This document shows positions 1 to 64,000 of a stretch of 64,000 bases of DNA, piece after piece. Source of the DNA: Roseibium album (GTDB taxonomy: Bacteria > Pseudomonadota > Alphaproteobacteria > Rhizobiales > Stappiaceae); NCBI RefSeq assembly GCF_001404515.1, contig NZ_CXWE01000002.1:124001-188000 (forward strand), given 5' to 3'. The position numbers and the translations under genes were made by a program. Each line of letters opens with the position of its first letter. The stretch's first letter is position 1. The notes below the pieces were generated by a model. The model saw only the letters and a program-made list of their open reading frames with translations. It was not told where the DNA came from and made no database searches.

Positions 1-150
1 GACCTGATTGCGAAAAACCTGTTGCTCCGAACGCACGAACCCGACCCGATCGAGAAAGACCCGAACGGCTCTTCTGGAATTCCTCGCTGGATGCGCTTGC
101 GATTACCGGTGGGTGCAAACCAGGTAGACTGTTTGCGTAACCCGGAATAA
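1..150 (+). other. Possible 3' end of an upstream gene
   Basis: Frame 1 is open from the window edge to TAA at 148-150, and frame 3 is open to a TAA at 137-139. The minus strand is also open in one frame here. None of the translations resembles a family I recognise, so the coding frame cannot be decided from this fragment. Either plus-strand frame could be the tail of a gene starting outside the window. Confidence 0.2.
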
Positions 151-978
151 AGGCGCTCTTTACTTTCGTGTCATGCGATGCATTCAACAAATTTCATTCG
201 GATTTCGTCGACGATTGCCCTGGCTGCGTGGCCCCGATCTCCTATTTTGAAATCCGAATGTACGGCGCAGTGCAAGACGCATACGCGTTGGCAAACCGCC
301 TGCGTGGCAGGTGGCTTCAAACGGATCTTTTCAGCATTGCGTCCGGCCAGAAGTGCATGGCAAATGCACGGAGTGGAAAGATGCCCCTGAGATAGGGCCA
401 TAGCCGGACCTGGAGGCACGATGCGCACATCGGCAGAGCAGGAGGCCCCGGCCAGCTGCGGCGACAGATTCAATCTCTGTACTTGCAGCTTTCTGTTCGC
501 ACGCATCTTGGCGCCAAATTCTGCGCGGACATTAACAAGCTGAGGGTGCATTGCAACAGTCGCCCCTCAACTTATGCTGACAAAATTGACAATTCTGTAC
601 GTAACCATATGAAAAGAATAACATAATTTTTTTAAGAAACTTTTGTTCGAACCGCAAAACGTCAAACAACCGCCCCGCACGGCGTAACTCCGTGTCGGCG
701 AATAGGCCAGGAAATCATGATCTGCGCAAACCAACTTCGACTGATTTCCAGGATAACCGTCCAGACGGTTTCCGACCCATACCTGGCGTTTATCTGATCG
801 GTGCCTGCTGTGTCGCAGCTTCCTCAATCCAGTTATTGGCCATCAGTCGTTGTGGACCTCATTGAGGTCGAAATTTTCGGGTCGGGTCCTCTGAAACGCT
901 CCTGAATGTCGCATTCGTAGGATATGAGATCTGCCGCAATGTTTATCGTGCAGGCGAAACTTCATCGAATGGCAGGAC
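151..978. other. Stretch without a recognisable gene
   Basis: Overlapping open frames of 70-126 codons exist on both strands between 168 and 551, but none has a convincing ribosome site or familiar motif and they overlap each other. The part from about 580 to 660 is AT-rich and contains a TTGACA-like hexamer at 586-591 without a clear -10 partner. It may be intergenic DNA or a decayed gene; I cannot assign a function. Confidence 0.4.
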
Positions 979-1896
979 ATGACATCTCCAACCCCTCCCA
1001 CGTCCGCAGCGGATGCTCACAAATATGGTGTGCTTTTCGTCTTTGCGGCAGGGGTTCTGTGGTCAACGGTTGGTCTTGGCATTCGCATGGTGGAAGACGC
1101 CGTCGTCTGGCAAATTTTGCTCTACCGGTCAATCAGCATGTCGCTGTTTCTCTACGTGGTCATTCGGGTGCGGTCGGGCGAAAGCCCCTTTGTTCAGGTT
1201 CGCCGCCTCGGCTTTCCTGCAGTTATCGCCGGTCTTTCACTGGTTGCAGCCTACTCCGGTGGGATCTACTCGATCCAGAATACCTCGGTCGCGAATGCAA
1301 TGCTGCTTTTTGCAACGGCACCCTTCATGGCTGCGGTCCTGGGCTGGATAATCTTGCGTGAGCCAGTGCGCGTGGCAACCTGGGTTGCAATCGCCGTTGC
1401 CATTGGCGGGATCGCAATCATGGTTGCCGACCAGTCAGGCAGCATCGTCCTGAAAGGCAGCCTTGCCGCGCTCGGGTCCGCATTTGGCTTCGCTGTCTTT
1501 ACCGTGGCCTTGCGATGGGGACGAACCGGCGAAATGCTCCCATCTGTGTTCCTGTCAGGTCTGTTCGCTGCCTTCGTCACATATGGAATTTGCCAATTGT
1601 CGGGGCTGTCTGTCTCTCTCGGCATTCGCGACGGCGCAATATCCATGGGCATGGGCGTTTTCCAGGTCGGGGCCGGATTGATCCTCTACACGCTTGGATC
1701 GCGTAGCCTCCCCGCGGCAGAGCTTGCCCTGCTCTCACTTGCCGAGGTTTTGCTTGGCCCGGTTTGGGTCTGGCTTTTCCTTGGTGAGACAGCAAGCCCG
1801 GACACGCTGATTGGCGGTACCGTGCTGCTTGCCGCGATTGCCGGAAACGCAATCTCCGGCAAGCGTCGCAAACCTCCGCCAATCATTGCACCCTAG
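979..1896 (+). CDS. EamA/DMT-family inner-membrane transporter
   Basis: A 305-residue very hydrophobic protein with about ten membrane segments arranged as two EamA repeats, the usual size of drug/metabolite transporters. The first repeat starts near residue 14 (GVLFVFAAGVLWSTVGLG), and the second ends with the family-typical stretch AELALLSLAEVLLGPVWVWL. Such proteins export or exchange amino acids, nucleosides or other small metabolites; the substrate cannot be read from sequence. The start ATG follows a short AGGA. It stands alone, convergent with the racemase operon that ends at 2007. Confidence 0.85.
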   Translation: MTSPTPPTSAADAHKYGVLFVFAAGVLWSTVGLGIRMVEDAVVWQILLYRSISMSLFLYVVIRVRSGESPFVQVRRLGFPAVIAGLSLVAAYSGGIYSIQNTSVANAMLLFATAPFMAAVLGWIILREPVRVATWVAIAVAIGGIAIMVADQSGSIVLKGSLAALGSAFGFAVFTVALRWGRTGEMLPSVFLSGLFAAFVTYGICQLSGLSVSLGIRDGAISMGMGVFQVGAGLILYTLGSRSLPAAELALLSLAEVLLGPVWVWLFLGETASPDTLIGGTVLLAAIAGNAISGKRRKPPPIIAP

Positions 1897-2006
1897 GGAG
1901 ACCGCGAACGCATCTAACGATGGATGAGTGGTCCAGTTTGATGGTGTCATCGCTACCATGCAATCTGGCCAAGAACTCTTTTGGCGATTTGTTTTTGCCA
2001 GATATC

Positions 2007-2669
2007 CTAGCTGACCAGTTGCTCTGCAAACCGAGTTGCAGCGGCAACTCCGTCGATAACAGGAATTTCGAATTGTCTTGAAAGGTCTGCGGCAAGATCT
2101 GCCATGCCCGCGCAACCGAGAGCAATTGCACCAACGTCATCTTCCTTGATCGCCAGATTGATTTCCGCTTCAATCCGATGACGCGCCGGGCTTTCAGGGT
2201 CTTCCAGCTCCAAGACAGGTACATTGGAAGCACGAACCTTTGCGCACCGCCTGGCAAGGCCGATGAGATCGAGGTTCTTTTCCAGAACCGGCACGGAAAC
2301 CGGTAGTGTCGTGACAACGGAAAACCGCTCTGCATACAGGCTGGCAGCATGATAGGCCGCTTCGCCGATACCTAGGACAGGTACCGGGCTCTTGCGTTTC
2401 AATTCCCAAAGCCCGGTGTCGTCAAAACAGGCGATGATGACGGCGTCGACGCCGCGATGTTCAAGAACATGGTCTTCGAACGTTTTGAAAAGACCCGGCA
2501 GTGCATTTCTGCCGTCCTCTGCCCCTTGAATTGCCGAGGGACCGGTCGCGGGATTGACCGCCGTGATTTTCACAGCAGGTCCGGCCGCATGTCGGGCAGC
2601 CGCGTCGATTTTTTGCGTCATGGAACTGGTCGTATTCGGATTGATCAGCAGAATGTGCTTTTGCACCAT
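2007..2669 (-). CDS. Asp/Glu/hydantoin racemase family protein
   Basis: A 220-residue cytosolic protein. It opens with the family signature LINPNTTSSMT, and the two cysteines expected of cofactor-independent racemases are at about residue 81 (VIIACFDDTG) and 186 (ALGCAGMADL), fitting the two-base mechanism of hydantoin and aspartate racemases. An in-frame codon upstream at 2714 would overlap the preceding permease; the ATG at 2669 has an AGGAG ribosome site and is preferred. It is the last gene of the PotABCD-type operon, so it probably acts on the imported compound, such as a hydantoin, allantoin-like or D-amino compound. The exact substrate is unknown. Confidence 0.85.
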   Translation of the reverse strand: MVQKHILLINPNTTSSMTQKIDAAARHAAGPAVKITAVNPATGPSAIQGAEDGRNALPGLFKTFEDHVLEHRGVDAVIIACFDDTGLWELKRKSPVPVLGIGEAAYHAASLYAERFSVVTTLPVSVPVLEKNLDLIGLARRCAKVRASNVPVLELEDPESPARHRIEAEINLAIKEDDVGAIALGCAGMADLAADLSRQFEIPVIDGVAAATRFAEQLVS

Positions 2670-2682
2670 CTTGTCAGCTCTC

Positions 2683-3522
2683 CTAAACCAGTCCCTGACC
2701 GGCGTCCGAACCATGACGGGTCTGACGTTTCTTCATCAGCAAAACGATCAGCAAGAAAACGGCAATCACCCCGAACGAGAAGGCGGTCGTGAGCGTGCCG
2801 AGCGCGAAAATCACCGGCGTCGTCACGTTGGTCGTCATGCCATATATTTCCAGGGGCAACGTATTGTAGCTGCCTGCGGTCAACAGCGTTCTCGCGAATT
2901 CGTCATAGGAGAGGGTGAAGCCGAACAGAGCCACCCCGATCAGCATCGGCGCGATGATCGGCAAGACAACGTGCCGGACCGTCTGCCAGGCACTTGCTCC
3001 CTGATCCCGCGCGGCTTCTTCATAGGATTTGTCGAAGCGGTTGAAGACCGCGAACATGATCAGAAGTCCGAAGGGCAACGTCCAAGTCAGTTGCGCCCCA
3101 AATCCGGATGTCGACCAATGCACCGGCAGGCCGGATTGGGAGAAGATCAGCCCCACACCCAGTGAAACCAGGATTGACGGGATCACCAGAGATGTGATGA
3201 TCAGGTAGAAGATCACGCTGCTGCCGGGAAATTTCTTGCGGAAGGCAGAACCGCCCATCACCGACACGACAACCGTTGTGGTCATGACCATCAGGCCAAG
3301 GACAAGCGATCGGCTGAAACTGCCCCAGATATCGCCGACGGCCTGTTGCTCGAACAGTTCGCCGAACCAATGGAACGATGTCCCGCGCATTGGAAAAGTC
3401 AGACCGCCTTGCGGCCCCTGGAAGGACAAGATCGCGATGGTGATTGTCGGTCCGTAGAGAAACAGCAGAAACAGCGCAAAGAACGTTGCGAGGACGTAGA
3501 AGGACCGCGGTCGTTTTTCCAT
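2683..3522 (-). CDS. ABC importer permease, PotC type
   Basis: A 279-residue permease with about six membrane segments. The EAA loop that docks the ATPase reads EAARDQGASAWQTVRHVVLPII near residue 165. It would pair with the PotB-type permease encoded just upstream, 2 bp away, to form the channel of a spermidine/putrescine-class importer. The ribosome site AGGAGC lies inside the end of that upstream gene, suggesting translational coupling. The family also carries opines, amino acids and other small cations, so polyamine uptake is not implied. Confidence 0.9.
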   Translation of the reverse strand: MEKRPRSFYVLATFFALFLLFLYGPTITIAILSFQGPQGGLTFPMRGTSFHWFGELFEQQAVGDIWGSFSRSLVLGLMVMTTTVVVSVMGGSAFRKKFPGSSVIFYLIITSLVIPSILVSLGVGLIFSQSGLPVHWSTSGFGAQLTWTLPFGLLIMFAVFNRFDKSYEEAARDQGASAWQTVRHVVLPIIAPMLIGVALFGFTLSYDEFARTLLTAGSYNTLPLEIYGMTTNVTTPVIFALGTLTTAFSFGVIAVFLLIVLLMKKRQTRHGSDAGQGLV

Positions 3523-3524
3523 GG

Positions 3525-4460
3525 TCAGAGCTCCTTCCGGATGTCTACAAAGCGCAACAGGGTGGCGATGACGATCAGGACTGTAATCAGCAGGATGACG
3601 GCCGTTGCGGCCGCTGACGGGTACTGCAGAAGCGCAATGTCATTGGAAATCAGCCGGCCTACATTTGCTTTCTGGCTGCCGGACATGAATCGCACTGTGA
3701 TGAAGTCGCCCATGACGAGCGTGATCACGAAGATCGACCCGATCATGATCCCCGGCTTCGTGAGCGGGAGAACGACATTGGTGAGGGTTTGAAATCCGCT
3801 CGCACCGGCATCATAGGCCGCCTCGATCAAAGACCTGTCGATGCGCATCATCGTGTTGAAAATCGGTACGACCATGAACAATGTGTAGAGATGCACGAAC
3901 GCCAGAATTACCGAGAAATCGGAAAACAGCAGCCAGTCGAGCGGCTCGTCAACCACACCCAGTGAAATCAGCGCCGAATTGGCAATTCCATTGCGACCCA
4001 GGAAGGGAATCCAGGAAATCATCCGGATGATGTTGGAGGTCCAGAAAGGAATCGTGCAGAGCAGAAACAGGACGATCTGCCAGGTCAGAGACCTCACATG
4101 AAAAGCCAGGAAATAGGCGATGGTGAACCCGATCCCCAGCGTCAACGCCCAGGTGATCAAGGCGTATTTCACCGTGTTCAAGAAGACAGAATAGGTAACT
4201 GGAGACGTCAGCAGGAATTCATAATTGTCGAACACGAATGCCGGGTAGATCGAGAATTCCGTGGCACCCCAGAAACTGACCACCACGATCATGATGATCG
4301 GCAGCACCAGGAAGAACACGAGAACACCGGCCATCGGCAGAGACATGAGCCACCCGGACACGGCATCCGACACCGGTTTTCGGACTTTTGCAGATACACC
4401 TGGTTGCAGGCGTGTTTCTTCCTTGCGATCAGTATCGTTTGAAACGGTCAAATCAGTCAT
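3525..4460 (-). CDS. ABC importer permease, PotB type
   Basis: A 311-residue permease with a roughly 35-residue polar N-terminal tail, then about six membrane segments. The EAA loop (EAAYDAGASGFQTLTNVVLPL) is near residue 212. It is the first of two permease genes following the binding-protein gene, from which it is separated by a 69-bp gap carrying a strong hairpin. Together with the gene at 2683 it should form the heterodimeric channel. Confidence 0.9.
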   Translation of the reverse strand: MTDLTVSNDTDRKEETRLQPGVSAKVRKPVSDAVSGWLMSLPMAGVLVFFLVLPIIMIVVVSFWGATEFSIYPAFVFDNYEFLLTSPVTYSVFLNTVKYALITWALTLGIGFTIAYFLAFHVRSLTWQIVLFLLCTIPFWTSNIIRMISWIPFLGRNGIANSALISLGVVDEPLDWLLFSDFSVILAFVHLYTLFMVVPIFNTMMRIDRSLIEAAYDAGASGFQTLTNVVLPLTKPGIMIGSIFVITLVMGDFITVRFMSGSQKANVGRLISNDIALLQYPSAAATAVILLITVLIVIATLLRFVDIRKEL

Positions 4461-4488
4461 GAACGGGAGTGCCCAATGGTTTAGGAAA

Positions 4489-4511
4489 CGTCCAGGGCGA
4501 GGCCCTGGACG
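4489..4511 (-). repeat. Intercistronic hairpin after binding-protein gene
   Basis: Perfect 10-bp inverted repeat (CGTCCAGGGC at 4489-4498, complement at 4502-4511) with a 3-nt loop, between the stop of the binding-protein gene and the start of the permease gene. There is no T-run, so it is better explained as an mRNA-stabilising or partial-termination hairpin that keeps the binding protein in excess than as a full terminator. Confidence 0.7.
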
Positions 4512-4529
4512 CCAGTTTGTTGCGACACT

Positions 4530-5825
4530 TCAAGCGGCGATAAATTCGTTCCACTTGCGAACCATGTATTGGTTCTCGTCCATGACGGCGTTCCAGCACG
4601 CCACGGCGCCCATTCGCTCAAGGAAAGCCCCGCCATCGCGGGTGTCACCGGCCTTTGCCAGCACATCTCCGAACGGGCTGGTGATATCGCCGGTTGCTTC
4701 CTTGCCTTCGAACCAGTAGCCCCACTCGTTCTCGGACATGAAATTCTTGGAGGTTTCCGGAACGGCCGAATAGTAACCCTGACGCATCAGGAAGCCGCCA
4801 ACCCAGCCATCGAGATACCAGTTGATGTATTCATAGGCGGCTTCCAACTCGAGACCGGACAAGCTCTTGGATAGGCCGATACCGCCGCCCCAGGAGCGAT
4901 AGCCTTCCTTGAGTGGTTGATAGACGCACGGAATTCCGCGGGACTTCACCGCTGTAATGGCCGGTGACCACATGGACTGGATGATCACTTCCCCGGAAGC
5001 CATCAGATTGACGCTTTCATCGAAGGTCTTCCAGAAAGCGCGGAACTGGCCGTTTTTCTTGGCTTCGGTGAAGATCGCCATGGTCTTGTCGATCTCTTCA
5101 CGGGTCATGTTGCCCTTGTCGCCATACTGGACTTCCCCCATGGCTTCACACACCATCGCCGCATCCATGATACCGATGGACGAGATGTCGAGGATCGAAG
5201 CCTTTCCCTTGAACTCCGGGTTGAGCAGTTCCGTCCAGCTTTCGATCGGACGGCCGATCAGGTCCGGACGAATGCCCAAGGTGTCGGCGTTGTAGATCGT
5301 CGGGATCAGCGTCATCCAGCCAGTTTCTTCAGTCGCAAAACTCTTGCTGTCGGGTCCGTCAACAAAACCGACAGTGTGTGGCGCCGTTCCCTGTGCAATG
5401 TCCGACTCCGGCGTCAGCTTGCCACTTTTGAAAATGCCCACGATCTTGTCGTAATTCTTGATTTTGGACGTATCCATCGGCTGCAGGTTGCCAGTCGGCC
5501 AAACCTTTTTGCAGATCCAGTATTCGATGTCGGCAATATCGAAACTGTCCGGCTGTGTGGCCGCGCGCTGTGTCACGGCATCGGAATCCAGGGCCGTCAT
5601 TTCAAGATTGAAACCGAGATCTTCCTTTACCTTCTGCGCAACCTCATTGAGGTTCGAGACGCCCGTTCCGAATTGGCGAAGGGTCACATCCTTGATGTTT
5701 TGCGCCCAGATCGTCGGAAACCCGGAAACGGCACCCGAACCGATCGCCGCGCCAGTTGCTGCCGCGCCGCCTTTCAATATGCTCCGCCGGCTAAAACCTT
5801 TTTTGCTCACTGTTTTCTCAATCAC
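4530..5825 (-). CDS. ABC importer substrate-binding protein, Tat-exported, PotD-like
   Basis: A 431-residue extracellular solute-binding protein. The N-terminus carries a twin-arginine export signal (SRRSILKGG followed by an Ala/Gly-rich hydrophobic stretch ending near WAQ), so the protein is probably folded before export to the periplasm. I chose the GTG at 5823-5825 because AGGAG lies six bases ahead of it and the signal peptide begins directly after; the longer frame to 5912 has no support and overlaps the ATPase gene. It lies between the ATPase gene upstream and the permeases downstream. Ligand unknown; the neighbouring racemase hints at an amino-acid-like compound. Confidence 0.88.
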   Translation of the reverse strand: MIEKTVSKKGFSRRSILKGGAAATGAAIGSGAVSGFPTIWAQNIKDVTLRQFGTGVSNLNEVAQKVKEDLGFNLEMTALDSDAVTQRAATQPDSFDIADIEYWICKKVWPTGNLQPMDTSKIKNYDKIVGIFKSGKLTPESDIAQGTAPHTVGFVDGPDSKSFATEETGWMTLIPTIYNADTLGIRPDLIGRPIESWTELLNPEFKGKASILDISSIGIMDAAMVCEAMGEVQYGDKGNMTREEIDKTMAIFTEAKKNGQFRAFWKTFDESVNLMASGEVIIQSMWSPAITAVKSRGIPCVYQPLKEGYRSWGGGIGLSKSLSGLELEAAYEYINWYLDGWVGGFLMRQGYYSAVPETSKNFMSENEWGYWFEGKEATGDITSPFGDVLAKAGDTRDGGAFLERMGAVACWNAVMDENQYMVRKWNEFIAA

Positions 5826-5889
5826 TTTCAACTCCTGTTCCCCGTGGAAGGTGTCTTGAGCCCCTTGGGTGGGCTGTTTCTGGCGGCGA

Positions 5890-6882
5890 TTACCCCGCCA
5901 AGTGGTGGGCATCTTCCGGCTTCCAGCTGAGGAAGACGGTTGAGCCGATCTCGATTGGGTCTTGAAAGAAAAGCCCGTCGGGCAGAGCTGCTGTCAGGTC
6001 ACTGCCAGCCCCGGTCTCCAGGGCAAGATTGACAGTCGCGCCGAGATATTCGACATCCCGCACCGTGGCAGCGAGGCTGTCGCCGCTCTCCGCCCCGGTC
6101 TTTGCGACCTGCAACCGGTCAGTCCGTAGCGCAAAAGGTGCTCCACGGCTTTCCAGGATGTTGTGACCGCCAATGAAACGCGCGACGAACTCCGTCGCGG
6201 GACTTTCAAAGACATCCCTCGGAGATCCGGCCTGTTCGATCCGGCCATTGTTCATGACGATGATGTCGTCGGCGAGCGCAAGCGCTTCGTCCTGGCTGTG
6301 GGTCACGTGAATGAACGATATGTCGAGTTCCCGCTGAAGCCTTTTCAGCTCCAGACGCATCTTTATGCGCAAGAAGGGATCAAGCGCCGACAATGGCTCA
6401 TCAAGCAGAAGAACCGAAGGTTCCGTGATCAAGGCCCGCGCCAGGGCAACCCGCTGCTGTTGCCCGCCGGACAGCTGTTCGGGCAGGCGCGCCGCAAACG
6501 CGGCCATATCGACAAGCTCGAGCAACTCGCGCGCCTTCTTCAGGCGTGAAGATTTGTCGACACCTTTCATTTTCTGGGAAAAGGCGACGTTGTCTATGAC
6601 ACTCAAATGTGGAAACAACGCATAGCTTTGGAACATCATTGCCGTGCCGCGGCGGGCCGGTGGCAAGTCGGTGACATTGGATGCACCCAGGAGAATGTCG
6701 CCCTCCGACACCACTTCGTGACCGGCGATCATGCGAAGGGTCGAAGACTTGCCACACCCCGAAGGACCAAGCAGGCAGGAATAGGACCCGGCCTGGAAGC
6801 GATGCGAGATGGCCTCAACGGCAACCGTCGTCCCATATTTCTTGGTAACGGCAGCGAGTTCGAGATCAAGGGACTTCGCCAT
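5890..6882 (-). CDS. ABC importer ATP-binding protein, PotA type
   Basis: A 330-residue ATPase. Walker A (GPSGCGKSS) is at residues 39-47, signature LSGGQQQRVALARA near 135, Walker B VLLLDEP near 155, then the switch histidine in VTHSQDEA. The C-terminal third is a TOBE-like domain as in PotA and MalK. The ATG at 6882 has a GGAG ribosome site; earlier in-frame starts lack one. It is the first gene of the leftward operon running from ATPase through binding protein and two permeases to the racemase, and faces the GntR regulator across a 253-bp AT-rich region. Confidence 0.92.
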   Translation of the reverse strand: MAKSLDLELAAVTKKYGTTVAVEAISHRFQAGSYSCLLGPSGCGKSSTLRMIAGHEVVSEGDILLGASNVTDLPPARRGTAMMFQSYALFPHLSVIDNVAFSQKMKGVDKSSRLKKARELLELVDMAAFAARLPEQLSGGQQQRVALARALITEPSVLLLDEPLSALDPFLRIKMRLELKRLQRELDISFIHVTHSQDEALALADDIIVMNNGRIEQAGSPRDVFESPATEFVARFIGGHNILESRGAPFALRTDRLQVAKTGAESGDSLAATVRDVEYLGATVNLALETGAGSDLTAALPDGLFFQDPIEIGSTVFLSWKPEDAHHLAG

Positions 6883-7054
6883 TGATGGTGTCTCTCCGAA
6901 AGAATTCAATTCCATCGGAATGAGCAATGTCCATGCCAAACATATTAAGCTTTTGTTTTAAAATGAATTATTGTATTTCATCGGCATTTCCGGAATGCCC
7001 AACGCCCAACAACTCGCACGATTTTTAATCTGATTGAGTACGTTTTAATCACTA

Positions 7055-7066
7055 ATCGTATACAAT
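7055..7066. promoter_or_regulatory. Probable GntR/FCD operator
   Basis: A near-palindrome with core GTATAC (ATCGTATACAAT, symmetric at 10 of 12 positions) in the AT-rich region between the divergent importer operon and the GntR gene. FCD-type GntR proteins commonly bind ATTGTATACAAT-like sites, so this is the likely site for the adjacent regulator. The match to a known site class is from memory; binding is inferred. Confidence 0.5.
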
Positions 7067-7135
7067 ATATGTTTGCCGCGTCAGGCATCCCCGACTATCA
7101 TCCTGCAAACACCAGCCCGATAGTTCTCAGCAAAG

Positions 7136-7867
7136 ATGCCCAAACCTATCTCATCTTCAAAGTCCGGCTCGGCCAGATCCCTGCACGAGGTTTTTGCCTT
7201 GCCCGCAGGCCGCGCCCTCGACATCTGTCTGAAACTGCAGACAGCAATTTTGGAGCACCGTCTCGCTCCGGGTGTGAAACTTTCCGAAGATGAGGTCGGG
7301 GAAATCTATGGCGCCAGCCGCACTGTGGTCCGTGCGGCCCTTCAAGCGCTTGCCCATTCGGGTCTGGTAACAATCGAAAAGAATCGCGGCGCATTTGTCG
7401 CCAAACCAACGATCCGGGAGGCGCATGAAGTCTTTCAGGCCCGTGCGCTCATTGAACCTGCCGTGGCCCGCCTTGCAGCTGAATCCATCACCGAAGACGA
7501 TCTTTCCCGACTTCACAAGCACCTCGAAGCAGAGCACGATGCGCTCCACGCGAGCGACATGGGTCGGGCACTCGCCCTTTCAGGAAGTTTTCACACTGAA
7601 ATCGCGGAGATTGCGGATCACCGGGTCTTTTCCAGCATGGTGCGATCGCTGATCTCCAGATCCTCGCTCATCATCGCGCTCTATTGGAAGCGGTCCGACA
7701 CGGCCTGCGAAAGTCATTCGCATCACGCGCTTCTGGATGCGCTGAAAAACCGGGATTGCAGCGCGGCTGAAGAGATCCAGAAGAGCCACATCATCGATCT
7801 GCACTCAGGCCTGGATCTGAAGGAAAAACAATCTTTCAAATCCTCCCTCGCAGAAGCCCTGGCCTGA
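7136..7867 (+). CDS. GntR-family regulator, FCD subfamily
   Basis: A 243-residue transcription factor. The N-terminal winged helix (residues ~25-90) includes the typical LSEDEVGEIYGASRTVVRAAL. An all-helical FCD ligand domain follows from ~100, with metal/ligand-binding acidic and His residues (FHTEIAE; SHHALLDAL). These proteins sense small carboxylates or amino-acid-like compounds and usually repress the neighbouring genes. It is divergent from the PotABCD/racemase operon, which it most likely controls together with itself. Confidence 0.88.
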   Translation: MPKPISSSKSGSARSLHEVFALPAGRALDICLKLQTAILEHRLAPGVKLSEDEVGEIYGASRTVVRAALQALAHSGLVTIEKNRGAFVAKPTIREAHEVFQARALIEPAVARLAAESITEDDLSRLHKHLEAEHDALHASDMGRALALSGSFHTEIAEIADHRVFSSMVRSLISRSSLIIALYWKRSDTACESHSHHALLDALKNRDCSAAEEIQKSHIIDLHSGLDLKEKQSFKSSLAEALA

Positions 7868-8255
7868 CAATTGAACGCATCATCCCCGGCAAACCAGGTG
7901 CGCCTCAACGAAAAGGCCCCCTCATTGACACCGGCTTCGGGCCCTTGAACCGCCAAAGCCATAAATCTGATTTCGATTCCAAAAAATAGTCATTCCTGCA
8001 ACCCGCTGCATAATTCTGCCTCCAGCCAATACGGATATTCGGAACGGCTGTCGCCAATGCCCGGCAAGAGCTCACGCAGCAACTATCCAGGCTTTTTCTG
8101 AATGTCGGGAGACCGAACGGGCGAGCTGAATGCGTGGGCGATTTCCCGCTGACCGGTCCTCTCGTTGCCTAACACTGTGCTGGGCCATACCGTGCGTCCG
8201 CGACATCACCCAACCACCCTGGGAGTGGTGGGATCATCTCAGATGGACGAAAAAA
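7868..8255. other. Intergenic stretch, nothing recognised
   Basis: Between the GntR gene and a decayed gene. Frames are open in places but without familiar motifs or ribosome sites. A short inverted repeat (ACCAC/GTGGT) lies near 8215-8235. No gene is supported. Confidence 0.4.
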
Positions 8256-8851
8256 ATGAGACGTGTCGGGTGGGTTTTCTACAGTCATTGGTCATTTCAG
8301 GCAGAACATTCGCACACAGGCCTGGCGCCAACCGCACCTGACGACAGCGACCTCTGGATGTGCGGGCCCGACAGCAACCGGGATCCAAAGATCATTCGAA
8401 CCTGCAATGGATCGTCCTGGACCGGTGCCGGTTTTCATTCCGATCCGACAAGTGCCCAGACGGCATTTGACAACGCGGAGCAGCATTTTTCATCTCTGCC
8501 TGCCAATACCGAGGCGTTGTATGCCAACCTGCGACCAATCCGACTTGCCGCGCATATTGGACTTCACTGCCAAGATTGATGAGGTCCGTGCTTGGTATGA
8601 CACGCTTGACGGCAGCCTGATCAACGGCAACTTTCAGCACCGACTTGCCGATATTGATGGAATGACGTTCTCCATATGGAAGACCGACGCTGCCATGCGG
8701 AAGGCGGCCTATGGGGATGGCACACATTGAACCTGTCTCGACGTGCAAAAAATCCGACAAACTTGCTGACCGTACATGCTATTTGCGCAATCGCGTGATG
8801 GCGAGCAAAGGCACGTGGCGCGGTGTAGATCCGGTAGAACTGACCAGATAG
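8256..8851 (+). pseudogene. Decayed gene in three frames, family not named
   Basis: Protein-like sequence continues through three reading frames. Frame one (from ATG 8256) reads VFYSHWSFQAEHSHTG and later CNGSSWTGAGFHSD and ALYANLRPIR to about 8545. The frame then shifts and continues as ILDFTAKIDEVRAWYD and MTFSIWKTDAAMRKAAYG to a stop at 8730. A third frame continues RTCYLRNRVMASKGTWRGVDPVEL to TAG at 8849-8851. The segments look like consecutive parts of one protein with two frameshifts and perhaps an internal deletion near 8545. Confidence that the gene is broken is moderate; I do not know its function. A sequencing error could mimic one shift, but not easily both. Confidence 0.5.
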
Positions 8852-8944
8852 CGATCATTTCGACCGCCTGGTGTGACCCGGAACGAAGTTGAGGTGACGC
8901 ACCCAGTTGCCGGATCGAGGAATTGACCCTCGTTGTATGGCGGG

Positions 8945-9850
8945 TCAGGAGTCCAGACGCAGCGATCTGAGAGATTTCGAGAGGATCCGGCACAACGAAT
9001 TCTCGATGGGGGTCTGGTTGCTGCGGCCCGGGATCAGGATGCCGATCCTGAGATCCTTCAGAAAACTGGACTTGAGAGAGATGTAACGCAACTTCCCGGC
9101 TTCAATTTCATTCAGGAACCCGATTTTCGAATAAAGGCCAACGCCATGCCCGCTCAGGATCATTGATCGGGCGAGCGGAAGAGAATTCGTGAAGCAGGCC
9201 GTTTTCAGCGGGACCTTGTCGTCGGAAAGTGCGAGATTCACGAGCGAGCGCTCCGTAAGCGCATCATAGGAGCGAATGAGCGAAAACGGTGTCAGATCCT
9301 CGATATCCAGTGCGTCGCGTTCTGCAAGAGGATGGTTCTTGTTGAGGATCGCCCCGATGGGAGCTGATTTCTCCGTGCGCAGCCTTACGCCCGGGTGAAG
9401 GTCGTTACAGAAGGAAACGCCGATCCCGGCATCCCCTTCGGCGACCGCACGAACGATTTCGTCCGGTTGCGCTGTCCTGATTGTATAGGTGATGTCCGGA
9501 TATTCACGGGCAAACTGGTCGATGACCGAGGGCAGAAGGCTCAAAGCAACGGAATCCAGTGACGCAATGTCAATGTGACCGGCACGCATCTCCCGAATGT
9601 CAGCGACAAGATGAAGTATCTTTTCGTAATCGAAAATCGTCTTCCTGCAATGTTCAAGGACAACAGCGCCTGCTGCCGTGAGTTCGACACCTTCCGCATG
9701 GCGGTCGAAGAGCCTTACGCCCAACTGCTGCTCGATGTCTAGAATCTTACGGTTCACCGATGACGAAGACACATGCAGGACCGAGGCGGCGCGCCGGATC
9801 GAACCCTGCCGGGCAACCTCATCAAAATAGTTCAGGAACTTGCTGTGCAT
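8945..9850 (-). CDS. LysR-family transcriptional regulator
   Basis: A 301-residue regulator with an N-terminal helix-turn-helix (FDEVARQGSIRRAASVLHVSSS, residues ~9-30) and a periplasmic-binding-like effector domain from about residue 90. The ATG at 9848-9850 has AGGA nine bases upstream; a TTG three codons earlier is less likely. It is divergent from the NitT/TauT-type importer operon, so it probably activates that operon in response to the imported compound or a CoA-linked intermediate. Confidence 0.88.
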   Translation of the reverse strand: MHSKFLNYFDEVARQGSIRRAASVLHVSSSSVNRKILDIEQQLGVRLFDRHAEGVELTAAGAVVLEHCRKTIFDYEKILHLVADIREMRAGHIDIASLDSVALSLLPSVIDQFAREYPDITYTIRTAQPDEIVRAVAEGDAGIGVSFCNDLHPGVRLRTEKSAPIGAILNKNHPLAERDALDIEDLTPFSLIRSYDALTERSLVNLALSDDKVPLKTACFTNSLPLARSMILSGHGVGLYSKIGFLNEIEAGKLRYISLKSSFLKDLRIGILIPGRSNQTPIENSLCRILSKSLRSLRLDS

Positions 9851-9866
9851 CCGGTTCAATCCTCAG

Positions 9867-9887
9867 GCGATGCAAAAAAGGCATCGC
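9867..9887. promoter_or_regulatory. Probable LysR box
   Basis: Perfect inverted repeat GCGATGC (9867-9873) / GCATCGC (9881-9887) with a 7-nt A-rich centre, just upstream of the LysR start and in the divergent promoter region. The geometry fits the T-N11-A class of LysR sites, so autoregulation and control of the importer operon are likely. Confidence 0.55.
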
Positions 9888-9985
9888 TATGTGCAAAACT
9901 AAATTCTATCCGCAGCACCCGGCACGCGTCTAGGCTGAAAGGAATAGGGAGATACAAAAAAAATCACCTACCAGGAGACGGACAC

Positions 9986-11017
9986 ATGACAAATTGGGGA
10001 CTTAATCGCCGGCATCTTCTTCAGGGCTTCGGCGCGGCCGCCGGTCTGGCGACAACAGGTACATTCTTTTCGATCGAACCGGCAAAGGCTGCTGACTTCA
10101 AGATCAAGATGCAGCTCGGCTGGCTTGCCTCGAACGGCATCCTTGGCGAGGTCATGGCCGACAAGCTCGGCTACTTTGCCGACGAAGGTCTGGAGTTGGA
10201 AATTATTCCGGGCGGACCGAATATCGACGGCGTGGCGTCGGTTGCATCGGGCGCAAACAATTTCGGTTCGATTTCATCGTCACCTTCACTGATGCTGGCG
10301 AGATCCGCAGGTCTGCCGATCAAATGTGTTGCAGCCGGTTATCAGCAGCATCCGTTCACCTACTTTTCCATGGAAAGCAATCCGGTACGCAAACCGGAGG
10401 ATCTGATCGGCAAGAAAGTCGCCACACAGGGCACAGCCAGAATTCTGCTTCGCGCACTTCTGGCCAAGAACGGCATCGAAGAGGATCAGGTGGAAGTATC
10501 GGTCATGGGTGGTGACATGGCACCGTTGAAGGTTGGTCAGGTCGATGTGGCAACAGGCTGGCAGACCAATGTCGGTGCGCTGTCCGTTCTCGGGGACGAG
10601 CGGGTCGACATGAAACTCTGGGACGCCGGAATACAGCTCTATGCCAATCCCTACTACACGACGGACGACGTTCTTCAGGAACATAGCGACAAGGTAATCG
10701 GTGCGATCCGCGCGATATCCAAGGGCTGGGGTGCCGTCTACGAAAACCCGACCGCCGGTGTCGACGCACTGGTCGAACGATACCCGAACCTCGACAAGGA
10801 CAGTGAAATGAAAGCTGTCGACCTGGTTCTGGGCTTCTCGTTCAACGACAAGACCAAGGCCGGTGGCTGGGGCATCATGACCACGGAGAACTGGCAGGAG
10901 CAGATCGACACCTATAACAGCCTTGAACAGTTCACCGGTGGAGCGCCGAAGGTCTCCGACATCATGACGCTGGACATTCTCGAGGCGACCAAAGATGCCC
11001 GTCCAACGTTTGGCTGA
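9986..11017 (+). CDS. NitT/TauT-type ABC substrate-binding protein, Tat-exported
   Basis: A 343-residue NMT1/SsuA-like binding protein. A twin-arginine signal ([19 protein letters not shown]) ends near SIEPAKA. The mature part begins with the family pattern [33 protein letters not shown], in which the protein grips a small anionic or heterocyclic ligand. The ATG at 9986 follows AGGAG by eight bases. Relatives bind sulfonates, nitrate, thiamin precursors and aromatic acids. The catabolic genes downstream suggest a compound degraded via CoA thioesters. Confidence 0.88.
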
Positions 11018-11816
11018 TATTGCGGACGAAGGTCCACATCAGGACATGGCAAGCCGCAATGTTGCGGCCTGCCTGTCCGGGGCATCGGTGAAGTTCGGAA
11101 GCTTCACCGCACTTGAAGACATCAGCCTGGAAATCGGCGAAGGCGAATTCTGGACGATATTGGGACCATCGGGCTGCGGCAAATCCACTATGTTACGGTT
11201 GGTATCCGACCTTGTTCCTACCGCAACGGGAAACGTTGAAATCCTGGGCAAGACAACGGAAGCAGCCCGTCTCGCACGCGAATTCGCGTTCGTCTTTCAA
11301 GACGCGACCCTGTTGCCCTGGCGCAGTGCCCTGAAGAACGTGGAACTGCCGCTGGAGATGGGCCGCAAACGGGGTCTGAAAATCCCGATGTCGGACAAGA
11401 GCCCGCAGGATCTGCTTGATCTGGTCGGGTTGAAAGGCCGCGAAGACGCGTTGCCGCACGAATTGTCAGGCGGTATGCGCCAGCGCGTTGCCATTGCCAG
11501 GGCGCTGGTTTGCAAACCGAAGCTCCTGCTGATGGACGAACCGTTCGGCGCACTCGACGAGATGACGCGCGACCATTTGAATCTGCAGCTTCGCGACATC
11601 TGGCGCGAGACCGGTGTCACCATTCTTTTCGTTACCCATTCGATCCCCGAAGCGGTTTTCCTGGGGCAGAAAGTGCTCATGCTGCGGGCAAACCCGGGCC
11701 GGGTGAAGCAGGTCGTCGACATTGACCTGCCTTCAGAACGCGAAATCGCATTGCGTGAAACCCCCGAATTCAACCGGTATTGCGGCCAGCTTCGCCGGCT
11801 TCTGGAGGAGTGCTGA
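10995..11816 (+). CDS. NitT/TauT-type ABC ATP-binding protein
   Basis: A 273-residue ATPase of the SsuB/TauB class: Walker [10 protein letters not shown], the class-specific Q-loop [21 protein letters not shown], signature [15 protein letters not shown], Walker B LLLMDEP and the switch histidine in FVTHSIPEA. The first ATG (10995) overlaps the end of the binding-protein gene by 23 bp and has a GAGG nine bases upstream. An ATG at 11046 would give a length closer to homologues, so the true start is uncertain. The stop overlaps the permease start by one base. Confidence 0.9.
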
Positions 11817-12619
11817 TGTCCCTGGTTCAAGTCTCCGCACAAGCTGAAGACCCGAAACCGACTGTGCTTGACCAGATCAGGCTGCGCGCGGGCAGCGTAG
11901 CGATCCCGCTCGGTACCGCCGTCTCGCTGCTTCTCATTTGGCAGATCGGTGTGAGACTGTTCGAGGTGCCGACTTATATCGCCCCGGCACCTACGGATGT
12001 TCTGGCCGTTTTCACCAATGAATTCGCTCTGCTGATGAGGAACTTCTGGCCGACCCTGATCGAGAGCCTGTCGGGTTTCCTGGTCGGTAATCTGGCTGCG
12101 ATCCTGATTGCTGTCGCATTTGTGCACAGCCAGTCAATCGAAAAAGCGTTTTTCCCGATCGCCGTCTTCATCAATACGATCCCGATCCTCGCCATCGCAC
12201 CGATACTCGTGCTGATTTTCGGAGCCGGCATGACCGCAAAAGTGGTGATCGCGGCACTGATCTGCTTTTTCCCGACCCTGGTGAACATGGTACGCGGTTT
12301 GCAGGCCGTGTCGCCGCAAACGCTTGAGCTTGCCCGGATTTTGTCGGCTTCCAAGTCGGAGGTTTTCTGGAAAATCCGCCTGCCGTCTTCGCTGCCGTTT
12401 CTCTTCTCCGCCTTGAAGATCGCTGCAACGACCTGCGTGATCGGGGCAATTGTAGGCGAATGGATCGGTGCGGATGTCGGATTGGGTGCGCTGATCATAG
12501 ACAGCACTTTCAATTTCCGCTCACCGCTTCTCTACGCGACGGTTTTCGTGTCTTCCGGGCTGTCGGTGCTTCTCTTCACTGCCGTTTCTGTCGCCGAGAA
12601 ACTCGTCATTCGCTGGTAG
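11816..12619 (+). CDS. NitT/TauT-type ABC permease
   Basis: A 267-residue permease with about six membrane segments after a polar tail of some 35 residues. The EAA-type loop (LELARILSASKSEVFWKIRLPSSLP) is near residue 175. The start ATG lies in TGATG, overlapping the ATPase stop by one base, with GGAGGAG upstream; the longer frame at 11780 is not needed. SsuC-class permeases act as homodimers, which fits the single permease gene. Confidence 0.9.
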   Translation: MSLVQVSAQAEDPKPTVLDQIRLRAGSVAIPLGTAVSLLLIWQIGVRLFEVPTYIAPAPTDVLAVFTNEFALLMRNFWPTLIESLSGFLVGNLAAILIAVAFVHSQSIEKAFFPIAVFINTIPILAIAPILVLIFGAGMTAKVVIAALICFFPTLVNMVRGLQAVSPQTLELARILSASKSEVFWKIRLPSSLPFLFSALKIAATTCVIGAIVGEWIGADVGLGALIIDSTFNFRSPLLYATVFVSSGLSVLLFTAVSVAEKLVIRW

Positions 12620-12671
12620 CGGACCTGACCTTTCAAAAGCGATTGAGATTTTAGAACAAGGAACAAGGATT

Positions 12672-14039
12672 ATGGCAGAGCGTCATACAACCACGGTCCA
12701 GGTGGAAGGGGCGCAGGTCCCCGTTGTTGCAGATTGCGATGTTGTCGTTGTCGGCGCGGGACCCGCAGGCCACGCGGCCTCGGTCTCGGCAGCCCGGAAC
12801 GGCGCCTCGGTAACGCTTCTGGAGCGATATCACCATCTTGGAGGCATGGCTTCAGGCGGCATGGTGCTGGTACTGGACGACATGGTGAACGAGGGCAATG
12901 AAATCGTCACGACCGGGGTTGTCAGCGAATTCGTCGAACGTATGGAGCGCCAGGATGCCGCCGTCTACCCACCGCCGGCAGAATGTCAGACCAATTGGGA
13001 CATGTGGCAAAAGTGGTCTCGTTGGGGCTGTATCGACTTCCACAAGGCCATGATGCCGCAGCCGATCATTCACGCCGTCGCATTTGACCCCGATGCCTGG
13101 AAACGCGTCAGTCTCGACATGGTGGTCGAGGCGAAGGTGAACCTGCGCACACACAGCTGGTTTTCAGATGTTCTGATGGAAAACGGACGTATTACCGGCG
13201 TGATAGCGCAGACCAAGCTCGGTCGGCAGGCTATCCGCGCCAAATACGTGGTTGATGCCACCGGTGACCTGGATGTCGGCGTGGCGGCCGGGGCGAAGTA
13301 CATCGACGGCCAGTATATTGTCACGACGGTGTTCCGCCTCTCGAACGTCGACACCGACAAGGCCGTGGCGTTCGAATTCTCCGATCCCGAGACATACAAG
13401 AAGCTCGACCGCGAAGCGCGGCGCCGGATTGGCGGGGCCTGGGGCATGTGGTGGCTCAAAACGCCGATACCCGGCGTTGTGTGGTGCAATTGCCCGCACA
13501 TGCCCGGGTATGACGGGCTCTCGGTTGAGGACATGGTTGCCTCTGAAATAGAGGGCCGCGAGCGGATGATGAAACTCCACAAGTTCGCAAAAGAGAACAT
13601 TCCCGGCTTCGAAAACGCCACAATGCTAGGCGCCGCCGAGCAAATGGGTGTCCGGCAGACACGGATGCTGCAGGGCGAGTATGTCGTCAACAAGGATGAC
13701 GTGAAATCAAGGCGCTATTTCACCGACACGGTTTGCCGTGGCCGCGATTACTACACGCCGTATCGCGCATTGCTTCCCAAGGGCATCGACAATCTGATTG
13801 TCGCCGGTCGTCACTACTCGGTTGAAAGTGATGCTCAAAAACTGTCACGCGAAATCCCCCCCTGCATGGCACAGGGCGAAGCTGCGGGCGTCGCAACTGC
13901 CTTGGCGCTGAACGGCGACGTTCCACTGCGCATGGTCGATCACACGGCCATCCAGAAACAGATGCGCGCACAGGGCGCAGACCCGGGAGACAGGCCGTCG
14001 CCGAACGCACTCATCGAAGACAACGTCGCGGCGGAATAA
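12672..14039 (+). CDS. FAD-dependent oxidoreductase, catabolic
   Basis: A 455-residue flavoprotein. The Rossmann FAD motif VVVGAGPAGHAASVSAARNG is at residues ~26-45, followed by ERYHHLGGMASGGMV, typical of the FAD_oxidored (PF12831-like) family. A second nucleotide-contact segment near the C-terminus reads NLIVAGRHYSVESDAQ, then PPCMAQGEAAGVATALA. Such enzymes oxidise or reduce C-C or C-N bonds in organic acids. It lies between the importer and a CoA transferase and probably oxidises the imported substrate, perhaps passing electrons to the ferredoxin encoded at 15993. The substrate is unknown. Confidence 0.82.
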   Translation: MAERHTTTVQVEGAQVPVVADCDVVVVGAGPAGHAASVSAARNGASVTLLERYHHLGGMASGGMVLVLDDMVNEGNEIVTTGVVSEFVERMERQDAAVYPPPAECQTNWDMWQKWSRWGCIDFHKAMMPQPIIHAVAFDPDAWKRVSLDMVVEAKVNLRTHSWFSDVLMENGRITGVIAQTKLGRQAIRAKYVVDATGDLDVGVAAGAKYIDGQYIVTTVFRLSNVDTDKAVAFEFSDPETYKKLDREARRRIGGAWGMWWLKTPIPGVVWCNCPHMPGYDGLSVEDMVASEIEGRERMMKLHKFAKENIPGFENATMLGAAEQMGVRQTRMLQGEYVVNKDDVKSRRYFTDTVCRGRDYYTPYRALLPKGIDNLIVAGRHYSVESDAQKLSREIPPCMAQGEAAGVATALALNGDVPLRMVDHTAIQKQMRAQGADPGDRPSPNALIEDNVAAE

Positions 14040-14050
14040 CAGAGGTTTTC

Positions 14051-15217
14051 ATGTCAGAGAATATCATGCCACTCGATGGCATTCGCATCATTGACTTTAC
14101 GCAGGTCATGTTGGGCCCGTGCGCAACCCAGATGCTTGGTGATTTCGGAGCAGACATCATCAAGATCGAACGACCGGGCACCGGAGACCTGAGCCGTGGG
14201 TTTTATGGATTGCAGACCGAAGAAGCATTGAACAATGCCGTTTTCGCGTCATTGAACCGGAACAAGCGCTCGATCGAGATCGACACGAAGTCCGAAGCCG
14301 GACACAAGCAGGTTCTCGATCTGGTCAAGACTGCCGACGTGGTGGTCGACAATTTTCGCGCAGGCGTGATGGATCGTCTCGGCTTCGGGTATGACGCCCT
14401 TTCGAAAATCAACCCGAAAGTGATCTGTGCCTCCGGAACCGGCTTCGGATCGACCGGCCCTTATGCCCACAAGGGCGGACAGGACGTTCTGGCGCAGGCA
14501 ATGACCGGCGTCATGGAAAAGACCCAGGACCCGTCGATTCCCAAGTCGATCTATCCGACAACATTGTGCGACTATTCGGCCGGGATGCATCTGGTTCAGG
14601 GAATTCTGGCAGCCTTGCTGATGCGCGACAAAACAGGTCATGGTCAGAAAGTTGAGGTCTCGCTCTACGACAGCATGATCGCGATGCAGATGCAGGAAGC
14701 GGCTCAGTGGTCCAAACACAGGGAGGTATTGAACTGGGCTGCCATGCCCCTGACAGGTGTCTTCGACACAAGCGATGGTGCCATCGTGATCGTGGGTGCG
14801 TTCAAGGCGAACCCGCTTCAGGATATCTGCACAGCTCTGGAAATCGAGGACCTGTCTCCCGACTATCCGACCCTGGAGACCCAACGCAAGCACAAGCCAT
14901 TTCTTCAGGCACGGTTCTCGGAGGCGATTGCCGGGAATACGTCGTCCTATTGGCTTGAGAGGCTGGAAGCCCAGGACCTGCTCTGCGCACCGGTCCGCTC
15001 GCTTGGGGAAGCCCTGGCAGATCCGCAGACCGAAATCAACGGCATGCTGCAGTCGATCGACCATCCCGTTCTTGGAGACATCACGCTTGCCGGGTCTCCC
15101 GTTCACCTGAGCAAAGCACCAATGATCGTGAGGCATCTGCCGCCCCGCCTCGGTCAGCACACCGATGAAGTGCTTCAGGAACTGGCGATGTTTCTGAACA
15201 ACGAGGCGGCTGAATGA
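14051..15217 (+). CDS. Class III (CaiB/BaiF) CoA transferase
   Basis: A 388-residue protein starting with the family pattern PLDGIRIIDFTQVMLGPCATQMLGDFGADIIKIE. The catalytic aspartate expected in family III transferases is in VEVSLYDSMIA near residue 205. It moves CoA from a donor such as succinyl-CoA or acetyl-CoA onto a carboxylic acid without free energy input. Positioned directly ahead of an enoyl-CoA hydratase, it probably activates the oxidised substrate. Its end overlaps the next gene by 4 bp (ATGA). Confidence 0.9.
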   Translation: MSENIMPLDGIRIIDFTQVMLGPCATQMLGDFGADIIKIERPGTGDLSRGFYGLQTEEALNNAVFASLNRNKRSIEIDTKSEAGHKQVLDLVKTADVVVDNFRAGVMDRLGFGYDALSKINPKVICASGTGFGSTGPYAHKGGQDVLAQAMTGVMEKTQDPSIPKSIYPTTLCDYSAGMHLVQGILAALLMRDKTGHGQKVEVSLYDSMIAMQMQEAAQWSKHREVLNWAAMPLTGVFDTSDGAIVIVGAFKANPLQDICTALEIEDLSPDYPTLETQRKHKPFLQARFSEAIAGNTSSYWLERLEAQDLLCAPVRSLGEALADPQTEINGMLQSIDHPVLGDITLAGSPVHLSKAPMIVRHLPPRLGQHTDEVLQELAMFLNNEAAE

Positions 15218-15987
15218 GTGTCGAGTTCGAAGTTTCGGGACATGTCGCACGCGTGACGATCAACCGGCCCGACAGTCTGAACGCGGTGGACAGTGCGACC
15301 CATGCCCGGCTTGCAGAGGTCTGGGACGAAGTCGAGCGCAAACCGGAAATCCGGTGCGCCGTTCTGACCGGTGCAGGTACGAGGGCGTTTTGCGCCGGCG
15401 CCGACCTGAAAGAAGAAACCGGACTGTCCGGAATGCAATACTGGAAACGTATCAGCACGTCCGGTTTTTCGGGAATTGCGCTGCGTAGGATGTCGACACC
15501 TGTGATCGCCCGGGTCAATGGCCTTGCGCTTGGCGGTGGACTGGAAATGGTTCTCGGGTGCGACATCGTCATTGCCGCCGACACGGCGCGCTTCGGCCTG
15601 CCTGAAGCCAAGGTCGGCCGTGTGCCCCTGGATGGCGGCATGGTGCTGCTTCCCCGGTTGATGCCGCGAAACATCGCAATGGGAATGATGATGACCGGCC
15701 AGCTTCTGGAAGCATCCGAAATGGAGCGTCACGGGCTGCTGAACGCTGTCGTTTCACCTGAACAGCTGGATGAGGAAACGGACCGTTGGGTCGCCGAACT
15801 CCTGAAGTGTGCACCACTGAGCCTGCAGGCCATCAAGGCGGTCGCCCGGCAGACGGCGCATCTGCCGTTGCAGGACGCCTTTCAGTACCCGACAAGGGAA
15901 CTTGAGGCAGCACTGAATTCAAGTGACGCTGACGAAGGTGTTGCCGCGTTCCGGGACAAGAGGGCACCTGTCTGGAAAGGAAACTGA
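15214..15987 (+). CDS. Enoyl-CoA hydratase/isomerase family protein
   Basis: A 257-residue crotonase-fold enzyme. The oxyanion-hole segments [10 protein letters not shown] (~residue 58) and [28 protein letters not shown] (~107-135) are intact. The segment that reads PGAGGTQRLPR in true hydratases is [16 protein letters not shown] here, so the reaction may be a related hydration, isomerisation, or ring-cleaving hydrolysis of a CoA thioester. It is translationally coupled to the CoA transferase by an ATGA overlap, so both enzymes probably work on the same CoA ester. Confidence 0.88.
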
Positions 15988-15992
15988 ACCGG

Positions 15993-16340
15993 ATGACCCT
16001 TGTGATCACGAGCACCTGCATTGATGTCAAGGACGGCATATGCACGACGGTATGCCCCGTCGATTGTATCTACGAGGGCGAACGCATGTTCTACATTCAC
16101 CCGACCGAGTGTATCGAGTGCGGTATGTGCGAGAGTATTTGCCCGGTAGACGCAATCCGCTATGCCGATGAAGTCGAAGATGCCGAGCACGCCTTTATTG
16201 CAGTGAACGATGCAGCCTTCAGGAACGAGGCCGACGCCCTTTTGGAACCGGGTGGGTGGACAAAGGGCGATGATCCTCTCAAGGATCCGCCCGGATTGAC
16301 GGCCCTCGCCGCACAGCGAGCCGACGCAGGGGTGGTCTGA
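15993..16340 (+). CDS. Ferredoxin, 7Fe type (3Fe-4S plus 4Fe-4S)
   Basis: A 115-residue ferredoxin. Cysteines at 9, 17 and 21, then Cys25, precede [12 protein letters not shown] at 40-51, the same layout as FdxA-type 7Fe ferredoxins with one 3Fe-4S and one 4Fe-4S cluster. Wording such as [13 protein letters not shown] and [12 protein letters not shown] is typical. Its stop overlaps the next start (TGATGG). Within this operon it is a likely electron carrier for the FAD oxidoreductase; a general housekeeping role is less likely given the position. Confidence 0.88.
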
Positions 16341-17209
16341 TGGAAGGCGTGATCGCAGCAGTCCCAACGCCGGTCGACACGACCTGTTCGCCGATGCGAG
16401 AGCCGTTTATCGAGCATTGCAACTGGATACTCAGGAACGGTGGCGACGGTCTGAATGTTCTCGGTTCGACCGGTGAAGCCAATTCATTCGACAATGCGTC
16501 ACGGCGGCAGGTGATGGCCTGGGCCGTCGAAGCGTTTCCCAAGGAACGCCTCATGGTCGGCACGGGCACACCATCGCTTCAGGAGACCGTCGCACTTACG
16601 ACCTTTGCCGATGACCTCGGCTTTCCCATCGCTCTGGTACTGCCACCATACTATTACAAACCCCTGTCACCGTCGGGCCTGCAGGCATGGTACCTCGCGC
16701 TCCATGATGCTCTGGGGTCACGCGACATTCAGATCTATTTCTACAATTTCCCCCAGATGACAGGAATTTCCATACCTGTCGAAGTCATTTCGGACCTGGT
16801 GTCGGTCGCGCCAAACCGGTTCACGGGTATCAAGGATTCCTCAGGTGACCTGGACTATTGCCGCTCGATTGTTTCAACCTGCCCTTCCCTGAACGTCTTT
16901 CCGAGTTCTGAAACAGTCCTGCAAAGTGCTGCAGTTGACGGTTTTGCAGGATGCATCTCGGCGAGCGTTAACGTCACCGCTCCGATCGCCGCGCAAGCCT
17001 GGTCCAGACGGGCTGCACCGCCAAGGACGATCAGTGATGAAATCGCACGCCAGCGTGGCTTGCTTGCGGGTCCGACACTGATACCCGGCATCAAGTTTCT
17101 GGTAGGCCTCAGATCGAATGACATCGGGTGGCGCCGGGTGTTGCCACCCTTTACAGCCTTGCCGGAAACCGTTGGCGAGCAACTGAGCAAAAATCTGGAC
17201 GGGAGCTGA
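16340..17209 (+). CDS. DapA/NanA-family lyase or aldolase
   Basis: A 289-residue TIM-barrel class I aldolase of the dihydrodipicolinate synthase superfamily. The substrate loop GSTGEAN is near residue 48, the catalytic Tyr in FYNFPQ near 137, and the Schiff-base Lys in RFTGIKDSSGDLDY near 164. Members cleave or form bonds to pyruvate-like keto acids. DapA proper carries GTTGE, so this is more likely a catabolic paralogue that releases pyruvate or an aldehyde at the end of the pathway encoded by this operon. Confidence 0.82.
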   Translation: MEGVIAAVPTPVDTTCSPMREPFIEHCNWILRNGGDGLNVLGSTGEANSFDNASRRQVMAWAVEAFPKERLMVGTGTPSLQETVALTTFADDLGFPIALVLPPYYYKPLSPSGLQAWYLALHDALGSRDIQIYFYNFPQMTGISIPVEVISDLVSVAPNRFTGIKDSSGDLDYCRSIVSTCPSLNVFPSSETVLQSAAVDGFAGCISASVNVTAPIAAQAWSRRAAPPRTISDEIARQRGLLAGPTLIPGIKFLVGLRSNDIGWRRVLPPFTALPETVGEQLSKNLDGS

Positions 17210-17214
17210 AGAGG

Positions 17215-17670
17215 ATGGCAGACGCACAGACATGGAACGGGCGCTTCATGGCGCTCTGCGACCATATCTCCCTGTGGTCTGAAGATCGTGATTTTCAGGT
17301 TGGGTGCGTCATAGTATCTCCCGCTGGCCATGAAATCAGATCCACTGGATACAACGGATTGTCGCGTGGGGTTTCACCCGCCGATCCGGCGAGATTTGAT
17401 CGGAAAAGCGGCGAGAAATTCTTCTGGTTCGAGCATGCGGAGAGGAACGCGATCTATAATGCGGCACGTGCCGGGATCTGCCTCGCCGGTTGCACTTTGT
17501 ATGTCAACCGGTTTCCCTGCGCGGACTGTGGCCGGGCAATCATCCAGACCGGCATTCCACAAATCGTTGCACCGCCCATTCCTCAATCGGACGGAGCCCT
17601 CGACCACAGTTTTCAGGTGTCACGCCAGATGCTGCACGAGGCCGGGATACGCGTTTTGGAATTCCGGTAA
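17215..17670 (+). CDS. Zinc-dependent cytidine/dCMP-deaminase-like protein
   Basis: A 151-residue deaminase-fold protein. The zinc ligands and proton shuttle are present: His74-Ala-Glu76 (WFEHAERNAIYNAA) and Pro101-Cys102-x-x-Cys105 (FPCADCGRAII). The ATG at 17215 has GAAGAGG just upstream; a longer frame from 17128 lies inside the previous gene. Deaminases of this fold act on cytosine, guanine, dCMP and related amino-heterocycles. As the last gene of an importer/CoA-pathway operon it suggests the substrate is an amino-heterocycle; nucleotide salvage is the alternative. Confidence 0.83.
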   Translation: MADAQTWNGRFMALCDHISLWSEDRDFQVGCVIVSPAGHEIRSTGYNGLSRGVSPADPARFDRKSGEKFFWFEHAERNAIYNAARAGICLAGCTLYVNRFPCADCGRAIIQTGIPQIVAPPIPQSDGALDHSFQVSRQMLHEAGIRVLEFR

Positions 17671-17786
17671 AGCCTGAAAAATACCGGGTGCTGATGACGT
17701 GCACCTGCAACCGGGAACGGTCCTGCGGAGATCAGGAACTCGCCGAGCCGGGCGCTTTGTTATCGCAGCGCCGTGCACCGACCGGC

Positions 17787-18797
17787 TCACAACCGCAGAC
17801 GAACGGTCCGGCCCGACGTCAGACGCTTTCTGTCCGGTCGCGCTTCCCGCTGCAAAACATAGATTCCGCTGAAAATGATGACCAGTATCCCGGACAAGGT
17901 AAGACCTGAAGGCACTTCCGCCCACACAAGAAACCCCCAGAAAACCGCAAGAGGCATTGCAACGAATTCAAATGGGGCAACCACGCTCACGGGTGAAATT
18001 CGATATCCTTGCGCAAGGCAGTAGAAGCCGAATGCGGAAATCACGCCACAAACGGCAATCAGGAACGCATCACCGGCTGTTGGCACAACCCAGTCACGCA
18101 GCAGGAAGGCAATACTCGGATGATGGGAAGCCGCATCTGTCTGGCCGCCCAGAAACAATCCTGCCAGTCCGCTGACCACGATAAACGTCGACATGGCGTA
18201 GAACGCGAGTGATGAACCGGTTTGTGATTTCCCGATATGGCGCGTGATTATGATGCTGATCGCATAGGCCACGGCGGCCAGTATGGGCAGGATCATCTCG
18301 GCTGAAACGTCTCCGTCGGTGGGACCGACAATCATCATCACGCCGACAAATCCGGCAAGCACTGCCGCCATACGCCGAATTCCGACAGTTTCGCGCAGCA
18401 ATATCACGGACAGCAGCGTGACGATCAAAGGCGATAAAAAGAAGATTGCAGTCGAGACGGCAAGCGGCAATGCCTGCAAAGCCATGTAATAGAAAGTATA
18501 GGATGTCAACGCGAGAAGCCCCCGCAGTATGTTCAGCCAGGGGTGAGAAACTTTCAGCGTCTCCAGGCCGCCACTAAAGATAACAAACACAAAAATGGGA
18601 ACTATGGCCACCAATCCTCGAAAGAACATTATCTCGAATCCCGGGTAAGTACTCCCAAGGGTCCTGATCAAGACATCCTGAATACTGAAAACACTGATAC
18701 CAAGGGTAATAAGAACAATTCCCTGAACCGACCCGTCAATTTCCGGATGAAGCTTTGCACCCTTGAGCAGAAGGCCCTGCTTGAGATTGGTTGTCAT
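17787..18797 (-). CDS. EamA/DMT-family transporter
   Basis: A 336-residue membrane protein with two EamA repeats and about ten membrane segments. The repeat ends are recognisable as FLSPLIVTLLSVILLRETVG and APFEFVAMPLAVFWGFLVWAEVP. A 25-residue polar N-terminus precedes the first segment. It is divergent from a LysR gene with a palindrome between them, so export of a metabolite under LysR control is likely. Its 3' end converges on the deaminase gene. Substrate unknown. Confidence 0.87.
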   Translation of the reverse strand: MTTNLKQGLLLKGAKLHPEIDGSVQGIVLITLGISVFSIQDVLIRTLGSTYPGFEIMFFRGLVAIVPIFVFVIFSGGLETLKVSHPWLNILRGLLALTSYTFYYMALQALPLAVSTAIFFLSPLIVTLLSVILLRETVGIRRMAAVLAGFVGVMMIVGPTDGDVSAEMILPILAAVAYAISIIITRHIGKSQTGSSLAFYAMSTFIVVSGLAGLFLGGQTDAASHHPSIAFLLRDWVVPTAGDAFLIAVCGVISAFGFYCLAQGYRISPVSVVAPFEFVAMPLAVFWGFLVWAEVPSGLTLSGILVIIFSGIYVLQREARPDRKRLTSGRTVRLRL

Positions 18798-18881
18798 GCC
18801 CTAACTGCCTTCCCGATATCGCGGATAAGGCGAATAATGAGCAACAACAATCGATCTGAAAAACGAAATAATATGATAAGC

Positions 18882-18902
18882 TCAATCGATTATTCCGATT
18901 GA
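18882..18902. promoter_or_regulatory. Probable LysR box
   Basis: Perfect inverted repeat TCAATCG (18882-18888) / CGATTGA (18896-18902) with a 7-nt AT-rich centre, ending 15 bp before the LysR start. The position fits autorepression and control of the divergent transporter. The arm length and centre match the site at 9867. Confidence 0.55.
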
Positions 18903-18917
18903 TTTCGTGGATGCCAC

Positions 18918-19769
18918 ATGACACTCGACCAGATCAAAACCTTCATTGTCCTTGCCAAAACCGGCAATTTCAACAGAACCGCCGAAGCTCTGAACGTCAC
19001 TCAGTCAACCGTGAGCGCGCGGTTGAAGATGCTCGAACAGGCACTTGGTCACGCGCTTTTGATACGCGAGCATTCCGGTTGCCGTTTGACAGCCGCCGGC
19101 CATCAGTTTCTGTCACACGCCGCCAACATCCAGATGTTCTGGCAAAAATCACTGCAAACAGTGACGCTCAGGCCCGAGTTCCGCGGCGTGTTGACCGTCG
19201 GTGCACAGGTCAGTTTTTGGGACAGCCTGGTGATCGACTGGATGGCATGGATGCGCGATCAGTCACCGGATATCGCACTCGATTTACAGGCGGACTATTC
19301 ACCCGCCCAAATGTCAAAACTGTCCGATGGTCTGATGGACATCGGCATCATGTACCAGCCGCGCCACACAACAGGGTTGACGATTGAAAAACTGCTGGAT
19401 GACGAGCTTGTTCTCGTAAGCACGAAAATGCGCGAAGTGTCATCCGGATGGGTCGAGGATTTCGTGTTTGTGGATTGGGGCGACGTTTATCTGGACGCCC
19501 ACGCTGCTGCCTTTCCGGAAATGGAAACGGCTGCGATTACCGTCGGGCTTGGCACACAGGGGCTGCAATATATCCTGAAGTTCGGCGGTTCTGGTTACTT
19601 CCCAATAAGGGTCGTCCGGGAACTGATCGAGGAGAAAAGGCTTTTCCGGCTGGAAGCAGCCCCGTTGCTGAAAAGGCCTGCCTATCTGGTCTACCAAAAT
19701 GACCCGATCGATGCGGCGGCAGTTGAAACAGCAATAGACGGCCTCCGGAAAATTGCCCGAGCACTTTAG
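18918..19769 (+). CDS. LysR-family transcriptional regulator
   Basis: A 283-residue regulator starting MTLDQIKTFIVLAKTGNFNRTAEALNVTQSTVSARLKMLE, the canonical LysR helix-turn-helix, followed by a co-inducer domain. It has an unusually tryptophan-rich middle (FWDSLVIDWMAWM). It is divergent from the EamA transporter and probably controls it. Slightly shorter than the usual ~300 residues, but all expected regions are present. Confidence 0.88.
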   Translation: MTLDQIKTFIVLAKTGNFNRTAEALNVTQSTVSARLKMLEQALGHALLIREHSGCRLTAAGHQFLSHAANIQMFWQKSLQTVTLRPEFRGVLTVGAQVSFWDSLVIDWMAWMRDQSPDIALDLQADYSPAQMSKLSDGLMDIGIMYQPRHTTGLTIEKLLDDELVLVSTKMREVSSGWVEDFVFVDWGDVYLDAHAAAFPEMETAAITVGLGTQGLQYILKFGGSGYFPIRVVRELIEEKRLFRLEAAPLLKRPAYLVYQNDPIDAAAVETAIDGLRKIARAL

Positions 19770-19910
19770 GCCGACCCTTCAAAATGGATCAGATCACCGA
19801 TTGCCAGGCCCCGTGATCAACAACCGCTTTCAGCCAGAGCATGGGCTTTGCATGGGCTTTGCCAATGCCCCTTCCAGTCCTTGATCAAAATCGCTGTTAG
19901 GGGGCCCCGA

Positions 19911-20534
19911 CTACTCCAAACCTGTCACCCTGGCCAGTATGCGTCTCAACAGGTCGTCAGAAAAGTCTTCATTGAACATGTCCTGTCCGTGCGCGGAGCC
20001 GGGGTAGATAGCCAGTTCTTTCGGCTCGGACGCCTGTTTGAAGCTTGAGTGTGTTCGAGCCCGGAAGAAATCCCTTTCGGTCACAATGAACAGCTTGTCG
20101 ACGCCAACAGCGTCTGACATGTCTCCGTGGGCTGTTCCCAGCAGGATTACGAGATCGGCCAAAACTTCGCCTTTGTGCAAGGCTGCGCCCTGTGCGGCCG
20201 CACCGCCAAGACTTGCACCGATCAACACGATCCGACGCTTGCCTCGCTGGCGGAGAAAATCGATCCCCGATTTGACGTCCTCTACCGAGACCGACTCAAG
20301 TGATATCGAGGCGACACCTGCCTCCTGGAGCTGGATGGCAATGTCGGCCCAGCTGGCGGCATCATTCCCCGACTGGTGAACGAGAACGACACCGGTGGAA
20401 CCGGGTGCCTTGTGAAAAAGTGCCTGCCGCTCGATCACATTCCTGATCGACAGTGTCACGTCTTCCTGGGCGTGCGCGCTTGACATCCAGAAAGCAACGG
20501 CCGCTAACAACAGAACCTTCAAAATCTGTGTCAT
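19911..20534 (-). CDS. Secreted alpha/beta-hydrolase-like protein
   Basis: A 207-residue protein with a Sec signal peptide (MTQILKVLLLAAVAFWMSSAHA), so it is likely periplasmic. The rest has an alpha/beta-hydrolase pattern: GVVLVHQSGNDAASWADIA near the N-terminus, nucleophile elbow GASLGG, a possible acid in LFIVTERD and a possible catalytic His in YPGSAHGQDMF. The start ATG at 20534 directly precedes the signal peptide; the longer frame to 20618 has no support. It probably cleaves an ester or peptide-like bond in the periplasm; substrate unknown. It is followed by no operon partner. Confidence 0.72.
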   Translation of the reverse strand: MTQILKVLLLAAVAFWMSSAHAQEDVTLSIRNVIERQALFHKAPGSTGVVLVHQSGNDAASWADIAIQLQEAGVASISLESVSVEDVKSGIDFLRQRGKRRIVLIGASLGGAAAQGAALHKGEVLADLVILLGTAHGDMSDAVGVDKLFIVTERDFFRARTHSSFKQASEPKELAIYPGSAHGQDMFNEDFSDDLLRRILARVTGLE

Positions 20535-20703
20535 GGTCCAATCCGTCCCATCGGCGCCTGCATGTGCCCCGGATATCGTATCGAAATTCGTGGTTTGGCC
20601 TGGGCGCAATATCATCAATTTGCGGTTCCGAAAGAATTACGTCCGTCGCTTTGCCGGCAAAACAAACGTTACTGCTCTCTATCTGACTGCCTGCGATCCG
20701 CGA

Positions 20704-21459
20704 CTAGGCCACCCGAACTTCCAGATTGGCAAACAGCGTGGAAAATTCATCCGGAGGAACCCGATCGGTGACGAGGTAATCTCCGGGCTTCAGCGTAGGC
20801 TGACGAAGCACCGGTTTGCGGACCTGCGGCTCGAACTTCGAGTGATCGACTGCCATGATCGCGCGTCCCGCATTGGCCAGCATCGCACTCGCGATGTCGA
20901 CCTCGCACTGCTCGTGAACGAGAAAACCGTTCCGGGCATCAACAAGCGATGCGGACAGGAGCACGTAATCCACCTGCATCCGGTCTATGACGTCAAATGC
21001 CGAACGGTCAAAGGATGCTCCGTCGTGATCCCGTAGCTGTGTCCCGGCCATGGAGACATTGTTGCCCGGGATCATTGCAAGCGTGCTCGCGACATAGGCT
21101 GAGTTCGTGACAACGGTGAGTTCGCGCAGGCTGCGAAGGGCCTGTGCGACAAATCCGGACGTCGACCCGGTATCGATGGCAATGCTGTCGCCGTCCTTGA
21201 TGATCTTCACGACTTCTTCGGCGATCGCCACCTTGGCCTCGCGATTCAGGTTCATGCGGGCCAGATAGGGCAGGTCCGGTGCCGACTTGGTCGATACCAG
21301 TGCACCGTGCACCTTTTGCAGAGCCCCCCGATCGACCAACGGCCGCGAGACCCTCCGAATGGTCTGATCCGATACCCCAAGGATACGCGAAAGCTCCTGC
21401 ACGCTGACGGTGCCGCGCATATCCACTGTCTGTAAGAGCGTTGTTTCGTATTTCGACAT
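20704..21459 (-). CDS. DeoR-family repressor
   Basis: A 251-residue regulator. The N-terminal helix-turn-helix reads LSRILGVSDQTIRRVSRPLVDRGALQKVHGALV (residues ~22-55). The C-terminal DeoR sensor domain includes DGDSIAIDTGSTSGFVAQAL and VVTNSAYVASTLA, which normally bind a phosphorylated small molecule. That fits a locus rich in kinases. It is divergent from the first oxidase/kinase pair, and matching direct-repeat sites lie in front of both divergent units, so it is the likely local repressor of the whole 20.7-33.3 kb locus. Confidence 0.88.
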   Translation of the reverse strand: MSKYETTLLQTVDMRGTVSVQELSRILGVSDQTIRRVSRPLVDRGALQKVHGALVSTKSAPDLPYLARMNLNREAKVAIAEEVVKIIKDGDSIAIDTGSTSGFVAQALRSLRELTVVTNSAYVASTLAMIPGNNVSMAGTQLRDHDGASFDRSAFDVIDRMQVDYVLLSASLVDARNGFLVHEQCEVDIASAMLANAGRAIMAVDHSKFEPQVRKPVLRQPTLKPGDYLVTDRVPPDEFSTLFANLEVRVA

Positions 21460-21516
21460 GAGGCCTGTTTACACCAAAGTTCCTGGTCGAATAAGGCTAT
21501 TCTGCACCGCGAATTC

Positions 21517-21559
21517 AACAAAAATCAACAATACTATTGTGAAGATGTTGATTTTTGTT
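21517..21559. promoter_or_regulatory. Double DeoR-type operator
   Basis: Perfect 14-bp inverted repeat AACAAAAATCAACA (21517-21530) / its complement (21546-21559) separated by 15 bp, exactly between the divergent DeoR and oxidase genes. Each arm is itself a 10-bp-period direct repeat of TGTTGA (TGTTGATTTT followed by TGTT). Direct repeats one helical turn apart are typical of DeoR-family sites. A similar unit recurs at 25808. Confidence 0.65.
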
Positions 21560-21597
21560 AGGATTTGTTCCGACGGACAGCATGCGGACCTGCAAAT

Positions 21598-24015
21598 ATG
21601 ACCCAACACTCTGCCAAACATCTGATCATCGGCGGCGGCATCATCGGTTGCTCGATTGCCTATCATCTGACCCGAATGGGGGAGAGGGATGTGGTTCTTC
21701 TGGAACGCGCTGGCCTGACGGAAGGGGCGACCTGGCACGCGGCCGGTCTGGTCGGACAGTTGCGCTCGTCACGCAACACGACCCGCATGCTGAAGAAATC
21801 CGTCGAAATGTATGACCGCCTTCAGAACGAGGAAGGCATGCAATTCGACTGGAAGAAAACCGGCTCGCTCAGACTTGCGGCAACCACGGAGCGCCTGCTG
21901 GAGGCCAGGCGGCTGGCAACAATGGCACGCAGTTTCGATCTGGAAATGCAGATAGTCTCGCCCGGCGAAGCAAAGGATCTGTTCCCTCTGATCGAGGCAC
22001 GCGGCCTGGAAGGTGCAGCGTTCATTCCCTCTGACGGTTATGTTGATCCGGCCTCACTCTGCCAGGCCGTCGCCGGCGCTGCGCGTCGCCAGGGAGCCGA
22101 CATCCGCCAGGGGTGCGAGGTACGCGATTTTACCGTCTCAAACGGACGGATCACATCAGTCGAGACGAGCCAGGGAACATTCGAAGCAGATACGATCATC
22201 CTGGCAGCCGGCATGTGGAGCCGTGAACTTGGAGAAAAGCTGGGCATTCGTGTACCTGCCTGCGCAGTCGAACACCAATATATCGTTACCGAACCCACCG
22301 GAACCGAAGTCGGCCATTTCCCGACACTTCGGGATCCGGAACGTCTTGTGTACTACAAGCCGGATGTCGCCGGCCGCCTGGTCATTGGTGGCTATGAAGA
22401 AGGCACCCTTCCCTTCGGAGATCATGGTATTCCCGGATCTTTCGTGCGCCAGCTGCTGCCTGAAAATCTGGATCGCTTTCTGCCGTTGGCAAACCTTGCC
22501 AGCCAGGTGACACCAATTGTCAATGAAGTCGGCATCCGCCAGGTCATCAACGGTCCGATCCCCTATTCCGCGGACGGTGACTTTGTCATGGGCTGGCAAC
22601 CCGGCTTCGACAATCTTATGATGGCAACGGGATTTCTCTATGGCATCGCCGCCGGCGGCGGCGCCGGGGAGATGATTGCCGAATGGGTGGTTGAAGGACG
22701 CCCGTCGCTGGATCTCTGGCCCCTTGACGTGCGCCGCTTCGGACCGCATCACGGAACCCGGAGCTTCATGTATCCGCGCGCTGTCGAGCACTATGCCCAT
22801 CACTACAAGAAAAGGTATCCGGGACAGGAGCATGAAAGCGCCAGGCAACTGAGATTGTCGCCGCTCTACCAGAAACTCAAGGATCGCGGAGCTGTCTACG
22901 GCTCGAAGAACGGTTGGGAACGACCGCTCTGGTTCGCGCCTGACGGGGTTGAGCCGGTTGATCAGCTGGACTTCCTCGATCCAGGCTGGAAGAAATATGC
23001 CGCCGAAGAGCACAGGGCTGTGCGGGAGAGGGTCGCATTGATCGACCAGTCCAGCTTTTCGAAATTCGAGATCATCGGTGCCGACGCGCTCGATGCATTG
23101 CAGCAGATGGCCGTCTCCAACATGGACAAGCCGGTCGGCTCGGTCATCTATACGCAATTGTGCAACGGGTCCGGCGGCGTGGAGGCGGATGTGACAATCA
23201 TCCGCCTGGATCAGAACCGCTTCTATCTGGTGACCGGATCCGGTTTTGGCGTCCACGACAGCGACTGGGTCAGACGCAACCTGCCGGAGAATTCTTCTGT
23301 GCACATTGTGGAAGTCACGAGCGGTTATGCCGTGATCAACATTGTCGGTCCGCAGTCGCGCGATGTTCTGGCAACGGCTTCTGAAAGTGATGTCTCCAAT
23401 GAAGCCATCCCTTTTTCGACGATGAGGGAAATTGTCGTTGGCGCGGCGCCGGTACGTGCAGCACGGATCGGTTATGTCGGAGAACGCGGTTATGAACTGC
23501 ATGTCCCGACGGAATTTGCGGCTCATGTCTACGACACACTCTGGGCGGCCGGAGCAAAACACCGCATCGCCAATGTCGGATACCGGGCCATCGAGAGCCT
23601 TAGAATGGAAAAAGGCTATGTCTACTGGTCGGGTGATGTCACACCGGATTACACGCCGATCGAGGCAGGTCTCGGGTTTCGTGTTCACCTGAAATCCAAA
23701 GGCGATTTTCTCGGACGGCAGGTGTTGGAAGCACAAAAGAAGAATGGCATCGAACGCAGGCTGTGCACTTTCGTGACACAGGACCATCTGCCGCTCACGG
23801 GTGGCGAAACCATATTGCTGGGAGATCAGGTCGTCTCGTCGACGACCTCTGTCGGCTTTGGTTATACGGTGAACCGCACGATTGTGCGTGGTTATCTGGA
23901 CAAGGAGCATTGGGACCGGGCTGAATTCAGTCTGGAGGTTTTTGGCGAGCGTTACCCGGTCACGCAGGCGGAGAGCCCGCTCTATGATCCGGACGACACC
24001 GCGCTCAAGGGATGA
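21598..24015 (+). CDS. FAD/GcvT fusion oxidoreductase, dimethylglycine/sarcosine dehydrogenase-like (copy 1)
   Basis: An 805-residue two-part enzyme. The N-terminal DAO domain (to ~370) has the FAD motif IIGGGIIGCSIAYHL and ATWHAAGLVGQLRS; His47 in that motif matches the residue that covalently binds FAD in dimethylglycine and sarcosine dehydrogenases. A GcvT-like folate domain covers ~430-700 (SSFSKFEIIG; GYVGERGYELHVP; GYRAIESLRMEKGY), then a GcvT C-terminal barrel. The enzyme should oxidise an N-methyl group and pass the formaldehyde unit to tetrahydrofolate. ATG 21598 was chosen over an upstream TTG. It is followed closely by a choline-kinase-like gene. Confidence 0.9.
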   Translation: MTQHSAKHLIIGGGIIGCSIAYHLTRMGERDVVLLERAGLTEGATWHAAGLVGQLRSSRNTTRMLKKSVEMYDRLQNEEGMQFDWKKTGSLRLAATTERLLEARRLATMARSFDLEMQIVSPGEAKDLFPLIEARGLEGAAFIPSDGYVDPASLCQAVAGAARRQGADIRQGCEVRDFTVSNGRITSVETSQGTFEADTIILAAGMWSRELGEKLGIRVPACAVEHQYIVTEPTGTEVGHFPTLRDPERLVYYKPDVAGRLVIGGYEEGTLPFGDHGIPGSFVRQLLPENLDRFLPLANLASQVTPIVNEVGIRQVINGPIPYSADGDFVMGWQPGFDNLMMATGFLYGIAAGGGAGEMIAEWVVEGRPSLDLWPLDVRRFGPHHGTRSFMYPRAVEHYAHHYKKRYPGQEHESARQLRLSPLYQKLKDRGAVYGSKNGWERPLWFAPDGVEPVDQLDFLDPGWKKYAAEEHRAVRERVALIDQSSFSKFEIIGADALDALQQMAVSNMDKPVGSVIYTQLCNGSGGVEADVTIIRLDQNRFYLVTGSGFGVHDSDWVRRNLPENSSVHIVEVTSGYAVINIVGPQSRDVLATASESDVSNEAIPFSTMREIVVGAAPVRAARIGYVGERGYELHVPTEFAAHVYDTLWAAGAKHRIANVGYRAIESLRMEKGYVYWSGDVTPDYTPIEAGLGFRVHLKSKGDFLGRQVLEAQKKNGIERRLCTFVTQDHLPLTGGETILLGDQVVSSTTSVGFGYTVNRTIVRGYLDKEHWDRAEFSLEVFGERYPVTQAESPLYDPDDTALKG

Positions 24016-24026
24016 ACGGGGGAAAC

Positions 24027-24953
24027 ATGACTGAACATGCTGAAAAAGTACTCGAGGCACTGCGCTCTGCGCCGCAATTTGCACATGTCAATTCAGCAAG
24101 GCATGTCACGCGTCTCGGCGGCCTGACCAACCTGGTGCACCGTGTGGATCTTGCCGACCAGTCAGTCATCGTCCGCATTCCGGGTGAAAACACCGAAGAA
24201 TACATCGATCGCGCCGTGGAAAAGCACAACGCGGAAGCCGCGGCCGACGCCGGTGTCTCCGCCGATGTTCTTTATGCGGATGCTGCAACCGGCATCATGA
24301 TCACGCGCACGATAGACGGGATCGAAACCATGACCCCCGATCTTTTCAGGTCACGCACCGGTTCCCCGGGCCGCGCGGGGATGGCGCTGGCCAAGCTGCA
24401 CACTTCCGGCGAAACCTTCCGGTTTCGATTCGAACTTTTTTCCATGATCGATGACTACCTGAAGGTTCTTTCAACCAAGGATGTCTCGCTCCCGGAAGGC
24501 TACCAGGATGTCGTCGCAGCAGCGATGCCCATCGGAGACGTGTTGGCGGCTGCCGATCTGCCACTTGCTCCGTGTCATTGCGATCCGCTTTGCGAAAACT
24601 TCCTGGATGACGGCACGACAATGTGGATCGTCGACTGGGAATATTCCGGCATGAACGATCCATTGTGGGATCTTGGTGACCTTTCGGTCGAAGCCGGCAT
24701 GACCCCAGAACAGGACGCAGAGATGCTGGAGGCGTATTTCAAACGTGGTCCCACGGCGGCAGAAACGGGCCGCGTAGTGATCTACAAGGCCATGTGCGAC
24801 CTGTTGTGGACCCTTTGGGGGCTCATTCAACTTGCCGACAACAATCCTGCCGAGGACTTCTGGGCTTATGCGACCGGTCGGTTCGACCGTTGCCGCGCGT
24901 TGATGCAGGACCCTGCCTTCGATGCCCATGTGGCTGCCGTCAGGGCTGGTTGA
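24027..24953 (+). CDS. LicA-type choline/ethanolamine kinase-like phosphotransferase (copy 1)
   Basis: A 308-residue aminoglycoside-phosphotransferase-fold kinase. The catalytic loop is CHCDPLCENFL (near residue 185) and the metal loop WIVDWEYSGMNDPLWDLGDLS, which matches LicA-type choline kinases closely. It should transfer phosphate from ATP to the hydroxyl of choline, ethanolamine or a related amino alcohol. An ATG at 24012 overlaps the oxidase stop as ATGA; the ATG at 24027 has GGGGGAAAC ahead and is preferred. The 3' end overlaps the convergent phosphatase gene by 14 bp. Confidence 0.86.
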   Translation: MTEHAEKVLEALRSAPQFAHVNSARHVTRLGGLTNLVHRVDLADQSVIVRIPGENTEEYIDRAVEKHNAEAAADAGVSADVLYADAATGIMITRTIDGIETMTPDLFRSRTGSPGRAGMALAKLHTSGETFRFRFELFSMIDDYLKVLSTKDVSLPEGYQDVVAAAMPIGDVLAAADLPLAPCHCDPLCENFLDDGTTMWIVDWEYSGMNDPLWDLGDLSVEAGMTPEQDAEMLEAYFKRGPTAAETGRVVIYKAMCDLLWTLWGLIQLADNNPAEDFWAYATGRFDRCRALMQDPAFDAHVAAVRAG

Positions 24954-25713
24954 GCAAAGCCAGGATTTCGGCGTGCAGCTCCCGGGTTGCCGCTGTGACA
25001 GTTCGCCCGTCCGATGCCATTGTCAGCCGGTTGCCCTGCCAGTCGGTCATGATACCGCCGGCCGCTTCGACCACGGCGGAAACCGGCAGATAGTCATAGG
25101 GTTGCAGATCGTAGTCCACGACGGCATCCGCAAGCCCGCGTGCCACAAGCGCGTGCGGGTAGCAGTCAGCCGCCATCCTGCGCAACTGACTCGCACGAAC
25201 GAGGCGCTGAAATGCCTCAGGTTCGCGTACGGCCAGCTTGTCACCTTCATTGACAAAGAGACGTGCGCCATCCAGCGAACGGCATTCGCTGACCCTGATC
25301 GATGTCCCGTTGCAGGCGGCGTGCAGCCCCTCACCTCCTGAATAGACTTCATCGAGCGCCGGCATCCGGATGACACCCATTTTCGGACGTCCTTCGACCA
25401 GAAATCCAAGCAGCATTCCGAAAAGCGGCAATCCGGCAATGAACGACCGCGTGCCGTCAATCGGATCGATGATCCACATCTTGTCACCATCTCCGGTCTG
25501 GCCGAATTCTTCACCGAAGATCGCTTCACCCGGAAAGTTTCGTTGAATGCTGTCCCTGAGGGAATTTTCCGTTGCCTTGTCCGCGAGCGTGACCGGGCTT
25601 TGATCTGCCTTGGTTTCGGTTGCAGGATCATTCCGGAAATAGGCGAGACTGACAGCTGCGGCGTCTCCTGTGATCTCCAATGCCTTTTCCAGTCTGTCCG
25701 AATAATCCGGCAT
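24940..25713 (-). CDS. Inositol-monophosphatase-family phosphatase
   Basis: A 257-residue metal-dependent phosphatase. Motif 1 GEEFG (~residue 68) and motif 2 WIIDPIDGTRSF (~80-91) supply the lithium-sensitive metal site. The second metal segment reads VVDYDLQPYDYLPVSAVVEAAGG, a variant of the usual WD-x-AAG seen in HisN-type histidinol phosphatases. It hydrolyses small phosphate monoesters. Convergent with the kinase gene and divergent from the betaine-type importer, it probably removes phosphate from a pathway intermediate; histidinol phosphate is the main alternative, but no his genes are near. Confidence 0.86.
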   Translation of the reverse strand: MPDYSDRLEKALEITGDAAAVSLAYFRNDPATETKADQSPVTLADKATENSLRDSIQRNFPGEAIFGEEFGQTGDGDKMWIIDPIDGTRSFIAGLPLFGMLLGFLVEGRPKMGVIRMPALDEVYSGGEGLHAACNGTSIRVSECRSLDGARLFVNEGDKLAVREPEAFQRLVRASQLRRMAADCYPHALVARGLADAVVDYDLQPYDYLPVSAVVEAAGGIMTDWQGNRLTMASDGRTVTAATRELHAEILALLNQP

Positions 25714-25737
25714 ACTGTGAATCTCCCGTGTTTCTCA

Positions 25738-25827
25738 TGTTTTTTGTCTGTTGAATGAACGCTTAAGGCTCAAAATGTATCTAAAATCCACAAAAGTCGA
25801 ACCTAAATGTTGCTTTTTGTTGATTTA
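25738..25827. promoter_or_regulatory. DeoR-type direct repeats, second promoter
   Basis: Between the divergent phosphatase and importer genes. At 25808-25827 the sequence TGTTGCTTTT is followed directly by TGTTGATTTA, the same 10-bp direct repeat as at 21546 (13 of 14 bases match the arm there). A weaker copy, TGTT at 25738 and TGTTGAATGA at 25749-25758, lies nearer the phosphatase. Both support joint control of this region by the DeoR protein encoded at 20704. Confidence 0.55.
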
Positions 25828-25925
25828 TGCTGACAGTCTAGGGAGTGTTTTGCCAAGTTGGCTAGCTGCCGAGAGCGTGACGCATGCGCAGTTCCGTATT
25901 GGCAATTCTCGACAGGGAGGAAATT

Positions 25926-26858
25926 ATGAAGCGCGTTTCATTAGCACTGTCCGCCATGCTGGCCGTTGCGCCTGCACTCGCAGCCGAGTCCAGCGATCCG
26001 ATCAAACTTACTCTGCACGACTGGTCCGGCCAGTTGATCACGACCAAGCTCATGGGCGAAGTCCTGAAGGAAGCCGGATACAATGTTGAATATGTCCAGG
26101 CTGACTACATCGCCCAGTTCGCAGGATTGAAGACCGGCGACCTGCATGTCGCCATGGAAATCTGGGAAACCACCGGCCGCGAGGCAATGGATGAGGCATT
26201 CGCGACAGGCGACGTCGTTAATCTGGGTGAAACCGGTCTCCAGGCGATCGAGGAATGGTGGTATCCGGCCTACATGAAGGAGCGGTGCCCGGGCCTGCCG
26301 AACTGGGAAGCGCTGAAGGATTGCGCAGAAGAATTCTCCACGCCTGAAACAGCCCCCTTTGGCCGGTATCTCGGTGGTCCGGTTACCTGGGGTGGCTTTG
26401 ATGAGGAACGTGTCGAGGCTCTGGGACTGGACTTTGAAGTGGTCCATGCAGGCACGGATGCGGCTCTGTTCGCTGAACTGGAAGCAGCGTATCAACGGCA
26501 GGACCCGATCATCCTTTGGGTCTATGCGCCACACTGGGCGCCTGCAAAATACGATGGCGAATTCGTTGAATTCCCGCCGTTCTCGCCCGAGTGCTACAGC
26601 GACCCATCGGTCGGGGTAAACCCGGATGCAGCCTATGACTGCGGCAAGCCGCGGGGCCCGATCTGGAAAGTCAGCTGGGCAGGTGTTGCGGACAAGTGGC
26701 CCGGAGCCGCGAAGGCGATCGAGAACTTCAAACTCTCCAATGCCGACTATGGTGCCATGGTCACCGAAGTCGATCTCGACGGCAAGTCGGTCGACGATAC
26801 GGTTGCAGCTTGGATGGCTGACAACAAGGACACCTGGTCAGGCTGGATCGCCAAATAA
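25926..26858 (+). CDS. Glycine-betaine-type ABC substrate-binding protein (ProX/OpuAC-like)
   Basis: A 310-residue periplasmic binding protein. The Sec signal is MKRVSLALSAMLAVAPALAA, and a strong GGGAGGAAAT ribosome site precedes ATG 25926. The mature protein is rich in Trp (LHDWSGQ, EIWETTGREAMDEA, EEWWYPAYMKERCPGLPNW, APHWAPAKY), as expected for the aromatic boxes that hold quaternary ammonium groups. It also carries paired cysteines likely to form disulfides. The ligand is therefore probably a quaternary or methylated amine, but which one cannot be read from sequence. Confidence 0.88.
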   Translation: MKRVSLALSAMLAVAPALAAESSDPIKLTLHDWSGQLITTKLMGEVLKEAGYNVEYVQADYIAQFAGLKTGDLHVAMEIWETTGREAMDEAFATGDVVNLGETGLQAIEEWWYPAYMKERCPGLPNWEALKDCAEEFSTPETAPFGRYLGGPVTWGGFDEERVEALGLDFEVVHAGTDAALFAELEAAYQRQDPIILWVYAPHWAPAKYDGEFVEFPPFSPECYSDPSVGVNPDAAYDCGKPRGPIWKVSWAGVADKWPGAAKAIENFKLSNADYGAMVTEVDLDGKSVDDTVAAWMADNKDTWSGWIAK

Positions 26859-26876
26859 ACCCGTCCCATAATTCCT

Positions 26877-26920
26877 GCACGCACCAGCCTGAGTTTGGTG
26901 CGTGCCGGACACTTGTCCGG
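26877..26920 (+). repeat. Two tandem hairpins after binding-protein gene
   Basis: First hairpin: GCACGCACCA (26877-26886) with its complement at 26896-26905 and a 9-nt loop. Second: CCGGACA (26905-26911) with its complement at 26914-26920. They lie in the 117-bp gap between binding-protein and ATPase genes, with no T-run. Likely to protect the binding-protein mRNA or limit readthrough. Confidence 0.7.
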
Positions 26921-26975
26921 ATGACAGCCAAGACAAGTTTCCCGACCCCGGGAATAAACCTCCACCGAGGACTGG

Positions 26976-27989
26976 ATGACGAAGCCCGTAATTCTCGATT
27001 GCCGGAACGTATGGAAGCTCTACGGCGCACAGGCCGATACGTTTTTGAACACCAACCCTGACCCGTCCTCAGCAGATCTGGAAGCGGCAAATCTCATCGG
27101 GGCGGTGCGGGCGGTCAATCTCCAGATCCGGAAGGGCGAGATATTTGTCATCATGGGGCTGTCGGGCTCCGGCAAATCGACGATTGTGCGATGCCTGTCG
27201 CGGCTTGTGGATTCCACTGCTGGAGAAATCCGCTTTGAGGGTAAAGATCTTCTCAGCGCAAGCGAAGAAGAACTGATCCAGATCCGGCGCAAGAAGATGG
27301 GCATGGTGTTCCAGCAATTCGCGCTCCTGCCACACCTGACGGTCCTGGAAAACGCGGCTTTCCCCCTTGAAATTCAAGGCGTCGACAAGAAGACCCGTGA
27401 AGCACGCGCGCATGAAGTTGTGGAACTGGTGGGTCTCAAGGGGCGTGAAAGCTATTTCCCGCGTGAACTTTCAGGTGGTCAGCAGCAGCGTGTCGGCATT
27501 GCCCGCAGCCTGGCGGCCGAACCTGAAATCTGGTTTCTCGACGAGCCTTTCTCGGCGCTTGACCCGTTGATCCGCCGCGAAATGCAGGATGAATTCCTGC
27601 GTCTGCAAAACATCCTTCACAAGACGATTGTCTTCATTACCCATGATTTCGACGAAGCCATCCGTCTGGCAGATCGCATTGCAGTGATGAAGGACGGGAT
27701 CATTGAACAGGTCGCGACCCCAGAGGACCTCGTCCTGCAGCCTGCAACCGAATATGTGGCGGAGTTCACGCGGCATGTAAGCCGTGCGAAGGTGATACGC
27801 GCTGCCTCGGTGATGGAGCCCGTGAACGGCGACAGCTTCGCCGGTGAGGTTGCGCATGATGCCGTGATCGAGGTCATTGCGGATCCGGTGGAAGCCTCCG
27901 ACCTGCCTCACAAGGTCATGGAAGGCGACAGGCAGGTTGGTCAGATTTCCCGCAAGGCGGTGATTGATGTGCTGGTAGGGCGCAGATGA
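26976..27989 (+). CDS. Glycine-betaine-type ABC ATP-binding protein (ProV/OpuAA-like)
   Basis: A 337-residue ATPase. An extended N-terminus precedes Walker A GLSGSGKST (~residue 60), followed by the Q-loop MGMVFQQFALLPHLTV, signature LSGGQQQRVGIARSLA, Walker B IWFLDEPFSALDP and the switch FITHDFDEAIRLADRIAVM, all in the ProV style. The C-terminus keeps only about one CBS-like unit, so it is shorter than E. coli ProV (about 400 residues) and osmotic gating may be lost. Its stop overlaps the permease start as ATGA. Confidence 0.9.
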   Translation: MTKPVILDCRNVWKLYGAQADTFLNTNPDPSSADLEAANLIGAVRAVNLQIRKGEIFVIMGLSGSGKSTIVRCLSRLVDSTAGEIRFEGKDLLSASEEELIQIRRKKMGMVFQQFALLPHLTVLENAAFPLEIQGVDKKTREARAHEVVELVGLKGRESYFPRELSGGQQQRVGIARSLAAEPEIWFLDEPFSALDPLIRREMQDEFLRLQNILHKTIVFITHDFDEAIRLADRIAVMKDGIIEQVATPEDLVLQPATEYVAEFTRHVSRAKVIRAASVMEPVNGDSFAGEVAHDAVIEVIADPVEASDLPHKVMEGDRQVGQISRKAVIDVLVGRR

Positions 27990-29971
27990 TCCCCCGCGCT
28001 CTGAAATCAGACGCACTATTCTGGGGGGTGCTGTTCACAAGCACCTGGCTTTTATCGACTTATTCGTTTCAACTTTACAAGGCACTTGATGCCCGCTGGA
28101 TCGTCCGGTTTCCCAAAAGCTGGCAGTTGCCGCTCGAAAACCATATCAGCGAGTTCCTGGACTGGCTGGTCGGCAGTGCCGGATTCTATTTCTTTTCGTT
28201 CCGTGATCTCACCCGGGCCATTTCTGCAATGATCGAAGCCCCCTACCAGGTGTTGCGCAACCTGTTGGTCGAGGGGTTTACCAGCGGTGTCGGGGAGACC
28301 GCCGTTCAAGTGGCACCTGCGCTGAGCTGGATCGCGGTCATCGTGACGATCATGGCGGTCGGACACTATGCACGCGACTGGTTCCTGTCTGTTCTTGTCG
28401 GCGTCTGTTTTCTCTACCTCGCCGTCTTCGGACAGTGGGAAAGTGCCATGATCACGCTTGCCTCGGTCTTGATTTCCGTACCGATCGGGGTGGTTGGCGG
28501 CCTTCTTCTCGGCATTCTGGCATACCGGGTAGGCTGGTTCGAGCGCATATTGCGACCGATCCTGGACCTGATGCAGACCGTTCCGGTGTTTGCCTATCTC
28601 GTCCCCATCCTGATCCTGTTCGGCTTTGGTCCCGTCGCTGCGCTCGTCGCAACCGTGATTTATGCCATGCCGCCCATGGTTCGCATCACCATTGTTGCGC
28701 TGAATTCGGTTCCGAAGGAAGTGATCGAAGCCGGTCGCATGGCCGGGTGCCGCAATCGCCAGATGATGTGGAAGGTCCTTGTTCCTTCTGCAATTCCAAC
28801 GCTGATGGTTGGTGTCAATCAGGTGATCATGCTGACGCTGAACATGGTGATCATCGCTTCCATGATCGGCGCCGGCGGCCTCGGGTTCGATGTTCTCTCC
28901 AGTCTGCGCCGGCTGGATATCGGTGGAGGGATCGAGGCAGGACTTGGTATCGTGGCCATGGCAATCGCGCTCGACCGGGCAAGTCAGGCCTTTGCGAAAC
29001 GCAGCATGCGCCATCCCCTGGAAGGCAACATCCTGCAACGCCACCCATGGACCGGCACCGTCTTTCTGGTGATCGCTTCAACCTTGATCCTCGGACAGTT
29101 CGTACCGGCCGTTCAAACCTATCCGGACGCCCTCACGCTGACGACCGGCCCGTTCTGGTCGAATGCGATGGAATGGATCAACGTGAACTTCTTCGACACG
29201 TTCGAAGCCATAAAGACCGTCATCCTGCAGTGGTTGCTCATTCCGGTGAAGAAATTTTTCACAGGAATTCCATGGGCATGGGGAATTATCGCAACTGCCC
29301 TGATCGCCTGGAGGGTCGGTGGTTGGAAAATCGGGCTGCTCGCCGGTTTCCTGATGATGTTCATCGCAGCGTCGGGACTTTGGTCCAAGGCCATGGTGAC
29401 GATCTACCTGTGCGGTGTGTCGGTTCTGATCGCGACCATTATCGGCATTCCGCTTGGCATCTGGGCGGCCGAAAGCCCGCGGGCCGGCCGTGTCATTCTC
29501 GGGCTGATGGATACCCTGCAAACCCTGCCGAGTTTTGTTTACCTGATCCCGGTCGTCATGCTGTTCCGGGTCGGTGACTTCAGCGCGATGATCGCGGTGA
29601 TCCTCTATGCATTGGCGCCTGCGGTACGCTACGCGGCGCACGGCCTCAAGGAAGTCCCGCCAGCCTTGATCGAGGCGGGTCTTATGTCCGGCTGCACCCG
29701 TCGGCAACTGCTGTGGCGCATCAAGCTGCCACTTGCCACACCACACCTGTTCCTTGGCCTGAACCAGACCATCATGCTCGCGCTTTCCATGCTGGTGATC
29801 ACGGCGCTCGTGGGCACAAGGGATCTCGGCCAGGAAGTTTACATCGCACTGACCAAGGCGAACGCCGGGCAGGGCATTGTCGCCGGTCTGTCGGTGGCGT
29901 TCATCGCGATCATAACGGATCGGGTCATCAACGCGCTTGCATCCGGTCGGCGTGAAAGATTGGGGATCTAG
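27986..29971 (+). CDS. Fused double ABC permease, ProW-like
   Basis: A 661-residue membrane protein made of two ProW-type permease halves in one chain. Each half has its own EAA loop: EAGRMAGCRNRQMMWKVLVP near residue 248 and EAGLMSGCTRRQLLWRIKLP near 561. Each loop is followed by the same N-Q-x-IML-x-L-x-M segment. The usual ProW is about 350 residues and dimerises, so one copy of this protein could form the whole channel. An intact ATPase gene overlaps it by 4 bp and a kinase gene begins 3 bp after it. Confidence 0.9.
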   Translation: MIPRALKSDALFWGVLFTSTWLLSTYSFQLYKALDARWIVRFPKSWQLPLENHISEFLDWLVGSAGFYFFSFRDLTRAISAMIEAPYQVLRNLLVEGFTSGVGETAVQVAPALSWIAVIVTIMAVGHYARDWFLSVLVGVCFLYLAVFGQWESAMITLASVLISVPIGVVGGLLLGILAYRVGWFERILRPILDLMQTVPVFAYLVPILILFGFGPVAALVATVIYAMPPMVRITIVALNSVPKEVIEAGRMAGCRNRQMMWKVLVPSAIPTLMVGVNQVIMLTLNMVIIASMIGAGGLGFDVLSSLRRLDIGGGIEAGLGIVAMAIALDRASQAFAKRSMRHPLEGNILQRHPWTGTVFLVIASTLILGQFVPAVQTYPDALTLTTGPFWSNAMEWINVNFFDTFEAIKTVILQWLLIPVKKFFTGIPWAWGIIATALIAWRVGGWKIGLLAGFLMMFIAASGLWSKAMVTIYLCGVSVLIATIIGIPLGIWAAESPRAGRVILGLMDTLQTLPSFVYLIPVVMLFRVGDFSAMIAVILYALAPAVRYAAHGLKEVPPALIEAGLMSGCTRRQLLWRIKLPLATPHLFLGLNQTIMLALSMLVITALVGTRDLGQEVYIALTKANAGQGIVAGLSVAFIAIITDRVINALASGRRERLGI

Positions 29972-29973
29972 CA

Positions 29974-30849
29974 ATGTCTGAAACCGCAATTGCCCGCGCC
30001 GCGGCGCTTGGCTGCTTTTCCGATCCTCGGGACATCACTCCGCTGGGAGGAGGCATCACCAATGTCAATCTCATCGTGCGTGACGGCGACCGGCGCTTCG
30101 TTGTCAGGCTTGGCGATGACATACCCGAGCATGGTGTCATGCGATGGAACGAGCTGGCTCTGAGCCGCGCCGCCGAACGTGCCGGACTTTCGCCTGCGGT
30201 TGTCTACCAGGAGCCCGGTGTTCTGGTGCTGGACTTTCTTGAAGCAAAAACATTCGGGGAGGCCGACGTCAGGGAACCGGAAAACCTTCAAAGAATTGTT
30301 GCCCTGATCTCCAGGGTGCATCACGATCTTGGCGCCCACCTGACAGGACCGGTGCTGGCCTTCTGGCCATTCCAGGTCAATCGGACCTATGCCGCCCGCC
30401 TGAGTGCTGACCGGTCCCCTCATTCGGAAGTGCTGCCGGGTCTGATGAACACTCTGTCTGATCTCGAGGCAGCGGTCGGACCGGTCGATCTTGTTGTCGG
30501 TCACAATGATCTTCTTGCCGCCAATCTGCTCGATGATGGCGACAAACTGTGGCTGATCGACTGGGAATATGGTGGTTTCAATTCGCCTCTGTTCGATCTT
30601 GCCGGACTTGCCTCCAACAATGGCCTGACCGAATTGCAGGAACGCGCCATGCTCGAGCAGTATTTTGATGCCCGCCCCGAAACAAACTGGCGTGCCTACA
30701 AGGCCATGAAATGCACGTCCCTGATGCGTGAAACCCTTTGGTCAATGACCTCCGAAATCCACTCGGACCTGGACTTCGACTACGCCGCATACACAAGCGA
30801 AAACATGGACCGGCTGAACGCCGCCCTTTCCGAATTCCGTGAATTGTGA
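29974..30849 (+). CDS. LicA-type choline/ethanolamine kinase-like phosphotransferase (copy 2)
   Basis: A 291-residue kinase paralogous to the one at 24027. The catalytic loop is VVGHNDLLAANLL (~residue 170) and the metal loop WLIDWEYGGFNSPLFDLAGL; the N-terminal glycine-rich segment is LGGGITNVNLIVRDGDRRFVVRLG. The expected product is a phosphorylated amino alcohol. It begins 3 bp after the importer permease and is followed directly by the second oxidase, so uptake, phosphorylation and demethylation appear to be encoded on one transcript. Confidence 0.86.
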   Translation: MSETAIARAAALGCFSDPRDITPLGGGITNVNLIVRDGDRRFVVRLGDDIPEHGVMRWNELALSRAAERAGLSPAVVYQEPGVLVLDFLEAKTFGEADVREPENLQRIVALISRVHHDLGAHLTGPVLAFWPFQVNRTYAARLSADRSPHSEVLPGLMNTLSDLEAAVGPVDLVVGHNDLLAANLLDDGDKLWLIDWEYGGFNSPLFDLAGLASNNGLTELQERAMLEQYFDARPETNWRAYKAMKCTSLMRETLWSMTSEIHSDLDFDYAAYTSENMDRLNAALSEFREL

Positions 30850-30857
30850 GAGCCCTC

Positions 30858-33290
30858 ATGACACTCCCCTCATCTTCGAAGATCATTATCATTGGCGGCG
30901 GTATTGTCGGATGTTCCACGGCCTTTCATCTGGCGCAGATGGGTCAGGAAGTCCTGCTTCTGGAAAAGGCGGCCCTGACGTCCGGATCCACCTGGCATGC
31001 TGCAGGCCTGGTTGGTCAGCTGCGCTCCAACGCCAATATTACCCAGCTTCTTGGCTACTCGATCTCGCTTTATGACAGGCTGGAAGCAGAAACGGGGCAG
31101 GCCACCGGCTGGAAGATGAACGGCGGTCTCCGGCTCGCCTGCAATGAAGAACGCTGGACAGAGGTGAAACGGCAGGCGACTACGGCACACAGTTTCGGCC
31201 TGGACATGCAGCTTCTGACACCAAAGGAAGCGCAGGACCTGTGGCCGCTCATGGATATCAGCGATGTCGTTGGCGCCGCCTTTCTGCCGACGGACGGTCA
31301 GGCAAGCCCTTCGGACATCACCCAGGCCCTTGCCAAGGGAGCACGGGCTGGTGGTGCGAAACTGGTTGAAAACATGCCGGTCACCGAAATCCTGACCGAA
31401 CATGGGAAGATTACAGGAGTACGCACCGCGCAAGGCGATATTGCCTGTGAAAAGCTGGTTCTGTGCTGTGGCCAGTGGACACGCGAACTGGCAGCAACGA
31501 TTGGTGTCACGGTGCCCCTCGTGTCGGTCGAGCACCAATACATGATCACGGAAGCCTTTGGCGTCCCCTCGAACTTGCCGACGCTCCGCGACCCGGACCG
31601 GTTGACATATTACAAGGAGGAAGTCGGCGGACTTGTCATGGGCGGTTACGAGCCCAATGGCATTTCCTGGGCCGTCGGCGGTGTGCCGGATCCGTTCGAT
31701 TTCCAGCTTCTGGACAGCAATTTCGATCACTTCGAACAACTGGTGGAGCTGTCGTTGCCCCGCGTTCCCGCTCTGGAAAGCGTTGGCGTCAAACAACTGG
31801 TCAACGGACCGGAAAGCTTCACCCCGGATGGCAATTTCATTCTGGGCGAAGCACCCGAAATGGCGAATGTCTTCATCGGAGCCGGTTTCAATGCCTTTGG
31901 CATTGCAGCAGGCGGTGGCGCTGGAATGGCACTGGCTGAATGGGTTGCCAAGGGCGAACCACCCTATGATCTCTGGCCGGTTGATATCCGGCGCTTCGGC
32001 CGCCCGCACACGGACACGGACTGGGTGCGGACCCGCACACTGGAAGCCTATGGCAAGCACTACACAATGGCCTGGCCATCGGAAGAACATGACAGCGGTC
32101 GGCCCTGCCGGCGGTCTCCGCTTTACGACCGGTTGAAATCTGCCGGCGCCGTATTTGGTGAAAAACTTGGCTGGGAACGCCCCAACTGGTTCGCGGAGGC
32201 CGATGAGGAAGCGCGTGATATCTATACGTTCGAGCGACCGAACTGGCACGATCCGGTCGGGCGTGAACACAAGGCTGCCCGTGAGGCCGCCGTTCTGTTC
32301 GACCAGACGTCATTCGCCAAATTCATCCTGAAAGGGCCCGACGCGGAAGCGGCCCTGAGCTGGATTGCCGCCAACCGCGTGGACAAACCCGTCGGGTCCA
32401 TCATCTACACCCAGATGCTGAACGATCGAGGTGGCATTGAGTGTGACCTGACCTGTGTCCGCACGGCCATTGACGAATATTACATCGTCACCGGGACTGG
32501 CTTTGCCACGCATGACTTCAACTGGATAAATCGCAACATACCTGATGGGTTGAACGCCCAGCTTGTGGATGTCACATCGTCAAATGCCGTGCTTTCCCTG
32601 TTTGGCCCGAAGGCGCGCGACATATTGGCGGGCTGTACGCGCGCCGATGTCAGCGACGGGGCGTTCCCATTCGGCCAGGCGCGCCGCATCGGCATCGCCG
32701 GCTGCCCGGTGCTGGCGCTTCGCATTACCTATGTCGGGGAGCTCGGCTGGGAACTGCATCTGCCGACCGAATATGCGCAAACGGTTTACGACGCGTTGCA
32801 CGAGGCAGGAATGCCGCTCGGCATGAGAAATGCCGGTTACCGCGCAATTGAGACCCTGCGTCTGGAAAAGGGCTATCGCGCCTGGGGGTCCGATATCGGC
32901 CCTGATCATACACCCGACGAAGCCGGTCTCGGCTGGGCGGTCAAAATGAAGACCAATGCCGATTTCAAGGGGCGCAGTGCCGTTCAGGCGCAGCGCGAGG
33001 GCGGCGTGAAGAAAATGCTCGCAACGTTCACAACCGACGGCGACGTTATCCTGTCAGGCCGGGAAACGATCTATCGCGACGGCGAACGTTGTGGTTGGCT
33101 CAGCTCGGGAGGATATGGCCATACACTTGGAAAGAGTATCGGCATTGGTTATGTGCGCCATCCCGGCGGCGTGACCAGGGACCACGTCCTTGACGCCGGT
33201 TATGAGCTTGAGGTTGGAACCGAACGCGTGAAAGCGGAGGTTACGCTTGCACCACTTTACGACCCGAAAATGGCAAAGATCAAGACTTGA
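30858..33290 (+). CDS. FAD/GcvT fusion oxidoreductase, dimethylglycine/sarcosine dehydrogenase-like (copy 2)
   Basis: An 810-residue paralogue of the enzyme at 21598, with the same order of FAD-binding DAO domain (IIIIGGGIVGCSTAFHL), flavin-linking motif STWHAAGLVGQLRS with His47 in the identical position, GcvT folate domain (TSFAKFILKG; TYVGELGWELHLP; GYRAIETLRLEKGY) and GcvT C-terminal barrel. The two copies clearly share ancestry but differ along their length, so they may act on successive N-methyl groups. A GTG at 30846 overlaps the kinase stop; ATG 30858 is preferred. Confidence 0.9.
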   Translation: MTLPSSSKIIIIGGGIVGCSTAFHLAQMGQEVLLLEKAALTSGSTWHAAGLVGQLRSNANITQLLGYSISLYDRLEAETGQATGWKMNGGLRLACNEERWTEVKRQATTAHSFGLDMQLLTPKEAQDLWPLMDISDVVGAAFLPTDGQASPSDITQALAKGARAGGAKLVENMPVTEILTEHGKITGVRTAQGDIACEKLVLCCGQWTRELAATIGVTVPLVSVEHQYMITEAFGVPSNLPTLRDPDRLTYYKEEVGGLVMGGYEPNGISWAVGGVPDPFDFQLLDSNFDHFEQLVELSLPRVPALESVGVKQLVNGPESFTPDGNFILGEAPEMANVFIGAGFNAFGIAAGGGAGMALAEWVAKGEPPYDLWPVDIRRFGRPHTDTDWVRTRTLEAYGKHYTMAWPSEEHDSGRPCRRSPLYDRLKSAGAVFGEKLGWERPNWFAEADEEARDIYTFERPNWHDPVGREHKAAREAAVLFDQTSFAKFILKGPDAEAALSWIAANRVDKPVGSIIYTQMLNDRGGIECDLTCVRTAIDEYYIVTGTGFATHDFNWINRNIPDGLNAQLVDVTSSNAVLSLFGPKARDILAGCTRADVSDGAFPFGQARRIGIAGCPVLALRITYVGELGWELHLPTEYAQTVYDALHEAGMPLGMRNAGYRAIETLRLEKGYRAWGSDIGPDHTPDEAGLGWAVKMKTNADFKGRSAVQAQREGGVKKMLATFTTDGDVILSGRETIYRDGERCGWLSSGGYGHTLGKSIGIGYVRHPGGVTRDHVLDAGYELEVGTERVKAEVTLAPLYDPKMAKIKT

Positions 33291-33308
33291 GAAGCCGGGT
33301 TTCTCAAG
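33286..33308 (+). terminator. Hairpin at the end of the importer/oxidase operon
   Basis: Perfect 8-bp stem CTTGAGAA (33286-33293) / TTCTCAAG (33301-33308) with a GC-rich 7-nt loop, overlapping the stop codon of the second oxidase gene. No T-run follows, so it is a weak candidate for an intrinsic terminator. The next gene on the right is on the opposite strand. Confidence 0.4.
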
Positions 33309-33398
33309 GATTTCGGTAGTTTCCCAAACCGATGACAGCGGCGGTGTCACCTGCTGCCGTCTGTCCGGCGAGTGATGAGACCGAGCGCTCAGCCGTGG

Positions 33399-34331
33399 TC
33401 ACTTGCACAGCCTGTTGACGTTTTGCACGATTTTTTCACTCTCCGCCGTGCAGGCGTCAACCAGCAGGTTGAGCCGGTCTTTCAGCGGGTTTTCATCATT
33501 GGCAAACAGTCCCCAGGCGTAGCTTATTTTTGCGGACAAGGGCCGAATCGACACGCCGTCAATCGGCACGCCCAGCGCGGTGACCGGGTCGCACAGGGCA
33601 ACGCCGAGGCCTGCCCGCGCGGCCATTGCCGCACTCAAGGAAGAATTGGTGGCAATTTCGGAGGATGGTTTGATCTTCTGCTTTTCAAATGCGCGATTGA
33701 TTGCGTCACGAATGCCATATCCATTGCAAATTGTTGCCAGCCGTTCGGTGTTGAAAATTGACAGAGGAATTGGCCCGTCGCCATCAAGACGGCTGCCTTT
33801 CTTGACCACTGCAACAACCAGCGATTCAAAGCGTGCAAGACACTTCAATTGATCATGGTCCCCTGGATAGGCGGAAAATCCCAGATCGGCCGTACGTTGA
33901 CGAAGGGCATGCAGAACCCGTTCGGAGGTCGTCGTTTCGACATGTACAAAATCGGGCAGAACATCCGAGACACGCGACAGCACAGGCCCCACCAGACCAG
34001 CCGACATTGTCGGGGTTGCGACGATATCTATGGCCGCAATTCTTTCGTCCCTGATTGCGTGCGCCCGTTCGGTCAACTGCGACAGGTTCGCCATGACCCG
34101 CTGCGATTCTTCGAAAAACTTGATCCCTTTCTCCGTGGGAGAGATTTTGGGTCCGTTGCGTTCAAAGAGCGCAAACCCCACACGCGCTTCCAGATCTCTT
34201 ACCATTCTCGTGACCGCAGGCTGGCTCACCGACAGCTTCTGGGCAGCAGCCGTCATGGATCCATATCGGACCACCGCAGCAAATGCTTCCATTGAGCGAA
34301 TGTCAGGTCGCCCATTATTCTTTGTTGACAT
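33399..34331 (-). CDS. LysR-family transcriptional regulator
   Basis: A 310-residue regulator with helix-turn-helix FAAVVRYGSMTAAAQKLSVSQPAVTRMVRDLEARVG and a co-inducer domain with IDIVATPTMSAGLVGPVLSR. The choice of ATG 34331 rests on homologue length; an in-frame ATG at 34364 is possible and neither has a strong ribosome site. LysR members that read opines (OccR, NocR) have this arrangement beside the genes they control. Here the divergent operon encodes an opine-dehydrogenase homologue and an importer. Confidence 0.87.
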   Translation of the reverse strand: MSTKNNGRPDIRSMEAFAAVVRYGSMTAAAQKLSVSQPAVTRMVRDLEARVGFALFERNGPKISPTEKGIKFFEESQRVMANLSQLTERAHAIRDERIAAIDIVATPTMSAGLVGPVLSRVSDVLPDFVHVETTTSERVLHALRQRTADLGFSAYPGDHDQLKCLARFESLVVAVVKKGSRLDGDGPIPLSIFNTERLATICNGYGIRDAINRAFEKQKIKPSSEIATNSSLSAAMAARAGLGVALCDPVTALGVPIDGVSIRPLSAKISYAWGLFANDENPLKDRLNLLVDACTAESEKIVQNVNRLCK

Positions 34332-34375
34332 ACTAGAGAACCTATCATTACGGTAAGCTATCATTGACGCATGAA

Positions 34376-34392
34376 TATGCAGAATTAGCATA
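34376..34392. promoter_or_regulatory. Probable LysR box
   Basis: Inverted repeat TATGC (34376-34380) / GCATA (34388-34392) with a 7-nt AT-rich centre, 45 bp upstream of the LysR start. The 7-nt centre matches the sites at 9867 and 18882. Nearby, CTATCATT occurs twice 16 bp apart (about 34342 and 34358). Confidence 0.45.
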
Positions 34393-34661
34393 GCAAGCTA
34401 CTGTGCAATCGGTAAGGGGACCGGCGCAATGACATTTGGATTTATGAATGCGGTTGTCTTTGAGATGTTCAGATCGGAACGGAATAAGGCCATCGCAGCA
34501 GTCATGAACGTGGTCGTCGGCAGAGTTTCAGGCTCTGGCGTATCTGACTGGCGCACCTCACCTGTATTCGTTCCCCTGTTGCGCTTGCAAAACACCCCTG
34601 CCCGTATCGCGGTGTCAACGAACCACTGATCGTTTGAGCTCTGTTTCAGAGAAAGTCCTGG
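34393..34661. other. Leader region of the opine-dehydrogenase operon
   Basis: A 269-bp region between the LysR box and the monooxygenase-like gene. It contains a 66-codon open frame (34429-34629) with an AAGGGG ahead of the ATG. Its product resembles nothing I know, and the opposite strand is open too, so I do not call it a gene. It probably holds the promoter and leader of the rightward operon. Confidence 0.35.
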
Positions 34662-36143
34662 ATGGCCTGTACGATGAATCAAATTCCAAGTTCTATTGAC
34701 TCGAAAGGCTTGGCGGTGCTTGAGGCGCGGCTCAAGGATGATCTGGATTTTCTTTGCTATCCTTCCAAGGACTGGGTACCGCAACAAGACGGTGTAACCG
34801 ATGTCGTCATCATCGGTGGCGGCATGTGCGGCATGGTCGCCTGGTTGGCAATGACAACCGGTGGCATACGCAATATGCGCATCCTGGACCGGGCCACCAA
34901 AGGATACGAGGGGCCATGGCTGGGATATGCGCGCATGGAAACCCTGCGGTCACCAAAATTTCTGACCGGACCTGCATACGGACATGGCTCCCTGACGTTC
35001 CAGGCCTGGTATCGCGCGCAGTTTGGGACTGAGGCCTGGGACAGCCTGGACAAGATACCTCGCACGATGTGGATGGACTACCTGTCCTGGTATCGCGACG
35101 TTCTTGAGGTACCGATCGAAAACGGTGTTTCCGTCGACCACGTGGAGCCGGAAGGTGAATTGCTGAAGCTGACCGTCTCCGGAGCGGAAACAGGCACGAT
35201 CATGACCCGGAAGCTGGTCTTTGCAACGGGCCGGGACGGTACGGGTGGTCCGAACATTCCAGATTTCATCAAGGGACTTCCGGCGCATCTGTGGGCGCAC
35301 ACCGCGGACGAGATTGATTTCGCCAGCCTGAAGGACAAACGCGTTGCCGTTATCGGCGTGGGAGCATCCGCGGTGGATAATTCTGCGGAAGCGCTCGAAC
35401 ACGGTGCGACGGAGGTTCGTCACCTGGTCCGCCGCAAGGAAATGCCAACGATCAACAAGATGATGGGTATCGGCAGCTACGGATTTACCGCCGGCTATGC
35501 CGAGTTGCCCGACGAGTGGCGCTGGCGCTTCATGCAATACAGCTTTGCAACGCAAACCCCGTCGCCACGCGGGTCGACGCTGCGTGTCAGCCGTCATCCG
35601 AATGCGTACTTCCATTTCAACAAGGCGACCACCCGTATCGAGCAAAGCGGCAGCTGTGCACGCATCCATTTTGCCGACGGCACATCATACGAGACGGATT
35701 TCGTCATCCTGGGGACCGGTTTCGTCATTGACCCCATGGCCAGGACGGAATTTGGCGATAAGGCAGCCGAGATCCTTCTGTGGCACGACGTGTATACTGC
35801 GCCGGACGGTGAAGAGTCCGATGACCTGGGACGTTTTCCCTATCTGAATTCCGATTTCACCTTCCGGGAAAAGACACCCGGCAAGGCACCCTGGCTGAAG
35901 AATGTCTACTGCTTCAACTACGGCGCGTCCGCGAGCCTGGGCAAGGTGAGTGGCGACATTCCGGGAATTAGCGATGGAGCCGCCTGGCTGTGCCGCGCCG
36001 TTGCAGCCTCGCTCTACAGCGAGGATATCGGGGCCCACTGGCAGGGGATGCAGGATTACGACACGCCTGAACTACTCGGTGACGAATGGGAACCGACGGA
36101 GCTTCAGGCCGGCGCACGACCGAAAGAGAGCCAGGCGGTATGA
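34662..36143 (+). CDS. Flavin-containing monooxygenase-like FAD/NAD(P)H oxidoreductase
   Basis: A 493-residue flavoprotein with two dinucleotide-binding sites: VVIIGGGMCGMVAWLAM (~residue 48) for FAD and VAVIGVGASAVDNSAEAL (~residue 227) for NAD(P)H. The spacing and the ATG-x-G-like segment DFVILGTGFVIDP near 350 resemble FMO/Baeyer-Villiger and N-hydroxylating monooxygenases. It probably oxygenates an amine or ketone substrate. It is the first gene of a tightly overlapping operon; its stop overlaps the next ATG (ATGA). Start codon choice between 34662 and 34674 is not certain. Confidence 0.8.
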   Translation: MACTMNQIPSSIDSKGLAVLEARLKDDLDFLCYPSKDWVPQQDGVTDVVIIGGGMCGMVAWLAMTTGGIRNMRILDRATKGYEGPWLGYARMETLRSPKFLTGPAYGHGSLTFQAWYRAQFGTEAWDSLDKIPRTMWMDYLSWYRDVLEVPIENGVSVDHVEPEGELLKLTVSGAETGTIMTRKLVFATGRDGTGGPNIPDFIKGLPAHLWAHTADEIDFASLKDKRVAVIGVGASAVDNSAEALEHGATEVRHLVRRKEMPTINKMMGIGSYGFTAGYAELPDEWRWRFMQYSFATQTPSPRGSTLRVSRHPNAYFHFNKATTRIEQSGSCARIHFADGTSYETDFVILGTGFVIDPMARTEFGDKAAEILLWHDVYTAPDGEESDDLGRFPYLNSDFTFREKTPGKAPWLKNVYCFNYGASASLGKVSGDIPGISDGAAWLCRAVAASLYSEDIGAHWQGMQDYDTPELLGDEWEPTELQAGARPKESQAV

Positions 36144-36625
36144 ACATCTCCGACATGACGATCTTGAGCAAAGCCGGCGTGACACAGAACAGCGCATTGT
36201 CCGGCGTCGTGTCTTCGCGCGGCAACATAATCGGAATGGCACAAGTTGCCGAGGAAGCCGTGCTGCGTCCGAAGGACTCTGGAGCATTCGCGCATGACCT
36301 GCGCGCCGCAATTGCCGCGCGCGTCGCCCGCTTGGCCGGCGACGAGAGGCTTGCGGCCTATTATGCTGCGGATGCGGGGCAGTATTCAACTCTGGCTGAC
36401 CCTGAAGAAACAGGAGGTCAGCAGGACGAATTGGCCGCTGTCTTGTCCTTCGTCGACAAGGTTGCGAACCAGACAAGGGAAGCCGCCGCGGAAGATGTTG
36501 CAGGATTGCAGGCTGCAGGTGTTTCCGACGCCGATATCGTGCGGCTGTGCGAACTGGTCGCATTTCTCGCTTTCCAGGTGCGCGTGATCGCAGGATTGCG
36601 ACTGATGCAAAGAGAGAGCGCATGA
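36140..36625 (+). CDS. CMD-domain protein (Avi_7170-like)
   Basis: A 161-residue, mostly helical protein of the carboxymuconolactone-decarboxylase/AhpD fold, resembling the CMD protein usually encoded beside an AhpD-like partner in rhizobia. The CxxC redox pair is missing (only RLCELVAFLAFQVR remains), so it may be a structural or substrate-binding partner rather than a peroxidase. Overlaps both neighbours by 4 bp, which points to a complex with the following protein. Confidence 0.72.
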   Translation: MNISDMTILSKAGVTQNSALSGVVSSRGNIIGMAQVAEEAVLRPKDSGAFAHDLRAAIAARVARLAGDERLAAYYAADAGQYSTLADPEETGGQQDELAAVLSFVDKVANQTREAAAEDVAGLQAAGVSDADIVRLCELVAFLAFQVRVIAGLRLMQRESA

Positions 36626-37209
36626 CCCGTATCGTCCACAAGTTCACCCGCAAGGTTCCCGAATGGCAGCCCCGCGTTGTGCCGGTCAAGCTTGAGGAAG
36701 CAACTCCGCAACAACTCGATGCACTCAAGGTCACCCCTTCCAACACGAAGGTGTCGGATTACGTTTTGACCCTGGCCCATGATGTTGAAAGCCTGTCCGT
36801 TCGCTCACCGCTGTTCAACGCCATCATGTATGACCGTGGCGGCATGTCGCGCGAGGAACGCGAACTTGGCGCCCTTGCGGCTTCGATGGTCAATCGCTGT
36901 GTCTATTGCGCGGCGGTTCATGCAGACCGTCATGCAAAACTGTCAAAGGATGAATCCGTAACCGACGAGCTGTTCGCCAAGGGTGAAAAGGCGGACCTGG
37001 ACCCCAGAAACAGGGCTATATTCGATTTCTCCCGAAAGGCCGCCGAGGCGCCGCCTTCTGCAGGTCCGGAAGACATCGAGGCCTTGGCGAATGCCGGCCT
37101 GTCCGACGAAGAGATCTTTGATCTGATCCTGTCTTCGTCTCTGTTCGGATGGGCGAACCGGTTGATGCACGTTCTGGGTGATCCGGTGAGCCGAAAGGAA
37201 ACGGCATGA
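36622..37209 (+). CDS. AhpD-like alkylhydroperoxidase-domain protein (Avi_7169-like)
   Basis: A 195-residue protein with an intact AhpD redox motif, VNRCVYCAAVHADRHAK near residues 86-102 (CxxCxxxH). The rest is helical. It could reduce a peroxide or act as a redox partner for the flavin monooxygenase-like enzyme at the start of the operon. Translationally coupled to the genes on both sides by ATGA overlaps. The pairing with a CMD protein is a recurring arrangement in Agrobacterium-type genomes, but I know of no established function. Confidence 0.8.
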   Translation: MTRIVHKFTRKVPEWQPRVVPVKLEEATPQQLDALKVTPSNTKVSDYVLTLAHDVESLSVRSPLFNAIMYDRGGMSREERELGALAASMVNRCVYCAAVHADRHAKLSKDESVTDELFAKGEKADLDPRNRAIFDFSRKAAEAPPSAGPEDIEALANAGLSDEEIFDLILSSSLFGWANRLMHVLGDPVSRKETA

Positions 37210-38312
37210 AAAACCCGATGCGCATAGGCATTGCTGGTGCGGGTGCGATAGCATGCGGTACCGCAGCGCTATTGCACCGAAACAAGCACATACCCACGCT
37301 CTGGTCGCCTTCCGGCACGAGCACGACGGTCTTTGAAACCACCCCCCTGCTGGCCCATGGCGTGATCGAAACGGAATTCACGCCGGACATTGCCAATTCC
37401 GCGCAGGAACTGGCAGAGGGTTGCGACGCATTGATCCTCGCGTTGCCCGCGACCGGACACAAGAGTGTCATGGATGCGCTGGTACCCCATATCCGTGAGG
37501 GTCAGCATATCATCATCTCCTCCCATGCTTCCTTCGGTGCCGTTTACCTGACACAGGCCCTGATGGCGCGCGGCGTAAGCGCACCGGTCACCGCGTGGGG
37601 CACAACCATCGTCTCCGGCCGCCGGCTTGAAGGAAACAAGGTACGCGTCAACACCATTCGCAATCGCGTTGACCTGTGTACGGTACCTGAGGCCGCATCC
37701 GATGATGGACTGGATTTGTGCCAATTGCTGTTTGGTGACCGGTTCAAACCACGTGACGGCTTGCTGGCCATCTTGCTGTCCAATCTCAATCCGCAGAACC
37801 ACCTCGGGATTGCTCTTTGCAACATCACCCGAATGGAACGGGGCGAAGACTGGAGCCAGGGCCTGAACGTGACACCGAAGGTGGGACGCTTGCTGGAACA
37901 ACTTGACCTTGAGCGGCTTGCAATTGCCAAAGCACTGAATTTGGATGTGAAAACCATTTTCGAGCACTTTCACCAGAGTTTTCATGTGCCCATCGGGACG
38001 ATCTCTGAAATGAACCAGCAAATGCACACCCACGGCTACGGCGGTCTTGGCCCGACGACGGCGGACAGCCGCTATGTTACCGAAGACGTTCCCTATGGAC
38101 TTCAGGTGACAGCTGCACTGGGCCGGCTGGTAGACAGACCCGCCGCGTTGCATGAGGCCGGGATTAGGTTATTTTCGGCAATGTATGGCCGGGAATTCGC
38201 GCAGGAAAACGAATTTCTCCATGCGCTGGATATGGAAAGCTACAGCCTTTGCGACTTGCAGCATGCGTCCCGGACCGGGGTGCTGCACAGACCATCCACT
38301 CCAGAAACATAA
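37206..38312 (+). CDS. Opine (octopine/nopaline) dehydrogenase family protein
   Basis: A 368-residue NAD(P)-dependent enzyme. The Rossmann motif is GIAGAGAIACGTAALLH at the N-terminus. The C-terminal helical domain holds the opine-dehydrogenase segment LLSNLNPQNHLGIALCN, whose His is the usual catalytic base, and VPIGTISEMNQQMH. Family members reductively join an amino acid to a keto acid or do the reverse. Ketopantoate-reductase-like enzymes are the main alternative fold neighbours. In this operon it may split or make an imported opine-like compound. Confidence 0.83.
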   Translation: MKNPMRIGIAGAGAIACGTAALLHRNKHIPTLWSPSGTSTTVFETTPLLAHGVIETEFTPDIANSAQELAEGCDALILALPATGHKSVMDALVPHIREGQHIIISSHASFGAVYLTQALMARGVSAPVTAWGTTIVSGRRLEGNKVRVNTIRNRVDLCTVPEAASDDGLDLCQLLFGDRFKPRDGLLAILLSNLNPQNHLGIALCNITRMERGEDWSQGLNVTPKVGRLLEQLDLERLAIAKALNLDVKTIFEHFHQSFHVPIGTISEMNQQMHTHGYGGLGPTTADSRYVTEDVPYGLQVTAALGRLVDRPAALHEAGIRLFSAMYGREFAQENEFLHALDMESYSLCDLQHASRTGVLHRPSTPET

Positions 38313-38356
38313 TGCAAAAAGGATGGATCAAACTTAACCGACTAGGAGACGCTAAG

Positions 38357-39463
38357 ATGACCAAACTTACCATTAACCGCCGACGCTTCCTGGGGACTGC
38401 CGCCGTTGGCGCGGCAACTCTGGCCAGCCCAGCCTATCTCCGCCGCGCGAACGCCGCTGGCGGTGAAGTGAATATCTGGACGTATAACGACTTTGTCCCT
38501 GAAGCCTTCAAGAAGCAGTTTGAAGCGGACACCGGTATCAAGGTGAACATCCGCCTGGTGGACGACCAGGGCAAGCAGTTCAACCTGCTCGCCGCCGAAG
38601 CACCCAATCCCACAGTGGATATCATGACTGTGGCGGGTCACCGTTTCCTTCAGTTCATCGACAGCGACCTTCTTGCTCCGCTCGACACCGGCCGTTTGAG
38701 CAATTGGGCAAACATCAATCCAACGTTCTCGGAAAGCGACTGGTCCACGATCAACGGCAACAAATGGGGTGCGCCGATCCTGTCCGGCATGGAAGTCCTG
38801 TCCTACAACACGGACCTCGTCAGCCCCGAGGAAGCCAGGAGCTGGGACGTTCTGTTTTCCGAGAAATACAAGGGTCAGACCGCTTATATCATCCAGGACA
38901 TGATGTCGATCGTCATGCTCAAGATGGGCTACGACGGCAACATGGTCGCATATCTTGACGACCCGGAAAAAGCAGCTGCAATCGTCGAGGAAGCCAAGGC
39001 ATTCCTGATCGAGAAAAAGCCGCTGGTCAGAAAGTATTACGACAGCGGCGCCGAAGTGCAGCAGATGTTCATCAACCAGGATATCGCCCTGGGGCACAGC
39101 TGGAACGGTCCGGCGGCGGCTCTCATCAATGACGGCTTTCCGTTGGCCATGACCATACCGAAGGAAGGCTCCTACGGCTTCGTCTATACCTACAACATCG
39201 CCAACAACGCACCCAATGCGGACAATGCCTATACCTTCCTTGACGCCATCCTTGCCTCTCCGGAGATCGGCGCATCGATGACCAAGGCGTCCGGCTTTAT
39301 CTCCACCTACAAGGATGCGTCGCAATACCTGACGGACCTGGAAAAGAAGTCGACTTCGTTCTCGGATGACGAACTTGAGAACCTTCAGTTCTTCCGTGCC
39401 GAGGCAAACGAGATGAAGTACGGGCTTGTCGATCCGGCGGTTGAAGCCATCAAGGCCGCCTGA
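38357..39463 (+). CDS. ABC importer substrate-binding protein, Tat-exported, PotD-like
   Basis: A 368-residue solute-binding protein with a twin-arginine signal (NRRRFLGTAAVGAATLASP) ending near RRANA. The mature start GGEVNIWTYNDFVPEAFKKQFEADTGIKVNI is typical of PotD/PotF-like proteins. The start ATG 38357 follows TAGGAG. First gene of a PotDBCA-ordered importer downstream of the opine dehydrogenase; opine and polyamine binding proteins are both in this class. A strong hairpin follows its stop. Confidence 0.9.
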   Translation: MTKLTINRRRFLGTAAVGAATLASPAYLRRANAAGGEVNIWTYNDFVPEAFKKQFEADTGIKVNIRLVDDQGKQFNLLAAEAPNPTVDIMTVAGHRFLQFIDSDLLAPLDTGRLSNWANINPTFSESDWSTINGNKWGAPILSGMEVLSYNTDLVSPEEARSWDVLFSEKYKGQTAYIIQDMMSIVMLKMGYDGNMVAYLDDPEKAAAIVEEAKAFLIEKKPLVRKYYDSGAEVQQMFINQDIALGHSWNGPAAALINDGFPLAMTIPKEGSYGFVYTYNIANNAPNADNAYTFLDAILASPEIGASMTKASGFISTYKDASQYLTDLEKKSTSFSDDELENLQFFRAEANEMKYGLVDPAVEAIKAA

Positions 39464-39489
39464 GCCGTTGCTCTGACCGGCAGATGTAC

Positions 39490-39516
39490 CCTTGCCCGCC
39501 CGTCGGGCGGGCAAGG
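39490..39516 (+). repeat. Intercistronic hairpin after binding-protein gene
   Basis: Perfect 13-bp GC-rich inverted repeat, CCTTGCCCGCCCG (39490-39502) with its complement at 39504-39516, almost no loop. It lies 26 bp after the binding-protein stop and 28 bp before the permease start. No T-run; probably an mRNA-stabilising or attenuating structure. Confidence 0.75.
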
Positions 39517-39544
39517 CATTCAAGATTGATTGGGAGAATCCGGC

Positions 39545-40531
39545 ATGAGCGATGACGTCGCTCCACGCGCTGGTCGCGGCCCTGACACCGCGGACAGAAA
39601 GCGTCTGACGTTCTGGGGTACATTATCAAGCTGGACACCATACCGGTTGGTGGTCGGGCTTGCGACTGCATCACCACGCCGCCAGTTTCTTATTCTCGCG
39701 GCATTTCCGCTGTTATGGGTGCTCACCCAGCACCTTGGACCCATGCTGCAGATGCTGCGGGTGAGTTTTACCGACGCCTATCCGGTGGCACCGGGGGTCG
39801 AACAGCATTTCACCCTGGACAACTATGCCCGCTTTTTCGGTGATTACATTTTCTGGCAGCCGTTTTTCCGGACACTCACCTTCGCCGGTGTCTTCACCTT
39901 CTGCACATTGATCCTGACCTATCCGGTCGCCTACTTTCTTGCGCGCCATGTCAGTCGCAAAAACCAGATGCTGATGCTTCTGCTGCTGCTTATCCCGTTC
40001 TGGGTCGGTGAAATCGTGCGCACCTATGCCATCATGATCCTTTTGGGAAACACCGGCGCGGTAAACCAGTTGCTCAAGTGGCTCAGCCTGATCGATCGGC
40101 CAATCCCCTTTATGTACACAAGCTTTTCCATGGGTGTGGGGATCGTGTACCTGACCGCGCTCTACATGCTGTTGCCGCTCTATTCCGCGCTGGAAAAACT
40201 TCCCAGAAGTTACAACGAGGCTGCTGCAGACCTTGGCGCTTCGGCCTGGACACGTTTTCGTCGGATTACGCTTCCGTTGACGCTTGAAGGGATCTCCTCG
40301 GGATGCACTCTGGTATTCCTGATATCGACCGGTTTTTATGCAACCCCGGTTCTGCTCGGAGGCCCGTCCACGACGGTGTTTGCAGAAACGATTGCAGGGT
40401 TCTTCCATGTTGCAGGCGATGAGTGGCCGACAGGTGCGGCCTTTGCAACAATCATGTTCGTCGCCGCAATCTTCCTTACCGGTGCATTCCAGAAACTCAT
40501 GAACTCTCTGCGCAAAGGAGACACGAATTGA
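39545..40531 (+). CDS. ABC importer permease, PotB type
   Basis: A 328-residue permease with a polar N-terminus of about 45 residues and six or so membrane segments; the EAA loop reads EAAADLGASAWTRFRRITLPLTL near residue 228. ATG 39545 has GGGAGAA ahead. Its stop overlaps the next gene's TTG start (TTGA), so the two permeases are translationally coupled and should form the channel together. Confidence 0.9.
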   Translation: MSDDVAPRAGRGPDTADRKRLTFWGTLSSWTPYRLVVGLATASPRRQFLILAAFPLLWVLTQHLGPMLQMLRVSFTDAYPVAPGVEQHFTLDNYARFFGDYIFWQPFFRTLTFAGVFTFCTLILTYPVAYFLARHVSRKNQMLMLLLLLIPFWVGEIVRTYAIMILLGNTGAVNQLLKWLSLIDRPIPFMYTSFSMGVGIVYLTALYMLLPLYSALEKLPRSYNEAAADLGASAWTRFRRITLPLTLEGISSGCTLVFLISTGFYATPVLLGGPSTTVFAETIAGFFHVAGDEWPTGAAFATIMFVAAIFLTGAFQKLMNSLRKGDTN

Positions 40532-41313
40532 ACCGTGGTAACCGCATTCTGCTCTCCTGCGTTTATTGGGCATTTGTTCTCTATGTTTTTGTTCCCTTGC
40601 TTTTGATGATCCTCATGGGTTTCAAGGACAGCAAGTTCATAGGCTTTCCGATCCGATCCTGGACTCTTGACTGGTATACCGGGGTCTTCGACGACGCCGC
40701 TGTACCGTCTGCGTTTGTCTATTCGGTCGTCATTGCGGTACTGGCAACCATGATTTCCGTCTTTGTGGGAACCTGGATCGCGGTTCTTCTGGAAGGCCGG
40801 AAATTCCTCGGCCGGACAGCGATGTTCGGTTTGACCGTCTTGCCTGCGCTGGTCCCCGGGATCATTTCCGCAATTGCTTTCCGGATTTATGCCCGGTGGC
40901 TTGGTATCGAGCCGGGAATGGGAGCGATCGTCTGGGCGCATGCGGTCCACAACGTGCCTTTTGTGGCCCTGGTGGTCATGGCGCGGTTGTCGACACTGCC
41001 GAAAAGCCAGATTGAAGCTGCGCGCGATCTGGGTGCGGACCCGATCATCGCCTTTTTGCGGATTACGCTGCCCTATCTTGTGCCGGCCATCCTAGGCGCC
41101 AGCATCTTTTGTCTGCTTCTCAGTTTTGATGACTTCGTTCGCTCCTTCTTCCTTGGAGGTTACGAACCGACCCTGCCCGTTCTGATCTTCGCCAAACTCA
41201 GGTCCGGCATGTCACCTGAAATCAATGCCATTGCGACCATCGCCCTGGTTCTGACGGCGGCAATCGGCATTTGGGCGGAGCGTTTCACGCGCCGAATGAG
41301 CAAGGATACCTGA
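40528..41313 (+). CDS. ABC importer permease, PotC type, TTG start
   Basis: A 261-residue permease with about six membrane segments and an EAA loop (EAARDLGADPIIAFLRITLPYLVP) near residue 165. No ATG fits: the natural start is TTG 40528, with AAAGGAG seven bases ahead and a TTGA overlap with the preceding gene; the longer frame from 40423 would run far into the upstream permease. It partners the gene at 39545. Confidence 0.87.
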   Translation: MNRGNRILLSCVYWAFVLYVFVPLLLMILMGFKDSKFIGFPIRSWTLDWYTGVFDDAAVPSAFVYSVVIAVLATMISVFVGTWIAVLLEGRKFLGRTAMFGLTVLPALVPGIISAIAFRIYARWLGIEPGMGAIVWAHAVHNVPFVALVVMARLSTLPKSQIEAARDLGADPIIAFLRITLPYLVPAILGASIFCLLLSFDDFVRSFFLGGYEPTLPVLIFAKLRSGMSPEINAIATIALVLTAAIGIWAERFTRRMSKDT

Positions 41314-41314
41314 A

Positions 41315-42400
41315 ATGACTGACTCAAATCCTCTTGTTCGTATTGAGGGTGTCACCAAGAAATTCGGCGACACCGTTGCGCTTGACAACCTCACGCTGGA
41401 TATCGCGAGAGGCGAATTTGTCACTTTCCTGGGCCCATCAGGTTGCGGCAAGTCGACGACACTCCGCATCCTGGGTGGGTTTGAGCGTCCGACGGCTGGC
41501 CGCGTCATTCTGGACGATGTGGATGTGACACTGCAGCCGCCGGAAAAGCGGCATGTGAACATGGTGTTTCAGGACTATGCGCTCTTTCCTCATATGACCG
41601 TGCGCCAGAACATTTCTTTCGGACTTGAACTCAAGGGCATGAGCAAGGCCGACATTCGCCTTAGACAGGACGAGATCATGTCCTTCCTGGAACTGGATGG
41701 CTATGGCGATCGATATCCGGGTCAGTTGTCCGGAGGACAGCGACAGCGTGTGGCTCTGGCAAGGGCACTTGCACCTGATCCCGCGCTCTTGCTGCTGGAT
41801 GAGCCATTGGCTGCGCTGGACGCAAAACTGCGCGGTCAGGTTCAGCAGGAGTTGAAAGCGATCCAGCGGCGAACGCACAAGACCTTTTTCTTCGTGACCC
41901 ATGACCAGGAAGAAGCCTTGACGATGTCCGACCGAATTGTGGTTATGAACCATGGCCGGGTCGAACAGGACGGCACACCTGAAGAACTGTATTTCCACCC
42001 GGCCACACGATTTGTCGCTGAATTCATTGGCGAAACAAACCTGTTGACCTGCGAGATGCGCGGTCAGGACGGTGAAGCGATCGTGATGGACTGGTTCGGC
42101 CAGACCCTGAAAGGCCAATCACAGGGCCATCGGCCCCGGGTGGGTGACACCATCACTGCATCTGTTCGACTGGAGAAGCTGGGGTTTCATGCGGCCCGCC
42201 CCGATCACAAAAATGCGGTGAAGGGAACTGTTGTCGGCAAGACCTTTCTCGGGAGCCGCATGTCGGTCGATCTGATGATCGAGGAAGCGCAAGGCGCAAG
42301 GCTGCGCGCCTTTGTGGATGCGGATGTCGGTCAATCGGTCGGCTCCGAACCCGTATGGATCGGATGGGACAGCGACAGCATGGCGGTCTTGAGAGAATAG
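41315..42400 (+). CDS. ABC importer ATP-binding protein, PotA type
   Basis: A 361-residue ATPase: Walker [10 protein letters not shown] (~residue 40), Q-loop MVFQDYALFPHMTV, signature LSGGQRQRVALARAL, Walker B LLLLDEPLAALD, switch FVTHDQEEAL, then a TOBE domain in the last ~110 residues. It starts 2 bp after the permease and completes a PotDBCA importer. It is the last gene of the operon that begins with the monooxygenase-like gene. Confidence 0.92.
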   Translation: MTDSNPLVRIEGVTKKFGDTVALDNLTLDIARGEFVTFLGPSGCGKSTTLRILGGFERPTAGRVILDDVDVTLQPPEKRHVNMVFQDYALFPHMTVRQNISFGLELKGMSKADIRLRQDEIMSFLELDGYGDRYPGQLSGGQRQRVALARALAPDPALLLLDEPLAALDAKLRGQVQQELKAIQRRTHKTFFFVTHDQEEALTMSDRIVVMNHGRVEQDGTPEELYFHPATRFVAEFIGETNLLTCEMRGQDGEAIVMDWFGQTLKGQSQGHRPRVGDTITASVRLEKLGFHAARPDHKNAVKGTVVGKTFLGSRMSVDLMIEEAQGARLRAFVDADVGQSVGSEPVWIGWDSDSMAVLRE

Positions 42401-42823
42401 CCGAATCTTGAGTTCCGCGGAAAGACATTTTCGGGCGAAGACTGAGCCGATAGCCAACGGTCTCCAGCTCCCGCTCAGTCCTCTGTGTATGTTTTGACCC
42501 TATTGACGCTTGAAATAACCACGTCACGTAGGAATAGTTTAATACATATTGTCATTTTTACGAAATAGAATTTGCTAGTGCATTTACCATACAATTTTAA
42601 CTAGCGTATATTTTTGAAATTTATTTCAAAATAGTCAGGTATATTTTCCATATTATTGAAAAAAATCCAATTAATAAGTATTTGCACCTAAATAAAGCAA
42701 TTTTCCCGTTAACCCTACCTTAGGTTGCTCTCGCATAACGTGTACCGAGTTGTTGCTGCCGCAATTGGGCAATGAATCCGGATTTGCGCATCACGTTCGA
42801 TGGGTAGTCGAAAGGAAAATTCC
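42401..42823. other. AT-rich promoter region upstream of the chemoreceptor
   Basis: No gene. From about 42527 to 42710 the base composition is much richer in A/T than its surroundings. It holds a perfect 8-bp inverted repeat TTTTGAAA (42612-42619) / TTTCAAAA (42624-42631). It probably contains the chemoreceptor promoter and a regulator site; I could not fit a clear sigma-28 motif. Confidence 0.5.
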
Positions 42824-44884
42824 ATGTTCCTTAAAAAAGATCAGAAATCACGTGAAGGTCTTTCGAACAAAAGAAACCTTCTGACAAACTTGAAGGTTGG
42901 TAAAAAGATAGCATTGGGGTCAAGTATAATACTTGTCCTCCTGGCAATTGTATCTGCCGCTTCGTATTTCGGTCTTACTCGCGCCAATCAGGACTTTAAA
43001 GACTACAGGACGCTTGCGCGCCAGACCAACCAGATGGGCCGCATACAGGCAAACCTTCTGTCTGCACGTCTTGGTGTCAAAGACTATATCATCAAGAATT
43101 CCGAAGATGCTGCCGAGGTTGTTAGAACCCGCGCAGAAGCAACCGAAAAAATCATCCAGGAAGCAGAAGCCCTCTTTCAGGACAGCGAGCATCTTGAAAC
43201 GATCGTCTCTGCGATTGACCAGATCGCGATTTACCGCTCGTCCTTCGACCAGGTCACCAAGCTTGTTGGAGATAGAAACGGATTGGTAGACGAACTGAAC
43301 ACTGTCGGACCGGAATCAGAACGCACGCTGACCAGGATCATGAAGAGCGCCTACGAAGATGGCGACGCATCTGCCGCGTTTTCAGCAGGTATCTCACTGC
43401 GTCATCTATTGCTGGCAAGGCTCTATTCCAATCGCTTTCTTGTCGACAATGAACAAGCCAGTGCGAACCGGTCCAACCAGGAACTCGACGATTTTGAAAA
43501 AACAGCAGCAGAGATGCTCAAGGAACTGCAAGATCCTACGCGCAGGCAACTTGCTACGGAGCTGGTTCAGCTTGCTGGCGGCTACAAATCGACGTTCAAA
43601 AAGGTTGTGGAAGTCATCCAGGCGCGCAACAGCGTCATTGCAAATACGCTCGACAAGATCGGGCCCAGGCTTGCTGACGAAATGGAACAAATCAAGCTGG
43701 CAAACAAACAAACCCAGGATACCGTCGGGCCGCGATCCACTGAAGATATTCAAAACGCGGTTGTCACGGTTGAGGCTGTTGCGGGTGCGGCCATCGTGAT
43801 CGGTGTTTTGCTTGCCTTTTTGACCGGTCGTGCCATCTCCAGGCCAGTCGTGGAAATGACGGCATCCATGGAGCGACTTGCCAGTGGAGATACGTCCGCA
43901 ACGATACCGGCGCGGGGGCGCCGGGACGAGATAGGACAAATGGCGGATGCGGTTCAGGTGTTCAAGGAAAATGCAATAGAATCCGAGTGTTTGCGCGAAG
44001 AGCAGACCCGGAATGAATTGCGAGTCGAGGAAGAAAAGCGAAACGCAACGTTGGAAATGGCCGACAATCTTGAAGCCAGCGTAATGAGTGTGGTTGAAAA
44101 GGTGGGATCTGCAGCAGATGAGATGAAAGCCACCGCGCAATTCATGTCGGAAGCTTCTGAACAAACCACGTCTCGTGCAACCACTGTCGCAAGCGCTTCT
44201 GAAGAGGCTACCGTCACAGCACAAACGGTTGCGTCCGCCTCGGAGGAATTATCGAATTCCATCCAGGAGATCACACGCCAGGTTGATGACGCCAAAGGAT
44301 TGGCAGCCGAGGGCAAGGAACGTGCGATATCGACCAACCAGGCGGTGCAAGGTCTGTCGGATGGCGCACAAAAGATCGGTGACGTGGTTGATCTCATCAA
44401 CGCGATCGCAGAGCAGACAAATCTTCTGGCGTTGAATGCGACGATCGAAGCCGCAAGAGCGGGCGAATCCGGGAAAGGCTTTGCCGTGGTCGCATCCGAG
44501 GTCAAGGAACTTGCATCGCAAACAGCAAAGGCGACTGAGGAAATCAGGCAGCAGATCGGTACCATGCAGGAATCGACGAACGTTACTGTTGGCGAAATCG
44601 AAAATGTTGTGCAGGCAATGTCTCAAATCAGCGAAATGACAGAAGCGGTCTCATTCTCCGTCGGAGAACAGAACGCGGCAACCCGCGACATTGCGACAAA
44701 CATCCAGCAAACGGCATCGGGAACGCAGGATGTTTCCGAGAACATCCTGGAAGTTAACAGCGCTGCGCAACAATCCAGCGAGGCTGCCGGACGCGTTGTT
44801 TCGGTAGTGGACGACCTCAACAGTCAATCCGATGTTCTGAAACGCGAGCTTCAGCAGTTTCTCGCATCCTTGCGCGCCGCGTGA
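42824..44884 (+). CDS. Methyl-accepting chemotaxis protein
   Basis: A 686-residue membrane receptor. A first membrane segment ([21 protein letters not shown], ~residue 30) and a second ([18 protein letters not shown], ~330) enclose a ~270-residue, mostly helical periplasmic sensor that looks like a helical-bundle domain. HAMP follows ([19 protein letters not shown]), then the methylation helices and the highly conserved tip [20 protein letters not shown]. No C-terminal CheR/CheB tether. ATG 42824 follows AAAGGAAA. It lies between importer loci and may report one of their ligands. Confidence 0.93.
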
Positions 44885-45040
44885 ATGGCAATGACGCAAA
44901 CTCCCGGAAACACCCGCCTCCATGAATGCAAGACTGGATGACACGGGGTTTTCGGGGGTAAGCACTGCGGATGGAGCAAAGCACCTTGAAAAGGGTACTT
45001 CGTGGATCCGATGCCGGAATAAATCGTGACAGGTCACAAG

Positions 45041-45874
45041 TTATCCCTTTACCGCTCCAGCGATCATTGACCGGCTGATGTGCTTGTACATCAGGATCCC
45101 GAGGACCACGGGCGTGACGGACGCCACGATGATAACGGCTGCTGCGACACCCCATTGAACGCCACCACCACCGGACGAAAAGAAAAACGATGCACCAACG
45201 GTCATCGGAACGGCGTCCGTCGTGGTCAGCATCAGACCGAATAGAAACTCGTTCCAGGCCGTAATGAAGCTGAATATGAAGACCGTCGCCAAGGCCGGAA
45301 GGCAGATGGGAAACACGATCTTCAGCAGGATGACGAAGATGCGCGCACCGTCGATCCGCGCCGCTTCATCCAGTTCGAACGGAACATCATTGATGGCGTT
45401 GACAAGGATCAGCAGCGCAAGAGGCAAATTGACCACCGCAAGGATCAAGCCAAGTCCAAGTGGTGTGTCGAGCAATCCAACGCTCTGGTACATCATGTAA
45501 AGAGGGATCGCGAAGATGATCAGCGGCATCGCCCGCAGGTTTACGACGGTCGGAAATATCAAACTCTTGCCATAGCCCCTCCGGGCAACCGCATATGCAA
45601 GCGGAAAACAGAGAACAATCGGCAGCACGGACGCGATTGTCGACGCTATCAGACTGTTCTGGAGATAGGAAAAGATGTTCAGACGCTCGGAAACTTCCAA
45701 AATCGAAGCATAATTCTCAAGCGTGGGACTCTGCACGAAAATCCCCGGATTTCGGCTGATTTCAGCCGCTGTCTTGAGTGATGCGGACAGAGTGGCAAGG
45801 ACCGGAAAGTTGATGATCAACGCTACCAGAATGAAAACCAGCCAACGGATCAGATTTTTGACCTTCTGACTCAT
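45041..45874 (-). CDS. Carbohydrate ABC permease, MalG type
   Basis: A 277-residue permease with about six membrane segments; the EAA loop reads DEAARIDGARIFVILLKIVFPICLP near residue 180. ATG 45874 has GCAGGAGC upstream and overlaps the stop of the MalF-type gene, so the longer frame to 45931 is not used. Last gene of the N-acetylmannosamine cluster; no ATPase gene follows it. Confidence 0.9.
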   Translation of the reverse strand: MSQKVKNLIRWLVFILVALIINFPVLATLSASLKTAAEISRNPGIFVQSPTLENYASILEVSERLNIFSYLQNSLIASTIASVLPIVLCFPLAYAVARRGYGKSLIFPTVVNLRAMPLIIFAIPLYMMYQSVGLLDTPLGLGLILAVVNLPLALLILVNAINDVPFELDEAARIDGARIFVILLKIVFPICLPALATVFIFSFITAWNEFLFGLMLTTTDAVPMTVGASFFFSSGGGGVQWGVAAAVIIVASVTPVVLGILMYKHISRSMIAGAVKG

Positions 45875-46731
45875 GCACCGCTCCTGCGAAGCAGCCGTCC
45901 CGCAAAAAACAGGGCCAGAAATGAAACACAAAACAGGATCACGGATGCGGCAATCGCGTTGCCAATTTCGCCGGACCTGAAGAACGAAAGATAGATGTAG
46001 ATCGACAGGGATGTCGTCGCCCCGCCTGCACCAGCGCCTGTCAGGACGAAGATATTGTCGAAAACACGGAAGCCGTCGATGAACCGGACGAAGAACGCGA
46101 CTGCGATCGTCGGGAGCATCATGGGCATTTCGATGTGCCAGAACATGCGCAGCCCGCGTGCACCATCAACGGCGGCAGCCTCCCGCATTTCTCCGGGGAT
46201 GGCCTCGTAGGCCATGAAAAACAACAGGAATGCGAATGGTGTCCATTGCAGCGTTTCGATCGTGAAGACCGTCGTGAACACGTTTTCCCTGCTCAAGAAT
46301 GCGGGACTGTCGCCCAGCCAGTAGAACATATAGTGCGGCAGGGCACCTACAAATTCATGCAGCAACAGCCGGTACATCAGCCCCATCATCGCGGGCGCGA
46401 TCATCATGGGCATGATGAGGACGGCAATCATCCAGGTATTCTTGCGAATGATCGGTGCAAGGTACACGGCAAGAACAAGGCCCAGGATGCATTCGGCAAA
46501 CGCGGTTGCCAACCCGAATTTCATCGAAAACCAGGACGCCGACCAAAACTCGGGATCATTGAGGATGGAAATATAGTTCTGACCGCCATTAAATGTTGGA
46601 GAGCGCAGGTTCTCGAAGGAAACCTCGGAAAAACTGTAGATGATATCCAGGATTGTCGGAAATCCCAGCATCACCAGAAGGAACAGAACCAACGGGGTCG
46701 CCAGGATCCGATTCTCGGTCGATCGGGTCAT
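45871..46731 (-). CDS. Carbohydrate ABC permease, MalF type
   Basis: A 286-residue permease with about six membrane segments and EAA loop REAAAVDGARGLRMFWHIEMPMMLP near residue 190. It is separated from the binding-protein gene by a strong hairpin and overlaps the MalG-type gene by 4 bp. The two permeases should form the channel of a sugar importer for N-acetylmannosamine or a related amino sugar. Confidence 0.9.
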   Translation of the reverse strand: MTRSTENRILATPLVLFLLVMLGFPTILDIIYSFSEVSFENLRSPTFNGGQNYISILNDPEFWSASWFSMKFGLATAFAECILGLVLAVYLAPIIRKNTWMIAVLIMPMMIAPAMMGLMYRLLLHEFVGALPHYMFYWLGDSPAFLSRENVFTTVFTIETLQWTPFAFLLFFMAYEAIPGEMREAAAVDGARGLRMFWHIEMPMMLPTIAVAFFVRFIDGFRVFDNIFVLTGAGAGGATTSLSIYIYLSFFRSGEIGNAIAASVILFCVSFLALFFAGRLLRRSGA

Positions 46732-46750
46732 GTCTCAATCCAGAATTTGT

Positions 46751-46781
46751 TGCAGCCGGCCCTGAAAAAAGGCCGGCTGCA
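46751..46781 (-). repeat. Intercistronic hairpin after binding-protein gene
   Basis: Perfect 11-bp stem TGCAGCCGGCC (46751-46761) with its complement at 46771-46781 and a loop containing six A on the plus strand, between binding-protein stop and permease start. No T-run follows the stem on the transcribed strand. Confidence 0.75.
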
Positions 46782-46788
46782 CGAAGCT

Positions 46789-48114
46789 TCAGTTCAGAAG
46801 GTCTGCCATACCGTCTTTGGTTGCGGACAGCGCCTCATCCAGCGATTTTCCACCTGACAGATAGTCAGTGAACTCCTTTGCCTGCAACTCGTAAACAGAC
46901 AGGGCCTTGGCGGAAGTACCGCCGTTCATGACGAAGCCGTAGTTGGACGCATATTCACCAAGCGGTACGAGGTCCGGACGCTCGTTCGCAATGTCGGAAA
47001 CCACGCCCGAGGTCAGGCCTGTGGCACCGCCTGCCAACGCATACGCTTTCGCGGCGTCTTCAGTTGAGAGCCATTCGATAAATGCCTTGGCACCATCCGG
47101 GTTCTTGCCGTTTGCGTTTACTCCAAGACCCAGACCATGAACGTGGGTAAAGCGGCCGTCCGGCCCGGTCGGCGGCGCGATTGTCTTGGTGACATCGGCA
47201 GTGACCGGTGTTTTTTCCGTATCGGTCAGATCGGCGGCGGCGGCATTCCATTGAATCATCGCGGCAACCTGGCCAGATCCGAACGCCGAATTTGCCTCCG
47301 CATATTCATAGGAAAACGAATCCTTGGGCGTTGCGCCTGCTTCCACAAGGATCTTGTACATCTTCAGTGCTTCCCGGTAGGCGTCCGAGTCGACCGTGAT
47401 GTTCCCGTCCGCATCCATCCAGTCCGCGCCATAAGAACGTGGCAGTGAATGGAAGACCATGATGTTGAAAAGCAGGTTTTTCAGCTGCAGCACGGTTCCG
47501 TAGCGGGTCGGACTATCGGGGTTGACCGCTTTGGAAAAGTAGAGCGCGTTGGCGGCGAAATCCTGCCAGGTCCAATCGTCAGGGCTCTTGGGTTCCAGCC
47601 GCACACCGAGATGTTTCTCCGAGATGTCGCCATACTTCGCGGCCGCAGATTCATCTGCAAGCAGTTCCTCAATCAAATCCGTTCTGTAGTAGAGGAAATG
47701 CAGGGAAAGATCCGTCGGGACCCCGTACTGCTTGCCATCGAATTGCATGGTCTTCAGCACACTTTCACCGAACACGTCCGCCGCATCTTCCGAAAGGGAA
47801 ACAGGGGTCATGTAAGGCGCGTAGCGACCAATCGAATATGTCGCGAGGAGATTGGCGTCGAATGCGTCGGTTCCAGCAGCAAGGTCGGCCTGCAACTTGT
47901 CGAAAAAACCGTCACGACTGAAGAATATCAGCTTCACTTTGTCATCTTCGGCAACTTCGGCGCGCGCGTTGTATATTTCTGTTGCGGCACGCAAGGCGGT
48001 TTCCTCCGGCCCGCCGGGCCATCCAAGTACGGTAACATCGGCCTGCGCGATCGAAGTTGCCAGCAAAAGGGCGGATGCGGCGCCGCCGTAAAACAGTTTC
48101 CTGACCGTTCTCAT
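46789..48114 (-). CDS. Carbohydrate ABC substrate-binding protein
   Basis: A 441-residue sugar-binding protein (family 1 extracellular solute-binding type). The Sec signal MRTVRKLFYGGAASALLLA ends near SIAQA; the mature part begins DVTVLGWPGGPEETALRAA. ATG 48114 has GGAGGTG eight bases ahead; the ATG at 48129 is part of that ribosome site. It lies directly after NanK, so the ligand is probably N-acetylmannosamine or a sialic-acid-derived amino sugar. Confidence 0.88.
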   Translation of the reverse strand: MRTVRKLFYGGAASALLLATSIAQADVTVLGWPGGPEETALRAATEIYNARAEVAEDDKVKLIFFSRDGFFDKLQADLAAGTDAFDANLLATYSIGRYAPYMTPVSLSEDAADVFGESVLKTMQFDGKQYGVPTDLSLHFLYYRTDLIEELLADESAAAKYGDISEKHLGVRLEPKSPDDWTWQDFAANALYFSKAVNPDSPTRYGTVLQLKNLLFNIMVFHSLPRSYGADWMDADGNITVDSDAYREALKMYKILVEAGATPKDSFSYEYAEANSAFGSGQVAAMIQWNAAAADLTDTEKTPVTADVTKTIAPPTGPDGRFTHVHGLGLGVNANGKNPDGAKAFIEWLSTEDAAKAYALAGGATGLTSGVVSDIANERPDLVPLGEYASNYGFVMNGGTSAKALSVYELQAKEFTDYLSGGKSLDEALSATKDGMADLLN

Positions 48115-48115
48115 C

Positions 48116-49018
48116 TTATTCACCTCCATTTTTCAGATGAGTTTGCGCCGCGAATGCGGCGACACCCACAATCCCGGCATGCTCCTGCAATTCGGAAATT
48201 AGGATTTCTGGTTTCTGGCCAGGCATTTGTTCGGCAAAGTGCCGCCTGACGCTGTCGACATATCCATCGGCCAATCCGACACCGCCGCCGATGACGATTA
48301 TCGGCGGATCGATGGCAAACGAGATGTCCCTGCAAAGGCTCGCAACCCGACTTGCGGACATTTCGACAATCCGGCGAGCCCATTCCTCACCCGTGCGTGC
48401 CTGTTCGAAGACCGATTTGGCGGTTTGCGGATTTTTGGATGCCTCGCTGCCCGCACGGGCGATCCAGGGCCCGGTCGCGGCATTTTCAAAGGGTTGAGGA
48501 TTATTGTCGCCGGAAAGCAGATCTGGAGAAAAAAGTCCGAAATGACCGGCCAGTCCGCGATGACCTCGCAGCAATTTTCCACCGGCGACAATGCCCCCGC
48601 CCAGTCCGGTCGACACCGTCAGGTAGACAAGGTCCGACCCGGGTACGGAGCCGTAGATGTGTTCGCCCCAGGCTGCTGCCTGGGCGTCGTTGAGAATTTC
48701 GTATGGCACGCCGAATTTCGAAATCGCTGCTGCCAGGTCAAATTCACTCACGCGAAGCGTATCGTGATTGACACCTTTCCAGAGTCCGGCGTGAACCTGT
48801 CCGGTAACAGTGATCGCAGCTGCCCTGTAAGCGCCTGACCATTCCTGAGCAATCTCCAGAACAGATGCGACCCAGACATCGGGAGTGGACGAGCGTTCCG
48901 TCGGAATTTTCCTTGAAGCGATTATGTCTCTGCCCCGAACCAGCGCGACAAGTGTCTTGGTACCGCCGATATCGGCGGCCAGTACGGTCGGCTCCTGCGA
49001 TTGAGGCGAGACCGTCAT
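48116..49018 (-). CDS. nanK: ROK-family N-acetylmannosamine kinase-like
   Basis: A 300-residue sugar kinase with the ATP-phosphate loop ADIGGTKTLVALVRG (~residue 14) and sugar-site segment STGLGGGIVAGGKLLRGHRGLAGHFG (~140-165). The cysteine-rich zinc motif that usually follows GH-x-x in ROK kinases is absent (LFSPDLLSGDNNPQPFEN instead), which is odd. Overlap with NanE (ATGA) supports ManNAc phosphorylation to ManNAc-6-P as the role. Without NanE alongside I would only call it a ROK kinase. Confidence 0.78.
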   Translation of the reverse strand: MTVSPQSQEPTVLAADIGGTKTLVALVRGRDIIASRKIPTERSSTPDVWVASVLEIAQEWSGAYRAAAITVTGQVHAGLWKGVNHDTLRVSEFDLAAAISKFGVPYEILNDAQAAAWGEHIYGSVPGSDLVYLTVSTGLGGGIVAGGKLLRGHRGLAGHFGLFSPDLLSGDNNPQPFENAATGPWIARAGSEASKNPQTAKSVFEQARTGEEWARRIVEMSASRVASLCRDISFAIDPPIIVIGGGVGLADGYVDSVRRHFAEQMPGQKPEILISELQEHAGIVGVAAFAAQTHLKNGGE

Positions 49019-49686
49019 CGTTTCACACCTACTTCATCCACTGCATCGCGGAACCATCTCGTCACCACTTCCAGCCGCGTGATCGCCGAGCCGACCACCA
49101 CGGCGTCGGCTCCGGAGCGGATGGCCCTTGCTGCAAGGTCAGGTGTGTTGTAGCGGCCCTCGGCGATGACAAAGGTGCCAAGCCTGGAAAACTCTCCTAC
49201 GAGCTCCAGGTCCGGCTCTTCAGGCGTTGTGCGTTCGGTATAGCCGGACATGGTCGTGCCCAGGATATCCGCACCAAGTCTTTGCGCATTGACCCCGTCT
49301 TTTAGGTTCGAGCAGTCGGCCATGAACAGGCCACCGTGCTGCTTGGTAATCTCGATTGCAGAACCAATGGTTTCCGGGCGATCGCGATCGGTTGCATCGA
49401 CCGCAACTATATCCGCTCCAGCAGAGATCAGATCGACGACATTCTGTGCGAAAGGAGTGATTTTAACCGCGCTGGTTTCAAGAGCCACCTTGACAATACC
49501 AATGATCGGGCACGTGACAGCTGCTCTGGCGGCCGCGACATTTGCAACGCCCTCTACCCTCACGCCGGCAGCTCCTCCAGCCACCGAGGCTTTCGCCATG
49601 GCTGCGATGATCGCAGGTGAATCCATGGGTCCGCCGACGACAGGCTGGCAGGAAACGATCAGATTGTTCTTCAGGTTTTCCAGCAC
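49015..49686 (-). CDS. nanE: N-acetylmannosamine-6-phosphate 2-epimerase
   Basis: A 223-residue TIM-barrel epimerase. It begins with the family phrase IVSCQPVVGGPMDSPAIIAAMAKAS, then GAAGVRVEGVANVAA and CPIIGIVK, whose Lys matches the catalytic residue of NanE. It converts ManNAc-6-phosphate to GlcNAc-6-phosphate. The start is GTG 49686 with a GGGGTGATTT ribosome site. First gene after the GntR regulator and coupled to nanK by a 4-bp overlap. Confidence 0.9.
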   Translation of the reverse strand: MLENLKNNLIVSCQPVVGGPMDSPAIIAAMAKASVAGGAAGVRVEGVANVAAARAAVTCPIIGIVKVALETSAVKITPFAQNVVDLISAGADIVAVDATDRDRPETIGSAIEITKQHGGLFMADCSNLKDGVNAQRLGADILGTTMSGYTERTTPEEPDLELVGEFSRLGTFVIAEGRYNTPDLAARAIRSGADAVVVGSAITRLEVVTRWFRDAVDEVGVKR

Positions 49687-49717
49687 AAATCACCCCCCAA
49701 AGCCGGAAGGAAATAAT

Positions 49718-49745
49718 ACCAGTTAAGGTCCAGTTGTCAACTGGT
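49718..49745. promoter_or_regulatory. Probable GntR/UTRA operator
   Basis: Three half-sites of the ACCAGTT type lie between the nanE start and the GntR stop: ACCAGTT at 49718-49724, CCAGTTG at 49730-49736 and its exact complement CAACTGG at 49738-49744. The last two form a 15-bp palindrome around one central base. The position, 32 bp upstream of nanE, fits control of the nan operon by the adjacent regulator. Confidence 0.5.
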
Positions 49746-49756
49746 CATAACCTGTT

Positions 49757-50512
49757 CTAACGCTGAAGCTCGTTTGAGAAGTCAAAAGCCTCGGCGTTGT
49801 AACAGGTTAGCGTGTATTCAATGGGAATACCGGACGCAGTTTCACAGCAACGCTCGATGACAAGAGCCGGGGCGCCGACCTTTGTTTCCAGCAATTCTGC
49901 TTCCTCTTCGTCCATAATCTTGGCGGTTATTTTCTGAAACCCGCGCTGAGGAGACATTCCAAGCGCATCCAGCGTCGCGTAAAGGGACGGACCGATGGCA
50001 TCTGGGGATTTGACGACCGAATGGGGAATGGCGGCTCGCTCGAGCGCGATGGGACGGTCATTTGCCAGCCTGACCCGGTGCAGGCGAATGACCCGGTCCC
50101 CGGGGCCCAGCTTGAGCCTTGTGCGTTCCGCCTCATTGGCCTCAACACTTTCCGCGCTCAAAAGTCTGGCGCCAGGGGTCATGCCGCGGGATCGAATGTC
50201 TTCGGAAAACCCAACCAGATTTGAAATCTGTTTCCTTACCTTTTCGGAGACACTGGTCCTTGCGCCGTGGCGACGCACCAGTTGCCCGTCGCTAACCAGT
50301 TCATCGATGGCATTGCGAACGGTGATGCGGGAGATATCGAGCAGGTCAGCCAGTTTCCGCTCTCCCGGAAGGGTTGATCCGGGCAGCAGGATATCCTCCT
50401 CAATCGCAATTTTTATTGCATTGCAAAGACCTTCGTATTTCGATGTCGAAGCTGAACTCGATGCGAATTGCGATCTGATGAAGTCAATGACTTGATCGTT
50501 GTGTGTGTTCAT
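49757..50512 (-). CDS. GntR-family regulator, HutC/UTRA subfamily
   Basis: A 251-residue regulator. The winged helix covers ~25-90 (LLPGSTLPGERKLADLLDISRITVRNAIDELVSDGQLVRRHGART). The UTRA effector domain follows, with IRLHRVRLANDRPIALERAAIP and the closing EYTLTCYNAEAFDF. UTRA domains often bind sugar phosphates. It is upstream of and co-oriented with nanE, so it probably represses the nan genes until an amino-sugar phosphate is present. Confidence 0.88.
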   Translation of the reverse strand: MNTHNDQVIDFIRSQFASSSASTSKYEGLCNAIKIAIEEDILLPGSTLPGERKLADLLDISRITVRNAIDELVSDGQLVRRHGARTSVSEKVRKQISNLVGFSEDIRSRGMTPGARLLSAESVEANEAERTRLKLGPGDRVIRLHRVRLANDRPIALERAAIPHSVVKSPDAIGPSLYATLDALGMSPQRGFQKITAKIMDEEEAELLETKVGAPALVIERCCETASGIPIEYTLTCYNAEAFDFSNELQR

Positions 50513-50733
50513 GACCTGGTAATTCCACTTTGGCCGAAGCTAATTAGCACCGATCGTTTTCAGCGGCAATTCGCGGTTGTCATGTACGACCTTTCAGGAT
50601 CCTTCAACCGGCTATTGCTGCCCGGCCAGTCAGGATTGTCTATTGTGAACACATGGCTGTTGACGTGGCGTGTCTCCATGCCCTTCTTTTTCCCGGTTGA
50701 AAGGAGTTCCGCACCTGAGCTCCAGAACGTCGT

Positions 50734-50797
50734 CGGGCCGTCAGTGTGTCGAACTGCCTGCAATTGTCGCAAGGACAGACAACACACTGACGGCCCG
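50734..50797. repeat. Large 16-bp inverted repeat downstream of acnB
   Basis: Perfect 16-bp arms CGGGCCGTCAGTGTGT (50734-50749) and its complement (50782-50797) around a 32-nt loop, starting 23 bp after the acnB stop. No T-run follows, so it is not a standard terminator; it may be an mRNA 3'-end structure or a protein site between acnB and the GntR gene. Confidence 0.6.
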
Positions 50798-50819
50798 GCT
50801 GATCCGGGATTCGTGACCC

Positions 50820-53612
50820 TTAAAAGTGAGCCGATCGGGTAGCTGCCGGTTTTTGCAGCGGCGGAGCGAACTTGGTCAGATCGATCCCCTCAACGGCAGT
50901 CTTGTACTCTTCAACCGTCGGTGTTCTGCCGAGAATGGCCGACAGGACAACGACCGGCGTTGATGCCAGCAGGGATTCGCCCTTCTTGTCGCTTGCATCT
51001 TCAACGACACGTCCCTTGAACAGGCGTGTAGAAGTCGCCAGAACGGTGTCGCCTTTTGCTGCCTTTTCCTGATTGCCCATGCACAGGTTGCATCCCGGGC
51101 GTTCAAGATAAAGAACGTTCTCATATTCAGTCCGGGCAACGTGTTTGGGTGACGAATCATCGAATTCGAAGCCGGAATATTTCTGCAGAACGGCCCAATC
51201 GCCCTCTTCCTTCAGCTCATCGATGATGTTGTAAGTTGGTGCTGCAACGACCAACGGCGCCTTGAATTCGACGCTGCCATGACTGCTTTCCAGATTGCGG
51301 AGCATTTGCGCGACGATTTTCACGTCGCCCTTGTGAACCATGCAGGACCCGACGAAGCCCAGGTCGACCTTCTTTTCCGCCCTGTAGTAGGAAATCGGCC
51401 TGATCGTGTCGTGTGTGTACCGCTTGGAAACATCCGCGTTGTTGACGTCAGGGTCGGCGATCATCGGTTCATCGATCTGATCCAGGTCGACAACGACTTC
51501 GGCGAAATACCTGGCATTGGTGTCAGGAGCCAGCGCCGGTTTGTCCCCGGACCTGATTTCCGCAATCCGCTTGTCGGCGATGTCGATCAACCCTTGCAGC
51601 ATCTGGTTGTCGTTGTCCATGCCCTTGTCGATCATGATCTGGATGCGGCTCTTGGCGATCTCGAGTGACTCGATAAGCACCTCGGGCTCTGAAATGCAGA
51701 TGGACGCCTTGGCCTTCATTTCTGCCGTCCAGTCCGTGAAGGTAAACGCCTGATCTGCGAGCAGAGTTCCAATGTGGACTTCGATAATCCGGCCCTGGAA
51801 GACGTTGTCGCCGAACTGCTTCAGCATCTGCGCCTGTGTTGCATGGACCACGTCGCGGAAATCCATATGGTCTGCCATGCTGCCCTTGAAGGTCACTTTC
51901 ACGGACTCAGGAACCGGCATTGTCGCCTCCCCTGTCGCCAGAGCGAGCGCAACGGTTCCCGAGTCGGCTCCGAATGCAACACCTTTGGACATCCGTGTGT
52001 GCGAATCGCCGCCGATGATGATGGCCCAGTCGTCGACCGTGATGTCATTCAGAACCTTGTGAATGACATCTGTCATGGAATGGTAGACGCCCTTCGGATC
52101 GCGCGCGGTGATCAGACCGAACCTGTGCATGAACGACATGAGTTTGGGAGTGTTGGCCTGCGCCTTCAGATCCCAGACCGATGCGGTGTGACAGCCGGAC
52201 TGGTAGGCACCGTCAACCGTCGGTGACAGGACCGTGGCCGCCATCGCTTCGAGTTCCTGCGAGGTCATCAGACCGGTCGTGTCCTGCGATCCGACAATAT
52301 TCACCTTCACCCGGACATCTGACCCGGCGTGCAGAACGGTACCTTCCTTCACTCCGACCGCGTTTTTGTTGAAGATCTTTTCAACCGCGGTGAGGCCCTG
52401 CCCTTCATGAGAAATTTCCTTTGAAGGTGCAAAAGCGGACTTCAGTTCGATCCCGAGCGTTTCACAGGCAACACTCTGCAGCTTCTTGCCGAAGACAATC
52501 GCATAGGAGCCCCCGGCCTTGATGAACTCGAGTTTCTGCGGCGTAAAGGAGGAAGACACTTCAACGAGCTCTTCGTCACCCGCTTCGTTGTAGAGTTTCT
52601 TGTCCTTTGTGTTGATGGTCAGAACGGTTCCCGTTTCGACGGAGTATTTCTGCTCAAGAACGGGATTGCCATCATTGTTCAGGATCGGGTTGCCGTCCTC
52701 GTCCAGTTTCTTGACCCAGTTCTTCAGGTCAATCCCAATGCCCCCGGTCACACCTACAGTGGTGAGAAAGATGGGTGAAATCCCGTTGGTTCCGGCAACA
52801 ATCGGAGCAAAATTCACAAATGGCACATAGGGGCTGGCCTGCTTGCCGGTCCACAAGGCAACATTGTTGACCCCGGACATCCGCGACGAGCCGACACCCA
52901 TTGTGCCCTTCTCGGCGATCAGCATCACAACCTTGTCGGGATGTTGTTCCTGCAACGCGCGGATTTCGGCCTGCGCTTCGGGCGAGATCAGACACTTGCC
53001 ATGTAGTTCCCGGTCTGAACGGGAGTGCGCCTGGTTTCCCGGAGACAGCAAATCAGTGGAAATATCGCCTTCTGCGGCGATGTAGGTCACAACCTTTATC
53101 TCTTCATCGATATCGGGAAGATTGGTGAAAAATTCGGCTTTTGCGTAACTTTCAAGAATGTCCCTGGCGATTTCGTTCCCGTCCGAATAGGCCGCCTTCA
53201 GCCGATCGGTATCCACCTCATACAAAAAGACCTGGGTCTTGAGGACTTCTGCTGCGTCTCTTGCGATTGCGGGATTGTCGCCAAGAGCCAGATCGAGAAG
53301 CACCTCGACCGAGGGACCGCCTTTCATGTGAGACAGCAGTTCAAAGGCAAAGCGTGGCGGAATTTCTTCCACGACCGAACTGCCGAGAACGATCTCTTTC
53401 AAGAACTTGGCCTTCTCGCCCGCGGCACTCGTTGTTCCAGGTAATGTATTGTAAATAAAGAACTTAAGGGAGTCTTCCCTGTGTTCGTTACCGAGATCCT
53501 TGATTTGCGATACGATCTCTTTTACCAGCGCGCCGTCTTCAATAGGCTTGGGATTCAAACCCTCGGTCTTTCGGGTATCGATCTCATTCAGATAGTCGGC
53601 ATACAAACTCAT
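50820..53612 (-). CDS. acnB: Aconitate hydratase B / 2-methylisocitrate dehydratase
   Basis: A 930-residue enzyme of the AcnB class: it starts MSLYADYLNEIDTRKTEGLNPKPIEDG (HEAT-like N-terminal domain), followed by the swivel domain and the catalytic domains. Cluster ligands are visible as GFVGSCMVHKGDVK and, near the C-terminus, ERPGCNLCMGNQEKA. The ATG at 53610-53612 matches the family start; the longer frame to 53897 has no support. At about 930 residues it is the long alphaproteobacterial form (E. coli AcnB is 865). It is the one clear central-metabolism gene in the window. Confidence 0.95.
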   Translation of the reverse strand: MSLYADYLNEIDTRKTEGLNPKPIEDGALVKEIVSQIKDLGNEHREDSLKFFIYNTLPGTTSAAGEKAKFLKEIVLGSSVVEEIPPRFAFELLSHMKGGPSVEVLLDLALGDNPAIARDAAEVLKTQVFLYEVDTDRLKAAYSDGNEIARDILESYAKAEFFTNLPDIDEEIKVVTYIAAEGDISTDLLSPGNQAHSRSDRELHGKCLISPEAQAEIRALQEQHPDKVVMLIAEKGTMGVGSSRMSGVNNVALWTGKQASPYVPFVNFAPIVAGTNGISPIFLTTVGVTGGIGIDLKNWVKKLDEDGNPILNNDGNPVLEQKYSVETGTVLTINTKDKKLYNEAGDEELVEVSSSFTPQKLEFIKAGGSYAIVFGKKLQSVACETLGIELKSAFAPSKEISHEGQGLTAVEKIFNKNAVGVKEGTVLHAGSDVRVKVNIVGSQDTTGLMTSQELEAMAATVLSPTVDGAYQSGCHTASVWDLKAQANTPKLMSFMHRFGLITARDPKGVYHSMTDVIHKVLNDITVDDWAIIIGGDSHTRMSKGVAFGADSGTVALALATGEATMPVPESVKVTFKGSMADHMDFRDVVHATQAQMLKQFGDNVFQGRIIEVHIGTLLADQAFTFTDWTAEMKAKASICISEPEVLIESLEIAKSRIQIMIDKGMDNDNQMLQGLIDIADKRIAEIRSGDKPALAPDTNARYFAEVVVDLDQIDEPMIADPDVNNADVSKRYTHDTIRPISYYRAEKKVDLGFVGSCMVHKGDVKIVAQMLRNLESSHGSVEFKAPLVVAAPTYNIIDELKEEGDWAVLQKYSGFEFDDSSPKHVARTEYENVLYLERPGCNLCMGNQEKAAKGDTVLATSTRLFKGRVVEDASDKKGESLLASTPVVVLSAILGRTPTVEEYKTAVEGIDLTKFAPPLQKPAATRSAHF

Positions 53613-53909
53613 GATTATCCCGGCGCGTTGATGGTAGTGGGAGCTTGAACACCGGTTCGCTGAATTTTCTGGCGCGCCGGAACAAGCTTGCTTGGGGCAC
53701 TCATATTTCAGTATACAATGGTATGCAATATTTTTTTGGTGTCGCCATACCGTGCAGGTTCCAATCGGGGTCAACACGCGCGGCCCGCGCTGAACACTCC
53801 ACCCGGCACACCGGAAAAGAACCCAATCCAATCCAGGGTAACGCCTCGCAAACATGATGTGCCAGGCTACTGTTCCCGACGGAAAAGCATCCGGCATGAC
53901 TTGCAGGGT

Positions 53910-54800
53910 CTATGGCACAAACCCGTTTTCTCTTGTCCAGCCGGCACCACCAGACGATTGAACCGCCAGGGCCCCATACCGGTTTCCGTTTTCAAGACAG
54001 GAAGCAAGCTTTTCATTTGCCAGCCAGGCTGACAGGAAACCGCCATTGAACGCGTCCCCCGCCCCGGTTGCGTCAACCACTTCGACCTCTTGGGCTGCCA
54101 CATGAACTCGCCTTTGCCCCTGGTAGGCAGCGGCACCCGCAGCACCCTGCTTTACAACAATGAGCGGACCACTTTCCGGCGTCAGGCCAGACGCCTCCAG
54201 CGCCTCGAATTCCTGCTGGTTGGGCAGGAACACATCAACGGTTCGGATCAGCTCGGAAATTTTCCGGCCCTGACGCAGCAAGGCGTCGTCCCAGCTGCAA
54301 TCAAGCGAAACCGTCCATCCTGCCTGACGTGCAAGATCGAGTATCTCTGGTGTTTCGCAAAGGCTGTTCAACTCCCCGATATGAAGGTGCTTTACAGACC
54401 GGCAGACCGGTGCGGACAAATCCGGACAAGGGAATGCGTCGCCCGATTTCTGGCTCAGGAACGACCGGTCGCCCTGCAACGCGATGGCAACCGTGATCTG
54501 TGGTGAGGCATCAACGCCGGCCGGCACACACAACGACAGGTCCAGATCCATCGACCTGCCTTCCTGCAAGATCTGATCCTGGAAGGGAGCAGCAGGCAAA
54601 ACACCGCATAAAGCAGTCCTTCGGCCCAGCGCCGAAAAAGCCGACGCCGTGTTGAAAGCACCGCCACCGGCATGCAACGTCACGTTTTCGGCAAACACCT
54701 CCGATCCGAGACTGGGCATCCTGGAAACGCCGGAAAACACCAGATCACAGTAGATCCGTCCGACGCACAGAATTTGAGGCGAGGTGTCCGTGTTCGGCAT
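53910..54800 (-). CDS. PfkB-family carbohydrate kinase
   Basis: A 296-residue ribokinase-fold kinase. The N-terminal segment ILCVGRIYCDLVFSG and the double-glycine hinge HAGGGAFNTASAFSALGRRTAL fit sugar binding; the active-site motif VDATGAGDAFNGGFLSAWL is near residue 240. It phosphorylates a sugar or nucleoside. Its start overlaps the ATPase gene stop by one base, making it the last gene of the importer/lyase operon, where it probably traps the sugar part of the imported compound. Confidence 0.9.
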   Translation of the reverse strand: MPNTDTSPQILCVGRIYCDLVFSGVSRMPSLGSEVFAENVTLHAGGGAFNTASAFSALGRRTALCGVLPAAPFQDQILQEGRSMDLDLSLCVPAGVDASPQITVAIALQGDRSFLSQKSGDAFPCPDLSAPVCRSVKHLHIGELNSLCETPEILDLARQAGWTVSLDCSWDDALLRQGRKISELIRTVDVFLPNQQEFEALEASGLTPESGPLIVVKQGAAGAAAYQGQRRVHVAAQEVEVVDATGAGDAFNGGFLSAWLANEKLASCLENGNRYGALAVQSSGGAGWTRENGFVP

Positions 54801-55855
54801 CAGACCAGCGCGTCCCCGGTTTCAGTGTCGAAGAAATGAAGCGCTTCCGGGGTTGCCCCAAGCTTGACTTCATCGCCAACCTTAACCCCGCTCTTGCCGG
54901 GAACCTTGGCGACAATCTCGCCTTGCGGGCCACTGACGTAGATAAGAGTTTCCGATCCGAGCGGCTCCCGCACCACAACCTTTCCGGTCACAATCGGGTT
55001 TTGATCGTCAACCGACAGATCGTCCGGACGCACACCCAACAGCAGAGGCCGGCCGGTTTGTGTCTGCCGTCCCGGCTGCATTTTGACGCCACTTGAGAGC
55101 GAGATTTCATCGCCGGCTCCGGTGACCTTCAGCATGTTCATGGACGGTGCGCCGATGAACTGCGCGACAAAGGTATTGGCTGGCGCGTGAAACACGTCTT
55201 CCGGCGTCCCGACCTGCTGAATATGGCCGTCCTTCATGATCACGATCCGGTCGGCAAGGGTCATTGCCTCGACCTGATCGTGGGTTACGAAGATGATCGT
55301 ATTCCCGACCTGCTGGTGAAGTTTCTTGATTTCAAGACGCATCTGGGTGCGCAACTGTGCATCGAGATTGGACAGGGGTTCATCAAACAAGAACACCGCG
55401 GGATTGCGGACCATGGCCCGGCCGATCGCAACCCTTTGACGCTGCCCTCCGGAAAGTTGTGACGGCTTGCGTTCCAGGAGCTCGGACATATCGAGGATAC
55501 GGGCAACTTCTTCGATCCTGGCTGCCTTTTCCGCCTTGCTCAATGGCGCGTTCCACAAGCCGAAGGCAATGTTCTTGCGAACGGACATGTGCGGATAAAT
55601 GGCGTAGTTCTGGAACACCATGGCAATGTCGCGGTCCTTGGGCTCAAGGTCGTTGACCTTGCGGTCTCCGATCCAGATTTCGCCGGACGTGATTTCTTCC
55701 AGTCCGGCGATCATCCGGAGACTGGTGGATTTCCCGCATCCCGAGGGACCCACGAAAACGACGAATTCGCCGTCGTCGACATCGAGATCGATCCCGTGCA
55801 GAACCTCGACCTTGCCATAGGATTTGGTCAGCTTTTTCAAAGACAGTTTCGCCAT
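54800..55855 (-). CDS. Carbohydrate ABC ATP-binding protein, UgpC/MalK type
   Basis: A 351-residue ATPase: Walker [10 protein letters not shown] (~residue 38), Q-loop MVFQNYAIYPHMSV, signature LSGGQRQRVAIGRAM, Walker B VFLFDEPLSNLDAQLR, switch IFVTHDQVEAM, then a MalK-type regulatory domain with LLLGVRPDDLS. ATG 55855 lies 5 bp after the lyase stop. It serves the permeases at 57353/58237, and since the nan importer lacks an ATPase it may serve that too. Confidence 0.92.
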   Translation of the reverse strand: MAKLSLKKLTKSYGKVEVLHGIDLDVDDGEFVVFVGPSGCGKSTSLRMIAGLEEITSGEIWIGDRKVNDLEPKDRDIAMVFQNYAIYPHMSVRKNIAFGLWNAPLSKAEKAARIEEVARILDMSELLERKPSQLSGGQRQRVAIGRAMVRNPAVFLFDEPLSNLDAQLRTQMRLEIKKLHQQVGNTIIFVTHDQVEAMTLADRIVIMKDGHIQQVGTPEDVFHAPANTFVAQFIGAPSMNMLKVTGAGDEISLSSGVKMQPGRQTQTGRPLLLGVRPDDLSVDDQNPIVTGKVVVREPLGSETLIYVSGPQGEIVAKVPGKSGVKVGDEVKLGATPEALHFFDTETGDALV

Positions 55856-55859
55856 TGCC

Positions 55860-57356
55860 TCAAATCCCCAGCAGGTCACCAAACGCCTGGTGAAGAGTCC
55901 GCCCGGCCTCCTCATGGCGTTTCTGCCGCGTCGATTGTTGTTGTTCCAGGTCGGTCAGTTGTTCGCGATAGATCTGCAGCGCGCGGTCAAGTGCCTCCGG
56001 TGCCGGCCCTCCCGGTCTGCTGCGACACGAGATAAAGCCTTCGAGCGTGACAGCTTTCTGGAACGCTTCCCCGGTAATGGCAGGCATGCGTCCGGTCTCA
56101 TTCCGGAACGCGCCCTGAAACGCCTGATATCCCTCCGACAACGCCTGGCCGTCAGACAGAACGGACCTTGAGGTCGCGGCGGCAATCTCGTGTGCCTGCC
56201 TGAAACTCAAGTCTTCATCCCTGACAAGCGTGTCGGCCAATTCAGTGACGGTGACGCAGGCGGCATCCGCATTGGCTCGAACCCGTTGCGGGTCGATCTG
56301 GCATGAAGAGACAAACTCCGCCAGCAATCGCAGCATCCGTTCTCCCGACGCAAAGGCTTCATAGCCCGACCGTTGCACCTCGCCTTCGCTGTCATTCATG
56401 TCGGTGAATGGCGTGTTGTGCATTGTGTTGACGATTGTGTCGCAGCGCCCTGCGCTCAGGGACGCCAGCAACCGCATGTGTTCAATCGGGACCGGATTGC
56501 GTTTTTGCGGCATGATCGAACTGATCTGCACAAACTTGTTCGGCACGTAAAGCTGGCCAACCTCGAACGATGACCAGAAGGCAAGATCCTGGATCAGACG
56601 ACCGAGATGGATGAAGATCAGTTTCAGTGCCGAATAGAGACCGGTGACATAGTCTACCGAGGCAATGCAGCCATAGGAATTCAGGAGCGGTTCGGAAAAC
56701 CCGAGTAGCGACGAAACACGCTCCCGGTCGATCGGAAATCCTGTTGTGGTAATCGCGGCGGCGCCCATGGGGCAATGATCGAGTTGTTCCGCTGCCAGGT
56801 TCAGACGCTCAAGGTCTCTCAGCAGCACTTCAAGGGCCGCGCACAGATAGTGCCCGAACGTGGTTGGCTGGGCGGGCTGGCCGTGCGTATAGGCGACAAT
56901 GACGGTGTCCCGTTCCTGGCGTGCCTTCCCGATCAGCGCATTTGCCAGGCCGGACACATCTTGCCAGAGCGATGCCAGACGGGATCTGAGCGCGAGCTTG
57001 AACAGCGTGTGATCCATGTCGTTGCGCGAACGCGCGGTGTGCAACATGCCGCCAAGATCGCCGAGCTTACCGCGCAACTGGGCTTCGACGAAAAAGAAAT
57101 AGTCTTCGTGCTCACCGGTATAGGACAGGGCTTTTACGTCGGTCTCCCTGTCGATTTCATCGAGGGCCTGCGCGATCTGCGGCCCCTGGACCGCACTCAA
57201 TATGCCCGTTTCCGTCAGCATGATCAGATGGGCCTGATTGATCGCCTTCATGTGGCCGGCATAGTGCTCTTTTACGCCTTCGAACAACTCCGACAGGACG
57301 GTCTGCCGATAAACCGGGTCGGGAAACTCGGTGGCGTCCTTGATGGGTCCGGTCAT
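55860..57356 (-). CDS. Argininosuccinate-lyase-like enzyme (fumarase/aspartase superfamily)
   Basis: A 498-residue lyase close to ArgH in sequence: MLHTARSRNDMDHT, AYTHGQPAQPTTFGHYL, GFPIDRERVSSLLGF and the signature loop SSIMPQKRNP with the catalytic Ser. The fumarate-releasing machinery is intact, but substrate-side positions differ from ArgH (GQP for LQR in the His loop; NPVPIEH for NPDVAEL). It sits between sugar-importer permeases and ATPase with a 4-bp overlap, so it is probably a catabolic lyase releasing fumarate from a succinyl- or malyl-type conjugate rather than an arginine-biosynthesis enzyme. Confidence 0.82.
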   Translation of the reverse strand: MTGPIKDATEFPDPVYRQTVLSELFEGVKEHYAGHMKAINQAHLIMLTETGILSAVQGPQIAQALDEIDRETDVKALSYTGEHEDYFFFVEAQLRGKLGDLGGMLHTARSRNDMDHTLFKLALRSRLASLWQDVSGLANALIGKARQERDTVIVAYTHGQPAQPTTFGHYLCAALEVLLRDLERLNLAAEQLDHCPMGAAAITTTGFPIDRERVSSLLGFSEPLLNSYGCIASVDYVTGLYSALKLIFIHLGRLIQDLAFWSSFEVGQLYVPNKFVQISSIMPQKRNPVPIEHMRLLASLSAGRCDTIVNTMHNTPFTDMNDSEGEVQRSGYEAFASGERMLRLLAEFVSSCQIDPQRVRANADAACVTVTELADTLVRDEDLSFRQAHEIAAATSRSVLSDGQALSEGYQAFQGAFRNETGRMPAITGEAFQKAVTLEGFISCRSRPGGPAPEALDRALQIYREQLTDLEQQQSTRQKRHEEAGRTLHQAFGDLLGI

Positions 57357-58240
57357 CCCTTGAGCCCCGCCATGACAACTCCGCGAATAATGAACCTTTG
57401 AAAGATCAGAAAGACCACGAGCGTAGGCAGCGTGGAAATCGCAGCACCTGTCATGATCAGCTCCCAGGCGACGTCCACTTCATCGCCAAATCCGGACAGC
57501 CCGACCGGCACGGTGTACATTTCAACCGAATTGGTCACGATCAGCGGCCAGAGGAAGGCAGTCCAGTTTCCAAGGAAAACGAAGATCGCAAGCGCTGCCA
57601 GGGCAGGCTTCACCAGCGGCATGGCGATTTTCCACCATATCTGAAACTCGTTCAGACCATCGATCCTTGCAGCTTCCAGGAAATCATCCGGGACGCTTTC
57701 AAAAAACTGCTTCATGAGAAACGTACCGAATGCGGTCATCAAACCCGGGAACATGATTCCCCAGTAACTGTCGAGCCAGCCGAACGACTGGCTCATCATG
57801 TACCACGGGATCACAAGCATTTCCGTCGGGATCATCAATGTCGACAGAATGGCGATGAACACGATGTACCGGCCCGGAAAGCGGAACTTGCAAAGCGTGT
57901 AGCCTACGAGACTGTCGAAAAACAGGTTCGACACCGTCGTGATCACCGCGATGATGATCGAATTGATAAACCAGAGATAAAACCGGCCGTCCTCGAGCAC
58001 ATAGGTGTAGTTCTCGATTGTCGGCTCTTCGGGAATGAGATTGACGTTGTAGATTTCGTGAGGCCATTTCAGCGACGTGGAAATCATGTAGGTGATCGGA
58101 GCGATCATGAGCAGGCCGCCCAGGAACAGCAGCAGCCAGCGCAGGATCTGGCCCAGATTTGCCGGCTTGCGCGAGCGGGCCGACAACACGGTTTCGGCCT
58201 TCACCGACGGCAGCTCGCTTGTGTCGGAGACAGCGGTCAA
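57353..58240 (-). CDS. Carbohydrate ABC permease, MalG type, TTG start
   Basis: A 295-residue permease with a polar N-terminus of ~35 residues, about six membrane segments, and EAA loop EAARIDGLNEFQIWWKIAMPLVKP near residue 205. The start is TTG at 58238-58240, overlapping the upstream stop as TTGA, with GGGGGA six bases ahead. A TTG at 58264 is further from any ribosome site. Its stop overlaps the lyase start (ATGA). Confidence 0.88.
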   Translation of the reverse strand: MTAVSDTSELPSVKAETVLSARSRKPANLGQILRWLLLFLGGLLMIAPITYMISTSLKWPHEIYNVNLIPEEPTIENYTYVLEDGRFYLWFINSIIIAVITTVSNLFFDSLVGYTLCKFRFPGRYIVFIAILSTLMIPTEMLVIPWYMMSQSFGWLDSYWGIMFPGLMTAFGTFLMKQFFESVPDDFLEAARIDGLNEFQIWWKIAMPLVKPALAALAIFVFLGNWTAFLWPLIVTNSVEMYTVPVGLSGFGDEVDVAWELIMTGAAISTLPTLVVFLIFQRFIIRGVVMAGLKG

Positions 58241-59136
58241 GAATTGTCCCCCTTCAGGATCCAAAGCTGCAACAGGCTGACCAGCAGCAGGATCAGAAAC
58301 AGGACAACGGTCTGCGCGGCCGCGTAACCCATATCGAAGCTGCTGAACGCCGTTTCATAAATCATCAGCACCAGCGGCTTGGTCGCATTCAGCGGCCCTC
58401 CCGGATTGTTGGTCGTCATGTTGAAAACATGATCGAAGATGCGCAGAAAACCGATCGAAGAAAAAACCACGATGAAGACGATGGTCGGCTTGAGCAACGG
58501 CAATGTGATCCGTGTCAGAACTGTCCACCAGCCGACGCCGTCAATCTTTGCAGCTTCATAGTAGCTCCCCGGAATGGCGCGCAGTCCGGCCATGAAAATA
58601 ATCACCTGAAAACCAAGCCCCGCCCAGACTGCGGGCGCAAGAACCGCAGGCAATGCATTTGTTGTCGAGTTCAGGAATGCGATCTGGGGTATTCCCGCTG
58701 AAGCCAGGAAATTGTTGAAGAGGCCGATTGGAACGGGTTGGTAGAACCACCGCCAGACCCAGGCCATGGCGACAGCCGAGGTCATGAACGGCAGAAAATA
58801 GAGCATCCGGAGAAAACCGTGCATGAACCTGGTTTTGTCCAGGTGATATGCAATGACGAAACTGATGACGAGCGAGACAGGTGTTCCAAGGATCAGGTAG
58901 GCGAAGGTATTTCTGAACACCTTCCAGAACACGGGATCGTTCCAGAGCTTCTGATAATTTGAAAGCCCCGTCCAAGTACGCTCGCCGAGGAGATTCCAGT
59001 CCTGGAACGAAATCACAAACGCGGTTCCGGTCGGATAGAACCGGATCAGGCCGTAAAACAAGGTCGGAATGGCCAGGAACAGCCACGCCCAGACAATCTG
59101 CTTTTGCCTGATAGAGAGTCTTTTATAGGCAGACAT
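58237..59136 (-). CDS. Carbohydrate ABC permease, MalF type
   Basis: A 299-residue permease with about six membrane segments; EAA loop YEAAKIDGVGWWTVLTRITLPLLKP near residue 207. It follows the binding-protein gene across a 62-bp gap with a hairpin and is coupled to the MalG-type gene by a 4-bp TTGA overlap. Channel half of the sugar importer. Confidence 0.9.
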   Translation of the reverse strand: MSAYKRLSIRQKQIVWAWLFLAIPTLFYGLIRFYPTGTAFVISFQDWNLLGERTWTGLSNYQKLWNDPVFWKVFRNTFAYLILGTPVSLVISFVIAYHLDKTRFMHGFLRMLYFLPFMTSAVAMAWVWRWFYQPVPIGLFNNFLASAGIPQIAFLNSTTNALPAVLAPAVWAGLGFQVIIFMAGLRAIPGSYYEAAKIDGVGWWTVLTRITLPLLKPTIVFIVVFSSIGFLRIFDHVFNMTTNNPGGPLNATKPLVLMIYETAFSSFDMGYAAAQTVVLFLILLLVSLLQLWILKGDNS

Positions 59137-59160
59137 TTGTACCGCGCCATTCCCGCCGGA

Positions 59161-59185
59161 GGAGTTGCCGCATGGCGGCAGCTCC
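59161..59185 (-). repeat. Intercistronic hairpin after binding-protein gene
   Basis: An 11-bp stem (59161-59171 with 59175-59185) with one non-Watson-Crick pair and a 3-nt loop, in the gap between binding-protein stop and permease start. Same position as the hairpins in the other importer operons. Confidence 0.6.
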
Positions 59186-59198
59186 CTCGCTTAAGCCG

Positions 59199-60455
59199 TC
59201 ACTTCTTGTAGTATTCGTCGAGGACCTTCTGCTCCTCGGCGGCGGCCGCAGCCAGGCTCTCCGCAGGATCCTGTCCTTCGATATCGATACGGGCAACCAT
59301 GTCCACCATGGCCTGACGCTGAGCCGACTCGTTGGCAAACTTGGTCGTGTTGGCGTATTCAAGCCCCTTGATGAAGGGACCGAATGTCGGATCATTCGCA
59401 TTCTCTTCAATCAGGCCGACAGACGGTTTGGCAGGCAGTTCTCCGACCACGTCCAGCCACAGCTGCATTGCTTCATCGGACGTCAGGTACTGCAGGAACT
59501 TGACGGCTGCGTCATATTTTTCGCCCTCCGCCTTGGTCGTGATACCGTTGACCCAGTAGGAAGAGTAATTGGACTTGGTGCCGTCTGGTCCCGCGGGCAG
59601 TTCAGCAACGCCCCATTTCAGACCACGCACCTTGTTGAGCGATCCGATCCGGAATGAGCCGTCGATATGCATTCCGGCGCGCCCGCCCTTGAATGCGGCT
59701 TGCGGCTCGTCCATGAAGCCAGACTGTGTGACCTTGTGGTCCTTTTCCAGGCCCACATAAAAATTCAAGGCATCAAGACCTGCGTCTCCGGTGTAGTTCA
59801 CGGTCTTGTAGTCGTCCGAATAAGGGTCGCCTCCGAACTGGCGCACCAGAACTTCACGCCACCAGTGATGGTCCTGGGCGGTCATGCCGGTGGTGATACC
59901 GACCTGGGTGAGGTTCCCTGCGCCGTCGACCTTGGCAAGCTTCTTCGCCGTTTCCACTAGTTCGTCGAGGGTGGCGGGCGGGTTTTCAATGCCGGCTTCT
60001 TCGAACAGACGCGTGTTATAGAACAGGGCAAGCGAGCGAACCGCGGTGGGCAGCGCGTAGTAAGATCCATCGCGCTTCATCGCCTGGACCATCGGGAAGA
60101 ATTCCGCGTCAATCACCGCCGGGTCGAAAGCGTCTTTCGGCAACGGCTGAATCAGGCCGGCCTCGATGTAGTCATTCAGCCAGCCGTAGAAAAGCTGGAC
60201 CACATCCGGACCTTCTCCCGCAGGGATCGCGGCTGCAACCTTCGTGCGATAATCCGCATAGGGGAAATGCGTCATCTTCACGGTAATGTCGGGATTGGCT
60301 TCCTCGAATTTTTCGATCAGCTGCTCCATGGCGTCGACCCGAGCGTCGAAGAAATACTGCCAGTATTCGATCTCGACAGCCATTGCGGAACTGCCGAAGA
60401 GGGTCGCCAGAGCGGTTAACCCACTCAACGCCATACGCTTCATGTATCTGGACAT
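59199..60455 (-). CDS. Carbohydrate ABC substrate-binding protein
   Basis: A 418-residue sugar-binding protein. Signal peptide MKRMALSGLTALATLFGSSAMA follows four residues of lead; mature start VEIEYWQYFFDARVDAMEQLIEKFEEANPDITV is typical of family 1 solute-binding proteins. GGGAG precedes ATG 60455. First gene of the leftward operon (binding protein, two permeases, lyase, ATPase, PfkB kinase) and divergent from the ROK repressor. The ligand is probably a sugar conjugate. Confidence 0.9.
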   Translation of the reverse strand: MSRYMKRMALSGLTALATLFGSSAMAVEIEYWQYFFDARVDAMEQLIEKFEEANPDITVKMTHFPYADYRTKVAAAIPAGEGPDVVQLFYGWLNDYIEAGLIQPLPKDAFDPAVIDAEFFPMVQAMKRDGSYYALPTAVRSLALFYNTRLFEEAGIENPPATLDELVETAKKLAKVDGAGNLTQVGITTGMTAQDHHWWREVLVRQFGGDPYSDDYKTVNYTGDAGLDALNFYVGLEKDHKVTQSGFMDEPQAAFKGGRAGMHIDGSFRIGSLNKVRGLKWGVAELPAGPDGTKSNYSSYWVNGITTKAEGEKYDAAVKFLQYLTSDEAMQLWLDVVGELPAKPSVGLIEENANDPTFGPFIKGLEYANTTKFANESAQRQAMVDMVARIDIEGQDPAESLAAAAAEEQKVLDEYYKK

Positions 60456-60525
60456 TGCTGATGCTCCCGTCTGGTATCGTGCACATTTGTTTCTGGAAGA
60501 ACGGTCTTTGCCGCCTGTTTCAAAA

Positions 60526-60557
60526 TTGATTAAGTCAAATAAATTGAATTGTCAATT
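60526..60557. promoter_or_regulatory. Probable ROK-repressor operator region
   Basis: AT-rich DNA between the divergent operon and ROK gene holds two spaced inverted repeats: TTGA (60526-60529) / TCAA (60535-60538), and AATTGA (60542-60547) / TCAATT (60552-60557) with a 4-bp centre. ROK repressors of the NagC/XylR class bind AT-rich palindromes in such positions. Confidence 0.45.
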
Positions 60558-60579
60558 ATCTTGAGTTAATAGAACAATT

Positions 60580-61740
60580 ATGAAGATCGACACTCAGATT
60601 CGAGGTTCAAATCCACTGCGCAGCCGGAACCGCAATCGGCAGGCGGTGCTGGGGAGCCTACAGGCCGCAGGCACGATGGGCCGGGCGGAAATCGGACGTT
60701 CGTTGGGACTGACCACCCAGGCGGCATCCAATATCATCGCGGAGTTGCTTGCTGACGGTCTGATTGAAGAAAAGGGCGCCCGTGTCTCTGGACGCGGACT
60801 TCCTGCAGTGCAATACGGGTTGAATCCAAAAGGGGCTTACGCATTTGGCGTTGAAATTCGGCCAGATGCGATATTCACGGCGCTGCTTGATCTTTCCGGC
60901 ACCCGAATCGCAACGGAACGTACCAACCTGAGGGACAATACTCCGGAAGCGGTCTCCACCCACGTGCTTCGGCTGCGTGATGCCATGCTTGCTTCTTCAT
61001 CCGTTTCGATGAACGCGATTCTGGGAACGGGCATTGTCATGCCGGGACCGTTCGGCGATACCGGTTTGAGTGGACGCAGCTCCGACCTGCAGGGTTGGGA
61101 GAATGTCGATGCGTTGCCCTTGTTCAAGGAAACCCTGGGCGGTGTGGTCGAGCTGTCCAACGACGCAAATGCCGCAGCACTCTCGGAAAATCTGACGGGC
61201 CTCGCACAGGGCATAAGTTGTTATGCCTATATCTATTTCGGTCGTGGACTCGGTCTTGGAATTGTTCAGGATGGACGGCTCGTTTCAGGAGCTTTCGGCA
61301 ATGCGGGCGAAGTCGGCCATATTCCCGTTCACGGACCTGGCGGGCCCGTCCCGCTGGAAAGCCTTTTGAGCCGCGATTCCATTCAGGCCTTCATCGGTTG
61401 CGATGAACCTCTGGACCTTGATCAGCTTTCCGAGCTTTTCAGCGCAAGGGATCCGCGCCTGATCGACTGGTTGGACCGGGCAGCCAAGGCCCTGGGACAT
61501 GCGGTTCTGACCCTGGAAAATCTCCTCGACCCGCAAACCATTATCCTGGGTGGCGCGATGCCTCCCGAGCTTATCGATCATCTGATTTCGAAATGCCCGC
61601 TTCCGGCGGGTTCTGTTGCCAATCGCAATGACAATTTGTTGCCTCGGCTTCAACGCGGCGCTTGCGGCCGGCTCACCGCGACACTCGGAGCAGCTTCGTT
61701 GGTGCTTCACAGCGCCTTCACTCCGATAACCGTTTCATGA
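60580..61740 (+). CDS. ROK-family transcriptional repressor (NagC/XylR-like)
   Basis: A 386-residue regulator. The N-terminal helix-turn-helix (GRAEIGRSLGLTTQAASNIIAELLADGLIEE, ~residues 35-65) precedes a ROK sugar-binding domain (ILGTGIVMPGPFGDTGL; FGRGLGLGIVQDGRLVSGAFGNAGEVGHIPV). The cysteine zinc motif normally after GH-x-P is missing (HGPGGPVPLESLL). It is divergent from the sugar/lyase operon and upstream of the PIG-L deacetylase, and probably represses both until the sugar binds. Confidence 0.88.
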   Translation: MKIDTQIRGSNPLRSRNRNRQAVLGSLQAAGTMGRAEIGRSLGLTTQAASNIIAELLADGLIEEKGARVSGRGLPAVQYGLNPKGAYAFGVEIRPDAIFTALLDLSGTRIATERTNLRDNTPEAVSTHVLRLRDAMLASSSVSMNAILGTGIVMPGPFGDTGLSGRSSDLQGWENVDALPLFKETLGGVVELSNDANAAALSENLTGLAQGISCYAYIYFGRGLGLGIVQDGRLVSGAFGNAGEVGHIPVHGPGGPVPLESLLSRDSIQAFIGCDEPLDLDQLSELFSARDPRLIDWLDRAAKALGHAVLTLENLLDPQTIILGGAMPPELIDHLISKCPLPAGSVANRNDNLLPRLQRGACGRLTATLGAASLVLHSAFTPITVS

Positions 61741-61756
61741 ACCTCAGGACCAATCC

Positions 61757-64000
61757 ATGCCATTGACCGATCTGCAGCGGATTGCCCGGCAAAAGGACAC
61801 TCCATTCCTCACCCGGCTCTGGCGCGCGCTGGTCCCGTTGAAGTCCGTGGTTTCATTCATGAACACGGGTGCGCATCCGGATGACGAAACTTCGGAAATG
61901 CTGGCGTCTCTCGGTCTCGACCGCGGACTCGATCTCTCCTATGCCTGTTCGACGCGCGGGGAAGGCGGCCAGAACGTCATGGGCCGCGAGGCGGGAGCCC
62001 TGCTTGGAATTCTGCGCACCGCGGAGATGGAACAGGGCGCGGAAGCCCTCGGGCTCCGTCTCTATTGGTTGTCGGAAACCCCTGACGATCCGATTTTCGA
62101 CTTCGGTTTTTCCAAGTCTGGCGTCGAGACGTTGCGGAACTGGGGGCACGAACGAACCTTGAAACGGTTCGTCGACATCCTGCGCGCCGAGAGACCTGAC
62201 ATCATCTGCCCGACGTTTCTCGACGTGCCCGGACAACACGGGCACCATCGCGCCATGACGCAGGCTGCCGAAGAGGCCATGGCGCTGGCAGCGGACGTTG
62301 GCTACAAACACAGCGATCTGCCGCCATGGCAAGTCGCCAAGATGTATCTTCCCGCCTGGTCAGGCGCAGGCCAGTCCTATGACGACGACCTGCCGCCGCC
62401 ACCGGCGACCATCGAACTGTCCGGCCGGGGACGCGACCCTGCCACGGGCGCATCGTTCTTTCAGTTGGGCGAACAGAGCCGTGCGTTCCACAAAAGCCAG
62501 GGCATGGGACGGTGGGTCCCGCATGGCAGCGAGCATGATTGGCCGCTACATCTGAAGATCTGCAATGTCCCGGACGGTGCAGTTTCTTTGGAGGCAGGCC
62601 TTGCATCCACCCTTTCGGATTTGGACGGCGGCCCGGCGCTTGCCAACGCGCAATCCGAAATGGATGCGGCTCTTGCGGCCTTTCCGGATGCAACTGCAAT
62701 CCTCAAGCACGCGAGTACCGCTCTTGCAGAACTGCGCCTCGGCGCAGCAACACTTGCTCCCGGACAAAGGCACAAGGTCGCGCGCAAGCAAGGCCAGCTC
62801 GCAAAACTGATCCGAATTGCTGCCCAGGTCGAGTGCCATGCGTGGCTCGGCAAGGACGTTCTCGGTCCAAACGATCAGGCAACGGTGCATACACAAATCG
62901 ATCGGGGAAATGCGGAGAAACTTGATGTGTCGATAAACCTTCCCGAACATTGGGAAGGCGATCTGGCATCGATCCGAACCCTGGGAGCTCCCGTGAGCGA
63001 TCCGTATCCGGCGCAACATCTCCCGGACGAACCTGTAGCACCATGCCTGAAAGTCGGAATTGTGACGCACGGGGTCTCCAGTGAAACCCTGGTTCCATTT
63101 GACATTGCGCCTTCTATCTTGCCGGAAAAAAGCGCGACCCTGTCCCCTGCCTCGACTGTGGTGAACGTGGCTGCGCAGCGGAATGAACTTCAAATCGGGT
63201 TGAGTGACTTGAGACCGGTCGGCACGAATGTCTCTCTTGATGTTCCGGACCGGTGGTCGGTTGTCAGGACGGATCAGGGTTTCGAGATTGCCGCTCCGGA
63301 ATTCGTCGAGGCGGGACTCTTCAAGGCCAAATTGTTTCTGGACGCGAGACCGGGCCAAAGCGTTCAGCCCGTCACACGTGACGATCTTCCGTCCCGCGCC
63401 CTTTGCCTGCCGTCGGAAGTCTCCGTCAGGGTTGTCAACGCAGGTACGACGGCAGCCCGTATCGGCTATATAGGCGGCGGCAACGACAGGGTGGATGACT
63501 GGCTGAGGCGCTTGGGCCTGAATGTCGCCGGGATTACCGCCAGTGACCTTGAAAGCGAAACCGCGCTCGCACGTTTCGATACGATCGTCATCGGAATCTT
63601 TGCGATGAAGACACGAAGGGACCTGTTCGCGGCTTTGCCTCTGCTGCATCGCTGGATATTGGGCGGCGGCACGCTGGTGACCCTCTACCATCGGCCCTGG
63701 GACAACTGGCTTCCAGATACGACACCGCCGGCCCGTCTGGAAATCGGTCAGCCTTCGCTGCGCTGGCGGGTGACCGACCAGAACGCCGAAGTGAAAGTCC
63801 TGGAGCCCGACCACCCTCTTTTGAATACACCCAATGTCATTGAAAAGGATGACTGGGCTGGCTGGCACAAGGAACGAGGGCTCTATTTTGCGAAAAGCTG
63901 GGATGCCGCCTACGTCCCCTTGCTGGAAATGGCCGATCCAGGAGAAGCGCCTCACAGGGGCTCGCTTCTGGCGGCAGAAATCGGCAAAGGCCGGCATGTT
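61757..64000 (+). CDS. Large PIG-L-family deacetylase, 3' end outside window
   Basis: An open frame from ATG 61757 to the window edge (748 residues seen, no stop). The N-terminal ~250 residues are a PIG-L/LmbE deacetylase: zinc motif AHPDDE at residues 39-44 and HGHHRA at 161-166, with GEGGQNVMGREAGALLGILRT between. The remainder is a long extension with a beta-rich part and a class I glutamine-amidotransferase-like stretch (FDTIVIGIFAMKTRRDL; LHRWILGGGTLVTLYHRPWDNW). It should remove an N-acetyl group from an amino-sugar conjugate. It starts 17 bp after the ROK gene, probably co-transcribed. Confidence 0.85.
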   Translation, partial: MPLTDLQRIARQKDTPFLTRLWRALVPLKSVVSFMNTGAHPDDETSEMLASLGLDRGLDLSYACSTRGEGGQNVMGREAGALLGILRTAEMEQGAEALGLRLYWLSETPDDPIFDFGFSKSGVETLRNWGHERTLKRFVDILRAERPDIICPTFLDVPGQHGHHRAMTQAAEEAMALAADVGYKHSDLPPWQVAKMYLPAWSGAGQSYDDDLPPPPATIELSGRGRDPATGASFFQLGEQSRAFHKSQGMGRWVPHGSEHDWPLHLKICNVPDGAVSLEAGLASTLSDLDGGPALANAQSEMDAALAAFPDATAILKHASTALAELRLGAATLAPGQRHKVARKQGQLAKLIRIAAQVECHAWLGKDVLGPNDQATVHTQIDRGNAEKLDVSINLPEHWEGDLASIRTLGAPVSDPYPAQHLPDEPVAPCLKVGIVTHGVSSETLVPFDIAPSILPEKSATLSPASTVVNVAAQRNELQIGLSDLRPVGTNVSLDVPDRWSVVRTDQGFEIAAPEFVEAGLFKAKLFLDARPGQSVQPVTRDDLPSRALCLPSEVSVRVVNAGTTAARIGYIGGGNDRVDDWLRRLGLNVAGITASDLESETALARFDTIVIGIFAMKTRRDLFAALPLLHRWILGGGTLVTLYHRPWDNWLPDTTPPARLEIGQPSLRWRVTDQNAEVKVLEPDHPLLNTPNVIEKDDWAGWHKERGLYFAKSWDAAYVPLLEMADPGEAPHRGSLLAAEIGKGRHV

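What the first reader, a model, noticed from the sequence alone, without database searches (positions are those of the whole stretch)
20704..33308. Candidate undescribed pathway: import, phosphorylation, folate-linked demethylation and dephosphorylation of a methylated amino alcohol
Seen: one DeoR gene, a betaine-type importer, two LicA-type choline/ethanolamine-like kinases, two FAD/GcvT demethylases with the conserved flavin-linking His, and an inositol-monophosphatase-family enzyme, tightly packed with 3-12 bp gaps or overlaps. Known: dimethylglycine and sarcosine dehydrogenases remove N-methyl groups onto tetrahydrofolate; LicA-type kinases phosphorylate choline or ethanolamine. Inferred: the demethylases act on a phosphorylated intermediate made by the kinases, and the phosphatase releases the product. 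I do not recall a described pathway with kinases and demethylases paired this way. The BetA/BetB oxidation route is absent here.
Basis: partly seen in the sequence, partly recalled or inferred. Interest (0 to 1): 0.78.

Follow-up and report, generated by a model that had tools for sequence, protein, structure and literature searches.

The report
Kinase-first demethylation of methylated ethanolamines
A conserved bacterial gene cluster appears to import N-methylated ethanolamines, add a phosphate as a chemical handle, and then strip the methyl groups onto folate with flavin enzymes; all of this is predicted from sequence and gene neighbourhood, and no enzyme activity has been measured.

Summary
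The cluster is real: a DeoR regulator, a betaine-type ABC importer, two LicA-type kinases (KIN1, KIN2), two FAD/GcvT demethylases (DMG1, DMG2) and an inositol-phosphatase-family gene, which lies on the opposite strand. The kinase-oxidase link is strong: a demethylase follows KIN2 directly in 75 of the 80 closest loci, mostly alphaproteobacterial, and pairing is nearly exclusive, KIN1 with DMG1 and KIN2 with DMG2. New evidence for a phosphorylated substrate: kinase-less relatives of DMG2 sit in 2-aminoethylphosphonate (AEP) clusters in 12 of 14 loci checked (one contig ends too early, one, L231, is a counter-example), and one AEP-cluster oxidase nests inside the DMG1 clade. AEP is the phosphonate analogue of phosphoethanolamine. 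KIN1 keeps all seven LicA choline-site residues tested; KIN2 swaps two (Trp to Glu, Glu to Asn) in every row. Best model: KIN1/DMG1 handle dimethylethanolamine, KIN2/DMG2 monomethylethanolamine, each demethylated as its phosphate ester; the phosphatase, where present, frees ethanolamine. Phosphorylating before demethylating is known from E. limosum MthK/MthB, with corrinoid enzymes. No activity is proven.

The parts
20704..21459 (-). DeoR/GlpR-family regulator, divergent from DMG1; the family usually senses phosphorylated metabolites (recalled)
   Evidence: Pfam DeoRC 116.7 bits; a DeoR-family hit of at least 30% identity in 40 of 54 KIN2 loci with 6 kb on both sides
21565..24015 (+). DMG1: FAD/GcvT demethylase, proposed to act on phospho-N,N-dimethylethanolamine; start may be 21598
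   Evidence: Pfam DAO+FAO_M+GCV_T+GCV_T_C; full-length DMG1-type gene is the 5' neighbour of 43 of 52 KIN1 genes; clade of 12 rows 100/99 that includes an aminoethylphosphonate-cluster oxidase
24012..24953 (+). KIN1: LicA-type choline/ethanolamine kinase with all seven tested choline-site residues; proposed dimethylethanolamine kinase
   Evidence: Pfam Choline_kinase 60.2 bits; LicA structures E 2.2e-33, 3DXQ E 4.5e-118; residues in 53 of 53 rows
24940..25713 (-). Inositol-monophosphatase-family phosphatase (HisN-like), proposed to release ethanolamine from phosphoethanolamine; optional part
   Evidence: Pfam Inositol_P 176.3 bits; TIGR02067 HisN 239.7 bits, below its 275 cut-off; opposite strand to KIN2 in 28 of the 28 loci (of 80) with a match of at least 35%
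25884..26858 (+). OpuAC-type periplasmic binding protein of the importer
   Evidence: Pfam OpuAC 171.7 bits
26976..27989 (+). ABC importer ATPase, betaine/proline/choline family
   Evidence: TIGR01186 328.2 bits, just over its 326.6 cut-off
27986..29971 (+). ABC importer permease, two fused BPD_transp_1 units
   Evidence: Pfam BPD_transp_1, two stretches; TIGR03416 426.4 vs 363, with two matched stretches
29974..30849 (+). KIN2: LicA-type kinase with altered pocket (LicA Trp251->Glu253, Glu213->Asn215); proposed monomethylethanolamine kinase
   Evidence: Pfam Choline_kinase 57.7 bits; alignment A1; substitutions in 96 of 96 rows
30846..33290 (+). DMG2: FAD/GcvT demethylase, proposed to act on phospho-N-methylethanolamine
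   Evidence: Pfam DAO+FAO_M+GCV_T+GCV_T_C; a DMG directly 3' of KIN2 in 75 of 80 loci; shares a 31-row 100/98 fork with the aminoethylphosphonate-cluster clade

Best explanation
The cluster is a catabolic module for N-methylated ethanolamines. An OpuAC-type ABC importer brings in N,N-dimethylethanolamine and/or N-methylethanolamine. KIN1 (choline-type aromatic cage) phosphorylates the dimethyl form; its partner DMG1 oxidises one N-methyl group and passes it to tetrahydrofolate, giving phospho-N-methylethanolamine. KIN2 (cage with a Glu in place of a Trp, suited to a less methylated, N-H-bearing amine) phosphorylates free N-methylethanolamine, and DMG2 removes the last methyl, giving phosphoethanolamine. 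The phosphate replaces the carboxylate that dimethylglycine and sarcosine enzymes use as an anionic handle. The phosphatase, where present, then releases ethanolamine, which could enter a gamma-glutamylethanolamide-type route. DeoR probably senses a phosphorylated intermediate. Shown here: gene content, conservation, pairing, phylogeny and pocket residues. Inferred: every substrate, the order of steps, the ethanolamine fate and the regulatory signal.
For: (1) Pairing: 75 of 80 KIN2 loci have a DMG directly 3'. Over 107 loci, KIN2 is followed by full-length DMG2 in 79 of 94 cases (4 more with short matches), KIN1 is preceded by full-length DMG1 in 43 of 52 (1 more short); the only mixed full-length pair is L121. 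(2) Phosphorus-bearing relatives: kinase-less DMGs 48-52% identical to DMG2 have a DeoR in 14 of 14 loci checked and AEP genes in 12 of 14 (annotations); the own-genome member has PhnS2/T2/U2 over cut-off. An Aminobacter AEP cluster has a GbcA-like Rieske protein, a DMG nested in the DMG1 clade and a DMG in the AEP clade, suggesting tri- to di- to monomethyl steps. Human DMGDH falls outside the 43-row fork (100/100) that holds DMG1, DMG2 and the AEP clade. (3) Pockets: KIN1 keeps all 7 LicA residues tested in 53 of 53 rows; KIN2 keeps 5 positions (one as Thr or Ser) and swaps 2 in 96 of 96 (residues from PMC4364537). (4) Ethanolamine link: EutH over cut-off (663 vs 575) directly 3' of KIN2-DMG2 in Nitratireductor. 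(5) Order: all 12 KIN1 genomes of the family have KIN2 and DMG2 in the cluster, while 21 others have a KIN2-like gene directly 5' of a DMG without KIN1; the 13 of these 21 that I could classify are KIN2 plus DMG2. (6) Electron and C1 outlets: ETF, FolD and PurU beside DMG2 in Salipiger. (7) Precedent of phosphate before demethylation (PMC12155760).
Against: No enzyme assay, growth or expression data. One AEP-type oxidase (L231) has no AEP gene in the 7 kb of contig downstream but sugar-type ABC genes (read by eye). The clade also holds oxidases with no phosphorus link, including an own paralog next to Xsc, a sulfonate enzyme, so the phosphorus inference is by kinship and context. The phosphatase is missing from 29 of 54 loci with 6 kb on both sides and the own genome has no EutB, so the product's fate is unclear; a glutamine-synthetase-like match is in 4 of 118 kinase loci, two of them only 30-31%, and the full set is in L079 and L146. 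EutH is seen in one locus of 118. KIN1-like kinases also occur without an oxidase, some beside SAM methyltransferases or HAD phosphatases (L061, L065, L066, L133, L151). Assigning dimethyl/monomethyl to DMG1/DMG2 rests on one Aminobacter cluster, pocket residues and a distribution asymmetry. Residues shared by DMG1, DMG2 and the AEP clade after the FAD motif are also in most other clade members (R in 5 of 6, Q in 4 of 6), so they are not proof of phosphate binding.
Confidence: 0.62

Rival explanations
1. Same chemistry, other scaffold: the pathway phosphorylates and demethylates a different N-methylated amino alcohol (for example a longer-chain or sugar-derived one), not an ethanolamine.
For: No substrate is measured; four Rhizobium-type loci (L144, L148, L152, L160) put KIN2-DMG2 beside a sugar-type ABC importer and genes that look like hexuronate catabolism (identified by eye); kinases of this superfamily are versatile (recalled).
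Against: All seven tested LicA choline-site residues kept in KIN1; EutH next to KIN2-DMG2; sister oxidases tied to 2-aminoethylphosphonate, a two-carbon amine; betaine-type importer.
Confidence: 0.15
2. Choline is the entry substrate: KIN1 makes phosphocholine, an enzyme outside the cluster removes the first methyl, and DMG1/DMG2 remove the other two.
For: KIN1 keeps the choline-site residues; the importer family takes betaines and choline; E. limosum demethylates phosphocholine (PMC12155760); Aminobacter has a GbcA-like Rieske protein upstream of the analogous phosphonate oxidases.
Against: In 118 kinase loci no MttB-like match and only one partial 32% GbcA-like match; FAD/GcvT enzymes are not known to act on quaternary amines (recalled); the genome has BetA elsewhere.
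Confidence: 0.1
3. The oxidases are ordinary dimethylglycine/sarcosine dehydrogenases and the kinases serve a separate purpose such as phosphocholine for lipids or surface decoration.
For: Domain architecture and top solved structure are DMGDH.
Against: Nearly exclusive kinase-oxidase pairing with overlaps or short gaps; human DMGDH groups with other own paralogs, not with DMG1/DMG2; phosphonate-linked sisters; no cytidylyltransferase among the ten proteins scanned.
Confidence: 0.08
4. The kinases detoxify or modify an antibiotic- or guanitoxin-like amine, as APH or GntI enzymes do.
For: GntI is the best NCBIfam hit of both kinases.
Against: GntI scores are far below cut-off (147 and 143 vs 357); importer and demethylases point to catabolism; LicA residues conserved.
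Confidence: 0.02

Closest known systems
E. limosum MthK/MthB/MthC/MthA choline demethylation (PMC12155760; abstract, passages and sections 10 and 11 read)
   Same: A choline-kinase-like enzyme phosphorylates an amino alcohol before the methyl goes to tetrahydrofolate; the authors propose that the phosphate mimics a carboxylate
   Different: Anaerobic, cobalamin methyltransferases, quaternary substrate, one methyl only; here FAD/GcvT oxidases, tertiary and secondary amines proposed, two kinase-oxidase pairs
Dimethylglycine dehydrogenase / dimethylglycine oxidase (PDB 5L46, 4P9S, 1PJ5)
   Same: Near-full-length alignment and the FAD motif; 34-36% identity to human DMGDH (hand-copied sequence)
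   Different: Separate clade from human DMGDH, kinase-coupled, phosphorylated substrate proposed
LicA choline kinase of S. pneumoniae (PDB 4R77; PMC4364537, passages read)
   Same: Profile match, catalytic motif, all seven tested choline-site residues in KIN1
   Different: KIN2 altered at 2 of 7 tested positions; catabolic rather than surface-decoration context
PbfB/PbfC/PbfD FAD enzymes of N-methyl-aminoethylphosphonate catabolism (PMC10590968; passages read)
   Same: FAD enzymes with the DAO domain acting on an N-methyl amine that bears a phosphorus oxyanion
   Different: They release methylamine and phosphonoacetaldehyde; 'GcvT' and 'tetrahydrofolate' do not occur in the paper's text; no kinase step in the passages read
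Glycine betaine catabolism (GbcAB, DMGDH, sarcosine oxidase; recalled)
   Same: Stepwise N-demethylation onto folate
   Different: Carboxylate substrates, no phosphorylation

Membership tests
DMGDH-type FAD/GcvT oxidases | DAO + FAO_M + GCV_T + GCV_T_C architecture | tested here: met
   both proteins, all four above cut-off
DMGDH-type FAD/GcvT oxidases | TWHAAGL motif whose His links the flavin (recalled) | tested here: met
Dimethylglycine dehydrogenase proper | Groups with characterised DMGDH | tested here: not met
   human DMGDH lies outside the 43-row fork 100/100 that holds DMG1 and DMG2 (one characterised sequence only)
Dimethylglycine dehydrogenase proper | Activity on dimethylglycine | not testable with these tools
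   needs enzymology
LicA-type choline kinases | Choline_kinase profile above cut-off | tested here: met
   60.2 and 57.7 vs 29 bits
LicA-type choline kinases | Choline-site residues (LicA T29, D176, Y197, E213, W251, W254, Y268; V178 not tested) | tested here: inconclusive
   KIN1 7 of 7 in 53 rows; KIN2 5 of 7 in 96 rows
LicA-type choline kinases | Phosphorylates choline | not testable with these tools
   needs assay
MthK/MthB pathway | MttB-superfamily and corrinoid proteins | tested here: not met
   none among the cluster proteins; no MttB-like match in 118 kinase loci
Pbf FAD enzymes | DAO-type oxidase yielding phosphonoacetaldehyde and methylamine | tested here: inconclusive
   DMG1/DMG2 carry GcvT domains, which points to methyl transfer to folate; products untested, Pbf proteins not compared by sequence
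GntI guanitoxin kinase | NF041256 cut-off 357 | tested here: not met
   146.7 and 143 bits
HisN histidinol-phosphatase | TIGR02067 cut-off 275 | tested here: not met
   239.7 bits
Betaine/choline-type ABC importer | OpuAC binding protein, ProV-type ATPase, ProW/ChoW-type permease | tested here: met
   OpuAC 171.7 bits; TIGR01186 328.2 vs 326.6; TIGR03416 426.4 vs 363; the binding protein is below the ProX and choline-binding NCBIfam cut-offs

The most novel reading that the evidence does not exclude
DMG1, DMG2 and their sisters form one clade of folate-linked demethylases specialised for N-methylated 2-aminoethyl oxyanions: phosphate esters made on purpose by paired kinases (this cluster), phosphonates (N-methylated 2-aminoethylphosphonate, demethylated to AEP for PhnW/PhnA/PhnY) and probably sulfonates (N-methylated taurine, beside Xsc). 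The kinases exist to give neutral amino alcohols the oxyanion handle this enzyme class needs, so two kinase-oxidase pairs handle the dimethyl and monomethyl stages.
Probability: 0.45. Interest if true: 0.8.

Novelty: new variant of a known kind. Interest (0 to 1): 0.68.

Why it matters
If true, it gives a route by which marine and soil bacteria use methylated ethanolamines as carbon, nitrogen and one-carbon source, explains why choline-kinase-like genes sit beside FAD/GcvT genes annotated only as 'FAD-dependent oxidoreductase', and offers a general rule (add an oxyanion handle, then demethylate) reached independently by corrinoid and flavin enzymes. It also predicts a folate-linked demethylation route for N-methylated aminoethylphosphonates, different from the published PbfB/C/D reactions, which release methylamine.

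Tried and rejected
Considered and rejected: one long operon (the phosphatase is on the other strand; binding protein-ATPase gap 117 bp); LysR and the flavoprotein at 33399-36143 as parts (kept in 3 of 11 relatives); GntI or HisN identity (below cut-offs); EutBC as the ethanolamine sink (no EutB in the genome; EutC not searched). A claim that the residues after the FAD motif are a phosphate-binding signature was dropped, because other clade members share them. The first tree held only one AEP-linked oxidase (L172), inside a four-row set of own paralogs, and drew DMG1-type rows from Kiloniellales and Rhodospirillaceae apart from the main DMG1 group; it was rebuilt with 12 more rows, dropping four long-branched rows (L179, L175, L180, the L074 aminomethyltransferase) and thinning 12 DMG rows; long branches remain and the root is a midpoint.

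Limits of the counts. Rows include near-duplicates, because some genomes were reached by two routes (for example L041 and L087). In one search rows with a stop or a short alignment were dropped. DMG1/DMG2 types are best tblastn hits, not tree positions. The 14 AEP-type loci are all nine of at least 67% identity in the family search plus five plasmid records picked from long lists. Control: 8 loci of distant kinases (30-37% to KIN1: L052-L058, L060; L054 is a 4.7-kb contig) have no DMG homolog in the stretch fetched.

Literature: 10 searches of the held open-access library listed no paper that I recognised as describing kinase plus FAD/GcvT demethylation; I judged from titles and abstract starts, and subscription papers and preprints are not held. 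No structure prediction was run; the fold is already clear from sequence and coordinates could not be measured.


Full report
1. What is there. The window is part of a 6.9-Mb genome. The closest cluster found, 95-99% identical over the cluster proteins, is in Labrenzia sp. DG1229 (L087; handle G048 has a contig of the same length). By strand and spacing there are four blocks: DeoR (-); DMG1-KIN1 (+, 4-nt overlap); the phosphatase (-, convergent with KIN1 and divergent from the binding protein); and binding protein-ATPase-permease-KIN2-DMG2 (+, one 117-bp gap, then 4-nt overlaps or a 2-nt gap). The genome has 20 GcvT-domain matches and 3 kinases found with KIN1 at E<=0.001; the third, on C5, has no DMG match in 20 kb around it (L053).

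2. Conservation. KIN1 orthologues (70-96%) occur in 11 of the 86 other genomes of the family. In all 11 a DeoR, both oxidases, both kinases, the phosphatase and the importer are together; in 3 (L049-L051) DMG2 has moved to the other side of DeoR, and that DeoR is only 37-39% identical. One further stretch (G065, L059) has the KIN2-DMG2 pair alone. Combining hits, at least 30 of 87 genomes have a KIN2-like gene directly 5' of a DMG, 9 of them KIN1 genomes; the other 3 KIN1 genomes are the rearranged ones. Class-wide, 12 of 384 other genomes have a KIN1 homologue at E<=1e-40. Seven of these have a DMG1-type gene beside it (one, G249, reads with an internal stop), and all seven also have KIN2, six of them as an adjacent KIN2-DMG2 pair. 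Over all 12, KIN2 is in 11 and an adjacent pair in 9.

3. Pairing. KIN2 is followed directly by a DMG in 75 of 80; of the other five, one contig ends there (L153) and four lack it (L105, L122, L133, L151). Among 54 loci with at least 6 kb on both sides: DMG2 49, DeoR 40, permease 36, binding protein and ATPase 35 each, phosphatase 25, KIN1 20. Over 107 loci, KIN1 goes with DMG1 (5' side, 43 of 52) and KIN2 with DMG2 (3' side, 79 of 94), with a single mixed full-length pair (L121). Two KIN1 genes pair with a short oxidase match (L067, L068); the L068 protein is a DAO-only oxidase. Few other gene families recur near the module, so the core is small.

4. Which substrate? Kinases: LicA of S. pneumoniae binds choline with Y197, W251, W254, Y268, V178, E213, T29 and D176 (PMC4364537, passages). 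V178 was not tested. For the other seven, mapped through the alignments, KIN1 keeps all in 53 of 53 rows; KIN2 keeps five (T29 is Thr, or Ser in 3 rows) but has Glu for W251 and Asn for E213 in 96 of 96 rows. A cage with an acid on its wall suits an amine with N-H bonds; this is inference. Context: in Nitratireductor sp. OM-1 the order is DeoR / KIN2-DMG2-EutH, with EutH above its curated cut-off. In three Shinella-type plasmids a metal/formaldehyde-sensitive repressor follows DMG2; the one scanned is below the FrmR cut-off. In Salipiger ETF, FolD and PurU follow DMG2, the expected outlets for electrons and one-carbon units, then an N-formylglutamate amidohydrolase, a glutamine-synthetase-like gene, an aldehyde dehydrogenase and an iron alcohol dehydrogenase, as would fit a gamma-glutamylethanolamide route like that of Streptomyces GlnA4 (PMC6529630, search listing only). 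Relatives of these four follow the module in Cognatishimia (L146) and lie together on another part of this genome (L229). Against: EutB is absent here and this context is rare.

5. Why phosphorylated? Kinase-less relatives of DMG2 (50-52% in the plasmid rows listed; 48% for the own paralog) are DeoR-linked oxidases in 2-aminoethylphosphonate clusters. I checked 14 loci: the own paralog on C18, eight relatives in the family, and Ruegeria, S. meliloti, two Aminobacter and a Roseateles plasmid. A DeoR match is present in all 14, no kinase match in any, and AEP transport or phnW/phnA/phnY genes in 12. Of the two without, L235 ends right after the oxidase, but L231 holds 7 kb downstream with no AEP gene, so it is a counter-example (also 63, 69-71, 73, 77, 78). 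Aminobacter niigataensis carries a GbcA-like Rieske oxygenase (358 bits, below the 670 cut-off), a reductase, one oxidase that nests inside the DMG1 clade and one in the AEP clade. The tree puts DMG1 (12 rows, 100/99), DMG2 (16 rows, 100/99) and the AEP clade (9 rows, 100/100) in one 43-row fork (100/100) that excludes human DMGDH and four own paralogs. AEP differs from phosphoethanolamine by one oxygen. A Paracoccus relative has no kinase annotated nearby but sits with DeoR, a HisN-like phosphatase and a PhnT/PhnU-like importer, the last two below their cut-offs, as if the phosphorylated amine were imported ready-made. Another own paralog (L170) lies with an MttB-like gene (below cut-off) and Xsc (above cut-off), which suggests N-methylated taurine. 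The common chemical feature would be a 2-aminoethyl oxyanion. This is kinship plus context, not proof.

6. Order of steps. KIN1 without KIN2 and DMG2 was not seen in the family (0 of 12 KIN1 genomes), while 21 genomes have a KIN2-like-DMG pair without a KIN1 orthologue; the 13 of these that could be classified are KIN2 and DMG2. That asymmetry fits KIN1/DMG1 feeding KIN2/DMG2. In 118 kinase loci no MttB-like match and only one partial GbcA-like match was found, so the route probably starts at the dimethyl stage.

7. Known work. Phosphorylating choline before demethylation was described in 2025 for the anaerobe E. limosum: MthK makes phosphocholine, MthB/MthC/MthA pass the methyl to folate, and the authors suggest the phosphate stands in for a carboxylate (PMC12155760; abstract, passages, sections 10 and 11). 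I saw no report of the same logic with flavin enzymes in the library I could search; the library lacks most subscription journals and preprints. PbfB/C/D enzymes (PMC10590968, passages) oxidise N-methyl-AEP to phosphonoacetaldehyde and methylamine, not to AEP.

8. Verdict. I rate the phosphorylated-methylethanolamine model at 0.62 and file it as a new variant of a known kind: known enzyme families, known general trick, new combination and probably a new pathway.

Noticed in passing
L172 (G000:C18:43000-55000), L213, L214, L215+L220, L216, L221, L230, L232-L234, L236, L237: DeoR-linked FAD/GcvT oxidases inside 2-aminoethylphosphonate clusters; Aminobacter adds a GbcA-like Rieske protein and a DMG1-type oxidase. 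Suggests folate-linked demethylation of N-methylated AEP to AEP, distinct from PbfB/C/D chemistry.
   Followed up: partly
L170 (G000:C8:284000-302000): Class III aminotransferase, regulators, two FAD/GcvT oxidases flanking an MttB-like gene, then Xsc, acetate kinase and (by eye) a formate-dehydrogenase-like gene: looks like breakdown of N-methylated taurine (taurine betaine).
   Followed up: partly
L176 (G000:C14:35000-50000): A second set of two FAD/GcvT oxidases next to a gene that looks MttB-like by eye; substrate unknown.
   Followed up: no
L231 (G061:C110): An AEP-type FAD/GcvT oxidase with its DeoR but, downstream, a ROK-like regulator and sugar-type ABC genes (by eye) instead of phosphonate genes: a counter-example to the AEP linkage.
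   Followed up: partly
L065, L066, L133, L151: KIN1-like kinases without an oxidase, beside a SAM methyltransferase (L065, L066, and by eye a different one in L151) and/or a HAD phosphatase (L066, L133, L151): a different, perhaps biosynthetic, use of the same kinase.
   Followed up: partly
L085 (Paracoccus methylovorus plasmid p1): DeoR, HisN-type phosphatase, ABC importer, Zn-dependent hydrolase and two tandem phosphotransferases next to a urease cluster, with no oxidase annotated between them: another kinase-phosphatase set.
   Followed up: no
L067 and L068: KIN1 paired with a short oxidase match; in L068 this is a DAO-only oxidase without GcvT, which would release formaldehyde instead of charging folate.
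   Followed up: partly
L217 (Paracoccus denitrificans plasmid): FAD/GcvT oxidase with DeoR, HisN-like phosphatase and PhnT/PhnU-like importer but no kinase annotated nearby; may import an already phosphorylated methylamine.
   Followed up: partly
L161 (Rhodobacteraceae bacterium UBA1957): KIN2-DMG2 lies next to phosphonoacetaldehyde dehydrogenase and phosphonoacetate hydrolase genes, both over cut-off.
   Followed up: partly
window 33399-36143: LysR gene and flavoprotein (Pyr_redox_3) downstream of the cluster, kept beside it in 3 of 11 relatives; function unknown.
   Followed up: partly
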